Assembly (NCBI RefSeq): GCF_037975245.1
Contig: NC_092576.1
Span: 45,748,111-45,812,110 of the forward strand
DNA length: 64,000 bases
Direction of reading: 5' to 3'
Source of the DNA: Apostichopus japonicus
Lineage: Eukaryota; Echinodermata; Holothuroidea; Aspidochirotida; Stichopodidae
Part shown: in pieces, positions 1-64,000 of the stretch
Layout of the letters: every line of letters begins with the position of its first letter
How positions within the stretch are numbered: the first letter of the stretch is position 1
Translations under genes and position numbers: made by a program
Notes under the pieces: model-generated
What the model was told of the DNA's origin: nothing
Database searches by the model: none
What the model saw: the letters and a program-made list of their open reading frames with translations, nothing else

Positions 1-3000
1 CGCAGCACATCACTTAGCTGATGCCGTAGAGAAGTTACACAGTAGCAGTGATGAAGGAGTTAGTGACGTATTGGATATTGTAGATCCATCCAAGCATCAG
101 TATGTGTTTCGATTTGCTTGCGGGATCAACCTTACTGCTGCTGACGTAATCATAAGATATTTGAGCGGACTGATTGGAAGAAGTGAGATTGTTATTATGT
201 GCATTCTTGAAAGAATAGGCTCTGTGGACAAGATTCTTGATGTCATGGAAAATCTGTGCTCCAATCCTATCCAAATCAAAGCGGATAACTCAAAAATACT
301 TAACAGATCAACCCTACAGCTGTTGGAAATTGCTGACTTAAAAGAGGTAAATAAATCATCGAATTAAAACAAAATGGTAGCATTGTGTAGCTGAGAAACT
401 TAACGATGTAATTAGCTACAGGAAAGGCACATTTGTGCTGTTTTTGTCTTTATGTTTCTCTTTCTTGAATAAGAATTACTGCCAACAGAGTTGAAAACGA
501 TTTTATTGATTCTGGTTTTAGAAGTAGATCTGTTTAACTTTACACCATCTCGGGTCATGGTAGATATCATTACATGTGTGGAAACATCGTGGTAACTATT
601 TTGTTGTTTCATCCCTATAGGTTAGCGTTTCAAGCTTGATTGTCAGTGAATGTTTCCACGCTGTCGAAGAGTCCCAGAAAGCGATTCTATTGACGTTTGA
701 TCTTCAATTACCGATTCTTTCTACACTTAGAGAGCTTATAATTGATCAAAGTGGGAAAGAATTTCAGGAGGAGGAATTGAACGACGTGTTTACATACATT
801 GCTAACTGTATACAATTAAAAATATTGAAGTAAGAGAATGTGTTTCTATGCTTATTGCTATACATCAATCAATCGATCATTCAAAAAACATTTATATATC
901 GTTAATATCAACAACACTTGTTCAAAATGCACTACCAGACATATTAATAACACAACCGCAACTTATTTATCCATAGACACATTATTGAAACAGCAGCGAC
1001 TATGCTTGTTAAATGAAAGAGTTAATGACACTGGTCTAAGACAATCTACATACATAAAGCCAAAAATGTAAAACCTGGCTCATGAGTACAATTGGACGAG
1101 GTTAAGGAACGTCATATTTCTGGACTCACTCCACGATTAACAAGTATTGCTTAGTAATAAACTGTTTAGTGTCTGGCAGGTAGACAGATGCAGAACGAGA
1201 AATAAAGGACGTGCGTTCAGAAATGAACTGAATCAATGTCAGTAAACTTAACCTGCATAACTATGCGTAGTTACAGCACGTACCTGAAAATCGTGAATCA
1301 GAGAGTAGATATACTAAGTGAACTAACGAGCATAAGTTTAGTGAAGTTAACTAACTGTAGACAGTTATCTTTAAGAATGACAGTCATTTCTTGTAATACA
1401 TTAATTTCATTCATTAGGTTAAATCTGCATCTCTATCTTTGCTTTCTACTTAAAATAATATCATGTTATTGATGAGAGTATAGCAGTATCCACTGTCAGA
1501 AACAAGTACATGCCTTAAAATCAACAGTATATGTGATGTTGTTGGAGAAACTTCGCGTTTGGTATTTGATGTCGTTATTTTTTGTTTTGTTATTCATAGA
1601 TTTTCCGGATGCATTTTGCCTGACGTCATTAGGTCGACGTATTTGACAATTTTCTCTACAAGCGGTGCAACAGGTACTTTATGTTGATGTTATATCAGAA
1701 CACTGTTGTCTTCTATCATTGTGTTTTACATATTGATTTAAAATAAATATAAAAAATACTTCAGAATAAGAAGCGAGTCATCAGAATGAATTGTGAACAT
1801 AACATGCATGAAGCGCAAATAGCGAAACATAATGTCTGTAATGGACTATACAAGGCTTTGTTTAGATGCATAATTTTTTGCGGTATTATATTAAAAAAAA
1901 AACATCTGATTTAGAATACAAAAGTTTTTGTTTTGTTTAAAGTAAATACACAAGCGGGCACATAAACTAGCTGGCAATGTGATATACAACATATATTTCA
2001 TTTGTGTGATGATCACCGTACTTCACGTACGTGCATGAAACTCTGAGTAGCAGCTTAAGTTAGTCGTATATGTTAGTATGCATGTATATCTACTCTGTCA
2101 ACATGTCCGTTTCTTTATTTCAGTGTCTTGGTACCCACTGAATAATTGGTATTTTCTTGATCTGTCTTCTGGATACTGGATGGTAAGGAAAATAAAACTT
2201 TTTGAAAAATTATTCTGACATATTTGCCGAGATATTCAGTACATCGGTTATAATCTTGGTTTCCTTTTCATGGAAAGATGCAAAATTATATATTTCTTGC
2301 TCTATTTATACAGGGCAGGAAAGCGCAGGCCCGACTTTCTGATGAAGAATACGAAAATAAGGTAAAATGTCATATGATATATAGTATGAGGGAAAGGCTG
2401 CTTGGGAGAACATATTTAGGTGCGGTGTGCACAATCTTTTATAGGGCAAAATCGCACTTGTATTACTGAGCATCACACGACAAGTATGGGGGCTAGGGAA
2501 GACGCCCTACATCCCTTCCCAACACTCATCGCTCATCGCTGAACCATTTGATATAGAATTCAAAATTGTGAAGAAAAAGCTTTAGTTCCATATAACCAGG
2601 ATAATATATTCACAACTATCAAAGAGATATGTCGATCGATTTCGCGACCGTGTTGGCTTTTTGAGACCGACTACAATGTCAAACTGAGCAACAGTTCGAA
2701 AATAAACCAACAAAAGCGGCAACTTGTGGTACAATAACACAACTGCACACTATTATTGGTTGGTACCAAAGGGATCCAATAATACAACTGCACACTGTAA
2801 TTGGTTGGTACTGCAGGGATCCAATAACACAACTGTACACTGTTATTGGCTGGTACTGCAGGGATCCAATAATACAACTGCACACTGTAATTGGTTGGTA
2901 CTAAAGGGATCCAATAATACAACTGCAAACTGTAATTGGTTGCTACTGTAGGGATCCAATAATACAACCGCAAACTGTTATTGGTTGGTACTAAAGGGAT

Positions 3001-4301
3001 CCAATAATTCAACTGCACACTGTTATTTGCTGGTACTGCAGGGATCCAATAATACAACTGCAAACTGTAATTGGTTGCTACTGTAGGGATCCAATAATAC
3101 AACCGCAAAACTGTTATTGGTTGGTACTAAAGGGATCCAATAATTCAACTGCACACTATTATTGGTTGGTACTGCAGGGATCCAATAATACAACTGCACA
3201 CTACTATTGGTTGTTACTGCAGGATCCAATAATACAACTGCACACTATTATTGGCTGGTACTGCAGGATCCAATAACAAAACTGCACACTGTTATTGGTT
3301 GGTACTAAATGGATCCAATAACACAACTGCACACTGTTATTGGTTTGTACTGTAGGGATCCAATAACACAACTGCACACTGTTATTGGTTGGTACTGCAG
3401 GGATCCAATAATACAACTGCACACTGTAATTGGTTGGCACTGCAGGGATCCAATAACACAACTGCACACTGTTATTGGCTGGTACTGCAGGGATTCAATA
3501 ACACAACTGCACACTGTTATTGGTTGGTCATTCTATATCGCTCTTGATCCCAATTGAGCAATTGTGTAGTACAAAACATAGAAGGATTAATTCCACTTAT
3601 ATTTCTCTTGAATATACCTCATTGCGACACCCTGGAAGTCAAGCGTTTTGAGATATTTCGCTTTCTCTTAAAGAGAGATTGATGTACAAATTGCATGTGC
3701 GAGAAAGATTTTAGCTTTCATGGAATTTATTTTAAAGCCCTGTTCGGGGTGTCAAGTTGGGGGGGGGGGGGGGTTGAGTGGAATGTGGAATAAAAGTTAT
3801 CGCTGCAGTGCTTGCAAACATTCCTCATGTAGCCAATTCAACTTTAGCCCAAAAACAATTTTCTGACTATTCAATGTCATTGATACGTATTTCAAAGCCC
3901 CAGCTTTGATCCACGGCGTAAATCACAAGAAATTGTAGTATTTTATCAGTCTAATATTAACCACAGAAAGAAAAGATTGGGCGTAAAGGCGATTATGTGT
4001 TGTTTTTTTTTTACCGTAGCTGACTGGGATGAGAAGCAAGTGGAATAAAGTAACGTGGTTATCACTGTGCATCAAACATAGTTCTTATTAATCATCCTTC
4101 TATTAGCTTCCACACTGAATAACAAACTATGATAACGACATAATGTTTGTTAATAGAAGAAATGTACTTCATATATCACCATGCATATATGTAATTCACA
4201 ACACTCACAACTCGTAATCACATACATGTTAATTTAAAGTAATGTCACCTCGGACTTTTTTGCTCCTACAGGTTGAAAGAATTCGAAATATGCGCCAAAA
4301 G
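1..4301 (+). CDS. NACHT gene A, 3' part (NLR-like, partial at left edge)
   Basis: Seen: exons 1-346 (open from base 2), 621-829, 1600-1673, 2124-2182, 2314-2361 and 4272-4301, all with GT/AG borders and joining phases 0, 2, 1, 0, 0. The first exon is the tail of a NACHT exon and carries the family signature YxFRFACGxN..AA..II.Y, also present in genes B and C here. The next exon looks like a single leucine-rich repeat (LRELII...L..V..YI..C..LKIL, then FSGCxLP). The 2124 exon has the conserved WYPxxxWYxLdlxSgxW block. Exon lengths of 209, 59, 48 and 30 bp equal those of gene B. The NACHT ATPase core and everything N-terminal lie outside the window, so I cannot tell whether this copy is membrane-bound like B or soluble like C. 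The true stop codon was not found. Family function (known for NLRs): NTP-dependent sensing and assembly in innate immunity. Confidence 0.72.
2728..3530. repeat. 45-bp minisatellite, about 17 copies
   Basis: Head-to-tail units of about 45 bp, each containing GGATCCAATAA, an ACAACTGCACACTGT block and TTGGTTGGTACTGC. It lies in the gene A intron between exons 2314-2361 and 4272-4301. Because the unit is a multiple of three and lacks stops in several frames, long repetitive reading frames appear on both strands. They are by-products of the period, not genes. Units differ by scattered single-base changes and an occasional missing base. Confidence 0.93.
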
Positions 4302-4439
4302 GTATGTTTATAATAGTTTGTTTGCAAGCATTCCTAGTTATTATTAAATTATTATTAGTTATTATTAGAACAAACAAAATATGAGATCCTATTGACTGAC
4401 TTGTTTTTAGTTTGAGTTAGATTTACGTATAAAGACAAA

Positions 4440-4600
4440 GTTACCTCATAATACGGTATATCGTCCAACGACCAGTGTCATTTATGTTAACATTATGGAT
4501 TAGTTACGTCATATACTGTATATCGTGCAACGAAGAGTTATGTTAACATAATGAATCAGTAACCGCATAATACGGTGTATAGTGAAAAGTCCATGTCATT
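4440..4600. repeat. Diverged tandem repeat, about 60 bp x 3
   Basis: Three related stretches each with a CATA-TACGGTATATCGT-like core followed by TTATGTTAACAT and ATGGATTAGT-like sequence. It sits just after the last recognised gene A exon. Confidence 0.55.
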
Positions 4601-4854
4601 TTTTTCCACACTAACGCGTTCTTAGCTTTGCAATACGTGTCACATCGGTTGACGAAAAATTGTCTTAGCTAAAACCTGACATATTTAAAGGTGAATTATT
4701 TATGAGTAATGAACTGCTGTCGACGGCTTAATGTATCGTTTAGTTGCATGCTGTGTTCTCATATTATCTTTCGTTGTGACTGTTGAATATTGAGGGAGTA
4801 ACTGAGTCTTTCACTTTATCCCTGTGAAATGTAGCTGCAATACAACACATCGTC

Positions 4855-5393
4855 TCTCATCACGTGTCCTCTGCATGCTATTTAAAACACGCCTTCTCGT
4901 CATCACGTGTCTTATGCATGTAATTTATAACACACCGTCTCGTCATCACGTGTCTCCTGCATGTCATTTATAACACGCCTTCTCGTCATCACGTGTCATA
5001 TGCATGTAATTTATAACACGCCGTCTCGTCATCACGTGTCTTATGTATGTTATTTATAACAAATCTTCTCGTCATCACGTGTCTTATGCATGTCATTTAT
5101 AACACACCGTCTCGTCATCGCGTGTCTCCTTCATGTAATTTAAAACACGCCTTCTCGTCATCACGTGTCTTATGCATGTCATTTAAAACACGCCGTCTCG
5201 TCATCACGTGTCTCCTGCATGTCATTCATAACCCGCCGTCTCGTCTTCATGTGTCTCCTGCATGTCATTTATGACACACCGACTCGTCATCACGTGTCTT
5301 ATGCATGTCATTTATAACACACCGTCTCTTCATCACGTGTCTCCTGCATGTCACTTATAACACTCCGTCTCGTCATCACGTCTTCTGCATGAA
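4855..5393. repeat. 43-bp minisatellite with a CACGTG in nearly every unit
   Basis: About 12 units of TCATCACGTGTCTTATGCAT followed by GTAATTTATAACACACCGTCTCG. Most units keep two palindromes, CACGTG (E-box type) and ATGCAT. There are two alternating unit flavours (TCTTATGCATG versus TCTCCTGCATG). Confidence 0.93.
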
Positions 5394-5799
5394 ATTGCAT
5401 TTAGCAAACAGTATTTGTTATTCGGGTGCTACTTTACGATAAATAAAAAACAAACTGCTGAAAAATGAGATCTGTAAAAGTGATACTCAGAATGTTCAAG
5501 AGTCTCTACGATCACTTCCAAACTAGCGAGATGGTCATCATATAAACATAGAAAAAGAAACAACATATATAATTCATGACGTCATCATATAAACAGAAAG
5601 AAAGAGACAAAATAATTCATGACGTCAACATATAAACAGAGAAAAGACACAAAAGTATTAATGAAGTCATGTTAAGGGCTTTTGCAAGTCATTTACGTAA
5701 TGGCTTTCGACAGATGTGCACACGCAGCAGCCTTTAATCACTGATTTACGTTTTTGTAATAATAGTCCCAACAATAAGTTTGTACTTATTTAAGTGCAC

Positions 5800-5844
<45 letters not shown>

Positions 5845-6796
5845 TGGTATATTTGTTTACTTCAACGCATGATAGCTGGGACTTAGGTTTACCTCGGGGA
5901 TAGGTTTACCTGACACCAGGTAAACCTAAGTCTAGGGTCTTCTTGTTCAATCAATTTCACTTCCTTTGAGGAATGATAATTTCGAGTTAAGAGAAAACCT
6001 CATAAACTTTTCAATTCCGAAGTTACAAAAAAAAAATCGTTCATTTAAAGGGTAAAATTTCCCCTCAAAAGTGGAGGTAATTCCGAAGGGTATATAACAG
6101 AATTACGAACATGGTATATATGTTGATCCCAACTTTACACCTCGATTTTGACCAAATGCGGCAATATATAGTTCCGAAACTTAAAGGTTCCTCTAATTAC
6201 ACTGAAATCTTCGTAATTGTACTTTTTCTTCCATTAATTTGGGATATTTAAGAAAATAAGAGTTTCTATTTTAACTGGCAAATTTACACGTAACGAAACA
6301 ACGCCCCCACACATAAGCAGTTCTTTCTGTGTTCGGTGGCAGGGCAGTCGATCGGATCGTATCGTTGCTATCCCAATAGCCTACATTCAACGTTACTTTA
6401 TGTGGCCTAGCCATGTAGTCTACAAAGGAAAGTGCCGCAGGTTACCGTAAACGTTTCCCATTTGAAGTTGGCTTTTGGACTTTGGTGCAGTATATGCATT
6501 GTAAGTAAATTCCTTAAAAGTGTTCCGGATATATTAATAACATTTAGAGTAAATACCTTCATGCTGAACACAAATAAAGTAAGACCATGGTTAGAGTTAG
6601 AGTAGACTAGCCTAGGCCTAACGTTAGCCCTAAATTGGACCTATCAGTATTACTGGCTATGGTAAATCGCAGCTGCCTGCTACTGCCTTTGCTGATACTC
6701 GGAATATAAATGTGATACATAAATTAAAGTATATACTTGTAACAGACTGGTCAACCTACACATTTTGCAGCCTGGTGATCTTCCAGATCTTTTAAA
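5394..6796. other. Gene-free interval with a (TA)n run and a palindrome
   Basis: No exon recognised. It holds two near copies of a GACGTCA-T-ATATAAACAGA-AAAG motif around 5575-5650, a (TA)n microsatellite at about 5805-5840 and an inverted repeat at 5882-5930. The rest is AT-rich sequence with no coding signal that I can support. Confidence 0.5.
5882..5930. repeat. 13-bp perfect inverted repeat with a competing inner arm
   Basis: CTTAGGTTTACCT at 5882-5894 is the exact reverse complement of 5918-5930. A second copy of the left arm core (AGGTTTACCT, 5902-5911) can pair with the same right arm, so two alternative hairpins are possible. It may be the terminus of an old transposon. No role is shown. 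Confidence 0.6.
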
Positions 6797-7215
6797 GTAA
6801 AGGCTTAATAATTGACGCACCTCCAAATATTACTAGGCCTAGGCCTACTAGTACTAGGCTACTATTACTATATACTAGCCTACTACTACTGTAGCTAGTA
6901 CTAGCAACTATACAGCAGGCAACCATAACTTTTTGCAGCCAAGCAGAGGTAAATATTTCATGAGTTTGAATCCATTTCAGGTATTTGCTGATCAAATTGT
7001 TTCTGTGCATGTTTTGGGGCATTTGGAAATCTTACTCCCTAAAAATAACCAAAATTACCTCAATATAATACCACTAATCTCTGGGACCTGACCTTTCTGA
7101 AGTTAGAGGCTCAGAGCATAGCAAACAGCATCCAAAGATAATGGATGTTTACTTAGGCCTTCACTACAGTAAGCTCATCGACAGATGTGTCAATTTAGGA
7201 GTATGAAAGAACTTG
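6797..7215 (+). mobile_element. Dispersed repeat, copy 1 (TIR GGCTTAATAATTGACGCAC)
   Basis: Begins AGTAAAGGCTTAATAATTGA and shares a long collinear similarity with 22587-23170 in the same orientation, for example the blocks around TTTCATGAGTTTGAATCCAT, GGCATTTGGAAATCTTAC and CTCTGGGACCTGACC. The right inverted terminus visible in the other copy is not recognisable here, so this copy looks truncated or decayed. No protein is encoded. Likely a non-autonomous DNA transposon. Confidence 0.6.
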
Positions 7216-10051
7216 CATTCGTGCGATGCAATTTTGAACCATTTTACGAAATATAAATCTTTGGGTATGTCTCAATCTCTCTGACATAAAATAAGGCAGT
7301 CAGAAAGTCACAACTCCACAAAAACAGATACACAAGCAAACGGAACACTACAGTAAAAGAAAGGGCCTGACAGATTCCATAAACGAGTTACAAAAGTAAA
7401 AAATGTGAAAACGTTTGCCGTCTCAGTACAATATTCATCCCCACAATATTCTCTATATGTGTTAGTGTGCATCACTAAGCCCTGTGCGTACAGTAGTAGT
7501 GGTGTGTCATTGGTTCTGATTCAGAGAACTAAGTCACACAGGGCCTCAGTGTAGCAGTGTACAACAATTTTTTGTACTGTAACATGAGTTTTTTCCCCCT
7601 GCACCTATGGGATGAATCATGGCTGAAGGTAAACAATTGAGTATTCATTTTAGAATAACAACGCAATCATGGCTAAGTAATTTAGGCATTTTGATATTAA
7701 CGTTATGATGTGGGTAGTGTTAATAGTGCTGAAGTAATAGCTTGATCAAAAGTATTCCTCAAAGTCCCACAATGCCTTTACAGGGTGACCTACTGTACAG
7801 TCACTTGAGCACTTAGGAGTTTTTGCAAAAAGAGCAAATTCCTTGTCCAAAATTGCTAGGTTTGATCCAGTTTTACGGAGTCCCATAACAAAAAAACACA
7901 GTCTGTGATATATCAATGGAAAAGTGTAAAGATTCAATGTAACATATTTGAAAGGATTAGAGTATGTTGAAAAACCACCAGCTATGCATTTTAAGGAAAT
8001 AAACAGTACCTCATTGAACCTTGCATTGTGTTCACACTAATGAGTTATGAAATTGTTATCAGTGTCTTCATCATTAAAAGCTATTAATTAGGTTGATCAA
8101 TGGTCTCACATATTACTGCAATCACAGAGGTTAAATTTCAATCAGGTTATAATGCCAAGGGAATCCAGACCTACTTCATAAAAAAAAATTTAAAAAAATT
8201 CATGGCTCCTATAAAAATCATTCATGATAAAAACCAGCATACTGTACATACAGTATGTGCAACTAAAGTAGTTTCATATTGGGTATCATGTCCAAATAAA
8301 AGCTCTTGATTGTATTCAGTTTTCATACTTTTAAAAATGACCATCTGTGTGCAGTAATTTGGTGTTAGTAAGTAACATGAAAACGCACAAGACTAATGTT
8401 CAACAGGCACTAGATAGTTCTCATGTCCATAGCACAAACCAGGGAGTTGTTCCATTACAACTCCCAGCACGAACAGGCTATTATGATCAGAGTTGTTATG
8501 GAACAAATAAAACTCCCTTGTATGATGTTAGAACTGTACTGTGTGACAAAACACTTATATGCATACATGTGGTAACATGTTGCTATGATCCGATACTACC
8601 TGGTTGGGTGTATAAATAGATCACCATTATGCAAACTTCACATGGTTTCCATTATGTAATAAGTTTCATTTTATGAATTTGTCAATCTGACATGTACGCT
8701 ACTGTATATGTGTAGGCTGCATGTACAACTTATTGTATCTTAATAATATACAGCAAAAAACTATTGAGAACTGTGATAAACAACATTTTCAAAGTGACAG
8801 TTGGGGATCTAAAAAGACCACTGAAAGCCTTCTGTAGCGATATAACATGATACTAAACATTATATATCTCTGCAAGCTAGTGTACCCTGCTTTGAGACGC
8901 ATGGTTTAAATAAGGTTTTCACAAGTTTGCCCTGTTGACCCAACCACTGGCCTAGACATACCAATAAATAGATCTATCCATGCTTCAAATTGAGTTTTCA
9001 CAATTTGACCATTTTTACCTAAATTACCTTTGACCTTCACCAAAAACAATAGGCTTCTTGTACTTGTGATGCATCTATACATACATACTGTACCAACTAT
9101 GAGATCTGTCCAATAAAGCTTACTGTCATGAGAAACTGTGTTTACAAGCTAGGATCACAAACACAGTACTCCTACCAATGCACACGCACACATATGCCAT
9201 CGTGAGTGGAAAGTTTCAACATCATTGAAACCAAACATTAAAAATGAACTCAGTCATAATGCCAAAGTCTGTGTACACGAGTAGTCCTGAGCTTAAACCC
9301 CAAATGATACGTTGAGGGACTAAATGTACCGGTATACATAGTCTAGGGTGCATGCAATTTTTTAGTAAATGAACTGCATGCGGGATGAGGCATTGAACCA
9401 TGCATGAATACTCAGTCAATCTCTTGAAGTGATTGCATGCTAAATTCCTGGGTACAACTTACATACCAAATAATAGATCAATATTCAAACTTAGTAGTGT
9501 GGCATTTTTCTCAATTGTTGCATATGCGGTTTCCATGAAAAAAGTGATAGCTAAATTAACTGAACTGACATGAATATTGGACAACATGTACACTAAGTAT
9601 TGACATCAAATAGGGAACTGCACTGTCAAGACTTCCACTTGCAATTTATGAAACAATTATCTGGACTTATTTATGTTCATTCTCTTGTCAGAAAAGATGG
9701 CTCAAATTTGAGGACTAGATGAGGACTAGATTTATATGTCATTGCTTGGAGCCAGGTACGGTGCATTCTATGAGTTTGAATTTTTCTTTTTAGTTTCTGG
9801 ACAGGTATATGACATGCAGCATACAAATTAAAATTTGTTAATGAATTTTCTTCCTTTACAGCATCATAAAATTCATTATTAATAATCCATTTATACAAAT
9901 TCTTATGTTGCTGTATTTGAGAGTAATTTTCGTTAGTAAAACAAAGATTTTAATCATATTCATTGCATTAACTATTATTCATGTAACTCCCTTACTTCAC
10001 TGTATCAAATAAAACATTGTTTCACCAATCCATTATTCCAGTTGTTATACT
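7216..10051. other. Gene-free interval
   Basis: AT-rich sequence with many short TACTGTA/TACAGTA motifs. The open frames are short and show no family motif. I see no RNA gene and no complete transposon. Confidence 0.4.
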
Positions 10052-11390
10052 GCTGGGAGGGGAGACACCAAGGTCTTTTAATACTTCAGTTACCCAATTA
10101 ATGCTAACTAGATGCTCAATAATGCTTCCCACAACGGGGATGTTGGGTCTAGCAAACCTTAAGTCTAGTGGACCCTCAATGTAATGGGCATCCTCCCCCC
10201 CCCCCATGTTGGTACTGCATGTGGTATACTTTTGTTAGTGAAACTAAGAGTTTCATCCTAGTCATTACATTGAGGGATGCTCTTTATTAAACTCCTTTAC
10301 TTCACTGCAGCGTATTGGTAATCAACTATTCTAGTTGTAATGTTGCTAGTACTGTATTTGAGAATCCTTTTGTTAGTGAAACGAAGAGTTTAATGCTATC
10401 CATTACATTTAGGAGTACTCTCTAAGTGTCTACCTTCACAACATCATATCATAAATTATTAACAATCCATTATCTCTTTATATTTATGGCAGAGCTGTAG
10501 TCGAGTCCAATTACCCAGAGCCCGATCCAAGTCCGAGTCCATCTTGTCTGAGCCAAATACAAGACCCCTCAAGTCCGAGCCGACTCCAGATACCAAAGAT
10601 CACCTTTGGTAAAAATTCTTGAACTGTTATGATAATTATGCACCCAGGAGGAAATTTACCTCATGCTATAATTTTTTCGGACCAGATAAGTGACAGCAAG
10701 CTCTTCCTGGTTCATAAATGTTATAAAACTACTGGGAGGGGAGACACCAAGGTCCTTCAATACTTCAGTTACCCAATAAATGCTAACTAGACGCTCAATA
10801 ATGCTTCCCACAATGGGGGTGTTGGGTCTAGCAAGTCTAGTGGACCCTCAATATAATGGGCATCCCTCTTGTTGGTACTGCATGTGGTATCCTTTTGTTA
10901 GTGAAACTAAGAGTTTTATCCTAGTCATTACATTGAGGGATGCTGTTTATTAAACTCCCTTTCTTCACTGCATCGTATTGGTGATCCATTATTTTAGCTG
11001 TAATGTTGCTAGTACTGTATTTGAGAATCCTTTTGTTAGTGAAACGAAGAGTTTAATGCTATCCATTACATTTAGGAGTTAACTTTCTAAGTCTCTACCT
11101 TCTCAACATCATATAATAAATTATTAACAATCCATTATCTTTTTATATTTATGGCAGAGCTGTAGTCGAGTCCAATTAGCCAGAGTCTGAGCCAAGTCCG
11201 ACCCCACATGGTATGAGCCAAATCCAAGACCTTTCAAGTCCGAGCCGACTCCAGATATTCAAATATGATCACCTTTGGTAAAAATTCTTGAACTGTTATG
11301 ATAATTATGCACCCAGGAGGAAATTTACCTCATGCTATAATTTTTTCGGACCAGATAAGTGGCAGCAAGCTTTTCCTGGTTCATAAATGT
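10052..11390. repeat. Tandem duplication of an about 670-bp unit
   Basis: The block beginning CTGGGAGGGGAGACACCAAG at 10053 recurs at 10732, and the block around CACCCAGGAGGAAATTTACC recurs near 10641 and 11310. The two units are highly similar, with small indels. Inside each unit a shorter motif (TTTTGTTAGTGAAACxAAGAG) is repeated twice and also appears in decayed form just upstream near 9930, suggesting older internal duplication. Confidence 0.85.
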
Positions 11391-11395
11391 TCAGC

Positions 11396-13550
11396 CCGGG
11401 CGCTCAACTTTCAAACCATGCAGGGAGAGGCAAAATCATATTCAAACCACGACCACCGCCAGGTTAGAACGTGCTTGTGAGAACCCTGCTCTACTAAAAG
11501 TGAAATTCTAGTTACATTTAGGATTGCTCATTAAGATTTTCAAATCATCATCATTGTCATGGTTGCTACTTTTTCTGATGTCATCATCATTTGTGAATTA
11601 TTGTGATTGTTGCCATGTTACATTTGCCAGTATCAATTTTGCTTATTGTTCTCTCAAAATTGCAGAGTAGAAGGAAGAAATGTTAGCTAATAGTTATTAT
11701 ACCATATGTTCTTGGTCTCTAAATTGTTTACGCTGAGGTCAGTATGAACAGAAGTGTTTATAATAGTTTTCCTTTCTGTTAAAGTATTTTCTGAATCATT
11801 TCATTAATTTTATATTTATACTGGAATTTTCAGTAGGTGTTGGCCTCATTGAGGGTCAAGGCTACTCAAGGTCAATAGAGTAACATAGAGCATCTAACTC
11901 AACAAGGAAAAGTTGGTAGTCATATGTAGTGCATATAGGTTTCTGACATTGAGTACTATTCTATAAACAGTATAGCAGAAGCCCATGTGAGATAACTAGA
12001 TATCTGAATCTGAAAGCCATGTTAACATGATAGTTCAATGTTGGAATGATGAATGGAAGTTTGTATGCAGGTGTATCATGTGCTGAGCTCTTAGCCAAGT
12101 CAAAGGTTATTTGAGGCCAATATAGGTAAAATCTGAAAACCTTCATGATCCCATACTATCTAGTATCTGACTAGTAGCTGCTTTAATAGCTGAATCTTAG
12201 GGCAATTAATATATTTATCAGAACAAGTAATGTACCTCAAAAGACTTCTTAAGCTCTTTTGAGCCCCATTCAATATTTCAGTGTATTAACTTCATCATTC
12301 TTTTAACAAATTTACTCCAAATTGCTAGTTTCATGTTCTGGCAATGAACCTTTGTCATATCATGTTGCATGAGTGCTTTAACTGGTTTACAAGCTTGCAA
12401 AATTCTTAAAAGGAGGATAGGGTGTTGGGATAAATAGTTCAAAATAATATTAACAAAATTGTACCATATTTTGCTTTTCTTTTTTCCCATATGTTGCCAC
12501 TGCTTGAATAAGACTAGTTGATAGGACTTTTTGTGAGCTCCACCTTTGACAACAAGGTACAGTAGACTTCAACTGCATCTTGTTGGCAACATCCTAGGAA
12601 AGTTTCAATAAACACAGATGTTTCTGTAAATGAGGAATCTGATGAACATTCCAATACTGCAAGTCTTTATTGGACATTTCAGCAGGAGGCAATAACCAAT
12701 TCTGCTATCGTTACATACTGTAGGTCCTTTATAAAATGCCACTTAAAGAACTGTATTACTTCCTTGGAAGGTGAATTTTATTGTCAAATACAACATCTGT
12801 CAAATATTTAGTTTCCCAACCTGTCCAACACCTCCCCCCCACCCCTCCATTTATCCCGAGTAGTTTACAGAAACTGGGACAGAACATTTTTTGTGGGAAG
12901 CAAGGTTAAATAATGTTGTTTGAGGTATTGAGCATTTATCAATATGTCCCTTTCGAAACTAGATAGGAGGAAGTAGCAAACAATGCAAGGAAAACATGAA
13001 GTTCAAGTGGATGCTTTAATTGCTTTTACCCAAAACATTGCTATATTCATTGATAAATATAATCCGCTTCAAATTCAGTACCGTTATACAACATGCAAAA
13101 GAGTTATGATATTGATGTACTTTCTGAATTTAGACCATTGCAGGTGAACATCTTAACATTGGTTTTTAATTTGACTGTATGTAGAAAACAAATGAACCTC
13201 AGATACAATGTCGTGCAAATGCATATTACTGCTAGGAGCTGTTTAACAAACAGTGAAAGAAAAATTTATTACTTGACTGTCAAAAGATTCGCAGAACTCC
13301 ACTCCTTCAACAATATTTACAGTGGTGCAGACTTCAAAGCAGTGCAAGGGCAACAACTGTCTATCTCTTTAACAAATTTCCAAGTGCTTTCATTTCTAGC
13401 ATTTGCATATGTTCAAAAGAAAAATGACAAATTAAAAGATGTGGTCTTTTCAACATGTTACCACATCTCCCCCCTCTCTCCCCCATCAAAAAAGTATTGC
13501 ATGTACAGCAGTAACCCTTTTTGTACATGTGCAATATATGGGGCAGAGCC
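11396..13550. other. Gene-free interval
   Basis: AT-rich sequence without a supported gene. The longest plus-strand frame (from 13093) runs into the transposon that starts at 13551 and has no recognisable domain, so I did not call it. Confidence 0.4.
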
Positions 13551-14180
13551 CAGGGGCGTAGCGAAGGGGTTTTTGTTGGGGGGTGTGGAGAATTTGATTT
13601 GCCGACGAATCTGGAAGTGGTGACTGAAATGGGCGAAGGGGTCTAAGGGGAGGGGGTGTCCCCCTACCCTTTGGCAATTTTTTAGTTTTGAAACGTCCTT
13701 AGATGCAATCTGGTGCATATTTTAAGTCAAATTTGATATGCCGACGGATCTGGAAGTGGCGACTGAAATGGGGGAGGGGTCTAAGGGAAGGGGATCCCCC
13801 TCCCCTTTGGCAATTTTTTAGTTTTGAAACGTCCTTAGATGCAATCTGGTGCATATTTTAAGTCAAATTTGATATGCCTACATATCTGGAAGTGGTAACT
13901 GAAATGGGGGAGGGGTCTAAGGGGAGGGGGTGCCCCCCTCCCCTTTGGAAAATTTTTAGTTTTGAAACGTCCTTAGATGCAATCTGGTGCATATTTTATG
14001 TCAAATTTGGCACGGAAGAAGCTCCCGTTCTCCTTTTCTCTATTCAGCTTTCCTTCTTTCTTCCCCTTCCGCTCTCTTCACCTTTTCTCATTTTGCCGAC
14101 AGACCCAAAATTTGCCGACAGCGACCAAATTATTGGGGGTGTGTGACACCCCCCCACACCCCCCGCTCGCTACGCCCCTG
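13551..14180. mobile_element. Non-autonomous hAT-like element with internal tandem repeats
   Basis: Ends are CAGGGGCGTAGCGAA and CTCGCTACGCCCCTG, an inverted pair. The element is flanked by an exact 8-bp direct duplication GCAGAGCC (13543-13550 and 14181-14188). An 8-bp target duplication with CAGxGGCG-type termini is characteristic of the hAT superfamily. The interior holds three tandem units of about 136-139 bp starting near 13600, 13739 and 13875, each with GGAAGTGG, a G-rich block and TTTTGAAACGTCCTTAGATG. No transposase is encoded. Confidence 0.85.
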
Positions 14181-15335
14181 GCAGAGCCTTATTCATGACT
14201 TGACCAAGCCCTTTATCCATTTGAATAGCACAAGTTATGTCAGTGGTATTCACATCAATGCCTCATTGAAAATGTGCCTCATGTTGAATTTTCTAGCAGA
14301 TAGCATGAATGTGAATGAGCTGTAGTTGTTGAAGTTGCTTTGTTTATATATTTCTGAAAGTAACATGAAATTTCATATTGATTTTTAATGAAAATATTTG
14401 CATTTATCAGTAATAAACAGAAAGAAGACATAATGATTTCTGCTAAAGTGTCTTATCTCTGCCTCTTATGTTACAAATGTGTTCATTGGTTGGTCCTTGT
14501 ACTTCGAACATATTGCTCCCTAACTCAGCAAACCCATATTCGATCTGAAGATGCTAATTCAGACAGCTTACTGTTCTAGCAAGTTCTCGACCAATTATAT
14601 TGATGAATTTGCATCTGGATGAATTTGCACTGGATGAATTTGAATCATGCCAACTATGTAAGGAGCCATTTCTTTAAACCTTGTTAAACCTTATCATTCA
14701 TTGGTCTGCATGGTATCGAATCTCCATGATGACCACTCATGAACGACCCTTCGACCGCGGACCGGCAGTAGGCTATAGTTGCTGAAAAACCTGACGTGAC
14801 ATAGCGCATAGGCCGAGATATGTCATGATATTTCAAAGCAACTTACCAGATTGTCTTTTTTCTTCTATTTCTCTAAACTATTTGATGACCATATCAAGAC
14901 ATGGGGATCTCAAAATAAAGGATGCTGTGAAACTTTAGAGCAGCTTACGAGGCCTGGGAAGTGCTATTTCCAACGATCTAGGAGGTCTTTATAGCTGAAA
15001 ATTTCCCGTATGCTGAGCGCCAACCCATATGGTGGCACTCCACTCAGGTAGTAACAAGACGCCCTCCCAGGAATTGTTCAAGCCCCCCCCCCCAAGCGCC
15101 CACCCCCTCCACTGGAACAATCCTGGCTACGTCACTGCATGTACCACAGGTTTATCTGATATCAAAGTGAAAGCGGCTTTCCACAAGAATAAAGAAAGCA
15201 TATCTACATTTTTGTGTAACACCTACACAACTCAATCCCCACGCAAACAAGACTACCTACGTATAGTTTTCATTGAGGATTCCAATAATTCCTGCAATTT
15301 CCTACCAATAACATATGGAAAGTCACTCCTGTTAT
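14181..15335. other. Gene-free interval with a decayed transposon end
   Basis: No exon recognised. At 14608-14648 there are three short repeats of GGATGAATTTGCA type. Near 15125-15136 a GGCTACGTCACTG end resembles the right end of a hAT-like element, but I could not find its partner. Confidence 0.35.
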
Positions 15336-15713
15336 CGTGGCGGAGCTAGGGGTATTGGTAAGAGGGGGTGAGAATGGTCTGTATGGGCGCTTTCGACTTT
15401 ATCTAAGCGGAGCGCCACCACAGGTTGGCGCAGAGCGTACAGAAATCTTTTGAGTAAAGATGCTCCCTATATGGCCGGAAATGACCCTTTCCGGGCCTTG
15501 CTAATTTGCAGATAAACGAAGATTAAATAGGTGTCATCGCCAACAAAATGTGACAAATGTCAATAGGTAGATGAGAGCGCCATAAAAAAGTCAATACTCG
15601 CGAATAAGTAAAAGAAGTGATCAATAGCTGAAAAGGGCGCCAGCAGTCCATATTAGTCCGTTGAGGGGGGGGGGGGGCATCCGCCCCCTGACTGTATTGA
15701 CGCTCCGCCACTG
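15336..15713. mobile_element. hAT-like MITE, copy 1 of a flank-exchanged pair
   Basis: Starts CGTGGCGGAGCTAGG (one base missing from the CAGTGGCGG end) and ends GACGCTCCGCCACTG. The internal GCGGAGCGCCACCACAGG / TTGGCGCAGAGCGTAC block is shared with copy 2 at 17434-17761. Its left 8-bp flank is CCTGTTAT and its right flank is TTGGGAGC. These do not match each other but match the flanks of copy 2 in swapped order. Confidence 0.82.
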
Positions 15714-17433
15714 TTGGGAGCTCAGTGTAGGAAGAGAAGGGGGGAGAGGGAGGGTATTTTTTAACGGTTTGGGTGAGCGTCTGCAATGATTCGTAATGAC
15801 ATGTTATCACAAGCGTTCAACATGCTCAAATAAAAAGAATGAATGAGGAGGAATTCATATCACTTTTCAATCATTTTTTGAAACAAATTGAGCGAATTGA
15901 TCGCTAGTAATCTTGAAATTGGTTTTATCACGGTGATTGTCATGTTTCTCATATGTACCTTTCTCATATAAAAGAATTCTGTACGTAATGTTATCAGAAA
16001 TACTTTTAAAATGACACCAAAGAGATTAAAAATTCTTTTCGAATTTGTTAATATTGTCTTTTAAGAGACACCGTAGACACGTTGCTCGGTTGGGTTTACT
16101 GCGATAGTGGCAAATGGAGACCAATATCCGCACTTAGTGGACCTAATGTTATAGTCGTGCATTGACCTTGAACAGAGGGGCCTACCGTGAAAACGTACGG
16201 AAAATTTATCCTTTTATATCTCAGCGAGACAATTCCACTGGATACAATAATACGACTCAAAAGTCCTTAGATGTGGTTATCATAACAATCACAATAAAAG
16301 ATATGTATGAAAAGCAGAACAAAGATATGATGGAAACTCAAATGTGGACCAAAAAACGATGTCCCTACGGATGCCGTTTAGTGACATTTACATAATTTGT
16401 GTGTAGTAGGTTCCGTAGCTCTTTTGTGGAAAAACTTTGTGATATGCTTAAAGTTGGTAGTTCATCCATGCTTTAGATTAATGAGAGACATAGATCATCA
16501 CGTTTTATGAGGAGGGAGGCTATTTTTAAAAATCTGGGTAATAGGTACTGTAACTCTTTTCTTGGAGAAAGCTTGGAATAGGCGGATAAGGAAGAAAGTT
16601 TCGAGTTCCTTCCACGCATTAGATAAATGAGGGACCTAGTTCATCACGCTTTGCGAGGATATCTCATATATTAGGTGTAAGAGAAGCGATGATTGTAAGG
16701 AGGGGAAGGGGAGAATGGGGGGGGGGGGTAAATGATGTTACCAGGGGACCTAATAATTTGTCCTAAATGAGATTTAAAAAATTCATTAATGTAAGTAAAT
16801 TTTATTACTGCCTGCTCTCGCTGATTTCTTTTAACCCTATAGAGCGGAGTGTGTGAGGTGAAGAAGGGTAGGGCAGGATGGGGGAGGGATGATAAATGAC
16901 GATGTAACCAGGGGGCTAATAATTCGTTCAATAAGAGATTTGAAAATATATATATATATGCAAGTTAATATCATTACTGCCTGCTCCCATTGATTTCTTT
17001 CAAACCTAAGTTACGCTTAATTATCGGAAGACTATACGCCGATAATACAATTCTTTAACAAGGAGATGCTTCTAATTTATTAAACTGTGTAACTTTCACT
17101 AATCTATTTGGAAAAAATATGCTTTTAAGTTGAAAGAGTCAGTAAGGATCAATTAAGTAGAACAAGGATCGTTGCGTGCTGCGTGTAACGATGAAGTTTC
17201 CTACATTGGGATGGAAGAGTATCAGGGAGTGTAAGATTGAGTGGGAAGTTAAATGACGGTGTAACTGAGAAATTAAAAAAAATCTTAGTGATAAAATCAT
17301 TATTGCTTGCTCTTTGCTGATTTAACATTAGAATAAGTGTCTCTAATCATTAGATATTCCTTTAACATACGAGGTTCGGTTGGGGAAGGGGGGGGGGGTA
17401 CTAGACGGATTGACGGGGAAGAAGATTGGGAGC
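15714..17433. other. Segment enclosed by two hAT-like MITE copies
   Basis: No gene seen. It begins and ends with the same 8 bases TTGGGAGC. Internally there are decayed tandem repeats: two related units at about 16430-16660 (ATGAGRGACxTAGxTCATCACG) and three at about 16680-17340, each ending ATTACTGCCTGCTC...TGATTT and preceded by a G-rich block. Confidence 0.6.
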
Positions 17434-17761
17434 CAGTGGCGGAGCTAGGGATATTGGACAGAGGGGCGAGAAAGGTCTGAACGGGCGCTTTCGACTTTAT
17501 CTAAGCGGAGCGCCACCACAGGTTGGCGCAGAGCGTACAGAAATGTTTTGAGTAAAGATACTCCCTATATCGCCGGAAATGACCCTTTAGGTATAGGTGT
17601 CATCGCCAACAAAATGTGACAAATGTCAATAGGTAGATGAGAGCGCAATAAAAAAGTAAATAATCGCGAATAAGTAAAAAGTGTTGAATAGCTGAAAAGG
17701 GCGCCAGCTTCCCATTTGAGTCCGCCCCCCCCCGCCTGACTGTATGGACGCTCCGCCACTG
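17434..17761. mobile_element. hAT-like MITE, copy 2 of a flank-exchanged pair
   Basis: Starts CAGTGGCGGAGCTAGGG and ends GACGCTCCGCCACTG. It is closely similar to 15336-15713 but has a shorter interior. Left flank TTGGGAGC (17426-17433), right flank CCTGTTAT (17762-17769). It is non-coding. Confidence 0.85.
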
Positions 17762-17932
17762 CCTGTTATGACATTAGAAACAAATACTGATATGAGATGA
17801 GTGTGGTATATACCTACTGGCGACTGATAACAGTATTATAGTGCATGTTCTAGCCTTTTGACATCGTATGAATCTAGCAGACAACGTACAGGTACCGTCT
17901 GGTACCATTATCCGTTTTGAGTGATATTTAGG

Positions 17933-18804
17933 GGTTCTAGGACAAAATCCCCCGGACAAAATCCCCCCAGACAATATTCCACTGACCCATACAAAGCCTG
18001 CCTGCAACAACCAGCGATGGCCCAGGTGTGACAGTCAAGGCATGGGACATTGCACTGGTTAGGGTACCGTTCAGGGGATTGGTCAGGGTACTAGTGAGGG
18101 TACTGGCGAGTGTAACTGTGAGGGCTCCTGTTAGGGTACCTGTGAGGGTACCGGTCAAGGTACTGGTCATGTGACTGGTCAGGGTACCGGTCATCATACT
18201 GGTCACTCTACCAGTCAGGGTTCCACTCACTGTACTGGTTAGGGTACTGGTCAGGATACTGGTCAGGGGACTGGTCCGGAGTTCATTGAGGGTAATTGCA
18301 AGGCTACCTGTTAGTATGGCCATGGGATATAGCTCCATGTTGTGGCATTTAAGGGACCGGTCAAGGTACTGGTCAAATTACTGTTTATTGTACCAGTACT
18401 AGTAAGGGTACGTGTCAGAGTATGTGTCAGGGTGCCTTTCAGGATACCAGTTGGGATACCGGTCGAGGTACCGGCCGGGGTACAGGTCAGGGAGGAGCAC
18501 CGGTGGGGGTAACTGTCAGGCTCACTATTAAGGTACCGGTCGGGGTATGGTCGGAGTACTGGTCCGGGAACCACTGAGAGTACCAATGGAAATACTGGTG
18601 AGGGTACCGGATGACGGTACTGGATGACGATACCGGGGACCGGGATGACGCATTTTTGTAAAGAATTGATGGGATTTTTTTATAGCTTGGGGAGATTTTG
18701 GCTTGGGTGGATTTTGTCCTAGGGGGATTTTGTCCAGGGGGATTTTGGCTCTGGGGGATTTTGTCCTAGGGGGACTTTGTCTGGGGGATTTTGTCCTGTC
18801 ACCC
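17933..18804. mobile_element. 872-bp DNA transposon with a 12-bp minisatellite core
   Basis: Flanked by an exact 8-bp direct repeat TATTTAGG (17925-17932 and 18805-18812). The ends are inverted: GGTTCTAGGACAAAATCCCC on the left, and a right end whose reverse complement is GGGTGACAGGACAAAATCCC. The GGACAAAATCCCCC motif is repeated twice at the left end and about five times at the right. The interior (about 18050-18640) is a degenerate tandem array of GGTACTGGTCAG / GGTACCGGTCAG. No transposase is present. The superfamily is not assigned; the 8-bp duplication fits hAT, P or Merlin types. Confidence 0.8.
18050..18640. repeat. 12-bp GGTACYGGTCAG minisatellite
   Basis: Degenerate units of about 12 bp, many with GGTACC or GGTACT followed by GGTCAGG. 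Because 12 is divisible by three, spurious Thr/Leu/Gly-rich frames arise on the minus strand. The array is the core of the transposon at 17933-18804. Confidence 0.85.
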
Positions 18805-18812
18805 TATTTAGG

Positions 18813-21800
18813 TATTAGTATTGGACCAAAAACAGTATTAATGTCGGCACAAAACAAACGTTAAAGAAAGCTCAAATGTTGTTTGTCCATCTCTAACATC
18901 CCTGGTGGAACCATGGAAATATTTGAAAATTGTCAGCACTGTGGCAAGTCCCCAGACATTTTGATATGTTACCATTATAGTTAACAAATTGGGTAAGCCT
19001 GTTCAGGGAATGATGGTAAGCAGCCCCTCCACTTTTATGTTTTTGACAAAATACTATACACTCAAAGCCAGATTTTTAAAGCAAAAAAATTATGGCTCAG
19101 GAACTAATGGTATACTGGCAGTTTTGAACTAAAATCGACAGTGAATATTACATGAATTTCATCAGAACATAATTTAAGTAATGTATAAATGCATGCGCAG
19201 TTGCAACTGTTCACTGTATGTTTATTTTTTTTCACTCCTCAGAGGAATACTGCTACAAACAGTCAAACAACAAACAATTTTCAATTGATCAGGAATACAA
19301 CAGAAAGTGTCCCTTTCTGTACACTACTGTACAGTATACTGTGTTGCTGACTCAAAACATAAACAGAGATAGAGGCAGTGAATGTGATTGCTTAAAATTC
19401 ATCAAAAATTGTTGACGATTTGCTTTTTTAAACTTCTACCCAGAAATCTGGCTTATTACCAGACACATACAGTAGTGGAGATTAGCATGATATTAAAAGA
19501 CGAGACACAATAAAAATTGTACAATCATATTCAAGCAGTTGATTGTAATTTCAATCCCAGTTTATATTTTCCACAAGATTTATTTCACATAAACCAGGAT
19601 ACTTGCACTATTACATGACCTCAATTTACTGACCTCTCTCATACATGAGAAACATTTTGGGAACTAACTTATACCTCAAGTATTTATCTAGACTTACCAG
19701 TATAGGCTGTATCTAATACCGTAACCAATGCAAATTACCACAATATCATGGAGTTTCCATGCTTGGAGGGACAAAATTACACACAATACCCCTGGATTGC
19801 ACAATTTCATACCTATAGTTACAAATGTTGTGGTTTTACAGTATGTTTCATTGGGCTGCACTAGGTTTCCATGACATTGGTGCTAGTTGCATGTACCTTT
19901 GCTGTATTCACTCCCCTCAATTTTGAGGGGAAATAATTTAATTTTGTTTAAAGAATAAACTGGTTCTTGGTGTAATAAAAGACCACAAGCTTTCAGTAAT
20001 TAAGTCAGGCCTAACATTGTAAACTTTTCCCATAGCATAACCCCTGAACCCAACTTGTAGAATTGTGAAACTGTGGTTCAGGAACAATGCAGTGTACCCC
20101 TGGAGATTTTGAGGGATAAAAGTTTGAAAGATTTTTATAATAGTAATCTGCTTAACAAATACCCTTAGTCCTGCACAAGTACCTGTGTGGTGATTGTTGA
20201 AAATTACTGTACTATGGCTTGCTGATCTTGCTTGGAATACAAAATTAAAACATCTTAAAACATGAGAAATGCATTTAAGAACAGTTAAAGCAAGGTAAGG
20301 CAGCAAAATATCCAGTGACCTCAACACTTAAGCATCAGGACCACTTCAGTTGTATAACAAGTTCCATGTTCTTGACAAGCAGCTGCAAATGTTCCCTAAT
20401 ACTTACAAAAACATGTAGTGCCACAATGTCACCAAACTAAAATATTTCAAGAAGTACATTGCAAAAGAATGAGTCCATTTATACACTTAAATATGTAGAA
20501 GACTTCCCATGAAGACTGGTCTGCATTCTCTTGGTTCTGTCTGCTTGAAGCTTATAATATTAATTTCCTCTATCTTTTATATGGTGTAACAGTGTAACAT
20601 ATCCTGGAACTAGTTAGTTTTCTGTTACTGCTACTACATTTATGTGAAGCAAATACTACATTACTGTGCCAATCCAACAACTACTCCCAGCAACTTCCTA
20701 ACTCCATTGAAAGATGTGCTGTGTCCCAGAGGATATACATGAGATGTGTGAATCTACTTCGCGATTTACAGGACATACTTTTGCTTTGCTTGGCATCGGC
20801 TTCTATGCAAGCTTTTATGATTTGATTTGATTTGATGATTGTATTCACCCCACTGTAAACTGTGTGATAATCTTGCCTGGCATTTCTAATTAGAGCATAT
20901 CCTTTGCTGTATTAGCCTGTAGATCTATCCATCTGTTGGTACAAAAAGAAAAGCTTTCTCTTAAAGATATGCTGATTTGGTCCCAATTATAGCACGCGCA
21001 ATATAGCTTGGAATGTTTTGCGATTACCGATTAGACCTCACATGACCTCACACTCTACAAATGATGAAAACAATGAACTGCTTTACAAAACTAAATCTCC
21101 TGTAATTCAGCCAATATTTTAATCATCTCACAACCTTTCATATATACTATTTTCACTGTAAATTTCAATTCGTTTATCCATCCCATTTTGTTCCCATTAA
21201 TTCTTGATTCATCTTGCCTTGTATACAACATTACACATTTTATTTATGCAGCCATGCATTCAATTGGAGCTGAAACAGCTCCCTACCATAGCAAGTGCTT
21301 TTAAAAGTTGCAAGTCATTCAAGCTTTACCAATTGTTAAGATTTCAAAATTTAAATATACATGTACATTTTATGTGGACCTAGCCTGACAATTTGGTGTT
21401 GTCTTGCATTGACCTTTAAGATTAAAAACCAGAGAGTGGATATAGCTCTAGTGTAGTTAAATACTATGGACATAGAGGAAAAGATACAGTACCACCACAT
21501 TAACCAGATATACAAAAGTTTTCATCCCTTCTGATTGTTTCTTTCTTCATTCCATAACTTTGGAATAAATTACCTCAGTTGTTACTCGTATTTGAGATAA
21601 TAGAGTCCTATGGAATCAAGTTTATGCGATGTCAAACCTACAGAATATTAACTTACTTTTTGGTTAATTCAGAAAATATCTTCCATTTTGCTGTCAATGA
21701 TGCAGTAGGTCACCCCATCAGTTTGTCCCAGACGGCATCTGTGCTCTAGCTATGATTGCTACCGTTCCAACATTGACTTTTTCACTGCATGGCAGCTTCA

Positions 21801-22586
21801 TCGTACAGTGTTATTCCCTTGGATAGTGGGCTGTTGTCATTCATCTTGAGATTGAGAATGTTGATCATCAAATTTGTCTGAGAAAACATTAACAGTGCCA
21901 ATCAAATAAATATCAAATGGTCAGAGCGTAGATGTGCATTATTTCAATTTTTATTGTACACTTCTCTCCAATATATTTTGGGCAATACAGAGCTCAGATC
22001 TTTAACACTGAATATTGCACATTTAGTCAACTTGGTATTACTTATGGATCTAAATAGACTTAACAAAATGACTTACAGTATATGCAAGGGAAGGGATAGA
22101 AGGCTTTATCAAATTTTTGTGTTATATAGATTTTTGGAGGATGTTAACTTTTAATTAGGTGCACTCAGCTTTTGTAATAGTTACATTATGGAAATGTACT
22201 GACTCAATAACCTTTTGGATGCATGGCATTGTTATTTTGTACAAATTTTGGCTAGTTATAAATAAGACACTTGAAACACAATGCATCACTTGAGAGACTT
22301 AGATTAAAGGTATTCTGCATTGGCCCAAATTTGATGCTGGATTTTCTAGTGATATATCCTTTAACTGTTTTTATTGATACCCTCACTGGGATATTCAGAC
22401 ATCTTACAGTACAGTGGTGTTTAGAATGTCTGAGAATATTTTGGAGAGTAAAGACTTCCAAGAACCTTTTGAAAAGTTCTAACAATTATAGCATCTCTTA
22501 TTCAATACAGGCTACTTGTAAGTTACATTTGCATGGTGACTTCAGTCTCTAATAATCTAGGCATAGCTACTGTACAGTATAGTAAA
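18813..22586. other. Gene-free interval
   Basis: Non-coding AT-rich sequence. The open frames are short and without recognisable domains. I see no complete repeat element and no RNA gene. Confidence 0.4.
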
Positions 22587-23170
22587 GGCTTCATAATTGA
22601 CGCACCTTCGTAATTGACGCACCTTAAATTATTACTAGCAACGATGCAGCAGGCCACCTAAACTTTTTTGCAGTCAAACAGAATTACATATTTCATGAGT
22701 TTGAATCCATTTGAGGTATTTGCTGACCAAATTGTGGTATTTTTTAAGCTTTTAACACCCTCCCCCCAGTTTTGCACGTTTTTTGGCCATTTGGAAATCT
22801 TACACCCTTAAAATACCCAACATTACCTCAATATGAAAACACTACTCTCTGGGACATGACCTGTCAAAGCTTAGTGGCTCAGAGCATAGCAAACAGCATC
22901 TAAAGTCAATGGATGTATACTAAGGCCTACACTACAGTTAGCTTATCGACGAATGTGTCAATTTAGGGGTATGAAAGAACTTGACACGGCAGACATTTTG
23001 TGGTCAAATTCTGCTCAATTGTATGGTGCATAAGCACAGAACCTTAAATATTTTGAGATCAGAACATTTCTGAGGAACTACACATATGAAAAACACATAC
23101 AGTTGAGTAATTTGGATTTTTCCTTGATAGATATCATTGATCAAATCCTTAAGTGCGTCAATTATAAGCC
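22587..23170 (+). mobile_element. Dispersed repeat, copy 2, with both inverted termini
   Basis: Left end GGCTTCATAATTGACGCACC and right end GTGCGTCAATTATAAGCC (23153-23170) are inverted relative to each other. A second partial copy of the left motif (TAATTGACGCACCTT) lies immediately inside. The interior is collinear with 6797-7215. Non-coding. I could not confirm a target duplication. Confidence 0.65.
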
Positions 23171-23702
23171 CACCATGCTACAGTATTTGGTCATGATTAG
23201 TAACATAATAATGCTACAGTATATCGCAATGTACAGTAACATAATTGTCCAGCAAAATCTAAGGCCATATATGATACATACATGCACAGTAGGCTAAGAA
23301 GTTACGCTGACCTACTTGAAATCTAATTTCTCTGGCAGTTGGTATTAATTTGTAGCTCAAACTACAGACCAGTTTACCCTTGACCCAATGCTAAGGTATT
23401 GTTAGGACTTGGACTATGGCCCTAGGCTACAGCCGAACGTAGGCCTTACAAGTTTTAGGCTACAAGCTAGACTATTGAAATATGGGTATGAACAAATAAC
23501 GTGAAGGTGTATGCAACAACGTTATAATATCAACGTTATTAATATCACCAAACTTTATTGACTAATCTCATGGACCTTACCTGAAGTTGTTGGTGAGACG
23601 TTTTCGTGTTAACGGTACTTTTTTAAGAAAAAGTCAACAAGGAAAGAACCTGGGCACGAAAACCAAACTACCCGGCGAACGACTGACCCGATCTCAAGCC
23701 CA

Positions 23703-23703
<1 letters not shown>
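23171..23703. other. Gene-free interval
   Basis: Nothing supportable seen, apart from recurring CTACAGTATxT motifs near 23177-23225. Confidence 0.35.

Positions 23704-23781
<78 letters not shown>
23704..23781. repeat. (TA)n microsatellite, about 78 bp
   Basis: Pure TA dinucleotide run. It gives artificial Tyr-Ile frames. Confidence 0.97.
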
Positions 23782-23783
<2 letters not shown>

Positions 23784-23852
23784 AAATCAAGATGGAACTT
23801 ACGTTTATATTAATCGAATTTGTAAGTCTAGATTTTCTATTTTTCTTTTCAG

Positions 23853-24009
23853 GATGAGAAAGTATTTATTACATAAAGGAGGATCGTCCAGAGGGTTAAT
23901 TATAGGAGGAGTGTATCCCGTTAAAGATGTCCGATATCAAATGGGGTGCCACAGAATATTTTCTCTTCATATTAGTTCAAATGATAAAATACCAGACGTA
24001 CATGAGTAA
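23853..24009 (+). CDS. Candidate isolated exon, unknown product
   Basis: Seen: a strong pyrimidine tract and acceptor (TATTTTTCTTTTCAG) precede an open stretch whose peptide starts MRKYLLHKGG and ends KIPDVHE before TAA at 24007-24009. A GTAATA just inside the last codons could instead be a donor, making this an internal exon. I recognise no family, and no neighbouring exon of the same gene was found. It may be a chance open stretch. Confidence 0.22.
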
Positions 24010-26675
24010 TATTTATTTAAGTTTACTTTGAATAGAAAGTATAAACCTTTTCATGATTTGGGGAACAATTGTTTATCTCATTAACCACTAATAACTCGCA
24101 TCGTGTGTTCCTCTAGATTAAAAGTAACACTTAACCCTAATATTTTAAACATATTCAACATGTAATGTTAATTTCCTTTTCATCCATGTTCCCTATCTAA
24201 TACTGGTATGACCTGTAACGTAAACAAAATGTTTATTACAACCTTACTTTGAATCTATAACATACTCTTGGTATCTGGAGTAGAATATCAGCTACCTTCG
24301 TTCCCGCTGTAACAATCTAGTCACGTGTCTGTGGCGTTACATTTCAAACTGTTTACTAGACAGGTACTGTGCGGTTATAAACCAAAACCATAAAACACAG
24401 GAACCCTAGCTTGAGTTCAATTTGTAAAGTAGAGTAAACATATAAGCCTACAGTAATTAACAGACGTAAAACAGTATATAGTCCAACTGCGACTAAACAT
24501 ACTTTTAATACATCTCGACAACAGTTATTTGTCAATGGCATGATAACTATGTCGGAAGTTCAAGCTGTTTGTCTTATTATTATAAAAATGTTTGAGGAAT
24601 CAGTAAGTCCTGTCAATAGGGACAATTTCCCTCTCATAATAACACACTTTACTGGCATCTTATTTCGTGCTCCGGCGCACTCGAAATGTCCATAGCATTC
24701 AGCATTGCATTGCTAATGCTCGCACAATCAATGCGGTTACTTTAAATCGTGACGGAAGAGAGTTTCCAATAATGTATGTTAATCCACATAATTTACGCCA
24801 TTCCAGGATACTGTGTGTGACTTCTAAACTAAAGTGTAAAGAATTTAGCAGTTTGCTATTTCAACTTTGACTGATACATATATATTTGGGGGGAGGGGAG
24901 CGGAGGGGGAGGAGAGAGGGCGTCTCTTTTATTTCTTTGTGTTTATTTTGCATCGTAAAAGACTCTTCTTAATAATTGAGAAGTTATTCTCTTCTGTATG
25001 GAAATAAACTGTTCACTAATAAATCCGATATTGTTAAAGTCCAAAATTCATTCATAAATATCATTAATGAAAACGTGATATCATATTCTCTAACATACTT
25101 TTTACGTGGTCGGTGTTTGTTCATATGATTTATTTCAATATTAGGAACTTTATTGCTTGTTTTCGTTCTATTACTTAGCTTCATTAATTAAGGAAGTGTC
25201 GATTAAATACAAACACGATACAACTTACTAAATAGACTTCGTTTACCGATATATTCCGATCACACTATTATAACAACTTACTTAAATATGTTTCTTACTT
25301 CGAAGAAAATGCAATAATAAAATAGTAATGAATACATACACAAAAAAAAATCCGATGTAAATATTAGGAAACCCCCTTATCTCGTCATATGCGACAGGTA
25401 GACAATGATCTAACAGTCTACTGCGACATCAAAATATATATATTCATATATATATATACTTTTGGAATATTTCATCCTTCGAAATTTTTGGATTACTTTT
25501 GGAATAGTGCCCGTAATTATATTTATCTTATTTGAAAATAAGTTGCCTGCCATGTGAATACTGTAAAAGTGTATTAACTAATCAGAATACTGCTTTTTAA
25601 CCACTATACTTTGCTTATACTCCAGCATAGGACCGTTAAACTAGATTGTAATATTTTGATTGCTATAAGGCTGGGTTTGTTCCGAAATGTGCAGATAAAC
25701 TTAAATGGTCTTAGATTTCTTTATAATTTGGTAGTTTCTGTTATGATATTGTTTTATATATCAAACTACATTATTAGCTGAACATCAATTAATAAATTAT
25801 CATATTAGGTCCGGAAACGAATCACAAACTACTGTCTATGGTAACCTAAAATATAAAAATGATTAATTAAACTGGAACAAACTGTACTTTTTGAAAATAT
25901 TTAATTAGTTTTAAACAACCGGAGAATCATTAGACCACTAATGCGGGTGTGTACGCCCCCCACCCCTTCCGCCTATTTTCCAATCTTACAGAAAAGTACT
26001 TATTCTCAAGAAATTGCATGTATACTTACTTACATAGGTCTCGTTTATAGCCTTAATATGGCCCAGAACGAGGCATTTGGCGTCTACCTTTTGAAGAAAG
26101 CCCCAACTATCACCCTCCCCCCTCCCTGTATAGGACACAGCTTCAATTACACCACATGGGCACCTTCTACTTTTTATACGTCCCTGATCCTGCTGTCATT
26201 ATAATTTATTAGCACAACCTTCCTTTTAGACCTTCTTTATAAATGCGTCCGCTATTAATATGCCTCAGAAGTACAGTTTGATGTTTGCAGTTTTTATTTT
26301 TTTAATGTTTTTAATTTTAATTTTTACGCACATCTCGCCCTCCCATAAATATTCTGGTCACTGTCTATGTAAGTCGGGAAGATTTAAGATTACTTACATA
26401 GCCCTAATTTATGGTCTCCATATGGCTCAGAATACATCATTTGACATCTAAAGTTTCATTTTTTCCTAGAGGAGAACCTCACGCTACACTACATAGCAGC
26501 TTCAGTGCCCCCAAGAAGACCCTTAATTATAACATCATCCCCTACCATACTCAGCTGGGAAAAATCATTTAATTTTCCTTGACTCTGAAATCTCGTGCAC
26601 GCTACAGTTCTACATCTACATCGGCAATTTTGAGTAATAAGGAAAATATGAAAAGATTTACCAAGATATACTTAC
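24010..26675. other. Mostly gene-free interval with two diverged repeat copies
   Basis: No supported gene. At about 26020-26090 and 26385-26450 a related motif recurs (ACTTACATAG..CT..TTTAT followed by ATATGGCxCAGAA), probably an old dispersed repeat. A 24356-24541 minus-strand frame is hydrophobic, but I see no convincing splice borders that would join it to the Ig exon upstream. Confidence 0.35.
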
Positions 26676-26997
26676 CTTCAACAACCAGTGTATAATTTGT
26701 GATCGTTAAGTTGTTACAAATGCATTTGTAAAATCCTTCGTGAACTAATGTCACCGGATTGATTTGAAGAGTACTTTGATGGTCCAGTGAAATTGAATCT
26801 TTTAAATTACTGTTAACGATGACAATTCGATTGAAAGATATGAAAATATTTCCAAATGTCCAACTTGTGTTCTGTCCACGTTTACAACAACCTTTAAAGC
26901 TCACTTCATCGTACATGTTAACGAAACGTAAAGAACTACCCAGGCTTAAACACACAAAGCAGCAAATTAGTAACATCTGAAAACATGAGGAAAACAT
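26676..26997 (-). CDS. Signal peptide + Ig-domain exon (5' end of an Ig receptor or secreted Ig protein)
   Basis: Seen: ATG at 26995-26997, a Cys-rich hydrophobic leader (MLLICCFVCLSLG core at residues 8-20), then an Ig-like fold with Cys, Trp, a STLQINPVTLVHEG strand and the YKC motif expected of the second Ig cysteine. The exon ends at a good donor (G|GTAAGT) in phase 1, the usual phase for Ig-domain borders. The signal peptide and Ig domain share one exon, whereas gene B splits them. No downstream exon (Ig, transmembrane or tail) could be recognised at lower coordinates, so the gene is either incomplete here, has a very long intron, or is a relic. It is oriented away from gene B, with about 4.3 kb between their starts. 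Confidence 0.62.
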
Positions 26998-27328
26998 GTT
27001 AATTTCTGTTAGATTATGATCAATTTGTTTAAAGAAAATAGCCGCTAACAGAGTTTTCTCTCATACACACAATATTGCAAAATGCTAAACAAGGATTTGA
27101 GTTAAATCAATACGAAGGAATAATATACGGAGGCCGGTAATGACCGCGTACTGATAAAACCATTAATTATAGACTAACAGACTGACAAGCTGTTCAAAGT
27201 TATTCAAAGTTTATCCAGCAGAAATCGCTGAGAGAACAGTTAACATGAGTTGCATTTCGCCCTTATATAATTCAATCTAAAAGAGAGATGACAAACAACA
27301 TACTCATCTACTGCCAAATGTCTACAGT

Positions 27329-27332
<4 letters not shown>

Positions 27333-27427
<95 letters not shown>

Positions 27428-27431
27428 ATAT
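27333..27431. repeat. (AT)n microsatellite, about 100 bp
   Basis: Near-pure AT dinucleotide run with one register shift (ATTATA) near 27415. Confidence 0.97.
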
Positions 27432-30400
27432 CCTTACATGATCTTGTTTGGGTGTATGTGACGTGCCCAATCACTTTACATATATACGTGAAAGTATGCA
27501 ATTTGAGATTTATTGTACCCTTAGACAGTTTATACGGTAATAAAATGCAATGCTGAATAAAATCCCGTTCTGCTACAGATACCACAAAATTCTTTATAAG
27601 GAACAGGAAAGATTTAGACAATAACCATTGATGTATCCACACATAATTCTTGTTTGTATTGAAATTTGAGAGAAATACGTATACAAATTCAGTTTCTATA
27701 TTTATGTTTATTGTAAAAAAATATGCATAACGATAGCATGATATAAAACGATCAAAAGACATAGTTAATGCAATAGGATATCTTCAGCTAATCCAGTTAT
27801 TGTAAATCATTTCACGTGTTTAAATAATGCTTTATGTATATTGTGTGAAGGTGACTAACAAAGGTTCACGTTATGATGAAAACATGTTTCTATAAATAGG
27901 TAAATTTAGGTAAACAGAAAACTAAATTCATAACCGTTATATGCAGACAGAATATGGACTTTGATCTTTTTGGTTGTAGCTCTGAATCAACGACAGCACA
28001 GTATAAAGTATTACTATATGTAAATGGTATACAAGTTACGTGTAATCTTCAATATTGTTTGCCGTTCACGAAAGTCGTATTGAACGATTCAACGTTCGAG
28101 AGAAATCGGGCTCAAATGAATCACGAACATCCTACATAAATGTAAGTTATTGAACATTCATTTATTTAAAATAGTAAAGTGAGTAAAGTTACCCATATAG
28201 TAAAGTTACCCAGATATCCAACAGGTAAAACATAGGAGCGTTAAGGTGTGGCATGTAGTTGAAATGTTGACGTAGTCTCACTAGCCTAGGATTTACTAGT
28301 ACACTAACTTGAGTATGTTTCGTTAACTATAACATGCCGTTACTAAGCGAATGTACCAAGTTCTTAATATAGCTTGCTATTCTCTGAAATTGAATTTTTT
28401 CAGGATTCATCAGAACATAATTTTCCATATTGGCCATCAAAATACATTATAAATAGTTCATATAGAAAATATTGAGTATTTGTATTGATTCTTTCATCAT
28501 GATATCATTTCGGCTTATAGATGTTCATAATATTATTAGTCAACACGGTATCGGGTAACAAGCATCATTTGCTTTAGACTACATGCAATGCCCCCATGAG
28601 TAGTGATTTTGAGCATTAGCATGTAGTAATTCTGTGTTCTTCATATCATGCTTGTTTTTCGACTGTTCTGTGTGTTATGTTTCTGAACGACAATTCGAGA
28701 AACAGTTTGAATGAAATTGCTAAACAGGTAACAACAGTGAAAATGCTGCATATAGCAGTTGAACAATTGTTCAGTATTACAGCATAACTTAACGAAGATA
28801 GCAATTGTAAAGTATATCTTTCCTTTGAGAATCACAATGGTTATTTACATAGTTACACTTTCATTGAGGTACAAGGTTATAAATATCACTTTCATATTTC
28901 ATTTCGATACTTCATAAACAACGATATAAATGGAAATTAAAACAAAGCCAAAATGAGCGATGCAGTTAAGGCATTTGTTACAAGTTTAACAGGTTTATTT
29001 TCAAAGAACTCTAAATGTCCATCGCGAAACCTTTGTGTCACATTTCCATATTCAATATATGCATTCTGGAATTTGGAAGTGAGCATTACTTAACTCTGAT
29101 ATGGTAATTGGCATTGTTTCTAGTGATCAATGAGTTACGAATGGGTGAAAATACGTATCCGTAAAACCATACCGTTCATTAGGTTAGTTACAAATCACAA
29201 TTGCTGGAAATACATACAAAGGGCTATCCAAAGAAAGGCATACTGAGGTATTGTTTGGTAACATAGGCGATACTAGACAATATAAAGACTGTTATATGGA
29301 AATAAATGAAATCATAAACGTAGCCTACTAACACATAATGGCGATGTTTATATAAGTGCTACTTTTGCAATCTGTATAGTTTGTGAGGTCAGTTTATGTA
29401 AAAAGGAGCACCTTAAGAGAGAATTGCTTCCTTAAAAGCACGATGGAAATCTGTGCAAATTGTGCAGCACGATTTGTAACTGTGCTTACTTTAGAACATA
29501 ATAGGTAATACACACTTCTTTACCTTAAAGATACTTTACATGATTATCAGCATCGTACATGGTATGGTACCGGAAGGGATGGACACTTCTGTTCAGCCTT
29601 CTTAGAAGCACCTACTACAGTTATAAGCAACAGTTATTTATGATACATACCACACAGAATGAACTGTACTTTACAGCGTTTAAGGTAGCATAGAGTACGG
29701 TAGGTTGCACACGGAATGAAATATGCTTGACTCTATTACACGGAGTCGGACGAAACTAATCACAGTTGCCGCAAAAAAAAGGAAAACTTCAAACACTGAG
29801 CGTACTAAATAGAAGCATAAGTAATGCATGTATTAAAAAACCATCGACTAATACCAAAGTACTACGGAAACCTATACAATTTGCACTGTAATCATTACAA
29901 TGTTGTTGTGTGTGTGATAATCTCATTCTAATCTGTTCAAATTTGTCGATAAGCTATATTTAATCACGAAATATACACATTTGAAACTGATAAATCTGGA
30001 CAACTCATTAAATATGTAGAAACTACAACGTCGAGTGTTGCATTTATCAAAATTTCATATTTGAGTTCCCTCATACATCGTTTCAATAATGTGATGTTCC
30101 TCTTTTGAAAGAATGTTATGAAAATCACTTTAGGTCACAGACTTGTATTCAGTGTTGTGAAAAAGGAAAAACATAACAGGAAGAAGACAGCGACTCCCTT
30201 TACATCATAGTTGTTCATAATAAGCTAATGCTTATTCATAAACAAAGTAATACTAGCATAAGAACAAAATGTAAACTAGAATTTTGATTGGAGCTATAGC
30301 TATGTTCGTGATGTCTAGTGCAAATTAGTGTGGCTTAGGACTATGTTGTTAAGAGGTGTCCGTAGACCTTCACATTTAAATCTATTATATATGGAGCCTT

Positions 30401-31279
30401 CCCGGTACTCGCAGATTCAACACGACCCTTGTGTGACTTAAGATACCGCTACAAATATGATGACGTCATCATATGCAAATGATCAATTGTTGGCCACAGG
30501 AGCTACAAATCTATGGCCCGTTGTATATATGTTTTTTAACCTTTTTCTTTGTATCAATGTCAATCCCAATACATCTATAACGAACGGATTAAAATTGTAG
30601 GACTTGAATCGATTCGATTGCCGATTAACATTTGCGTAGTCCTACATCCTAATGGTGACTCTCCGCGTTGATAAAATAACAACAACGTAAGGATGGCAAT
30701 GCGTACTAACCCTAAACAGACAAGCATAAGTACAATCCAATTCAACAGATATAACCTTTTCACTGACATTCGACATATTTAGTATTTGTTATCAACTACC
30801 TACATTAAGTTATTGTTTTCATCGTCAAGCAACCAAATAACTAACCGGTTCATTGTGCACTTACAAGTTGGAATTAAAGTTTTACAATTCAACATAGACT
30901 TGCTGTTTACTTTATCGCAAGTAACTGAAATAGATAAAACAGGTTCTGGCAATACTCACTGCATAGAGCTAGTAAAGATCTTACTTATAGATATATTACA
31001 ATGTGTGCACTTTGCCCTGTATATTGTACACGACTAAAACGAAAGTTGACATAAGGTATGGCTGTAACTGCTTGCAAAGATAAAGCATCTTACTGCATGT
31101 CATGGGAATCACGTTCAAAGATTAACAATAACTCAATAGCACTTCACAAGATTTACCATTAACACAGGATTATTTAAAGGGTAGTTTATGTTAATGACTG
31201 AATCACATTCGTTTCCAACATATTTTAATATTTCACTTCACAGATTACTTAACCAATTAATTTCCTTTGAGCTGTGACG
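27432..31279. other. Gene-free interval upstream of gene B
   Basis: AT-rich with no supported exon. A minus-strand ATG at 30769 opens a leader-like hydrophobic stretch (LLNWIVLMLVCLG) followed by GTTAGT, so a divergent signal-peptide exon is conceivable, but its splice phase does not match the phase-1 Ig exons and I left it uncalled. No clear TATA box or other core promoter stands out before 31280. Confidence 0.35.
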
Positions 31280-31334
31280 ATGTTCGATGCAAAGATAATC
31301 TTCCTTTTCCTAGTTTTTTCAAGCCTTTCTGTGG
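31280..31334 (+). CDS. Gene B exon 1: signal peptide
   Basis: MFDAK followed by a hydrophobic core IIFLFLVFSSLSV, ending in phase 1 at G|GTAAGT. This is the standard layout for a secreted or type I membrane Ig protein. Confidence 0.72.
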
Positions 31335-34300
31335 GTAAGTTTGAAACGTCCGTACTTACACAATATAGAAGTTAGTATTTGTTTGCAGTTAAATTCTCTA
31401 GAACTTTTGCATTGCTTGTAACTAGAAGGAGGAATGGGGATTGGCACAAGAGGAAGGAGGACCACTTACATTTGAGTATACACAGCATAAAATCTCTCAA
31501 ACCATACAATGCTTCTTACAAGTCTTCTTCACACGGGGAATACAGAAACGTAATTTATGTATTTAAAAACATGTCATTGTACTGTATCAGGTACAATGAA
31601 GTGATATTTGGTTTATTTTCCTTCGCAGGTGTTGCTAAAGGTGGCAGATGTAAATCTCCTCAGTCCCTTGAAGTCGGAACACGAGGCGTAGTATCGTGTC
31701 AATTTACTGATGGATTTACAAGTATTCATTGGTATAATTCATCAGACTATATCAGTGATCTGCCTGTCGTTAGTTATGAAAATACAAAGAAATCTGGAGA
31801 AGGGTTTGAGTCCGGAGAATTCGATATTCAGGAGGACGGATCGTTGGTCATCAATCGAGTTGCAATAAAACATGAAACGACGTTTTCAGTTTTACAATTT
31901 AAAGCTGGAGAACAAGTTCCAAACATTTATCAAATAAACATACAGACCAAAAGTAAGTCCATGTCGGTTTTTCCTCACCAAAGTTTCAATGTTGATATGA
32001 AACCATTTTGCTTTTAAGGTTTTGACATTTTAAAACACAAATTGAAGTTGTTCATATGAATTATTCATTTCAAAATATACATACGAGCTTCAGAATATGG
32101 AGATATTATCATGTATAGTGCTTATACTTATTTAACATGCTTCATCTGAAATCCACAGTCACTCCACAAGAAATATGTCCAGTTATCAACCGGTGTGGTT
32201 GCATTGAAGATGTATGTTACAACCCGGGCATCGTAAGCAACATAGAACTAATATGCAAGGTAGAACGGAGCAGACCGCCAGTAGTCCTGACATGGAAATT
32301 AAGGACTTCCGAGGAAGACATAGAACTCGAATCAGTATCTTCAAATGATAGTGACAGTGTTACAACTTCAACAGCTGTTGGTATTTCATATGGTGGCCAT
32401 AATTTATCCTACGTAACGATGTTGGTCTGCGATGCAAATGATCAACTGAACTTGTTGACGAAAAGTCAATCTTTAATCATTATGCGTAACAGAGGCAAAC
32501 CTGTATCAACCGAACCTATCAATTTAACATTGAAGAAATCCACAGACATGAAACTATATTGTAGTGGAGCAAGTATTGTAGTTTGGGAAAAGAAACTTAA
32601 TGATGGCTCAATTAAAACTTTAATAGTTTCTTATGCTACAAGAAACTTTACAAAGATTTATGACAATGATTATTCGTTCGGGCAAGACGATTCTCTCTTG
32701 CTATATAATATTGACATTCATCATGAGGGGTTGTACAGCTGTGTATTTGGGAACCACAATACAGATGAAGTAAAGATATTCAACGTTTCAGTATATGGTA
32801 AGTATGTGATACAAATATCTTCTCTTTAACAGTTATATCTAGATACATTCAAAAAGGAACCCTTGAAAATATATTATATTTTCTGAGCATATATGAAATA
32901 AGATTGAGAAAGTTTAGTTTATATGAAGAACAAAATCGATGTTCTTGAATTTCATAACCGATGTACATCTATTTCTTAAATTCGCTGCCTATTTCATGTT
33001 ACTAATATAAGTTGCAACTTCATATTCCTCGTACAATAGTTGACCCCGTTCCCAGCTATCTTGTCATCGATGGTTGCGACCATACCAAATACTGTACTCT
33101 GGATGCACAGTTACACGAGGGAAGCCTTACCTGTTCTGTGTCAGGTATACGACCAGCCATTGAACTTGAATGGAGGCCGTTCCATACAAAGTCCCTTGAG
33201 ATTATGACTTTAAGCAATCAGCAATCTACAATCACGACCGAAAGTGGAACGTCAACAGTAGTCCACACTACCAAGTATATCATAAAGAAAGCGACTGATG
33301 AGAGACTAACCTTAGAATGTCGTGTGGTTGGAGAGAACGCTGGACTGTTTCCATTATCTTCCAAAATTGACTTGCTGCTGCCTCATAGTAAGTAGACTCA
33401 GCCTTTGCAATTAAGGTATTGATGCATATGACGTAGCATTCAATTATAAAAGGATGTAATATATTATCCTTCGATCGATATAGAGCCATCTATGGTTTAT
33501 TGAATCGGAATGTTTAAACTAAGAACCGTTCCGAAGATGTTAAGTTTTTTCCACACAAATGTTTCAATGACATGAAAACTGCATGGGGCTAATAGTCATG
33601 CGAGTACTTCAAATCTTTTTTCTTGATAACAAGAAAGAAATTATTGGTAAAATCCTTATAATATAATCATGATGAATATCATTTTCCATCAGCCATCCCA
33701 ACAGGTAGAGGGCAGCACACAACGTTGTTTCCGAGGACAGAACAGACAAACCCTCAACCTATAATCATTGCTGTAATTGCATTCGTCATCATTGTTATGA
33801 TCATATTAGGTCTGACAATCTTTTTCAAGAGTAAGTTCGATCAATACTCCTTCTATATGTATTGTCATATATAACAAAAAGTGACTTTGGTCAGTGAACT
33901 GTCTTCAATATCTATAAGTATACGAGATATAAACGATTACTTTTCAGAAGCGTCTACAATATCTTTCTCGAATAAGCAAGAAGTTCCTAATTAGCTTTTA
34001 ATTACTTTCTTGCCTATTAAGTTTAAAGTACCGCACTTAAGATTAAAGCTCCTTAAACACACACGTTCTATATGATTATCTCATAGGGTGTTGGTCGAAG
34101 ACAACTCATCACAGTGACATCTACGAGGTAATGACATATTAATCAAGAATATTCTCACTTGATAAAGACAACTTATGTAATATAACATCGTAACGATTGC
34201 ATAACTGCGTCAATTTGATTCGATATTTTAGGGGGAGGGGAGGGTTGGCTGGGGACGTGATTCAACAACATGATGGTATATGGAATGAACTCCATTACAA

Positions 34301-37300
34301 AGTCTATATTCCCATATTGAAGTATTTCCCTTATCACATTCAATACCAGAGCGAATTTACAATTATTCAATGACTCAGATGTTACATTTTGGTTATTTCA
34401 CTTAGTATGTATTTTAACTCTTAATTGGATGTCATCACATAAATATCTGTATAGGTATATAGCAATGTGTAAATTTTCGTACTATTCTTTAAGCTGACAC
34501 ATGTTCCTTCGTTCATTGATTTTTAGAAAGTGCCAATGATTCCCCAGGAACCAGGTAACTATTTAAATTCTTGAATATTGATCATACAAGCAAATACTAT
34601 TGGAATAACGATCGAATTCTCCAAAGCATGCGATTCATCCACATTCCATGTTTTTTTTCCTGTATGGTCCGAGTCTTACTTAAATGAGTTTGATTCCCTC
34701 ACGGATTACTGTAATTTTGAATTGTTTTTCATTTTACTAATATTTCATGATCAGTTTCACTAATTTGTCTATAATTGTAAACAGGTTACAAAAATTGTCC
34801 ACCCCAAACACTGATTTCTTTCGTATTGACCAGCTTTTATACAAACTGTGCAATAATTGCTATTTTCAGACATCCAGCAACCCACACACACTTTAAATGC
34901 ACATTCTTAATATGAACAACTGGGTACATGTTTCTCGATTTACAGATGGCCCTTGACTTCTGAGCCATCATACACTAGCCTGATTTACAAACTACATAAT
35001 CATACAATGATAACAATAGTTTTTGACCACACTTCCAACTGTTATCCTTTATAATTCCGGTTACCGATTGTTAACATGTGGAATGTAAAATGTAGTCAAT
35101 TTCGCCTACCCCCTCTACAACCTCTTACCCCCCCCCCTCCAACAAGGAGAAGAACAAATTAACATACAAAAGTTTTGTATGTGAGATCACTATTCAATTT
35201 TCTCTGATATTCTTGTCTTTGCAGAACATAAATCGATATTTATTAAGCAATTGAAACAAACCTATGGAGAATTTTACAGAACGGTCCAGCCAATACCATA
35301 TCTAATGGACAGAAAATATGCTATTAATGAACTGTTTGTTGAAGTTGGTACCGAATGTTTAATAAATGATGACAAGACACAGAGAGACAAAAGGTGGGTG
35401 TCTTTAGGGCCTCACCAAAATATCTTTATAGATCAACGAGTAAAGTCGAGACGTCGCATTATTGAAGCTGAGCCAGGGTATGGTAAGACTACATTGGTGA
35501 TGCAATTAGCATATGAATGGTGCGTGGGTCTAGCCGGACCCGCCACATCGAACATACTTATCGTAGTTAAGCTAAGACAGCTGCAAGGTGTATCATCTAT
35601 ATATGACGCCATTAGGAGGTTCTTACTACCAAGAGAGTCTCAGCTGAAGATTGAGACCATTAAGGATATTCTTGCTAAAGAACCCTCTGTGCTTTTGATC
35701 TTAGATGCGTTTGACGAATACCCGGATTATGAGTCGTTAACGCAAACAGATATTTTGGCCATTCTACAGAAGCAAATGTTCCCAAACTTCGATGTTATCC
35801 TTACTACCCGTTCAGCATACCTCCCCAGGCATTTTGCGCCTCAAACTAAGCGCATTCGATTGACGGGATTCGACAGTTACGCGCAAGACGAATATTTAAA
35901 GAAAGCTGTGACAAAGGATGACGAGAACGCTGCTGATAAGATTAAAGAATGGCTCCAAGATAACCCGGTGCTTGGTGATCTGTGTCAGGTTCCGCTCTTC
36001 TTTGTATTGTACGCTCATCTTAGCCTGGAGAATGACAACCTGAAGGACTGTTCCTCGGTTACCGTATTCTTCCGTTATATGGTTACTTGCTTTCACAGTC
36101 ATTTAACAAGGAAAGTTTACGATGAAAATGTTAAACCTCTTCACAGTTTTGAAGAAAATCATACAAAACTGAACAAGTTGGCTTTTGAAGCCCTATCTAA
36201 AACCGCCAAGAATGTAGAATGGACAAGAAACCTATTAGAGGAAACTCTGGGAAAGGCCTTTGTGGAGCGATACTTACAAATTGGTATTTTGAGAGAAGCA
36301 GAACACACTGAAGTCAATGACGAACCAGGCACTCTGGCCATGGACCACATTAGAATTGTCAAGAAAGTGAGATTTTATCACAGTCTTTTCTGTGAGTGGT
36401 ATGCAGCCCATTATGTAGCATCTATTATTTCTAGTAACTCACCCGGACAAAAGCCAGAAGAAAGAGCTTCTGAGATTTTGGAAGATTTCGACTTGTCCAA
36501 GTTCCAGTACATGTACCGGTTTGCGTGTGGGTTAAGCCCCACAGCTGCGATACATATCATACGCTATGTACAGGGAGCTGAAGGTAGTGACAAATTTGCA
36601 ACTTTGTGTATTCTGGAGCAGAAAGGGGCGGTAAATGACGTCATCAACACTGTGAAGGAGCTCTGTTCCAAGACAATTCATATCTCCAATGTGGATTCTA
36701 GACTGCTGCAGAGATCCGTTGTTCAACTCCTAGCTATCGCTTTCTCGAAGAAAGTAAGTGATTTGTAAATAATTTATTCAAAACTCCCTTCGTGTCGGGT
36801 ACTCTCCGTGTGAATCATCTACATTAACATTTCTGGCAAAATTTAATGATGTGCGTCTTAGTGTTCTTTATGAATGGTTTATAATTATACGGTTCTATTG
36901 TCCGCCATTTTTAATATAGGCATATTACATTGTGAAATCAATATGTTTTATTTTTACGTCTTATTCCATAGCTCATCATTCCTAGTCTCATCTTACACGA
37001 GGCATTCTCTTCTGTTGATACTGTAAGAGCAGAAATCATATTAAAATCTGGCCTGCGACTGTCGACTCAGAATACGTTTAAGGAGCTCTGGATTGAGCAG
37101 AATGGAGCGAGAATAACCGAACAAATCCTCACAGATGTTTTCTTGTATATTTTAAAGTGCGAGCGATTGTCGAGCATCTCGTAAGTGTGGCTGACGAGGT
37201 GAATTAAACTGTGTATCCAACTTTGAATTATGTGTATCTTGGTTTGTCTGCTGTAACTTCTTGTGTGTTCTGATTAGACGCTTTCGGTACATTATTATTA

Positions 37301-38764
37301 TCATATTATTATCATGATATTTCTAACAACCACATTGTAGATAGAAACACTTAACAAAGCATGATAAAAGAGAGCATTAGAAACTTGTATTCTACACAGA
37401 ATCAAATAATAAATAATAAAAATATCAAATTACACGCAAGGAAAAATGTTGCTTTATTTTTTTGAAGAAGAATGTTTTAACAGTTTTATATATGTAGTGT
37501 TTGCAATTTTATTTGTAAAACAAAACTTAAACTATATAACATTTTGTTTTCACACAGATTTTCTTATTGTCTACTACCATTGCACTTGAATAAAACGAGT
37601 GTGCTGTCGAAATTACAGGAAAAAAATATTGAAGGTAATAATTAACACCTAATTGGTGTCTGATATGTAATTAGTAATAATAAATATTGCTTTTGCATTC
37701 ATAAAAATATAGTACATAATTAAATAAATCAATAATGCATGTAAAAATAAATTTCGTTTTTTTTTGTCTTTTAGTTCTTTGGTATCCATCAGTTGTCTGG
37801 TATCAGCTCAATATTCAGTCTGGTCATTGGCAGGTTCGGAATAATTAAATAATTACTGCAATTCTGCTTACTGACAAGTATAAACTACTTACAACGTGTT
37901 TGATAATTACCTTCCGGTCTGGTTACTATCATTTTAATTGATCACTTTAGTGCATCGCTATTGGAAGTTATGTGTCTTTGAAAGCAACGGACTTAATATA
38001 TTATGATGGGTTACTCAACATAAGCAACGTAATGCATAACAATAGTTAGTTTGTTGTTCTAAAGAAAAGAACGAATAACACCAGGTTTAAAATTCACTAA
38101 ACTTACTGCCTCATATCGAAGCCAAATATTCATTAAATATAGAACATAGTGTTTTTGAAAAAGTGATATAAATAACTGCGATAATGATTGGCGTTGCAAT
38201 CATAATATTCAGTATAAATAAGGAAAATGTATAACTTGTTCATATAATCGTTGTGCTCAAGTTAGATTTGTTAGGGATGCTTGAATTGTTAGAATGTACT
38301 GTTGTCAGCGTTTGATAATTACTGTTTTTTGCAAGAATGATACCTTAAGCAAAATTAATTATTTTTTTTATCAAATAAATTGTTTTCGTTTCAGCATAAA
38401 ATTGGTTACAATGATCTGACAGAGGAAGAATATAACAAAGAGGTAAGGATTGAAATTTTTAAATGATTGAACAGATGTTTTTTGGGTAGATATTTGATCG
38501 GAATGAATTTAAATTTAAAGTTTTGATGAATGTTACCGAATTATTTTGCCATCCATCACCATGCTGTATGACGTCACTTCCGTTTCCATATCTCAGTAGA
38601 ACAGCGCGCTTTTCCAGTGAGCTTGAATTTAATACCGCTTTTATTGACATATATTTGTCCTTAAAATTGGCGCTCGTGTACTAAATTACTATTTGCTACC
38701 ATTTTTTAAAATCATTACGTATTTGCTTCACCAGATTCTTATGTTTGGAGAAATGAAGAACCAG
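31280..38764 (+). CDS. Gene B: Ig-transmembrane-NACHT-LRR receptor
   Basis: Thirteen exons joined by compatible phases: 31280-31334 (signal peptide), 31629-31952 (Ig1), 32159-32797 (Ig2+Ig3), 33040-33387 (Ig4), 33693-33830 (transmembrane), 34087-34127 and 34527-34554 (juxtamembrane), 35225-36753 (NACHT), 36972-37180 (LRR-like), 37558-37634, 37775-37833, 38395-38442 and 38735-38764. Together they give at least 1,175 codons with no internal stop. The start is chosen because the ATG opens a hydrophobic leader ending at a GTAAGT donor. Predicted topology: Ig ectodomain outside, NACHT inside. NACHT proteins (STAND ATPases) act as oligomerising switches in innate immunity, so a ligand-gated membrane sensor is the natural inference. 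The last exon and stop are unresolved: weak candidates are 38923-38961 and 40865-40905. Without transcripts, alternative splicing or two overlapping genes cannot be excluded. Confidence 0.75.
31629..33387 (+). CDS. Gene B ectodomain: four Ig-like domains in three exons
   Basis: Exons 31629-31952, 32159-32797 and 33040-33387, all entering and leaving in phase 1. Domains 1 and 3 resemble each other (VSCQF..IHWY..GSLVINRVAIKHE versus LYCSG..VVWEK..DSLLLYNIDIHHEGLYSC). Domains 2 and 4 also resemble each other (a Cys-rich start, then LxCxVxxxRPxxxLxW and a late LxC strand). The order is therefore V-like, C-like, V-like, C-like, which suggests duplication of a two-domain module. Domain 1 lacks the second Ig cysteine: the YxC position reads TFSVLQF. 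Domains 2 and 3 are fused in one exon, implying intron loss. Several N-x-S/T sites fit an extracellular location. The ligand is unknown. Confidence 0.75.
33693..33830 (+). CDS. Gene B transmembrane exon
   Basis: A polar Pro/Thr-rich stalk (GRGQHTTLFPRTEQTNPQP) is followed by about 22 hydrophobic residues beginning IIIAVIAFVIIVMIILGL and then FFK as a stop-transfer charge. Phase 1 at both ends. It is flanked by Ig exons upstream and cytoplasmic exons downstream. Confidence 0.78.
34087..34554 (+). CDS. Gene B juxtamembrane exons with a tyrosine motif
   Basis: Two small exons, 34087-34127 and 34527-34554, link the membrane helix to the NACHT exon. Across the junction they read SDIYEKVPMIPQEP. 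A tyrosine preceded by Ser-Asp-Ile and followed by Glu-Lys-Val has the general shape of a phosphotyrosine docking site or a YxxPhi sorting signal. That role is inference. Confidence 0.55.
35225..36753 (+). CDS. Gene B NACHT exon (intact Walker A and B)
   Basis: One 1,529-bp exon holds the whole ATPase and helical region. Walker A is PGYGKTT with the lysine codon at 35485-35487. Walker B is LLILDAFDEY with Asp codons at 35704 and 35713 and Glu at 35716. A sensor-like ILTTRSAYLP follows, then DNPVLGDLCQVPLF, which resembles the NLR winged-helix region. Further on, VRFYHSLFCEWYAAHY near 36367-36414 matches the F-H-x(4)-E-x-x-AA signature of NLR helical domains. The end carries the family block YMYRFACGLSPTAA. 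The NACHT core, Walker motifs and spacing look functional. The exon enters in phase 1 and leaves in phase 0, exactly as in gene C. Confidence 0.88.
36972..38764 (+). CDS. Gene B C-terminal exons: one LRR-like unit and a conserved tail
   Basis: Exons of 209, 77, 59, 48 and 30 bp. The 209-bp exon and the start of the 77-bp exon resemble a single leucine-rich repeat (FKELWIEQ...LTDVFLYILKCERLSSISFSYCLLP). The 59-bp exon carries WYPSVVWYQLN, shared with genes A and C. The 48-bp exon carries an acidic LTEEEYNKE, paralleling LSDEEYENK in A and VDRDYDRE in C, so a tyrosine in an acidic context is kept in all three. Confidence 0.68.
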
Positions 38765-38961
38765 GTAATGTTGTTAAATTATTTAAGTGTTGATTGTCGA
38801 TTCTTTCACTTGAGTGGCATTGAATTGGATGTCGGGTTTGTCCAATTATAGACAAGACTCAAGTGTACATCGTCATCACACATATTATATACATAATGAA
38901 AATTGCTGTGGTTATCTATTAGCGTGTGGTACATATGTGTGACATAGAATATGATGATACG

Positions 38962-41900
38962 GTAAGGAAGCAAGAATATATATCACTCGGCATAAATACG
39001 AGAAATGAAATAACATGAGAAATGCATATGTATTTTAGATCCTCCTGCAAGCAGGATCTCGCGAAGAAGGCATCGTTGCCTTATCAAAGCCGCAAGCTCA
39101 CCGAAGCCAGTCTCTTAGATTCATATGTAACGTCAATGATTGTGAATTGTCAGTTGTCAACAACTCTGTAACTGGACGACATACATTAATCTTGGAGTGA
39201 CTCGAACTCGGGACCTTCTGATGGAAAGGCACCGGCGTTCACCACTGAGCTAACACTCCCATATGAAATGAATGAACATATTGCTGTAAGGTTAAGCTAA
39301 AATAGTAAAAGATTATACCATAAGTTATATTAATGCGCAAGAAACACCGCTGTTGTAATAATTTAAAGTATTGTGTTTATCGATATTGAATATGTTATTC
39401 GAGTGTATATGTAAAATTCACACCACAATTTTTGTTACCATATTTTGTTGAACTTTCACTCCATAGAATCACACCAATTGATTGTGAACGGTTCGTCGCG
39501 AGTGATGTATTTGGACAATAACCAGGGACATAGCTTACTACAACAGCTAGCATTACAAAATTGGATCTGTTTCAAATCCAACATTGTGGTGCCAACCGGG
39601 TCTGAGGGTGTAACCTAGAAATGAACTGCACGGCACTACTTGTTTACACTCATTGATTTTCTCTGATTTTACTTGGAGCCGCTCTTCATATACCAAGGAA
39701 AAAACTATGGGACCCGTTACACAAGGCATTAGCTTTCGTTGATACTGAAATTGCACTCAAGTATGATCTTTGACTTGAATCTCGAAGTCGTGTTAGGAGA
39801 TAAGGATTGCAAAATTGCTATATAAACCATCAAGATGGACGTTTGTAAATAAATTTAATGAAATTCAATAAACAACATCGTACTTCTATATAATATATAT
39901 TACTATACGTCAACAACGCTTGAAATTATGAAAACAATGTTGCATCTTAACATACATATAGTGGAAAAAAATTACCGCTGTTTTAATACATGGTTGACGG
40001 AGTACACAGGAGGTATAATAAGCGTTAATCCAACGTTTTGTTTTGAGCTTAATAAATTAAATTTACTACAATGTTCTACCATATAATCTGCAATGTACTT
40101 CACACTAACAACGCTTGAAATAATAAACCATTCTCAAGACAATCAGATTACTTGATGCTTGTCCAGAATAAGTGTGATGGCAAGAAACACCGCTGTCGTA
40201 AAGAATGTTCGAAGCTTACTTTATTTAAAAACTGAATGGACTTGACAAACTTTTTTTATGACCAACTAGTAGTGGTAATGTTTGCATTAATGTGTTATTT
40301 AACTTTACAGACAGTAAATGCACATAATTGCAATCTACATTGGTGTGTAATGCAGATGCTAAGGCTGATAATGTTAAGCAAAAGCCAAGTAATTAACAAC
40401 TTCAAGCCTAAAGAACAAATCCTATTATGCATCTTTTATCAATCAATTGTAAATACTGTTATGAATTTTAATAAGTTTCACTCTAAACTCATCATGCTGT
40501 AAATATAAGGCTATTGTTGATTATTACATGGAAAATTCCGATAGGTTGCTTGAGTTTACTTTCCTTTCCTTATTTTGTTATTCGTGTTGTATGAGCTATA
40601 ATGGACCTTTAATGTAGATGGTCAGTAACTAATTGCTATAACGGCAGTGGTGTGTATATGATCTGAAAGGTATTTGGCGGGAGGGGTTAGTTATAATGCT
40701 CAAATTATGTTCGTATTACCAACTAAAGCAGTGTCCCATTACGGTAATGGGACTCATTCTGGTTGTTATCCTGCACCCGATCGCGACCTTCTTCCACACT
40801 AAGGATTGCTCTGGCTTAGACATCAATTACAAATTTGCAACAGTAACATATTTGTAATTACCAGGTAATCAAGATGACAAGATGATCTTGACAAATACAG
40901 ATCAGGTAAGTAATAATCTGAATATGGAAATGGTTATTAAGGACATCCATAACTGAAAGGTTAGTTTCAAGTGTTTGCACTACCTCGAATAGAATCAACA
41001 ATAGAAACCTGTCGCAAACAGAGATTTATTTGGCAGTAGAGCTCCGAACAAAAAATCGAGAATGAAAGGTGAATTGACTGAAACTAAAACAAAAATTACT
41101 TCTAAGAAGTAAATGCTTCTAAACCAGATACTTTCCCAGGGTTAAAGAATAGATGATATAATAAACAGACCGAGTGTCGCCATAAATTACTAACATATTC
41201 TGAGTATTTTTTTATAAATTGAACTTGAAGATCTATGATCCTTATTTTAAGTTATTTATATATATATTATTTTTCTTTGCTATATTTCCTATTGTATGCA
41301 TTGGTATTACTCTATCATTGATTGCTGAATGTCATATGTTCTTGGTCTAGTTGTTTTGTTATATAACTAGTTTGTTTGCTTCTTCTACAGAAGGGGCTGG
41401 GGGGGGGGGGAGGGGGTTCCTAAGTCTTCTATTGCGTTTATTATATGATATATTTATGATTTTTGTAAAGAATTTTAGGTTTTTAGAATTTCTAATAACG
41501 TTTCTTACAAGAGAATGGCAGGAAATACATAACTCCAATATTTCTCACAGACGTATAAGTACATTTCAATGAAGAAAACGAAAATTAAATGAAAATTAAA
41601 GAAATATCACGTTTTGGAATGCTGCTGGACAAAATGTGGTTTCGTTTTAGTTCGTGTATCATTACGGATAACTGTAACACATCGGGGCCATATAGACAGC
41701 TTCATCGCTTCTGATGACACGACCATACCTCCTCGTATATGTACTATCCTACGTGATAGATTGAGAAAAGCCACGTTTGTTCATTGGTCTCTCACTTTTA
41801 AAGCGTACTGCTTATATCCAATTGTGTAACAAAACATGGGAATATTGGGAGTGATTGCAATGAGCTGTAATACACCAACATCATTGAGGGCGCATCACTA

Positions 41901-44236
41901 TTCGTAAAATGTTGTGTACAATTGGTGTGCTAATAGAACGTTAACATTTCATAGCAGAAAATGCGTTGCAATGATATTTTTAGAGCGCCATCACAGCGTA
42001 ATCTCTTAAAATGTAATTCCGTAAGTTTCGTAAAGACTTTAATACAATAGAACCTTTCAGTACTGCATTAAAATCAAATCCAGTGTGGTTTTTCAATGAA
42101 TAATTTCCGGCTGAGTTAAAGAAAGCAAGAGGCAGTAATGTAATTGAACTATATTTCTGAATTATAGGAAACGATTGACAACGTCTTTATGATACATGTA
42201 ACATTTACTTTGTACGGTACATGAGATTTTTATTCGAGAATACCCAAGCTGATGTATAATTTTTGGGCAATTACACTGTCTGGACGTATACGACACTACA
42301 GCTATAAAACCATGTGTTACAGGAAACTATCAGCAAGGTTGAACAAGATTTCCAGCAAACAATCAGCAAACAGGTCATCAGAAATAGATAAGGTAGAGTG
42401 TTGGTCATAATCGCCTCTCAAATAGGTCTGGTAGTAATGTAAGGATTAACCAAAATTGTATCTGGCAATTGGTGATGTTAGGACATATTGCACGGTATTG
42501 TCAACGTAGCAGAAATGATCAGTTTCACCGTAGGGGCGTGGCCACGAGTGGGAAAGAGATTTGTACACTTTATACTTCTCTAAACTACACAGATCCAGGA
42601 CTACGGGGAAGAGAACTGGATTTTAGGCCACATTCTTAACGTTCTTAAACCATGTGTCATAAAGTAAATGTTAGTTAATTGACTCACGGTACTTCTGAAT
42701 ACGTATAAAGTTATTGCAAGGTGAAGATAAATAATGTTTCATGTTCGGCCCATGTAGATACCGGTGCTGCCATATGTGTTGAAAACGCCTCAATAATAAA
42801 ACACTCGTCCATGGTAAATACTAAAATTCTGAACTAGGATAAAGGCTTTATCAGAACTGTTCTTAAGAATGAGGGTAGCTGTAAATACATTGATTTTAAA
42901 TACTTTTGCAGATTAAATTGTATCTTGCACATGGGCTCCAAACTGATTCCATCATTAGCACCGATTTCCTCCAGGCTAAATAGTTTTTTAAGATGTTAAA
43001 TAAGACAAATATGAATTTTCATTACAAGAGGTTATACCATTGGCATAATACGAATTTAACGATGTGCTCACCGTTTGAGGTGATATCAAATTACCTAATA
43101 TTAACATATTGTCTAGTGGCAGAAACAACGAATCCACAGATCGACACGTTATTGAGTTTTTAAAGATACTTCAGAAAGAGTTGACCGTAATGCAGATAGC
43201 ATAACGGCTTCTCAATGAATCAGTTGGTGCCGATGGGGCGTAAGCTCGGTGAAGTATTATTAAACATACGATATGTATAGATCAAAAAGCAGAGGTTTAA
43301 AGCATGCATGAAAGACAAGCCGACTATTTACATAACAAAAGTTACATATCTTGCCTAACTATATATACAACATGTTTCATTATATATACTGAACCAGTCG
43401 CATACATTGTTCTCATATTTTAGTGTGTTTGAAGCCATGAACACATGAATGACTCACAATAACTGATTGTCTTTGTCACTTAAAGACTTCATGTACCTAA
43501 CTGGTACCCAATGCTTCAGTGGTAATGATGCAGTTGTGCTATCATGACACCCCCACCAAAAATTCAAATGTCTTCAGTCGAAAGCGGTGTTCGCAGGATT
43601 TCAAAGATAGCGTGGGTTCCTATCACTCCCTCCCCCCTATCCCCCGTTCTTAGGCATATTAAAATGATGGAAAGGCGAATGTGGGATTTGCAAAGAAGGA
43701 TTGTAGCACCTTGGTTTTTGAAACCGACTCCCATGAAGAGTGGTGAGGTGGCCCTCTTAACCCCCAACCCCTCAAAATAAGAGGTAATATAAAATTGTAA
43801 TTTGTTCTAATCCTTTTTTGGCTTATTATATCTAATAATAATGGAAATTAATTCTTCTCGACTCAATGAAAAAAAAAAACCAAACTGAACGATTTTACCC
43901 TGACTCAATATGTGACGGTGTGCACGCTACAGCTCCACAATAAATGTATTTGAGTTGAAGATTAACATAGTACGAACATGCAATACGTATTTGTATTATC
44001 GCCATGCTCTCGCACAAGACAATCAAACCACCAGAGGAGACCAAAGTCCTTGGTGATAACAACCAAGTCAGGGTTTGCATAAATAGTTTAATATCGTTAA
44101 ATATTATTTTATGTTTGCTCTTTGTTAAGTGGCTCGCAATGTAGAATACAAAGTCCATCTTGGTATGCACTGTACAGTATCAAGGGGATGGTTGTCGTTT
44201 CTGTATGTGAACACACCTACTGCATAAGCAACCAAG
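38962..44236. other. Interval between genes B and C
   Basis: It contains the SINE at 39037-39262 and otherwise AT-rich sequence. Short exon-like pieces bounded by AG and GT occur at 40865-40905 and 42323-42373 (ETISKVEQDFQQTISKQ), but I cannot tie them to gene B. G-runs occur near 41400. No other gene is supported. Confidence 0.4.
39037..39262 (-). mobile_element. tRNA-derived SINE
   Basis: On the minus strand the head starts GGGAGTGTTAGCTCAGTGG, containing an RNA polymerase III A box (TAGCTCAGTGG, 39242-39252). A B box GTTCGAGTC lies at 39199-39207, with the tRNA-like spacing between them, and CACTCC can close an acceptor-like stem with the first bases. The tail ends in a small hairpin AGATCCTGCTTGCAGGAGGATCT-type sequence (39037-39059). 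The extra length beyond a tRNA and the tail mark it as a SINE, not a tRNA gene. Confidence 0.75.
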
Positions 44237-47200
44237 ATGGCTGACGTCAAAATATCTGACGGTAAGTTCCTCTCTGTTTCTGCGTATTGTGTTTTGATCT
44301 GTTTGGGCTTTAGTATAGACTTTTGTCCGCATTATCGTCTACGAAACTTTAAAGAAGTACGTTTAATTTCTTCTGACGGATATAATAAAGAAATACTCGA
44401 ACAGATTGACCTTGCTTTACATGAAATGAAAACTGCGTTATCGATGTCTTATATTTATCGTTTATAACAATTGTAACAATGGTATTTGTTACATAATTAT
44501 GGATAATGATGCAGCGTATAGTTTACTAACTTGCATGATTATGTTATTAACTATCACAGTCCAGATAATTAGGGTGACGCCATTAACAATTATTACAAAT
44601 GTACCTGTAATACGTAACATAATTCATCTCCTTCTTCTGTTACTGATTGAACTGGGTTTTTATATATTTTTTCTTATAATTCTATTATAGGAAAATACAC
44701 TAGATTCAAGACTGGTTTGAAAATACATTACGAGTCATTATATAGCACAGTGCAACCAGTTCCATGCATTGGCGGAAAACGTTACCATGTAAATGATTTA
44801 TACCAGAGCGTTGGTGTTGTATACCTTAAAACCAATAGGCCTGCTTATAGAGGCCCGCTATGGGATCGACTCGAATCATATCATAGTATTTTGAATGACG
44901 AAAGAGTCAAATCTGGAAAGCGTATCATCGAAGCCCCTCAAGGATATGGCAAAACAGTACTGGCTCTTCAATTTGCTTTTGATTGGTGTAAACAAGTCAA
45001 GGATTCTCCAATGAAAGATGTCGATATTTTCATATTTGTTCAAGTAAAGAAATTAAGTTATGTAAAGTCTTTCCCAAAATTAGTCAAAAGAATGTTTTTC
45101 CAACAAGACTCTAAAATTACTGAGAAGAACGTCCACAACATTCTTCTCACGTCGAAGTCAGTGTTGTTGCTGGTTGATGTCGGTAGAGAAGATATCGGTA
45201 ATTACATTAAAGAAGGAAGTGACTTGGATCGCATCATTCAAGGAGAGGTGTATCCAAATTTCGAAGTCATCCTAATGACGAGACCGTTATCACTAGAGCT
45301 AGAACCGCAAGTGAAACGTCTGAAACTTATTGGTTTTGACAAGAAAGCCCAGGAAAATTACATTTCTAAATCTTTACTGGACAGTAATCAAGCTAAGCTA
45401 GAGAAGACGAAAAAGATCATTCTAGATAATCCGGTTCTTGGTGATTTATGTAAAGTTCCTCTACTGTTTGCAGTGTTTTCACACCTAGGACATGGGAACG
45501 ACAACATCTCTAACTTTACCACCCTTACCAACTTTTTCAATGAGATCATAAAATCTTTCCATCAGCAATTTCGAAAACACGGTGCGTTAAGTGAACAGTT
45601 TAAGCACATGGACTTATTCGAAGGTGCCCATCTGAAACTAAACAAAATGGCTTTTGATAGACTTGTAGAAGACAACGATAATGCTGAGTGGGAACTTGAT
45701 GAAATAAATAGTCTCTTGGATCGCAACTTTATCGAAAAATACTTGAAAACAGGAATTCTCCAGCTGGATGAGAATATCCTTGTTGAGTTAGATTCGACGA
45801 GCGATGGAATGCAATACGAGAAGACTGTTAGGTTTTATCATAACATACTAACTGAGTGGTACGCGGCCCATTATTTGGTGGAGTCTGTACACAAAGCCGA
45901 TGAACTGAAGGAAGAGCTTCAAGAAGGTTACGTCTTTGACGTATTGGACAACTTTGAGCCATCTCAAGTACAATGTCTGTATCGGTTTGCTTGTGGAATC
46001 AACTCTGCGGCAGCGAAACACATCATCAACTACCTGCAGGAATATGAAGACAATGTACAGTTCAGTATGTTGTGTAGAGTGGAACAGACAGGAAGCGTGG
46101 ATGGAATATTGCAGAACATCAAAGAAATGTTCGCACGGGAATTCCAAGTTCATGACAGGGATTCCGCATTCGGTCAGAGAACCTACATACAGTTAATGGA
46201 AATTGCAGCCAGAGAAAAGGTAACTTATTTGATGTTTGTATAACGATTCATTCATTGTAATAATGGATCCAATTTGTATAATTAACGTATGACACATTAT
46301 GTGTTGTACATGAATATGATACATGCATGCAGAGTACATGCAAATATTACTAATTCAAGTCGCTCTGTATTCTTACTTTCGCCTTTTTTACATACTATAA
46401 ATTAAACATAGATACCCTAACACGTCGCAGAAAACGTTCCTTTCAATCTTGTTTTAAGATACATTTGATTGCAAATGCTTGGTAGGTAAAGTATCCACCG
46501 AATAGTTATCAACCACCCAGAAACGCCTTACATAATGTACACCCGAGGCATTGCTTTAATTTCACCTATATAAAGTGTGTAATGTACCATAAAGTCAGCC
46601 CAGGATTGTTCTTATCTGATCAAATTGTTTGCATTTCCATCGCCTCAGGAGGGTAATTGTCAATCCCCAAGACGTTATCAAAATAACTGCGATAATTACC
46701 TGATAACAAGAAACGCTTTGAGACACGAAAGGATATTCAAGATTAATAGTCGCAAGCAATATCTTGCATTGCTATTTTCCTTGATATCTTTGTTTCAAGA
46801 CCGTAGGTAATTCCACAGAATATTACCTAATATTAACTAATGTTCGGTTTAAAAGTTTTTAAATTTTGTTAACTCAACGATAATTGGAGGACAATTATGA
46901 TGATTTTTAATTAACATTGGCTGTTTTCATATTATTTTATTCGTATTTTATCATTTATCATATTTTTTAATTCAAAGTATTATTTTAAGTGTTTTGGCTA
47001 TTTGTCTTTGACAGATATGTATCTCGCGCCTCTATCTCAATGAAACATTCAACACAGTATGTATGTATACGGGTGATATCATACTTAACACACATGTTCG
47101 TCTCCCACCTCTGCAAACTCTGGAGAGTATTTGGATTGAAAAGAGCAGGGTTTATTTCCTAGATGAAGACGTCGATGGAGTATTTTTCTATGTATCCAAC

Positions 47201-49472
47201 TGTCCTAATATCAAGATCATTTAGTAAGTAACTTGGTTTGAAGTAGGATATACATGGACGAGTGATTGGTTTCTCCACATGGTGAAATACCACAGTCACG
47301 TAGTGAGGTACACTGAATAATTGGGCCTCAATAATCCCAGTGACCCTACTGCATATTATTTCCTGATTACAAGGAATCCATTCCGAGTCCCCACTGATAC
47401 CAATGGATTCGATGAAATCTCATTATTATGCTCACGATGACGTGAATGGTCGTATACTTCCACTTCCCTATTTGTTTTTAATCAAAACAGAACAGTTATT
47501 AAGTAAATTATCTAGCAAACATAATCAAGACATGTTGAACTTTACATCCAAATGTTATTAACATTGGTAGTTTTCAGAAACTGTATAGATGCTTTACAAC
47601 GATGCTTAGAAACAAAATGAATTACTATGTAATACTGCTGACTGTCGTCGAGTATAATACCTTTTGACGTAATCTACTACCAGTAGGATATTTGTGTCGA
47701 TCTCTAAGTGTTACCATAGGGATAGGATTAAGGTCAGTCTAACACTAAATATCACACATGTACGCATTAGGTATCAGTCGTTGAACTTTTGTTAACCTAG
47801 TGTTTATCATTTAATGTACAATTTAATAAACATTTAACGTAATATTTCCCTATTTTCCATCCAGTTTCGGCAATTGCTTTCTCCCACGGTCTATCAAGGA
47901 AAGTCCAAATCTTGCAATACTTCGAGAGAGAAATGTCGCAGGTACAGACAAAATGTTCCTACTGAGATGTTAAAACTTACAACTTGACGTCACGATTTGC
48001 AATACATACCACATTAACATAGATTGCCATGTGTAGTTTCATAGGTAGATTGATACATGTGGCAAGTAATGTATAAGATAATGGATGCTCCACCAATAAT
48101 ACAAGTTCGTTTGATGCCTTATATATGTCGAGGGATGTATAAATTTGTGTATTTCTCGACGTATGTTTTAACAAGTGAAGGCTCAGTTGTAAAAATAAAT
48201 GATGTTACCATATTACCTGATACCACGATCCTTTTACAACATTCATACATTAATTTTTTTTTTTCAGTTCATTGGTTTCCTTCGGTAAACTGGTACTATC
48301 TTAACCTAACTTCGAGAACTTGGGAGGTATGTTATCAAGATGACATTACATACAAAAACATTGAACATTAGACTTCTTGAAAGTTCTTATATCTGTCGTT
48401 AATCTCCTAAAAACACTGTTCCTCTAATTTAATTCATACAAGTGATTAGGTGACGTTATCGATAATTATCACCATGTTATGGTAGGGAAATGTTATTTAC
48501 ATTATAAACATTTACAAAGTCGTTATTGTTATCATAAAAGATCTGTTAAAACATTGTTTTTTTCATTATATACCGAGGACCACCAGATCGTTATTATAAA
48601 TTAGTTAACAAAGTTTCCGGATATTTACCCTTGAATGGGAAAGCCGTCCAAAGCAATGTCAAAGGTCAATAACTGGGAAGACTTTAGGAGCTTTATGTAA
48701 CGTATCTTGTATGATATAATCATAATGAACACACAAATCATCACGTGATTTGTCATTAATTATTATATTGTAGAGAATAAATAACATTTTTGTTGCTAAG
48801 TGTTGTAATCCAGCCACTGAAACTGTAACGATCATGTTTTCATATTTCTCTTTCAGCGAAACTCAGCTCGCAATCCGCTGGTTGACAGGGATTATGATAG
48901 AGAGGTGAATCACAGTTACTTTCAATTATTATCGTGATTGTGAATTTGTTAAAAAAGGTTTGAATGGTTGATAAATATAGTAGAAACCCCAGAGGACAAA
49001 CATTTTGCACTATCACTAGTCAGTGCTACTAACATTACTGCTTGCAGTACAATGTGTTTATCGAGTTAATCAACATTTAACAACAACAATTTTTTTCGTA
49101 TATCGCCTTATTTGAGTATCTAATGCTGTGAAGTCATCTTAAATTCAACTCAGTTACCAAGTATAGTACCAGTTTCTTCACATATTGAAAACTGATCATT
49201 TTTCCTGGATTATAAAATTAAGGGCCTGGAAGAGTAATCACAGAAATGCAACCACAGTCCAGTGTATATTCATGTCCAATCTGATTTGTATCATTGCATA
49301 TTATTTTTAATACATAAATCAGTAATACCTGTACATATAAGCTTTAATCATAAATAGGTAAACCTAGATACTAGTTGGTAGTAATCATAAATGTAATGAC
49401 TAATTCTTGCTTTCTTTCCAATTTTCGTCGTATTTGCAGAAAGCTGATTTTGATGTTTTGCTGAAGCTTTAA
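44237..49472 (+). CDS. Gene C: cytosolic NACHT-LRR paralogue of gene B
   Basis: Exons 44237-44261 (start), 44691-46219 (NACHT), 47015-47223, 47865-47941, 48268-48326, 48857-48904 and 49440-49472 (stop TAA 49470-49472). They total 1,980 bp, a 659-residue protein. The ATG has a good context (ACCAAGATGG) and encodes only MADVKISD plus one base before a GTAAGT donor. There is no leader, Ig domain or membrane helix, so the product is predicted to be cytosolic. Exon lengths 1,529, 209, 77, 59 and 48 equal those of gene B. The terminal exon (KADFDVLLKL) occupies the place of the 30-bp exon in A and B but ends in a stop. No DEATH, CARD or PYD adaptor domain is visible, which is unusual for a soluble NLR. 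Confidence 0.82.
44691..46219 (+). CDS. Gene C NACHT exon, degraded Walker B
   Basis: Same length as in gene B. Walker A is QGYGKTV with lysine at 44951-44953. Walker B reads LLLVDVGRED: the first Asp (45176) is kept, but the second Asp of the usual D-x-x-D-E is Arg (45185) and the following Glu (45188) is kept. The sensor-like stretch is ILMTRPLSL. NPVLGDLCKVPLLF, VRFYHNILTEWYAAHY and CLYRFACGIN are all conserved. The protein may bind nucleotide but hydrolyse it poorly. That is inference from the residues. Confidence 0.85.
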
Positions 49473-52425
49473 GTGAGTAAATTATTGATTAAAAATATTG
49501 AAGTTTCGATAAAATTAAAAAAACTATTCGTACTTTCTTGAAATTTTACTTAATATTCAGAAAATACTAGTAACAATCTTTCTCTTTTTTTTCAGAGTCC
49601 TCTAGTCTAAAGTCTGCTTCCACATTTTCTTTTCTAAATTTGGAGACTACCCTTAGTATATTATTATTACAAAAAAATATCCAATATAGTTGGATATTTT
49701 TTTTTTGAAGGAGGAGGAGGAATAATGAAAAAGATGGAAGCGAAAATATGTTTTCGGTAGTTCTCTGTGCATGACCAACTTTAGTCACGTGATATCAACA
49801 AACCTGGATACTGGAGTGAAATAAGTACATCACGGGTACATTTGGAGTCCAATAACGTAAATAATGCAAATGCTTTCATTACATAATCGATGACTGACGT
49901 CACGCTGATCATTCAAGAGGATTTTTATTGTATAAGTAACGAACGTTTTACGAATGCTTTTACAACAGGTCGTACCATATGTATTTCTTCCAGAAATTTA
50001 CACTATCATACGCCTTACAGAAAACAGCTTTATTTGAAAAAGAACCATTTAGCAGAGAACGGAGATAACCGTTATCAAGTTATGGATGTATTCTAACAGG
50101 ATATATCATTTCGTTGCTCACTTTATTATTATCTTTCCATAAAGAACGGATGATCGAAAAGGGCATCTCTTTAAGTTAGTGGTTCGGGATTTGTATGTTG
50201 CAGTAATCGTTAGTTTTATTTAACAATCATTACCATTATTCACTGAGTAGAGTAACTACATACAAAATCAATGTTGTATGTGTGAATTATATCCATCAGC
50301 AATGAAACCTATCTCGTGTGGTGTTTCTTGGATCTTCACGTTTGTATATATTTCACTGTGTTTTCCCATCATCATTTTGTTTGTTAAATCGTGACATATG
50401 ATTTCTAAGTTATGCTGTATTTTGTGTATTCCTGACTAAGCCGCGTAACTTTTGCGAAATATTTGATAATATAGCTGAACGTATGTGGCAGAGGAAACAT
50501 GGGTATCATTATTAAATTGATATTTCGTTTGAAAATGTTGCACTTTCCATAATTTCATGATGAACAAAACTAATTTTAGATACAATCAATTATTGCCAGA
50601 TATGATTGAAATGTGATCAAATAATACATTAAACGTGGCACATTAGGATTAGGTAAATACGTTGTGATGCTCGATATAACATGCTAACGATCATTCCTAT
50701 AGATATATATCATATCATAATGCAGTTGTTGCTCAACAAGATCAGGCTCGTCCTTTTATACTAGTATTGGATGATCAAGTTGTTTGACTGAAAAGCTCGT
50801 TAATATATATCAGCTAACATGAATATTGTTTCACTCACTAAAAGCTTTATGTAAAAAGGTAAATAAGCAGTCCAATTAATGTTATTATTTTAAATAATGT
50901 AATTGTCTGCATTTGTTTTATATCAACTCAACGCAATACTTCAACACTCTACTTCTTATTTGATTTATCACTTAGCCGTTTATTGGGAAACGTTGTGTAT
51001 GTTGTAGGGTTTGGTTAAGTGGTTAAACCTAACCCTACATTTTAAGAATTGGTTTCGAACAGTTCCCTTCAGTAATAGCAAATGCTAGTAATAGTACTAA
51101 TTACAGCTCTGATTTAATGTTTTTTTATTTTTTCGAAAGTAATGAACCGAACAACGAATTTGCAAAAAAGGCAAAGTTTCTCTCAATTCCTAACTACTGA
51201 AAGAAAATAGGTGGAAACTAAATGACGAAATGACAGAAAACCTAGAATGTAGCAAGATCAATATATAGACTGGAACATCCGAAAAGGCTTTAAAATAACA
51301 GTGTGCAAACAATTTCCGTCCGTTGACGAAATTGCGCTTTAAAATAATCAATGTAAATACGTGCGAAGTTCAATAGGTCAAATAAAAATCAGTTGTTTAT
51401 TAGCTATTCTTCTCTTGGCAAATAAACCATCAATACAGTCTTCTCAGACACACATATAACCTTTATATATATTTCGTTTCTTTTTGAATAGGCGTGTTGT
51501 TTACTGATCGTTCATAGTTCAATTGCTTGTCAACAAACGCCACGGTTTTTTGAGACTAGAAAGCCTACTCCAAACGGATAAGAGTCTATTAAATATCTTA
51601 CTAATATTAGTCACCCTGGAACTTTGTTATTTACATAGCATAACTTTTGGGTGAGTTATTGACTCCGACTTGGTTTGTAAAATACCTTTGTACTTCATTA
51701 AAGAGTATCGCCTCCATTTTGTAATCATTTAAATATGCGTATATTGAAAATTAGGTTAGTTAACCACTTGAATAATGTTCACAATAAGCTTAAAGTTGCA
51801 GCTAATGTTATCAAAATCCAACTAATAAAATACCGGAAGATGAGAAATTAGAAAGACCATGGAATTGTAATCATTTATTTTTCTTGAACAGAATAATACA
51901 TCATTCAGTATTGATAGCAACGTTATGTGACATTCCTGGGGGCAGTCAACGTTATCTTAGTTGCAATACCATTTGCATATTTTTATTTTATTTCCTTGAT
52001 TCATCGAATGGTGCATCCAAAATTATCACACTTCTTTTTTCCTAAGAGCCCCTTAGGGCTTCCGAATCCTTGGAGCTCATTTTATACGTTTAATTAAATT
52101 AAATATTATGACGAATTGTGTGTATTATATATTTGTATTGAGTAAATTGGTATATGTACATTGTCCACAGTTGCATCATTTTTCGGTGCTCAATGTTAGT
52201 GTAATAGTTCTCCACTTCCAATACAAAGTGCGTATCGGTGTAAGTTATTGCTAACAATAATATGAACAATGAAAAAAGTTGTAGTATTTTAATGTCACGT
52301 CATTATCGAACTATAATATTTCGCAATGAATAAAATCAACGTTGACATGGAAAAAACATTTTGATTACTACAGGTTACCATTCCTCATTCCGAATAACAT
52401 CGTCATAAAATACCGTTCTAGAAAC
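49473..52425. other. Intergenic interval between gene C and the kinase-like gene
   Basis: The two genes converge here, so both 3' ends point into this AT-rich stretch. ATTAAA near 49514 could serve as a poly(A) signal for gene C. No exon, RNA gene or transposon is recognised. Confidence 0.4.
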
Positions 52426-53966
52426 TCAGTCGTTAGTAGAGGGCGTCCCTCCACTTCCTGTACTCGACGTGGCTCCTTTCATAGGAACATAAAGATCCAT
52501 TAAGGTACTCCTGCGTACTTGATACGTCTCGTCTGTCCTCACAGATTCAAACACCTGCAACAAAACGCACGAGAGATGAATATTTAAAAAAAAGTCATAT
52601 ACTTCGGTGTGACGTTGGGTGTGGTGTTTATGTGGGTACTTTGATGTGATGTGGTGTGGTGTGATATGGTGTGGTTTGTGGAGGAATGGGTGTGTACTTT
52701 GATGTGGTGTGTGATGTGGTGTGTGGCTGATGTGGTATGGTATGTTGTTTGTGTGTGATTATTGGGTAGCGTCCAAGAATAGTTACATGGTTCGCTTTCA
52801 CAATCTTGTATCAAGCTGTTCCCAGAAATATTTGCATGTCTGAAACAATATTAAATTTATATTACCGCCTCAAATATATTGGTGGAGGCAACTTTGCACT
52901 GCGCATACCGTTTCTGCGTAGTTTTATTTATTAGCTATTTAAGAAGCGATTACTTTAAAGACATTTCCATTTATCCGGTTTGTTATGTTCCTTAAACGAT
53001 ATTTGTTCCTACCCATCTTATCCACGTCATCACTAAGACGGCATAATGTCTCGTAAATAAAAAAAATTACCTGCAAATATGATATTTTCAAATCATTGAC
53101 TGTTGGTCGAAAGTAAGCCTCCGCATCCCAACAAGACAACAACAGCTCGTTCCTGAAGGATAAAACACATTAGAGTCTGTGAGATCATCACTTACAAGTA
53201 CCAAATGCCCAACATCCATTACTAAGGTAATACATAGCTATTCGCCATTGTTGAATATCTCTATGCAACAAGGAGTACATTCTTAATATGCCTCCGATAC
53301 TCAGTTTAGTATCTTAAAATGAAGCACTAACGTACTGGAGAGACTTCAGGTGACTCGGCCATACGGATTCTGGATTGGGGACGTTGTTGGCATAGTCCGT
53401 GGCTCCTGCGTCAGAAACGAACGGGGGTATACCTTTAAAAAAAATGAGAAAATAAAAATGAGATGTAACTCAAATTGGCAGTCATGGGGTTTGTGTGAAG
53501 TCGTATGCAAATCATGGAGTCATATTGTAAGAACTTGTAAAACGTCGATTGATAAATAATCGGCAACTTGCTTGTTAATGCAAAGGTTTGAATATTGTGA
53601 GCGCTTGACTAAAACTAACAGATTTGTAAAAACGTCTCTTTTAGGGTGGTACCAAGTCACACCAAAGTATCAATTTATGAATCATTCTTAGTGACAGAGA
53701 CGACACTGCAAATGAATTAATTAATTTGCCCGTCTGACAGCTCCTACAAGTGCACGGGTACCAATAGTATTATACAATATCACATGTTGAATGGCTGATT
53801 GCAGTTATTTAGATTCAACGCTGCGTTTAACAATATTTTACTCAGATCTCTCACCCCCTGAGAAAATTTCCCAAATGAGAACAGCTAGAGACCATACGTC
53901 ACTCGCCCAGTTGTATTCATTCCGCTGTAGGGCTTCGGGTGCCAATTGATTCACCGACGATAAACC
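52426..53966 (-). CDS. Pseudokinase C-lobe and tail exons
   Basis: Exons 53855-53966 (LAPEALQRNEYNWASDVWSL), 53336-53432 (GIPPFVSDAGATDYANN), 53071-53152 (LLLSCWDAEAYFRPTV) and 52426-52554 (tail). The substrate-lobe scaffold is typical of receptor tyrosine kinases. The tail ends in a Ser/Thr/Gly-rich stretch with GGTPSTND before TGA and holds two tyrosines that could be docking sites. Confidence 0.8.
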
Positions 53967-56900
53967 CTGAAGCATGAACAAAAGTAAGAGTGACTCTCAT
54001 TGGCTAGTGAACATCACGTGATAGCAATCTATTTTACACTCACATACAAGCAATGGCGGCGGAAGCACTTTTAATCTGGGGGGGGGGGGGGCACCGACAT
54101 CAAAGGGCACTTTGCAGAAATTCGATTGGAATGATACAGCCTTATATTTAGTACCCTTTATAACTCTTATTGTATTATCTTATTTGCGTATACACATCAC
54201 TCCATCAACGCTCCCCCCCCCCCCACCCTCAAGGAAAATATGCATACTAGCACTGCAATATCCAATGCGCAAATTGGGAAACAAGGAACAAGTTTTGTTT
54301 TGAGTAAAAACGAGGTGAAATCATGCTAGTTGCTAATGTAGGAATCTTCCGAATAAGAGTTTATTTCTTGATAATATCTTAACAATTTTTTTCCATTCGA
54401 AACAGCTTTGAGTTTGACCCGCAGAAATTCATTAAAAGTCAGGGGCGTAGCCAGGATTTGAAAGTTGTATACACGACTATCTGAGCGGAGCGCCACCATC
54501 GGTTGGCGCGGAGCGTACAAGAAAATTGTTGGTTTTACAAACCCCTCAGATGGCCGGAAACTTCCCTTCCCGAGTGTACATTCTGGTTCCCTGGCCTCTT
54601 GCTAACTTGAGACACCTCAATTTTTATGTAGAAAAAGGGCACATTTTTAACCTGAGGAAAAGTGGGGGGGGCACGTGCCCCCTGTGCCCCCCCGGTTCCG
54701 CCGCCCTTGCATACAAGATCCTCCAATAGGGTCAGTGACATCAAGCAGACGCTCAGACGGACGTGGCTCGAGGAGCAGAGCATCCCGAGCCGCCATTTGC
54801 GTTCGAATAAGTCGATGATCAGTGAGTTCTCCAACGCACATGAATTCTCCTATCTAACTGCTTTCTTTAAAACACATAGCCATATCCGTGATAATAAAGT
54901 GAGTACAGGAGAGTTGCAGTTTCCTTGTCATTTGAAATGGTTAGAAATAAAGATAACTGTCTTTGACCCCAGTTTTCATTTTGTTAAGAAAAAATCATTG
55001 AACTTTGGCTTTTGTATACGATATGCTTAACGATAATTAAAAGCAACACACGTTCATGCTTGTCACCACGTCATTATTAACTATATATATGATACGGTGG
55101 TGTCATTGCATACCTTCGCTTTCTTGACTGGGACTACTTTAACTGCATCTTCTGAGAGGCAAAAGTCATAAAGTTTACAAATTCCCTGCTGGCTAAGCAA
55201 GATTTTCTTTGTTGATAATCCAGGATGTAGAAACTGTAAGAGAGGAAACAAACAAATGCTTATAACAAACCACCTTTTCAATATTTATTTGGATTACTTT
55301 GGAAATAAGTTTAGTTTAGTAGAAAAAAAGGATCAGGAGGGACACCTAAGTCCCCATCAAGGACCCTATAGAGAGAGGAAAAAAACTGAAGACACAAACA
55401 CTCAGACCCGATTACAATGCTTAAAGTGCTTGTCCAAAGCATTCTTAAACCCATTGACACTACTTGCAAGTACAACTTTCTCAGGTAAACCATGCCACTC
55501 ATTCACAAGCCTATTAGAAAAAAAGTTATGCCGAATATTAATTCTACTATGTGACTTTTGGAGTTTAAGACAATGACCTCTTGTACAACTACTGTTAGCA
55601 AACATGAAAAAGTCGGTAAAGGATAAATTGTCGAAACCATACACAATCTTGAAAACCTGGATCAAGTCCCCACGTAACCTCCTAAGCTCCAGTGTGGTGA
55701 GATTCAACAGTTGTAACCGCCTATAGTAAGGAACCCATTTTAAGGAACTAAGCATCCTAGTAGCCCTCCTCTGGACCTTTTCAAGTACTTCCTTATCCTT
55801 AGCAAAATAAGGGTTCCAAGCCTGCACAGCATACTCCAGATGAGGCCTAACCAACTGCTTATAAAGCCTAACGACGATGTCCTCTTTCAGGAAACTGAAG
55901 TTCCTGTTGATCATACCTAAAACCCTATTACCTCTTTTAGCAGCTTCAAGACAATGTTTAGAAGGTTGCAGAGATGAGTCAATGAAGACACCTAGGTCTC
56001 TTTCAACAGAGACCTCCTGTAACTCCACACCATTAAGATTGTATGTAAACTTGCGGTTACTACTACCTATGTGCATTACCTTACATTTATCAATATTAAA
56101 AAGCATTTGCCACCCCTGAGACCAGGAAAAAATCTTATCCAAGTCCGCTTGAAATTTCTCAGAATCGCTTATGGAAGAGACCTCAGAATACAATTTGGTG
56201 TCATCGGCAAACTTCTTAGCTGTACACAAAATATCTCCGTCGATGTCATTTATATAGGCAACAAACAACAAGGGACCTAATACAGACCCTTGTGGAACCC
56301 CACTAATAACGTTCTGCCATGAAGAAGCACAGCCTTTAATTACCACCCTCTGTTCCCTATTACCAAGCCAATTCCCGATCCAAGACAGTAAATTCCCTAT
56401 GACACCTATGCTCTTCAGCCTAAGTAATAGACGCTGGTGGGGAACTTTATCAAAGGCCTTCTGGAAATCCAGGAACACAACATCTACTGACTTCTGCCTA
56501 TTAAGTGAGCTTGTTACGTCTTCCATAAACTCAAGGATATTAGTGAGCCAAGACCTTTCTTGACAAAAGCCATGTCGAGACTCCCTGATCAAAGACTGAC
56601 TGCTGAAGTGACAGACCATAGACTTTTTTACAATAGACTCCATGACCTTACAAACTACACTAGAGACAAACCGGCCTATAATTACAGGACTTAGACTTAT
56701 CACCCTTCTTGAAAATTGGGGTAATATTAGCACATCTCCAGTCCCTAGGAACATAACCTTCATCCATAAATTTACTAAAAACCAACGAGAGTGGAACGCA
56801 GAAATGTTGTGCAAAAGTCTTCAACAAATACGGATGGATTGCATCCGGTCCAGAAGCTTTAGAAACATTTAGACGAAGCAGCTCCTTTAAGACAACCTCT

Positions 56901-59900
56901 TCCGAAAATAAGACCGTATCCAGTTTAGACCTATCACTGCCCCCCTGAAAATCTGGAATACTACTCGTATCTTCCCTTGTGAAAACCGACACAAAATAGT
57001 TGTTCAAAAGATCTGCAAGATCCTGACTATCAGTAACTATGTTATCAGCCTGTGGTGCCCTTAGAGAAACAATTGCATCTTTAACTTTCTGCTTTGACCT
57101 GACATAAGAAAAGAAGGCTTTTGGGTTATCCTTAATTTGTAGGGCAATGCTTTTTTCGAAATTCAATTTTGCATCAGAGACTAAGCATTCTACTTTCAGC
57201 TGATGAATTTTGAACTTGGCCAAAAGAGATTCAGATTTAGTCCTCCTAAACAACTTCCACATTCTACGTTTTTGCCTAATTGCACATCTAACTTTCTTAT
57301 TCATCCAGTGAGGCATACTGTTTTTACGACGACGATTCTTCCACGGAACATGATTTTCCATCATTACCTTTAATTTATCAGCAAAACAAATCCAAGACTG
57401 AGAAGCACCCATATCTCTAAACAAATTAATCCAATCTGTACCCTTTAGTAAAGTTTCAATTGCCTCTGTATCTGATCTCGAACAATCAGGGAATTTTTCA
57501 TTGCTAACAGAATTTACGACTTTGCAAACAACATCAAAAGCTAGTTTATCATGATCACTGGTTCCTAGTTTTCCTAGACCCGTCAAATCAACAACATTGC
57601 TTGGATTAGAACTCAAAACAAGATCCAGGATGTTATCCCCCCTAGTAGGGAAAGTAACATGTTGATGTAAAAAGCAATCTTGCACAACATCTAGAAAATT
57701 ACTACCCTTCCTACTACTAGAACCATCTATCCAATTAATGTCAGGAAAATTAAAGTCGCCCATTATAACAACATCACCTTTAGCAGCCTTTCTAATTGAA
57801 TCAAACAGCACGACATCATTATCATCGCTGCTGTTAGGAGAGCGGTAAACAACACCCATAACGTCCCAGGACCTCTTGGAGTTGTTTGTGGACAACTCGC
57901 ACCAGACAGAATTAACAAAAGCCCCTTGCAACTGAGATTTCTCGACACTTACAATGTCATCCCTAACATACAATAAAACTCCCCCACCAACCCCATTATG
58001 AGTATCCCTTCTGTCCTGACGATACACAACATACCCCGGGTGAGAAACCTCAGCACTATCAATGTCCTTCCTTAACCAAGATTCGGTGATACCAAACACG
58101 TCCGGTTTCAGATCCTCAAGAAGCACAGTAAATTCAGCAAATTTTTTACGAATACTTCTAGCATTGGTAAAGACAATCTTCAGCTTATCCCTGAATCTAT
58201 GTACCTTAGCATGCCTCCTAAAGTTAGAACTATGACTATCACTTTTCTTGCTTTCAAAACGCCTAAAATCGCCTCCACTAGGAACATAATCCTCATCCAA
58301 AATTATTCCTGACCTCATCGCCCCCCCCCCCCCCAATTTAGTTTAAACATAGCCGTTCAACAGAGTAATTCACCATCCTACCAAACAACGAGATCCCAGT
58401 ATTAGCTAAGTGCAAACCATTCCTGGCGAACAAATCCCTTCTACCCTGGAAAGATGACCACATGTCAACAAATGTGAAGCCGAAGTCGGCACACAGACTA
58501 TACAATAAACCATTCAAAGTTACAATCTTTTCTGACAGAACCTTGTTGTCAAATCTTGGCAACAAACTACATATGACATCTTTAGCCCGAGTTGATGCTA
58601 GTCGACACATCAATTCGTGGTACCTAGACTGAATAATGTTTTGTGGCTCCTTCTGCACATTATTGGTGCCTACATGGACCACAACCACCTCCTCATCTGA
58701 CACGATTTTGTTTACCCTTTTACTGACATCCTGGATTTTAGCACCTGGCAAACATACCCTGACCCTTTTTGCCTTATCCGCCCTGCAAGAAGTCTTTAAA
58801 CCTAATATAATCCAGGTTTACCTACTTGTTGAACATTTGACTTGTCATAAGTTGTTATACAACGATACGAATGGTAGCCGTTTAAAATTAAATGCATTGA
58901 TGGAAGCACATAGCAGGTTTATCGTTTGTGCTAAACATACCCCATAGGAATGGATGGCAACCATGCCCTCTGTTATGTCCAAAACGTATCTTTTAATCTC
59001 TGCCATATCAAGGGGTGCGTGAACATGTGTAGCACCCTCTGTTTCCAGACTTGTGTTAACACGTACATCCAGAGTTTCGCATATGAAGTGTTCTTGAACA
59101 AGATATAGATGGGCTGAATAATAGCAAATATTCATCAATATTAATATAAATTATATTATGAAAATTTAAACTTAAGAGAAAGGAAATGATATAAACAAGA
59201 AAACTGATGATGTCTTCCCGACATCGAACTAAGACGGTAAGCGTTAAAGTTATTTTAATTTAGTGTTAAATGTGGCAACTTTAAAATAACGAGACAAAAC
59301 AACAACAGTGAACGAGAGTTTAAGCATTCAGCCTGCCATACTTTTTATTGGATAGTACGATTTAGCTCTACTGGTACATTGCAATGGTGCTCACACGGAT
59401 GAAGTGTCATAAATATCGTCAATCTTGTGAGAATGTAAATTATTTGTCTGATTATCAACGGTTACCATAGAAACAAACACACAGAGAACTGTTGACTCTA
59501 ATATAAGACACATCTTTCATTCCGTTATTTGTTACGTGGTGTTTCTGTGTCATATTTACATACGAATTCCGTACGAATGTTCATACATTTCTCTAATTGC
59601 ATGCTCATTTAGTATTTAACCATTGCTTTCACCTGCATCGATGCATATCCCTTCTGCTATTGGAAGATTTCTGCTATTCGGCATTTCAAGCACTCGTTTA
59701 ACATAATCATCCCAGTGAAGCTCTTTCTTTTGCAAAGATTTTTCTATTGAGAGAAAAAAAGAAAAAGGTGACTAATACTCCTTTTTATATATGGTAAATA
59801 ATATGTTATTTTGACAAGTAAACTAAATTGTAATGTAATTGAATAGAAAAGACCTTCAGAATTTACAAATTTACAAAGTTATATCCAATTCTTAACCAAT

Positions 59901-62900
59901 TAATGATTAAATATATGTATATATGTGACCCCCTAACCAGACACGGTCGTAATTAGAACACATTTTGTTTTATCAGTAGAGGCTCCGATAGTTCCCATCC
60001 ATCTGTTGTGAAAGTCCCCCATCTTCATATTCAAGATCAGCCTCATGTCCTTGGCGTAGAATATTCTTCCCTGTGTAGCAGTCTCCTTCACTGAGGAGTA
60101 GTACACTACGGAAACAAAGAATTGTAAAATTGAGTTAAGTTACCTACGTAACCACCACTGAGGCCAATGTACTGATGGCGGTATTGGAAACATGGTAAGA
60201 AGAATATATCGTTAAAATGGTGGTAATGCGGTTACGGTATGATCGAGATGGTTTCTCTGTCATCTTCAGACATAACGTTACGTAATTCTGGTGTCTTTGC
60301 TGTAAAGTCAACATTAACAAGGTGAGTTGGAAAATGTTTATCTCTCCATTTAAGCTGAACTTTTAAGTTCAAACCCAGTTTGATAGTAATATATGAAAGT
60401 AACCATGAAACGTAATGACGTATTATCAGCCAAAGATGTTCAATAATTCCCAGCAGAATGAATCTTGAGAAACCATTATCGAACATATTGCAGGGGCGTG
60501 TTCAGGGGTAAGTAGGGCGCACCCCATTCATTAACCCGACACCAATTAGTAGCTGTTAACACAACATTGACCTAATTGTCGACCTAAGTTTATAGCAAGA
60601 TGTTTCCAAATGCACCGTAAATGTTGTTTTTTTCTCTTGGAGTAATCACACATCCATCCACATGATAATCGGTTAGAATCACACAAGAGCCACTTCCTTC
60701 AATGATTGCTTAGTCCGTTATCCGCCACTGCATATCGTGCATCATATATTTTAAATGCTAGATAATGAGTCATTCGAATTATTGCATTAAATATTTCAAA
60801 ACGATACCAACCCTATATTAAAAGTAAACACAGAAACAGTTCCAAGCATCTTCTACTTACCCCGTCTGAAGAGGGCGCAATTAACTAATTTGCAAAGATT
60901 TTCCCCGCTATGTACGTGCTAGTTTACAGGTCACCAAACCATACTTATCAACTGTTCATCATTGTTTGTTCTTACATGTTTGTTTTATGAATGATATGAT
61001 AAACGCACGTTAGTAAAAACTATTTCCTTCAAATAACAAGGAGGCCCTCTAATTATTTACGTCAGCCAGTACGTCGGCAAGTACGTAATCTGTCTCTCCA
61101 GTGAAAAGGCTGTCTTTACAATGGATTTACAATAGAGTATATCATAATATTTAAATTGTCAAAAACCCATACTTTGTATTCCAAGACTCTTTGCCTCGTT
61201 TTTTTTTTAAATATGTCATCCTTGCGCTTTTCATTAAGCTTACCGTCGTCCGCGCTCTCTTCAACAGAACAGCTAACCATTCCAGCTGTTATTGGAATAT
61301 CAGGCAATTGCAAACTGCAAATGAAAAATATTTTGATCATGATTTATATCCAGATTACAGGAATATGTCAGAAAAGATAAATTATCCTGTTAGGTTATGT
61401 CATCATAACTAGAATATCATTATTATATATCAGTATGTTGAAAAGAAAAACCTTACTCAGGTGGTCTTGGACTATCATCATCTGTGTGAGCTGTTAAGAA
61501 GAAAAATAACATGATATAAATTTGAGCTGAGCATGATATGTCCTTTCATATTGGATTCAAGATATGCTAATTTCATAGCATATTATAATGTTTAACAATT
61601 GTTATGTTAGATAATGCTCTAAGGATTAATGTGGAATTAGTAAATCATGAGCAACATATTATTATTTCTCTTTGATATATTAAGAAAAGTGAAGACGTTC
61701 TTTCAGTACCATAATATCTAACAATCATAATTATAAGACAAGTTTAGTATTCGATTCAGCTTAGTAGACTTTATCTAGCTTAACATATCATGTATTTGGT
61801 TAAGTTAAGCACAGACTAGCCGTAAATAAGTTCCTTTGATTTGTTTTCGCTTTTGTAGTCCTATACAAAAGGGGATAAATCACTCAACATACCAGCGAAT
61901 GACTTCTCCTTTTGTGATTTCACCGAGAATCTGCTACTTTCCATTCTATAGAGTCAAAGGGAACATTGGAAAGTTGTCAAATAAAAATAGATAGTGAAGG
62001 CAATGGAAGGTATTAGGGTACATGATAAAAATGAGAATAAAAAAACAAAACTTCAAGAAATAAAGCTGTTTGGTAGTATTAACAGAACAACTGGTAAACT
62101 TGATTAAATGCGACAAGAATATGAAGTAAAATGTTTATCCGGCGATAATAGCTACTTACACCGACATGGGTTCATCCTCCAAAGCTGCAAAAGAACCGGG
62201 AAAATGTTATAGTTCGTATAAGGTTCATTTCATGTCTGTCGACTATTTGGTGCAAGCATGCCATTACTTGCAACCGTTTAATTAGATTACTGAAGTGTAT
62301 GCAACTGATCCATAGTTTACAAACACAATTTGATTAGAACCGAATATATAATAAATTGATTGCTATCTTTGCCTGTTCAGTATAGATCAACTATTTCAAC
62401 GATTCTATGGGATGCCGTTATATTTCCTACACTGAGCGTAAAATCTCAATAACTTTGACTAATCAAAATGTTACAAAACAAAGCGTAGGCTTCGGAAACC
62501 TAACATGTGGCATTTTTGCAAAATGCGTTCGGTATCGTGCGGCGATTTAAGACTAAAACTGCGCAGTTTTAGTTAATATAACCAAGTTTTGCATGTTACC
62601 TAAACGACCAGCGGTTGTTCATAGAAGACAGTTCTTCAGTGCGCTAAACATTCGTGTTGTGTTGGGGGTCAGTATGTAACTTATAAGGTTTTCACGACAA
62701 ACGAAACATGGGTCTCGTTGGTCGAGTTAAGTTAGATGGCGTGCAGTATTGTAAGAATGAACTGTAAGTACTTGTTTTGATATTAGCAAAACACAACTCA
62801 GGTCTGTCGGAAAGATATCTACTTTAAGCTTTTTTTTTATAATTACTAGGCCTACCCATATCGTGCTTCATATTGGCGACACGCAGTGTAACTCAACTTC

Positions 62901-63791
62901 TTCGTGTATCGTACAGGGGTAATATCGTACAGGGGTAATATCGTACAGGGGTAATATCGTACAGGGGTAATATCGTACAGGGGTAATATCGTACAGGGGT
63001 AATATCCTACAGGGTAATATCCTACAGGGGTAATATCCTACAGGGGTAATATCCTACAGGGGTAATAATAGATAATCGAGCAGTGTTCGTATGCTTTCAA
63101 CCATACCTGATCAATATTTATCCATGTATGGGTCGTCTCATGTTAATTAATTTCAATTCAACAGTTAGCGATTTCATCACTAGCGGCCGTATTCGTCCAG
63201 TATTCGGCGGTTCACGCCTACAACTGACCAGTTACATCAAATGTAGCCAATCAGAAAAGGGGAATTCGTTCATATGTGACATAAGCGAGGACATGTTGTT
63301 GGCAAAAAAAACCACAAAAACAGGTATTGGTGAATATCGACAACTATTTTGGTAGCATTGAATTCATCTTCCCAGTTATCTTTAGCCGGAAAGTGTGATA
63401 CCAGTTTATACTTACACGTAGACTGGTTGAGTGTGCCTCCTTTAGTTCTGTTTTCCTTTGATATATCCATGGGAAGTTCCTGGTTGCTATGAAGAATATA
63501 AGCGTTATTGACATTTAGAATAATTACATGACGTGTTTTTACTATCATACATATCCCGGATGAAATAATACATGCTTTTACTATTTTTAAACGAGCCAAA
63601 GCTACTTCAGTTCAGTTTGATTACAATATAACCGAATGGACTCCTCTATATAGACATTTGGGAGGTGGCATTATTCTTGCTCACAACCCATCGTTTAACC
63701 CAATATGCTTGATTACTGCCCAACCATGGTCTTTACACAACTGGATTGCTTCGTCATCACCGGACTGATAAGCAGGTTCTACCTTTCCAAG
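52426..63791 (-). CDS. Tyrosine-kinase-like pseudokinase (partial at the right edge)
   Basis: Minus-strand exons from 5' to 3': 63685-63791, 63416-63486, 62160-62184, 61893-61945, 61457-61490, 61244-61314, 59938-60105, 59633-59743, 58941-59113, 55114-55233, 53855-53966, 53336-53432, 53071-53152 and 52426-52554 (stop 52426-52428). All phases agree, giving 450 visible residues. The kinase fold runs from 59938-60105 to 53071-53152. It keeps LAPEAL, SDVWSLAVLIWEIFSGG and CW..RP, which are hallmarks of tyrosine kinases. The nucleotide loop is poor (KMGDFHNRW), VAIK reads VLIT, HRDLAARN reads HPGLSTKK and DFG reads DFC, so catalysis is unlikely. The acidic/basic N-terminal part has tyrosines (VYYSSV). 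The tail has further tyrosines (DETYQV, DLYVPM). A membrane segment was not seen; it may lie beyond the edge. Confidence 0.8.
52600..52760. repeat. TGTGG-rich simple repeat
   Basis: Degenerate GATGTGGTGTG units in the last intron of the pseudokinase gene. Confidence 0.85.
54440..54709. mobile_element. hAT-like MITE, third relative
   Basis: Left end CAGGGGCGTAGCCAGG and right end GGTTCCGCCGCCCTTG are imperfectly inverted. It shares the GAGCGGAGCGCCACCATCGG / TTGGCGCGGAGCGTAC block and the ATGGCCGGAAA motif with the copies at 15336 and 17434. It lies in a pseudokinase intron. No target duplication is evident, so it is older or rearranged. Confidence 0.68.
55114..55233 (-). CDS. Pseudokinase catalytic-loop exon (HRD and DFG altered)
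   Basis: Reads FLHPGLSTKKILL..GICKLYDFCLSED. It aligns with the family pattern HRDLAARNVLL..KISDFGLA. The proton-acceptor Asp is Gly, the Mg-binding Asn is Lys, and the DFG Gly is Cys, while the DFG Asp remains. The 40-codon exon is in phase 0 at both ends. Confidence 0.82.
55402..58336 (-). pseudogene. CR1-like ORF2: endonuclease + reverse transcriptase, one frameshift
   Basis: The endonuclease half (58318 to 56660) shows TNARSIRKKF, ITESWL, GVGGGVLLYVRDD and MGDFNFPDINW, the apurinic-like endonuclease signature. The reverse transcriptase half (to 55402) shows DFQKAFDKVPH, SGVPQGSVLGPLLF and the catalytic FADDTKLY. The conserved NYRPV block sits at the end of the first frame and the next conserved block, SSVVCKVMES, is in another frame, so one indel separates them near 56670. 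No other stop was noticed, so the insertion is fairly young. Confidence 0.85.
58338..58760 (-). CDS. CR1-like ORF1 remnant: SGNH/GDSL esterase domain
   Basis: It contains VVVHVGTNNV (the block III GTNN motif of SGNH hydrolases), VICSLLPR, and a late RNGLHLANTG with the His of the catalytic block V. It ends at TAA 58338-58340. The reading frame continues upstream past 58751 (RVRVCLPGAK) to a stop near 58830 but lacks the N-terminal nucleophile block, consistent with 5' truncation. Confidence 0.72.
   Translation of the reverse strand, partial: RVCLPGAKIQDVSKRVNKIVSDEEVVVVHVGTNNVQKEPQNIIQSRYHELMCRLASTRAKDVICSLLPRFDNKVLSEKIVTLNGLLYSLCADFGFTFVDMWSSFQGRRDLFARNGLHLANTGISLFGRMVNYSVERLCLN
58941..60105 (-). 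CDS. Pseudokinase N-lobe exons
   Basis: Exons 59938-60105, 59633-59743 and 58941-59113. The first has the strand order of a glycine loop but without GxGxxG, and strand 3 reads CVLITTV with Thr where the ATP-anchoring Lys belongs. The second resembles helix C through strand 4 (LHWDDYVKRVLEMP..NLPIAEGICID). The third covers strand 5, an unusually long hinge insert, and helix E (YVLDITEGMVAIHSYG). Confidence 0.78.
60491..60730. mobile_element. Possible small hAT-like MITE
   Basis: Left end CAGGGGCGTGTTCAGG and right end ATCCGCCACTG resemble the CAGxGGCG termini of the other elements here. The flanks CATATTG and CATATCG are similar but not identical. Non-coding; weak. Confidence 0.4.
62915..63067. 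repeat. 16-bp minisatellite in two homogenised halves
   Basis: About ten units of TATCGTACAGGGGTAA. The first units (to about 63004) read TATCGTAC, and the remaining four read TATCCTAC; one of these has three G instead of four. Confidence 0.92.
63416..63791 (-). CDS. Two upstream exons assigned to the pseudokinase gene
   Basis: 63685-63791 (VEPAYQSGDDEAIQLCKDHG..) leaves in phase 2 at GTGAGC, and 63416-63486 (NQELPMDISKENRT..) enters in phase 2 and leaves in phase 1, matching the exon at 62160-62184. If the GTGAGC donor is not used, the first one instead ends at TGA (63681-63683) and would be the last exon of a separate gene. I recognise no domain in it. Confidence 0.45.
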
Positions 63792-64000
63792 CTAAACAAT
63801 TTATTTTATGAACACGGAGATATATTTGAACCATAAAATTGGTGATCACTGATCGTGTCCGCATGAATCACACACCTTATGCCTAGCTATGACATAAATT
63901 TATTAACCCACTTGAATCGCATTTTGGTATTCGAGAAGAATACTTCATGATTTTGTTATTTGTCTGGCAAGCTACCGCGAAAGCCTTGAAAGTTTATCAA

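Follow-up and report, generated by a model that had tools for sequence, protein, structure and literature searches.

NLRs are taught as cytosolic sensors, so can the NACHT ATPase of such a protein form the cytoplasmic part of an immunoglobulin (Ig) receptor at the cell surface? The question is raised by a gene within the 64,000 nucleotides of Apostichopus japonicus DNA analysed here (the window), where the initial annotation had read four Ig domains behind a signal peptide, then one membrane helix and a NACHT domain, from consecutive exons of one strand with agreeing phases. That reading was confirmed, with AG/GT borders at every exon it named, an open frame and matches for the domains. As modelled, the gene has exons for a signal peptide, the four Ig domains and the membrane helix; after these come two tiny cytoplasmic exons, the NACHT exon and five exons of the tail (Table 1), and the phases of all of them join into one open frame. 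The spliced genomic frame stays open for 1,175 residues, its end not included; the final exon and stop were looked for downstream of the tail exons and not found.

Table 1. Exons of the predicted Ig-NACHT receptor gene (positions in the window)
Exon	Content	Position	Strand	Phase and matches elsewhere
1	Signal peptide with the start codon, MFDAKIIFLFLVFSSLSVG; codon of the last residue split with exon 2	31280..31334	+	phase 0 to 1
2	Ig1, V-type	31629..31952	+	phase 1 to 1; match in 15/20 fetched loci
3	Ig2 (C2-type) and Ig3 (V-type)	32159..32797	+	phase 1 to 1; 18/20 loci
4	Ig4, C2-type	33040..33387	+	phase 1 to 1; 18/20 loci
5	Stalk and single transmembrane helix	33693..33830	+	phase 1 to 1
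6	Juxtamembrane segment with acidic last residue	34087..34127	+	fits phases
7	Tiny exon, KVPMIPQEP	34527..34554	+	fits phases
8	NACHT ATPase (P-loop AEPGYGKTT, Walker B LDAFDE) and helical region	35225..36753	+	phase 1 to 0; 1,529 bases
9	Tail, LRR-like by eye only	36972..37180	+	homologues in gene C, L037
10	Tail	37558..37634	+	homologues in L037 (E 7e-4) and gene C (E 0.009)
11	Tail, VLWYPSVVWYQLNIQSGHWQ; the donor, gttcgg, is weak	37775..37833	+	homologues in gene A, gene C, L037
12	Tail	38395..38442	+	weak homology: E 0.04 for L037, by eye in genes A and C
13	Tail	38735..38764	+	frame stays open; without homologue in stretches searched

With both exons 6 and 7 or with neither, the frame is open (1,034 and 1,011 amino acids, respectively, counted through the NACHT exon); it is broken if either is used singly. 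Because the two together sum to a multiple of three, the frame tolerates their joint absence, and because exons 2 to 5 are each phase 1-1, any one of these could be skipped. The gene might therefore give several products: the full receptor, a form without exons 6 and 7, and perhaps an Ig-transmembrane (TM) form without NACHT. We consider this possible but on balance unlikely. For exon 7, the two best candidates of each paralogue were inspected by eye, and one with PM at the matching place was seen in 11 of 18, which suggests regular use; such a candidate is also present at L040, the AjNLRC4 locus described below. Exon-6 candidates ending in EE or DE were found in the same way in 8 of 18. A tyrosine signalling motif considered across exons 6 and 7, DIYEKV, was rejected: by eye, its tyrosine does not recur at that place in the exon-6 candidates of the paralogues.

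In the predicted protein, Pfam matches NACHT at E 3.5e-16, and the joined ectodomain exceeds the Pfam cut-offs for C2-set_2 (2.4e-8), V-set (1.6e-7) and Ig_3 (1.9e-7). Ig1 by itself is weak (V-set 0.0059, below the cut-off); V-set was found at E 0.01 or better in 11 of 16 aligned Ig1 exons. The NACHT domain is of the type that marks a canonical NLR, and the nearest solved sequences to its exon by profile are those of NLRC4 (2.6e-19, positions 74-282). An N-terminal CARD, PYD, DED or Death domain is absent from the protein, with signal peptide, Ig and TM there instead. Neither CARD nor LRR is among the Pfam hits of the exons, the ectodomain or the tail, which together stop short of the gene's end, and the 141-residue joined tail, itself lacking that end, has no Pfam match.

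The initial annotation knew of no described family with the order Ig, TM, NACHT; there is one. AjNLRC4 of the same species (accession MN607598, per PMC11932488) is published (PMC8699970) as a surface phagocytosis receptor with this order, situated at the coelomocyte membrane, dimerising, and binding microbes through an Ig part that lies outside. A paper on caspase-1 reports that cytosolic caspase-1 is bound by the Ig part of AjNLRC4 and not by NACHT, a result that is not explained by a simple type I picture.

We suggest that the window protein would likewise be a single-pass type I surface receptor, one of a large holothurian family. We infer its topology, ligand class, clustering and output as follows. 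The four outer Ig domains (V-C2-V-C2) would bind a ligand, probably microbial; on the cytosolic side would lie a short linker, the NACHT ATPase with its NLR helical region and a short tail. Ligand-driven clustering would gather the NACHT domains at the membrane, and their oligomerisation, with partners such as actin, could lead to phagocytosis or death signalling, as reported for AjNLRC4. We lean only slightly towards this mechanism in its particulars, and put architecture and mechanism together, as the best explanation of the locus, at roughly three in four. The NACHT part could also work without ATP-driven switching, as a scaffold at the membrane for the cytoskeleton or for signalling, and the reported beta-actin binding of the intracellular part of AjNLRC4 would suit such a role. 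However, the P-loop lysine, the Walker B residues and TTR are invariant in all 21 aligned NACHT exons. The invariance of the P-loop and Walker B suggests that nucleotide binding matters, and we find the scaffold doubtful.

Whether the Ig and NACHT halves belong together was judged mainly from paralogues. The Ig2-3 and Ig4 exons lie upstream of the NACHT exon, with order and strand kept, in 18 of 20 fetched loci, L023 and L025 being the two without Ig exons. In 18 of 18 paralogues, the AG acceptors of exons 3 and 4 sit at precisely the corresponding codon, in phase 1 (only phase-1 acceptors being considered). All 18 Ig-bearing loci allowed a hydrophobic phase 1-1 exon to be positioned in the interval from Ig4 to NACHT (no chance control; the start in L013 uncertain), and a hydrophobic first exon with a phase-1 end could be proposed in 15 of the 15 paralogue loci searched (lenient, no chance control). 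Links between Ig4 and NACHT within 12 kb were counted for the best 74 of 144 Ig4 matches first, and the remaining 70 were then added. For the best 74, chance alone would give 0.11 links; the observed number was 60. Among all 144 matches listed, 73 are linked and none is in a wrong arrangement: a listed NACHT exon follows within 12 kb downstream for 57 of 128 open matches and for all 16 that bear stops. Among the matches and exons listed, a NACHT partner is missing for 71 of the 144 Ig4 matches, and 98 of the 171 NACHT exons lack an Ig4 match in the 12 kb upstream. For dN/dS, 11 comparisons of Ig exons gave 0.23-0.64 and 5 comparisons of NACHT exons gave 0.22-0.84, and both halves look to be under constraint.

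AjNLRC4 itself could be placed within this family. Its oligo EX-F has a single match in the genome, with 1 mismatch, at family member L040, where EX-R also matches with 1 mismatch and qF and qR exactly (4 of 7 oligos); IN-F, IN-R and the siRNA were not found in L040 allowing up to 3 mismatches. L040 carries homologues of window exons 2, 3, 4 and the NACHT exon, in order, with a weak candidate only for the first exon, and its landmarks agree with the published AjNLRC4 numbering. These matches place the AjNLRC4 locus in the window gene's family. A beta-actin oligo also matches the genome exactly; with the AjNLRC4 oligos, at 0-1 mismatch, it indicates that the DNA is from A. japonicus or a near relative.

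We take Ig/TM and NACHT to be one gene because the paralogues keep their linkage, order and strand; on this linkage we reject a chance joining of unrelated exons. A gene for an Ig-TM receptor and an adjacent one for a distinct NACHT protein might have been merged by an accident of phase, and L023, L025 and gene C do have a NACHT exon without upstream Ig exons. Such a merger is very improbable given the arrangement kept at 18 of 20 loci and in 73 of 144 listed Ig4 matches with none misordered, the conserved exon phase, and AjNLRC4, published as a single protein with both parts (PMC8699970) and encoded at a locus of the same layout. A signal peptide, four Ig domains, one TM and NACHT in one gene are thus supported by exon phase, paralogue linkage and the AjNLRC4 locus, and we are highly confident of this predicted architecture.

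The opposite orientation, NACHT outside the cell and Ig inside, has been claimed for AjNLR-new from a TMHMM prediction and the binding of recombinant NACHT to coelomocytes (PMC13133943). However, that a recombinant domain binds when supplied from outside is no proof of the native orientation. In the window protein, the strong hydrophobic segments are one at the N-terminus (mean Kyte-Doolittle 1.88), which stops at the close of exon 1, as expected of a cleaved signal peptide, and one at about residue 480 (3.34), with no other. Six of the seven N-glycosylation sequons of the 1,034-residue model fall in the Ig part, the Ig cysteines are conserved in the aligned Ig exons, as are the NACHT nucleotide motifs, and AjNLRC4 is reported with Ig outside (PMC8699970). 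We therefore give the reversed topology very little credence.

Some relatives may have lost the ectodomain. Contig C7 holds 16 genes with a dead Ig4 exon and an open NACHT frame, and in a midpoint-rooted FastTree tree (eight rows being partial sequences of 86-309 aa; L037 not included) two of these loci fall within an Ig-bearing clade, with nearest-node support of 1.0, 0.998 and 0.86, followed by 0.60; support at other deep nodes is weak, as low as 0.2. At four NACHT loci without Ig (L032, L033, L034 and L036, on C17, C22, C12 and C7), no upstream domain was recognised in 5.5-6 kb, without a Pfam scan. Two ORFs of L035 (C12) were taken by eye as death-effector-like (the 'DED' row of the tree), but Pfam finds no family in either, which leaves this label unsupported. 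Gene C, also in the window, has by eye a degenerate Walker B; at least one copy has lost this motif. We would give even odds to the broader picture of several dozen diverse surface STAND receptors, with variable Ig domains on a conserved NACHT motor and oligomerisation starting at the plasma membrane, in which the ectodomain was shed at least once and the product then multiplied as soluble NACHT genes on C7.

Earlier work treated two sea cucumber surface NLRs individually, AjNLRC4 (PMC8699970) and AjNLR-new (PMC13133943). In the open literature searched we did not find the size of the family, four Ig domains instead of two, the position of the second AjNLRC4 TM on a conserved NACHT helix, or the 16 dead-Ig4 genes of C7. 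The layout occurs at no fewer than 57 NACHT exons with an open Ig4 upstream, and the 18 examined closely have the same exon plan, which would turn Ig-TM-NACHT from an oddity into a sizeable branch of sea cucumber NLRs with several dozen genes. The family data also suggest that the true domain map is four Ig and one TM, and question two published topologies. The C7 genes, as natural ectodomain losses, make the contribution of the Ig part testable; if all this is true, surface and cytosolic NLRs can be compared inside one family.

Among known systems, the closest solved NACHT by profile is that of vertebrate NLRC4 (2.6e-19). Vertebrate NLRC4 is cytosolic, with an N-terminal CARD and a C-terminal LRR, whereas in the window protein Ig and TM replace CARD, and LRR was not found by Pfam. 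Among the holothurian NLRs of Chiridota heheva, 6 of 53 have other domains, Ig V-set among these as in the window gene; the accessible text of PMC8913654 mentions no membrane helix, and the word 'transmembrane' is absent from it. AjNLR-new (PIK48001.1; PMC13133943), with Ig, TM and NACHT, has 1,197 aa against 1,175 without the end for the window protein and, compared by description only, may be the same gene. Its described orientation is the reverse of ours. AjNLRC4 shares with the window protein an Ig ectodomain, a TM, a cytoplasmic NACHT and no CARD or LRR found, but is a different gene, the NACHT exon of L040 being 41% identical to the window's. It was published with two Ig domains and two TM segments, against four and one here; the window protein has a single strong helix (3.34) and no second one. 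The second segment as published for AjNLRC4 (776-795) corresponds to NACHT stretch 772-790 of L040 and to residue 773 of the window protein (mean 1.43), a stretch in which eight residues do not vary among the 21 aligned exons. We take this segment to be a misprediction, and so do not count its absence against membership of the AjNLRC4 type. The remaining landmarks lie a few residues apart, with LRTD 177-180, TM 483-503 and NACHT 600-757 published for AjNLRC4, against LRT 174, TM 479 and NACHT 603-753 here. The Ig-TM-NACHT architecture is thus already published, in AjNLRC4, and the window gene is a further member of its family.

The exons that the initial annotation had proposed for this gene are all present at their positions with AG/GT borders, and two tiny cytoplasmic exons (6 and 7) were found in addition, between the membrane-helix exon and the NACHT exon, exon 8. 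Joined at the genomic level, the exons give one open frame, 1,034 codons long when it is read through the NACHT exon and 1,175 codons long when five tail exons are added; a stop was looked for and not found. The encoded order is a signal peptide, Ig1 (V), the pair Ig2 (C2) and Ig3 (V), which share an exon, Ig4 (C2), a stalk with one membrane helix, the two tiny cytoplasmic exons, NACHT and the tail. The frame allows both exons 6 and 7 or neither. A lenient search without a shuffled control, in which the two best candidates were counted by eye, gave an exon 7 candidate with the letters PM in 11 of 18 paralogues and an exon 6 candidate ending in EE or DE in 8 of 18. For each of tail exons 9 to 12 a counterpart exists in at least one neighbouring family gene, some of these being weak or recognized by eye alone, and no exon 13 homologue was found elsewhere in the stretches searched.

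Exon 8 is certainly a NACHT exon (Pfam E 3.5e-16). The domain was recognized in 21/21 aligned exons, all of which share the same P-loop lysine, Walker B and TTR residues, and the nearest solved structure by profile is NLRC4. The joined ectodomain scored above the Pfam cut-offs for C2-set_2, V-set and Ig_3, with V-set found in 18 of 19 aligned exon 3 sequences and 11 of 16 aligned exon 2 sequences. The tail matched no Pfam family.

That the Ig and membrane-helix exons form one gene with the NACHT exon, rather than two genes, is borne out at the genomic level by conserved order, strand, phase and linkage among paralogues. Twenty loci, all, like the window (positions 45748111-45812110), on contig NC_092576.1 (C16), were fetched; their NACHT exons are among the most similar to that of the window gene. 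Homologues of exons 3 and 4 lie upstream of NACHT, with order and strand kept, in 18 of them, as do exon 2 homologues in 15; the remaining two loci, L023 and L025, had no Ig exon homologues. In each of the 18 Ig-bearing loci, exons 3 and 4 have an AG at the very codon where they are expected to start, a phase-1 site (the comparison covered phase-1 acceptors only). Between Ig4 and NACHT, each of these loci also accommodates a phase 1-1 exon that encodes a membrane helix (no chance control; start uncertain in L013).

A genome-wide search (671.6 Mb, 35 contigs) gave at least 144 Ig4 matches and at least 171 distinct NACHT exons, and a match was called linked when its own strand carried a listed NACHT exon no more than 12 kb downstream. 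Among the best 74 of the 144 listed Ig4 matches, 52/66 open and 8/8 stop-bearing ones were linked, mostly at 1.4 to 5 kb, where chance would give 0.11 links; among the other 70, the figures were 5/62 and 8/8. In total, 73 of the 144 listed matches (57 open, 16 stop-bearing) were linked to 73 different NACHT exons, no wrongly arranged pair was seen among the matches listed, and 71 listed Ig4 matches and 98 of the 171 listed NACHT exons had no listed partner. By simple counting without confidence limits, dN/dS was 0.23-0.64 for Ig exons (11 comparisons, four close pairs) and 0.22-0.84 for the NACHT exon (five pairs). Judged from its sequence, we regard the window gene as a real gene of surface-NLR type.

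All 16 stop-bearing Ig4 matches among those listed are on contig C7, between 3.1 and 12.3 Mb, and each is followed, 4.1 to 7.1 kb downstream, by a NACHT exon whose match contains no stop; the NACHT open frame is 510-512 aa in 15 and 421 aa in one. The two C7 loci fetched, L031 and L038, share the same two Ig4 stops, and in one of them a weak match to the helix exon (E 0.007) is interrupted by a stop as well. Their NACHT pN/pS is 0.36 (182 codons; 7 synonymous and 9 other differences), and a tree with weak deep support places them among Ig-bearing loci. Probably, the ectodomain of the C7 genes was lost once and the copies then multiplied, with the NACHT part kept under constraint.

Other features of the window
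Feature	Position	Strand	Remark
L016 (preceding Ig-NACHT gene), NACHT exon end and tail exons	1-340, about 620-2361	+	
Tandem repeat	2732-3400 and on		repeat unit of 45 bases, about 15 copies as far as the searched stretch extends
Open frame, hydrophobic N-terminal stretch, weak Ig similarity	26602-27060	-	best E 8e-5
Further NACHT exon (gene C) and tail exons	44705-46219, about 47015-48905	+	36% identity with exon 8; Pfam NACHT 3.3e-6, barely above cut-off
LINE-type retroelement open frames	55402-58817	-	endonuclease and reverse transcriptase by eye

Since the 3' part of L016 lies at its start, the window is within a cluster of Ig-NACHT genes. No Ig exons were found upstream of gene C within the window; its Walker B appears degenerate by eye (LLLVDVGRED), and its tail exons are similar to the window gene's. 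Upstream of the Ig-less NACHT exon of L023, LTR-type retroelement open frames were seen by eye at 3476-7214 of that locus. Further Ig4-like exons, some tightly arrayed, for which no NACHT partner was listed, occur on C16 at about 0.3-1.5, 7.8-7.9 and 8.9-9.4 Mb and on C11 at about 3.7-4.0 Mb, and may belong to related Ig receptors whose tails differ.

The initial annotation knew of no described family with this domain order, but AjNLRC4 of Apostichopus japonicus had already been published as a receptor at the cell surface, extracellular in its Ig part and intracellular in its NACHT part; it binds microbes and drives phagocytosis (PMC8699970). Its oligo EX-F has a single genome match, with one mismatch, at C16:4497304. 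Three more oligos match the locus there, L040: EX-R with a single mismatch, and qF and qR without any; IN-F, IN-R and the siRNA had no match in it. L040 has the exons of the window gene in the same order and contains the published LRTD motif; numbered with LRTD at 177, and with exons 6 and 7 taken to contribute 23 residues, its membrane helix falls at 480-501 (published 483-503) and its NACHT start at 597 (published 600). Because of these oligo matches, layout and landmarks, we place AjNLRC4 in the family of the window gene. A beta-actin oligo also has an exact match in the genome, as expected of A. japonicus or a near relative.

On the published map of AjNLRC4, a second membrane segment is drawn at 776-795, which coincides with NACHT stretch 772-790 of L040. 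In the window counterpart, residues 773-791, mean hydropathy is 1.43 versus 3.34 for the true helix, and eight residues of the stretch or its direct neighbours are invariant in 21 aligned exons, two of these without Ig exons. Its location, lower hydropathy and invariance lead us to infer that this segment does not cross the membrane. The two Ig domains of the published map correspond in position to Ig1 and Ig3, so that Ig2 and Ig4 were probably overlooked. AjNLR-new, another published relative, is described with NACHT outside the cell and with two membrane segments flanking the Ig part (PMC13133943); going by that description, its topology would be reversed if its first segment were a signal peptide, as in the window gene.

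By analogy with AjNLRC4, microbe binding by the Ig part would cluster receptors, their NACHT domains would meet at the membrane and oligomerize, and actin and other partners would power engulfment. The window receptor probably works in this way; what the gene itself shows is its structure, homology and signs of constraint. However, a simple type I picture does not readily account for the report that caspase-1 binds AjNLRC4 through its Ig part rather than through NACHT (PMC11932488).

Further published kin come from Chiridota heheva (PMC8913654), and a Holothuria glaberrima preprint reports NLRs, counted as CARD-type, as expanded in an earlier-studied sea cucumber (PMC13228809). For amphioxus, the available excerpt names several NACHT combinations, none with Ig (PMC2575513). 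Set against the available portions of the open-access literature that we found, the Ig-TM-NACHT family is larger and better ordered than has been described.
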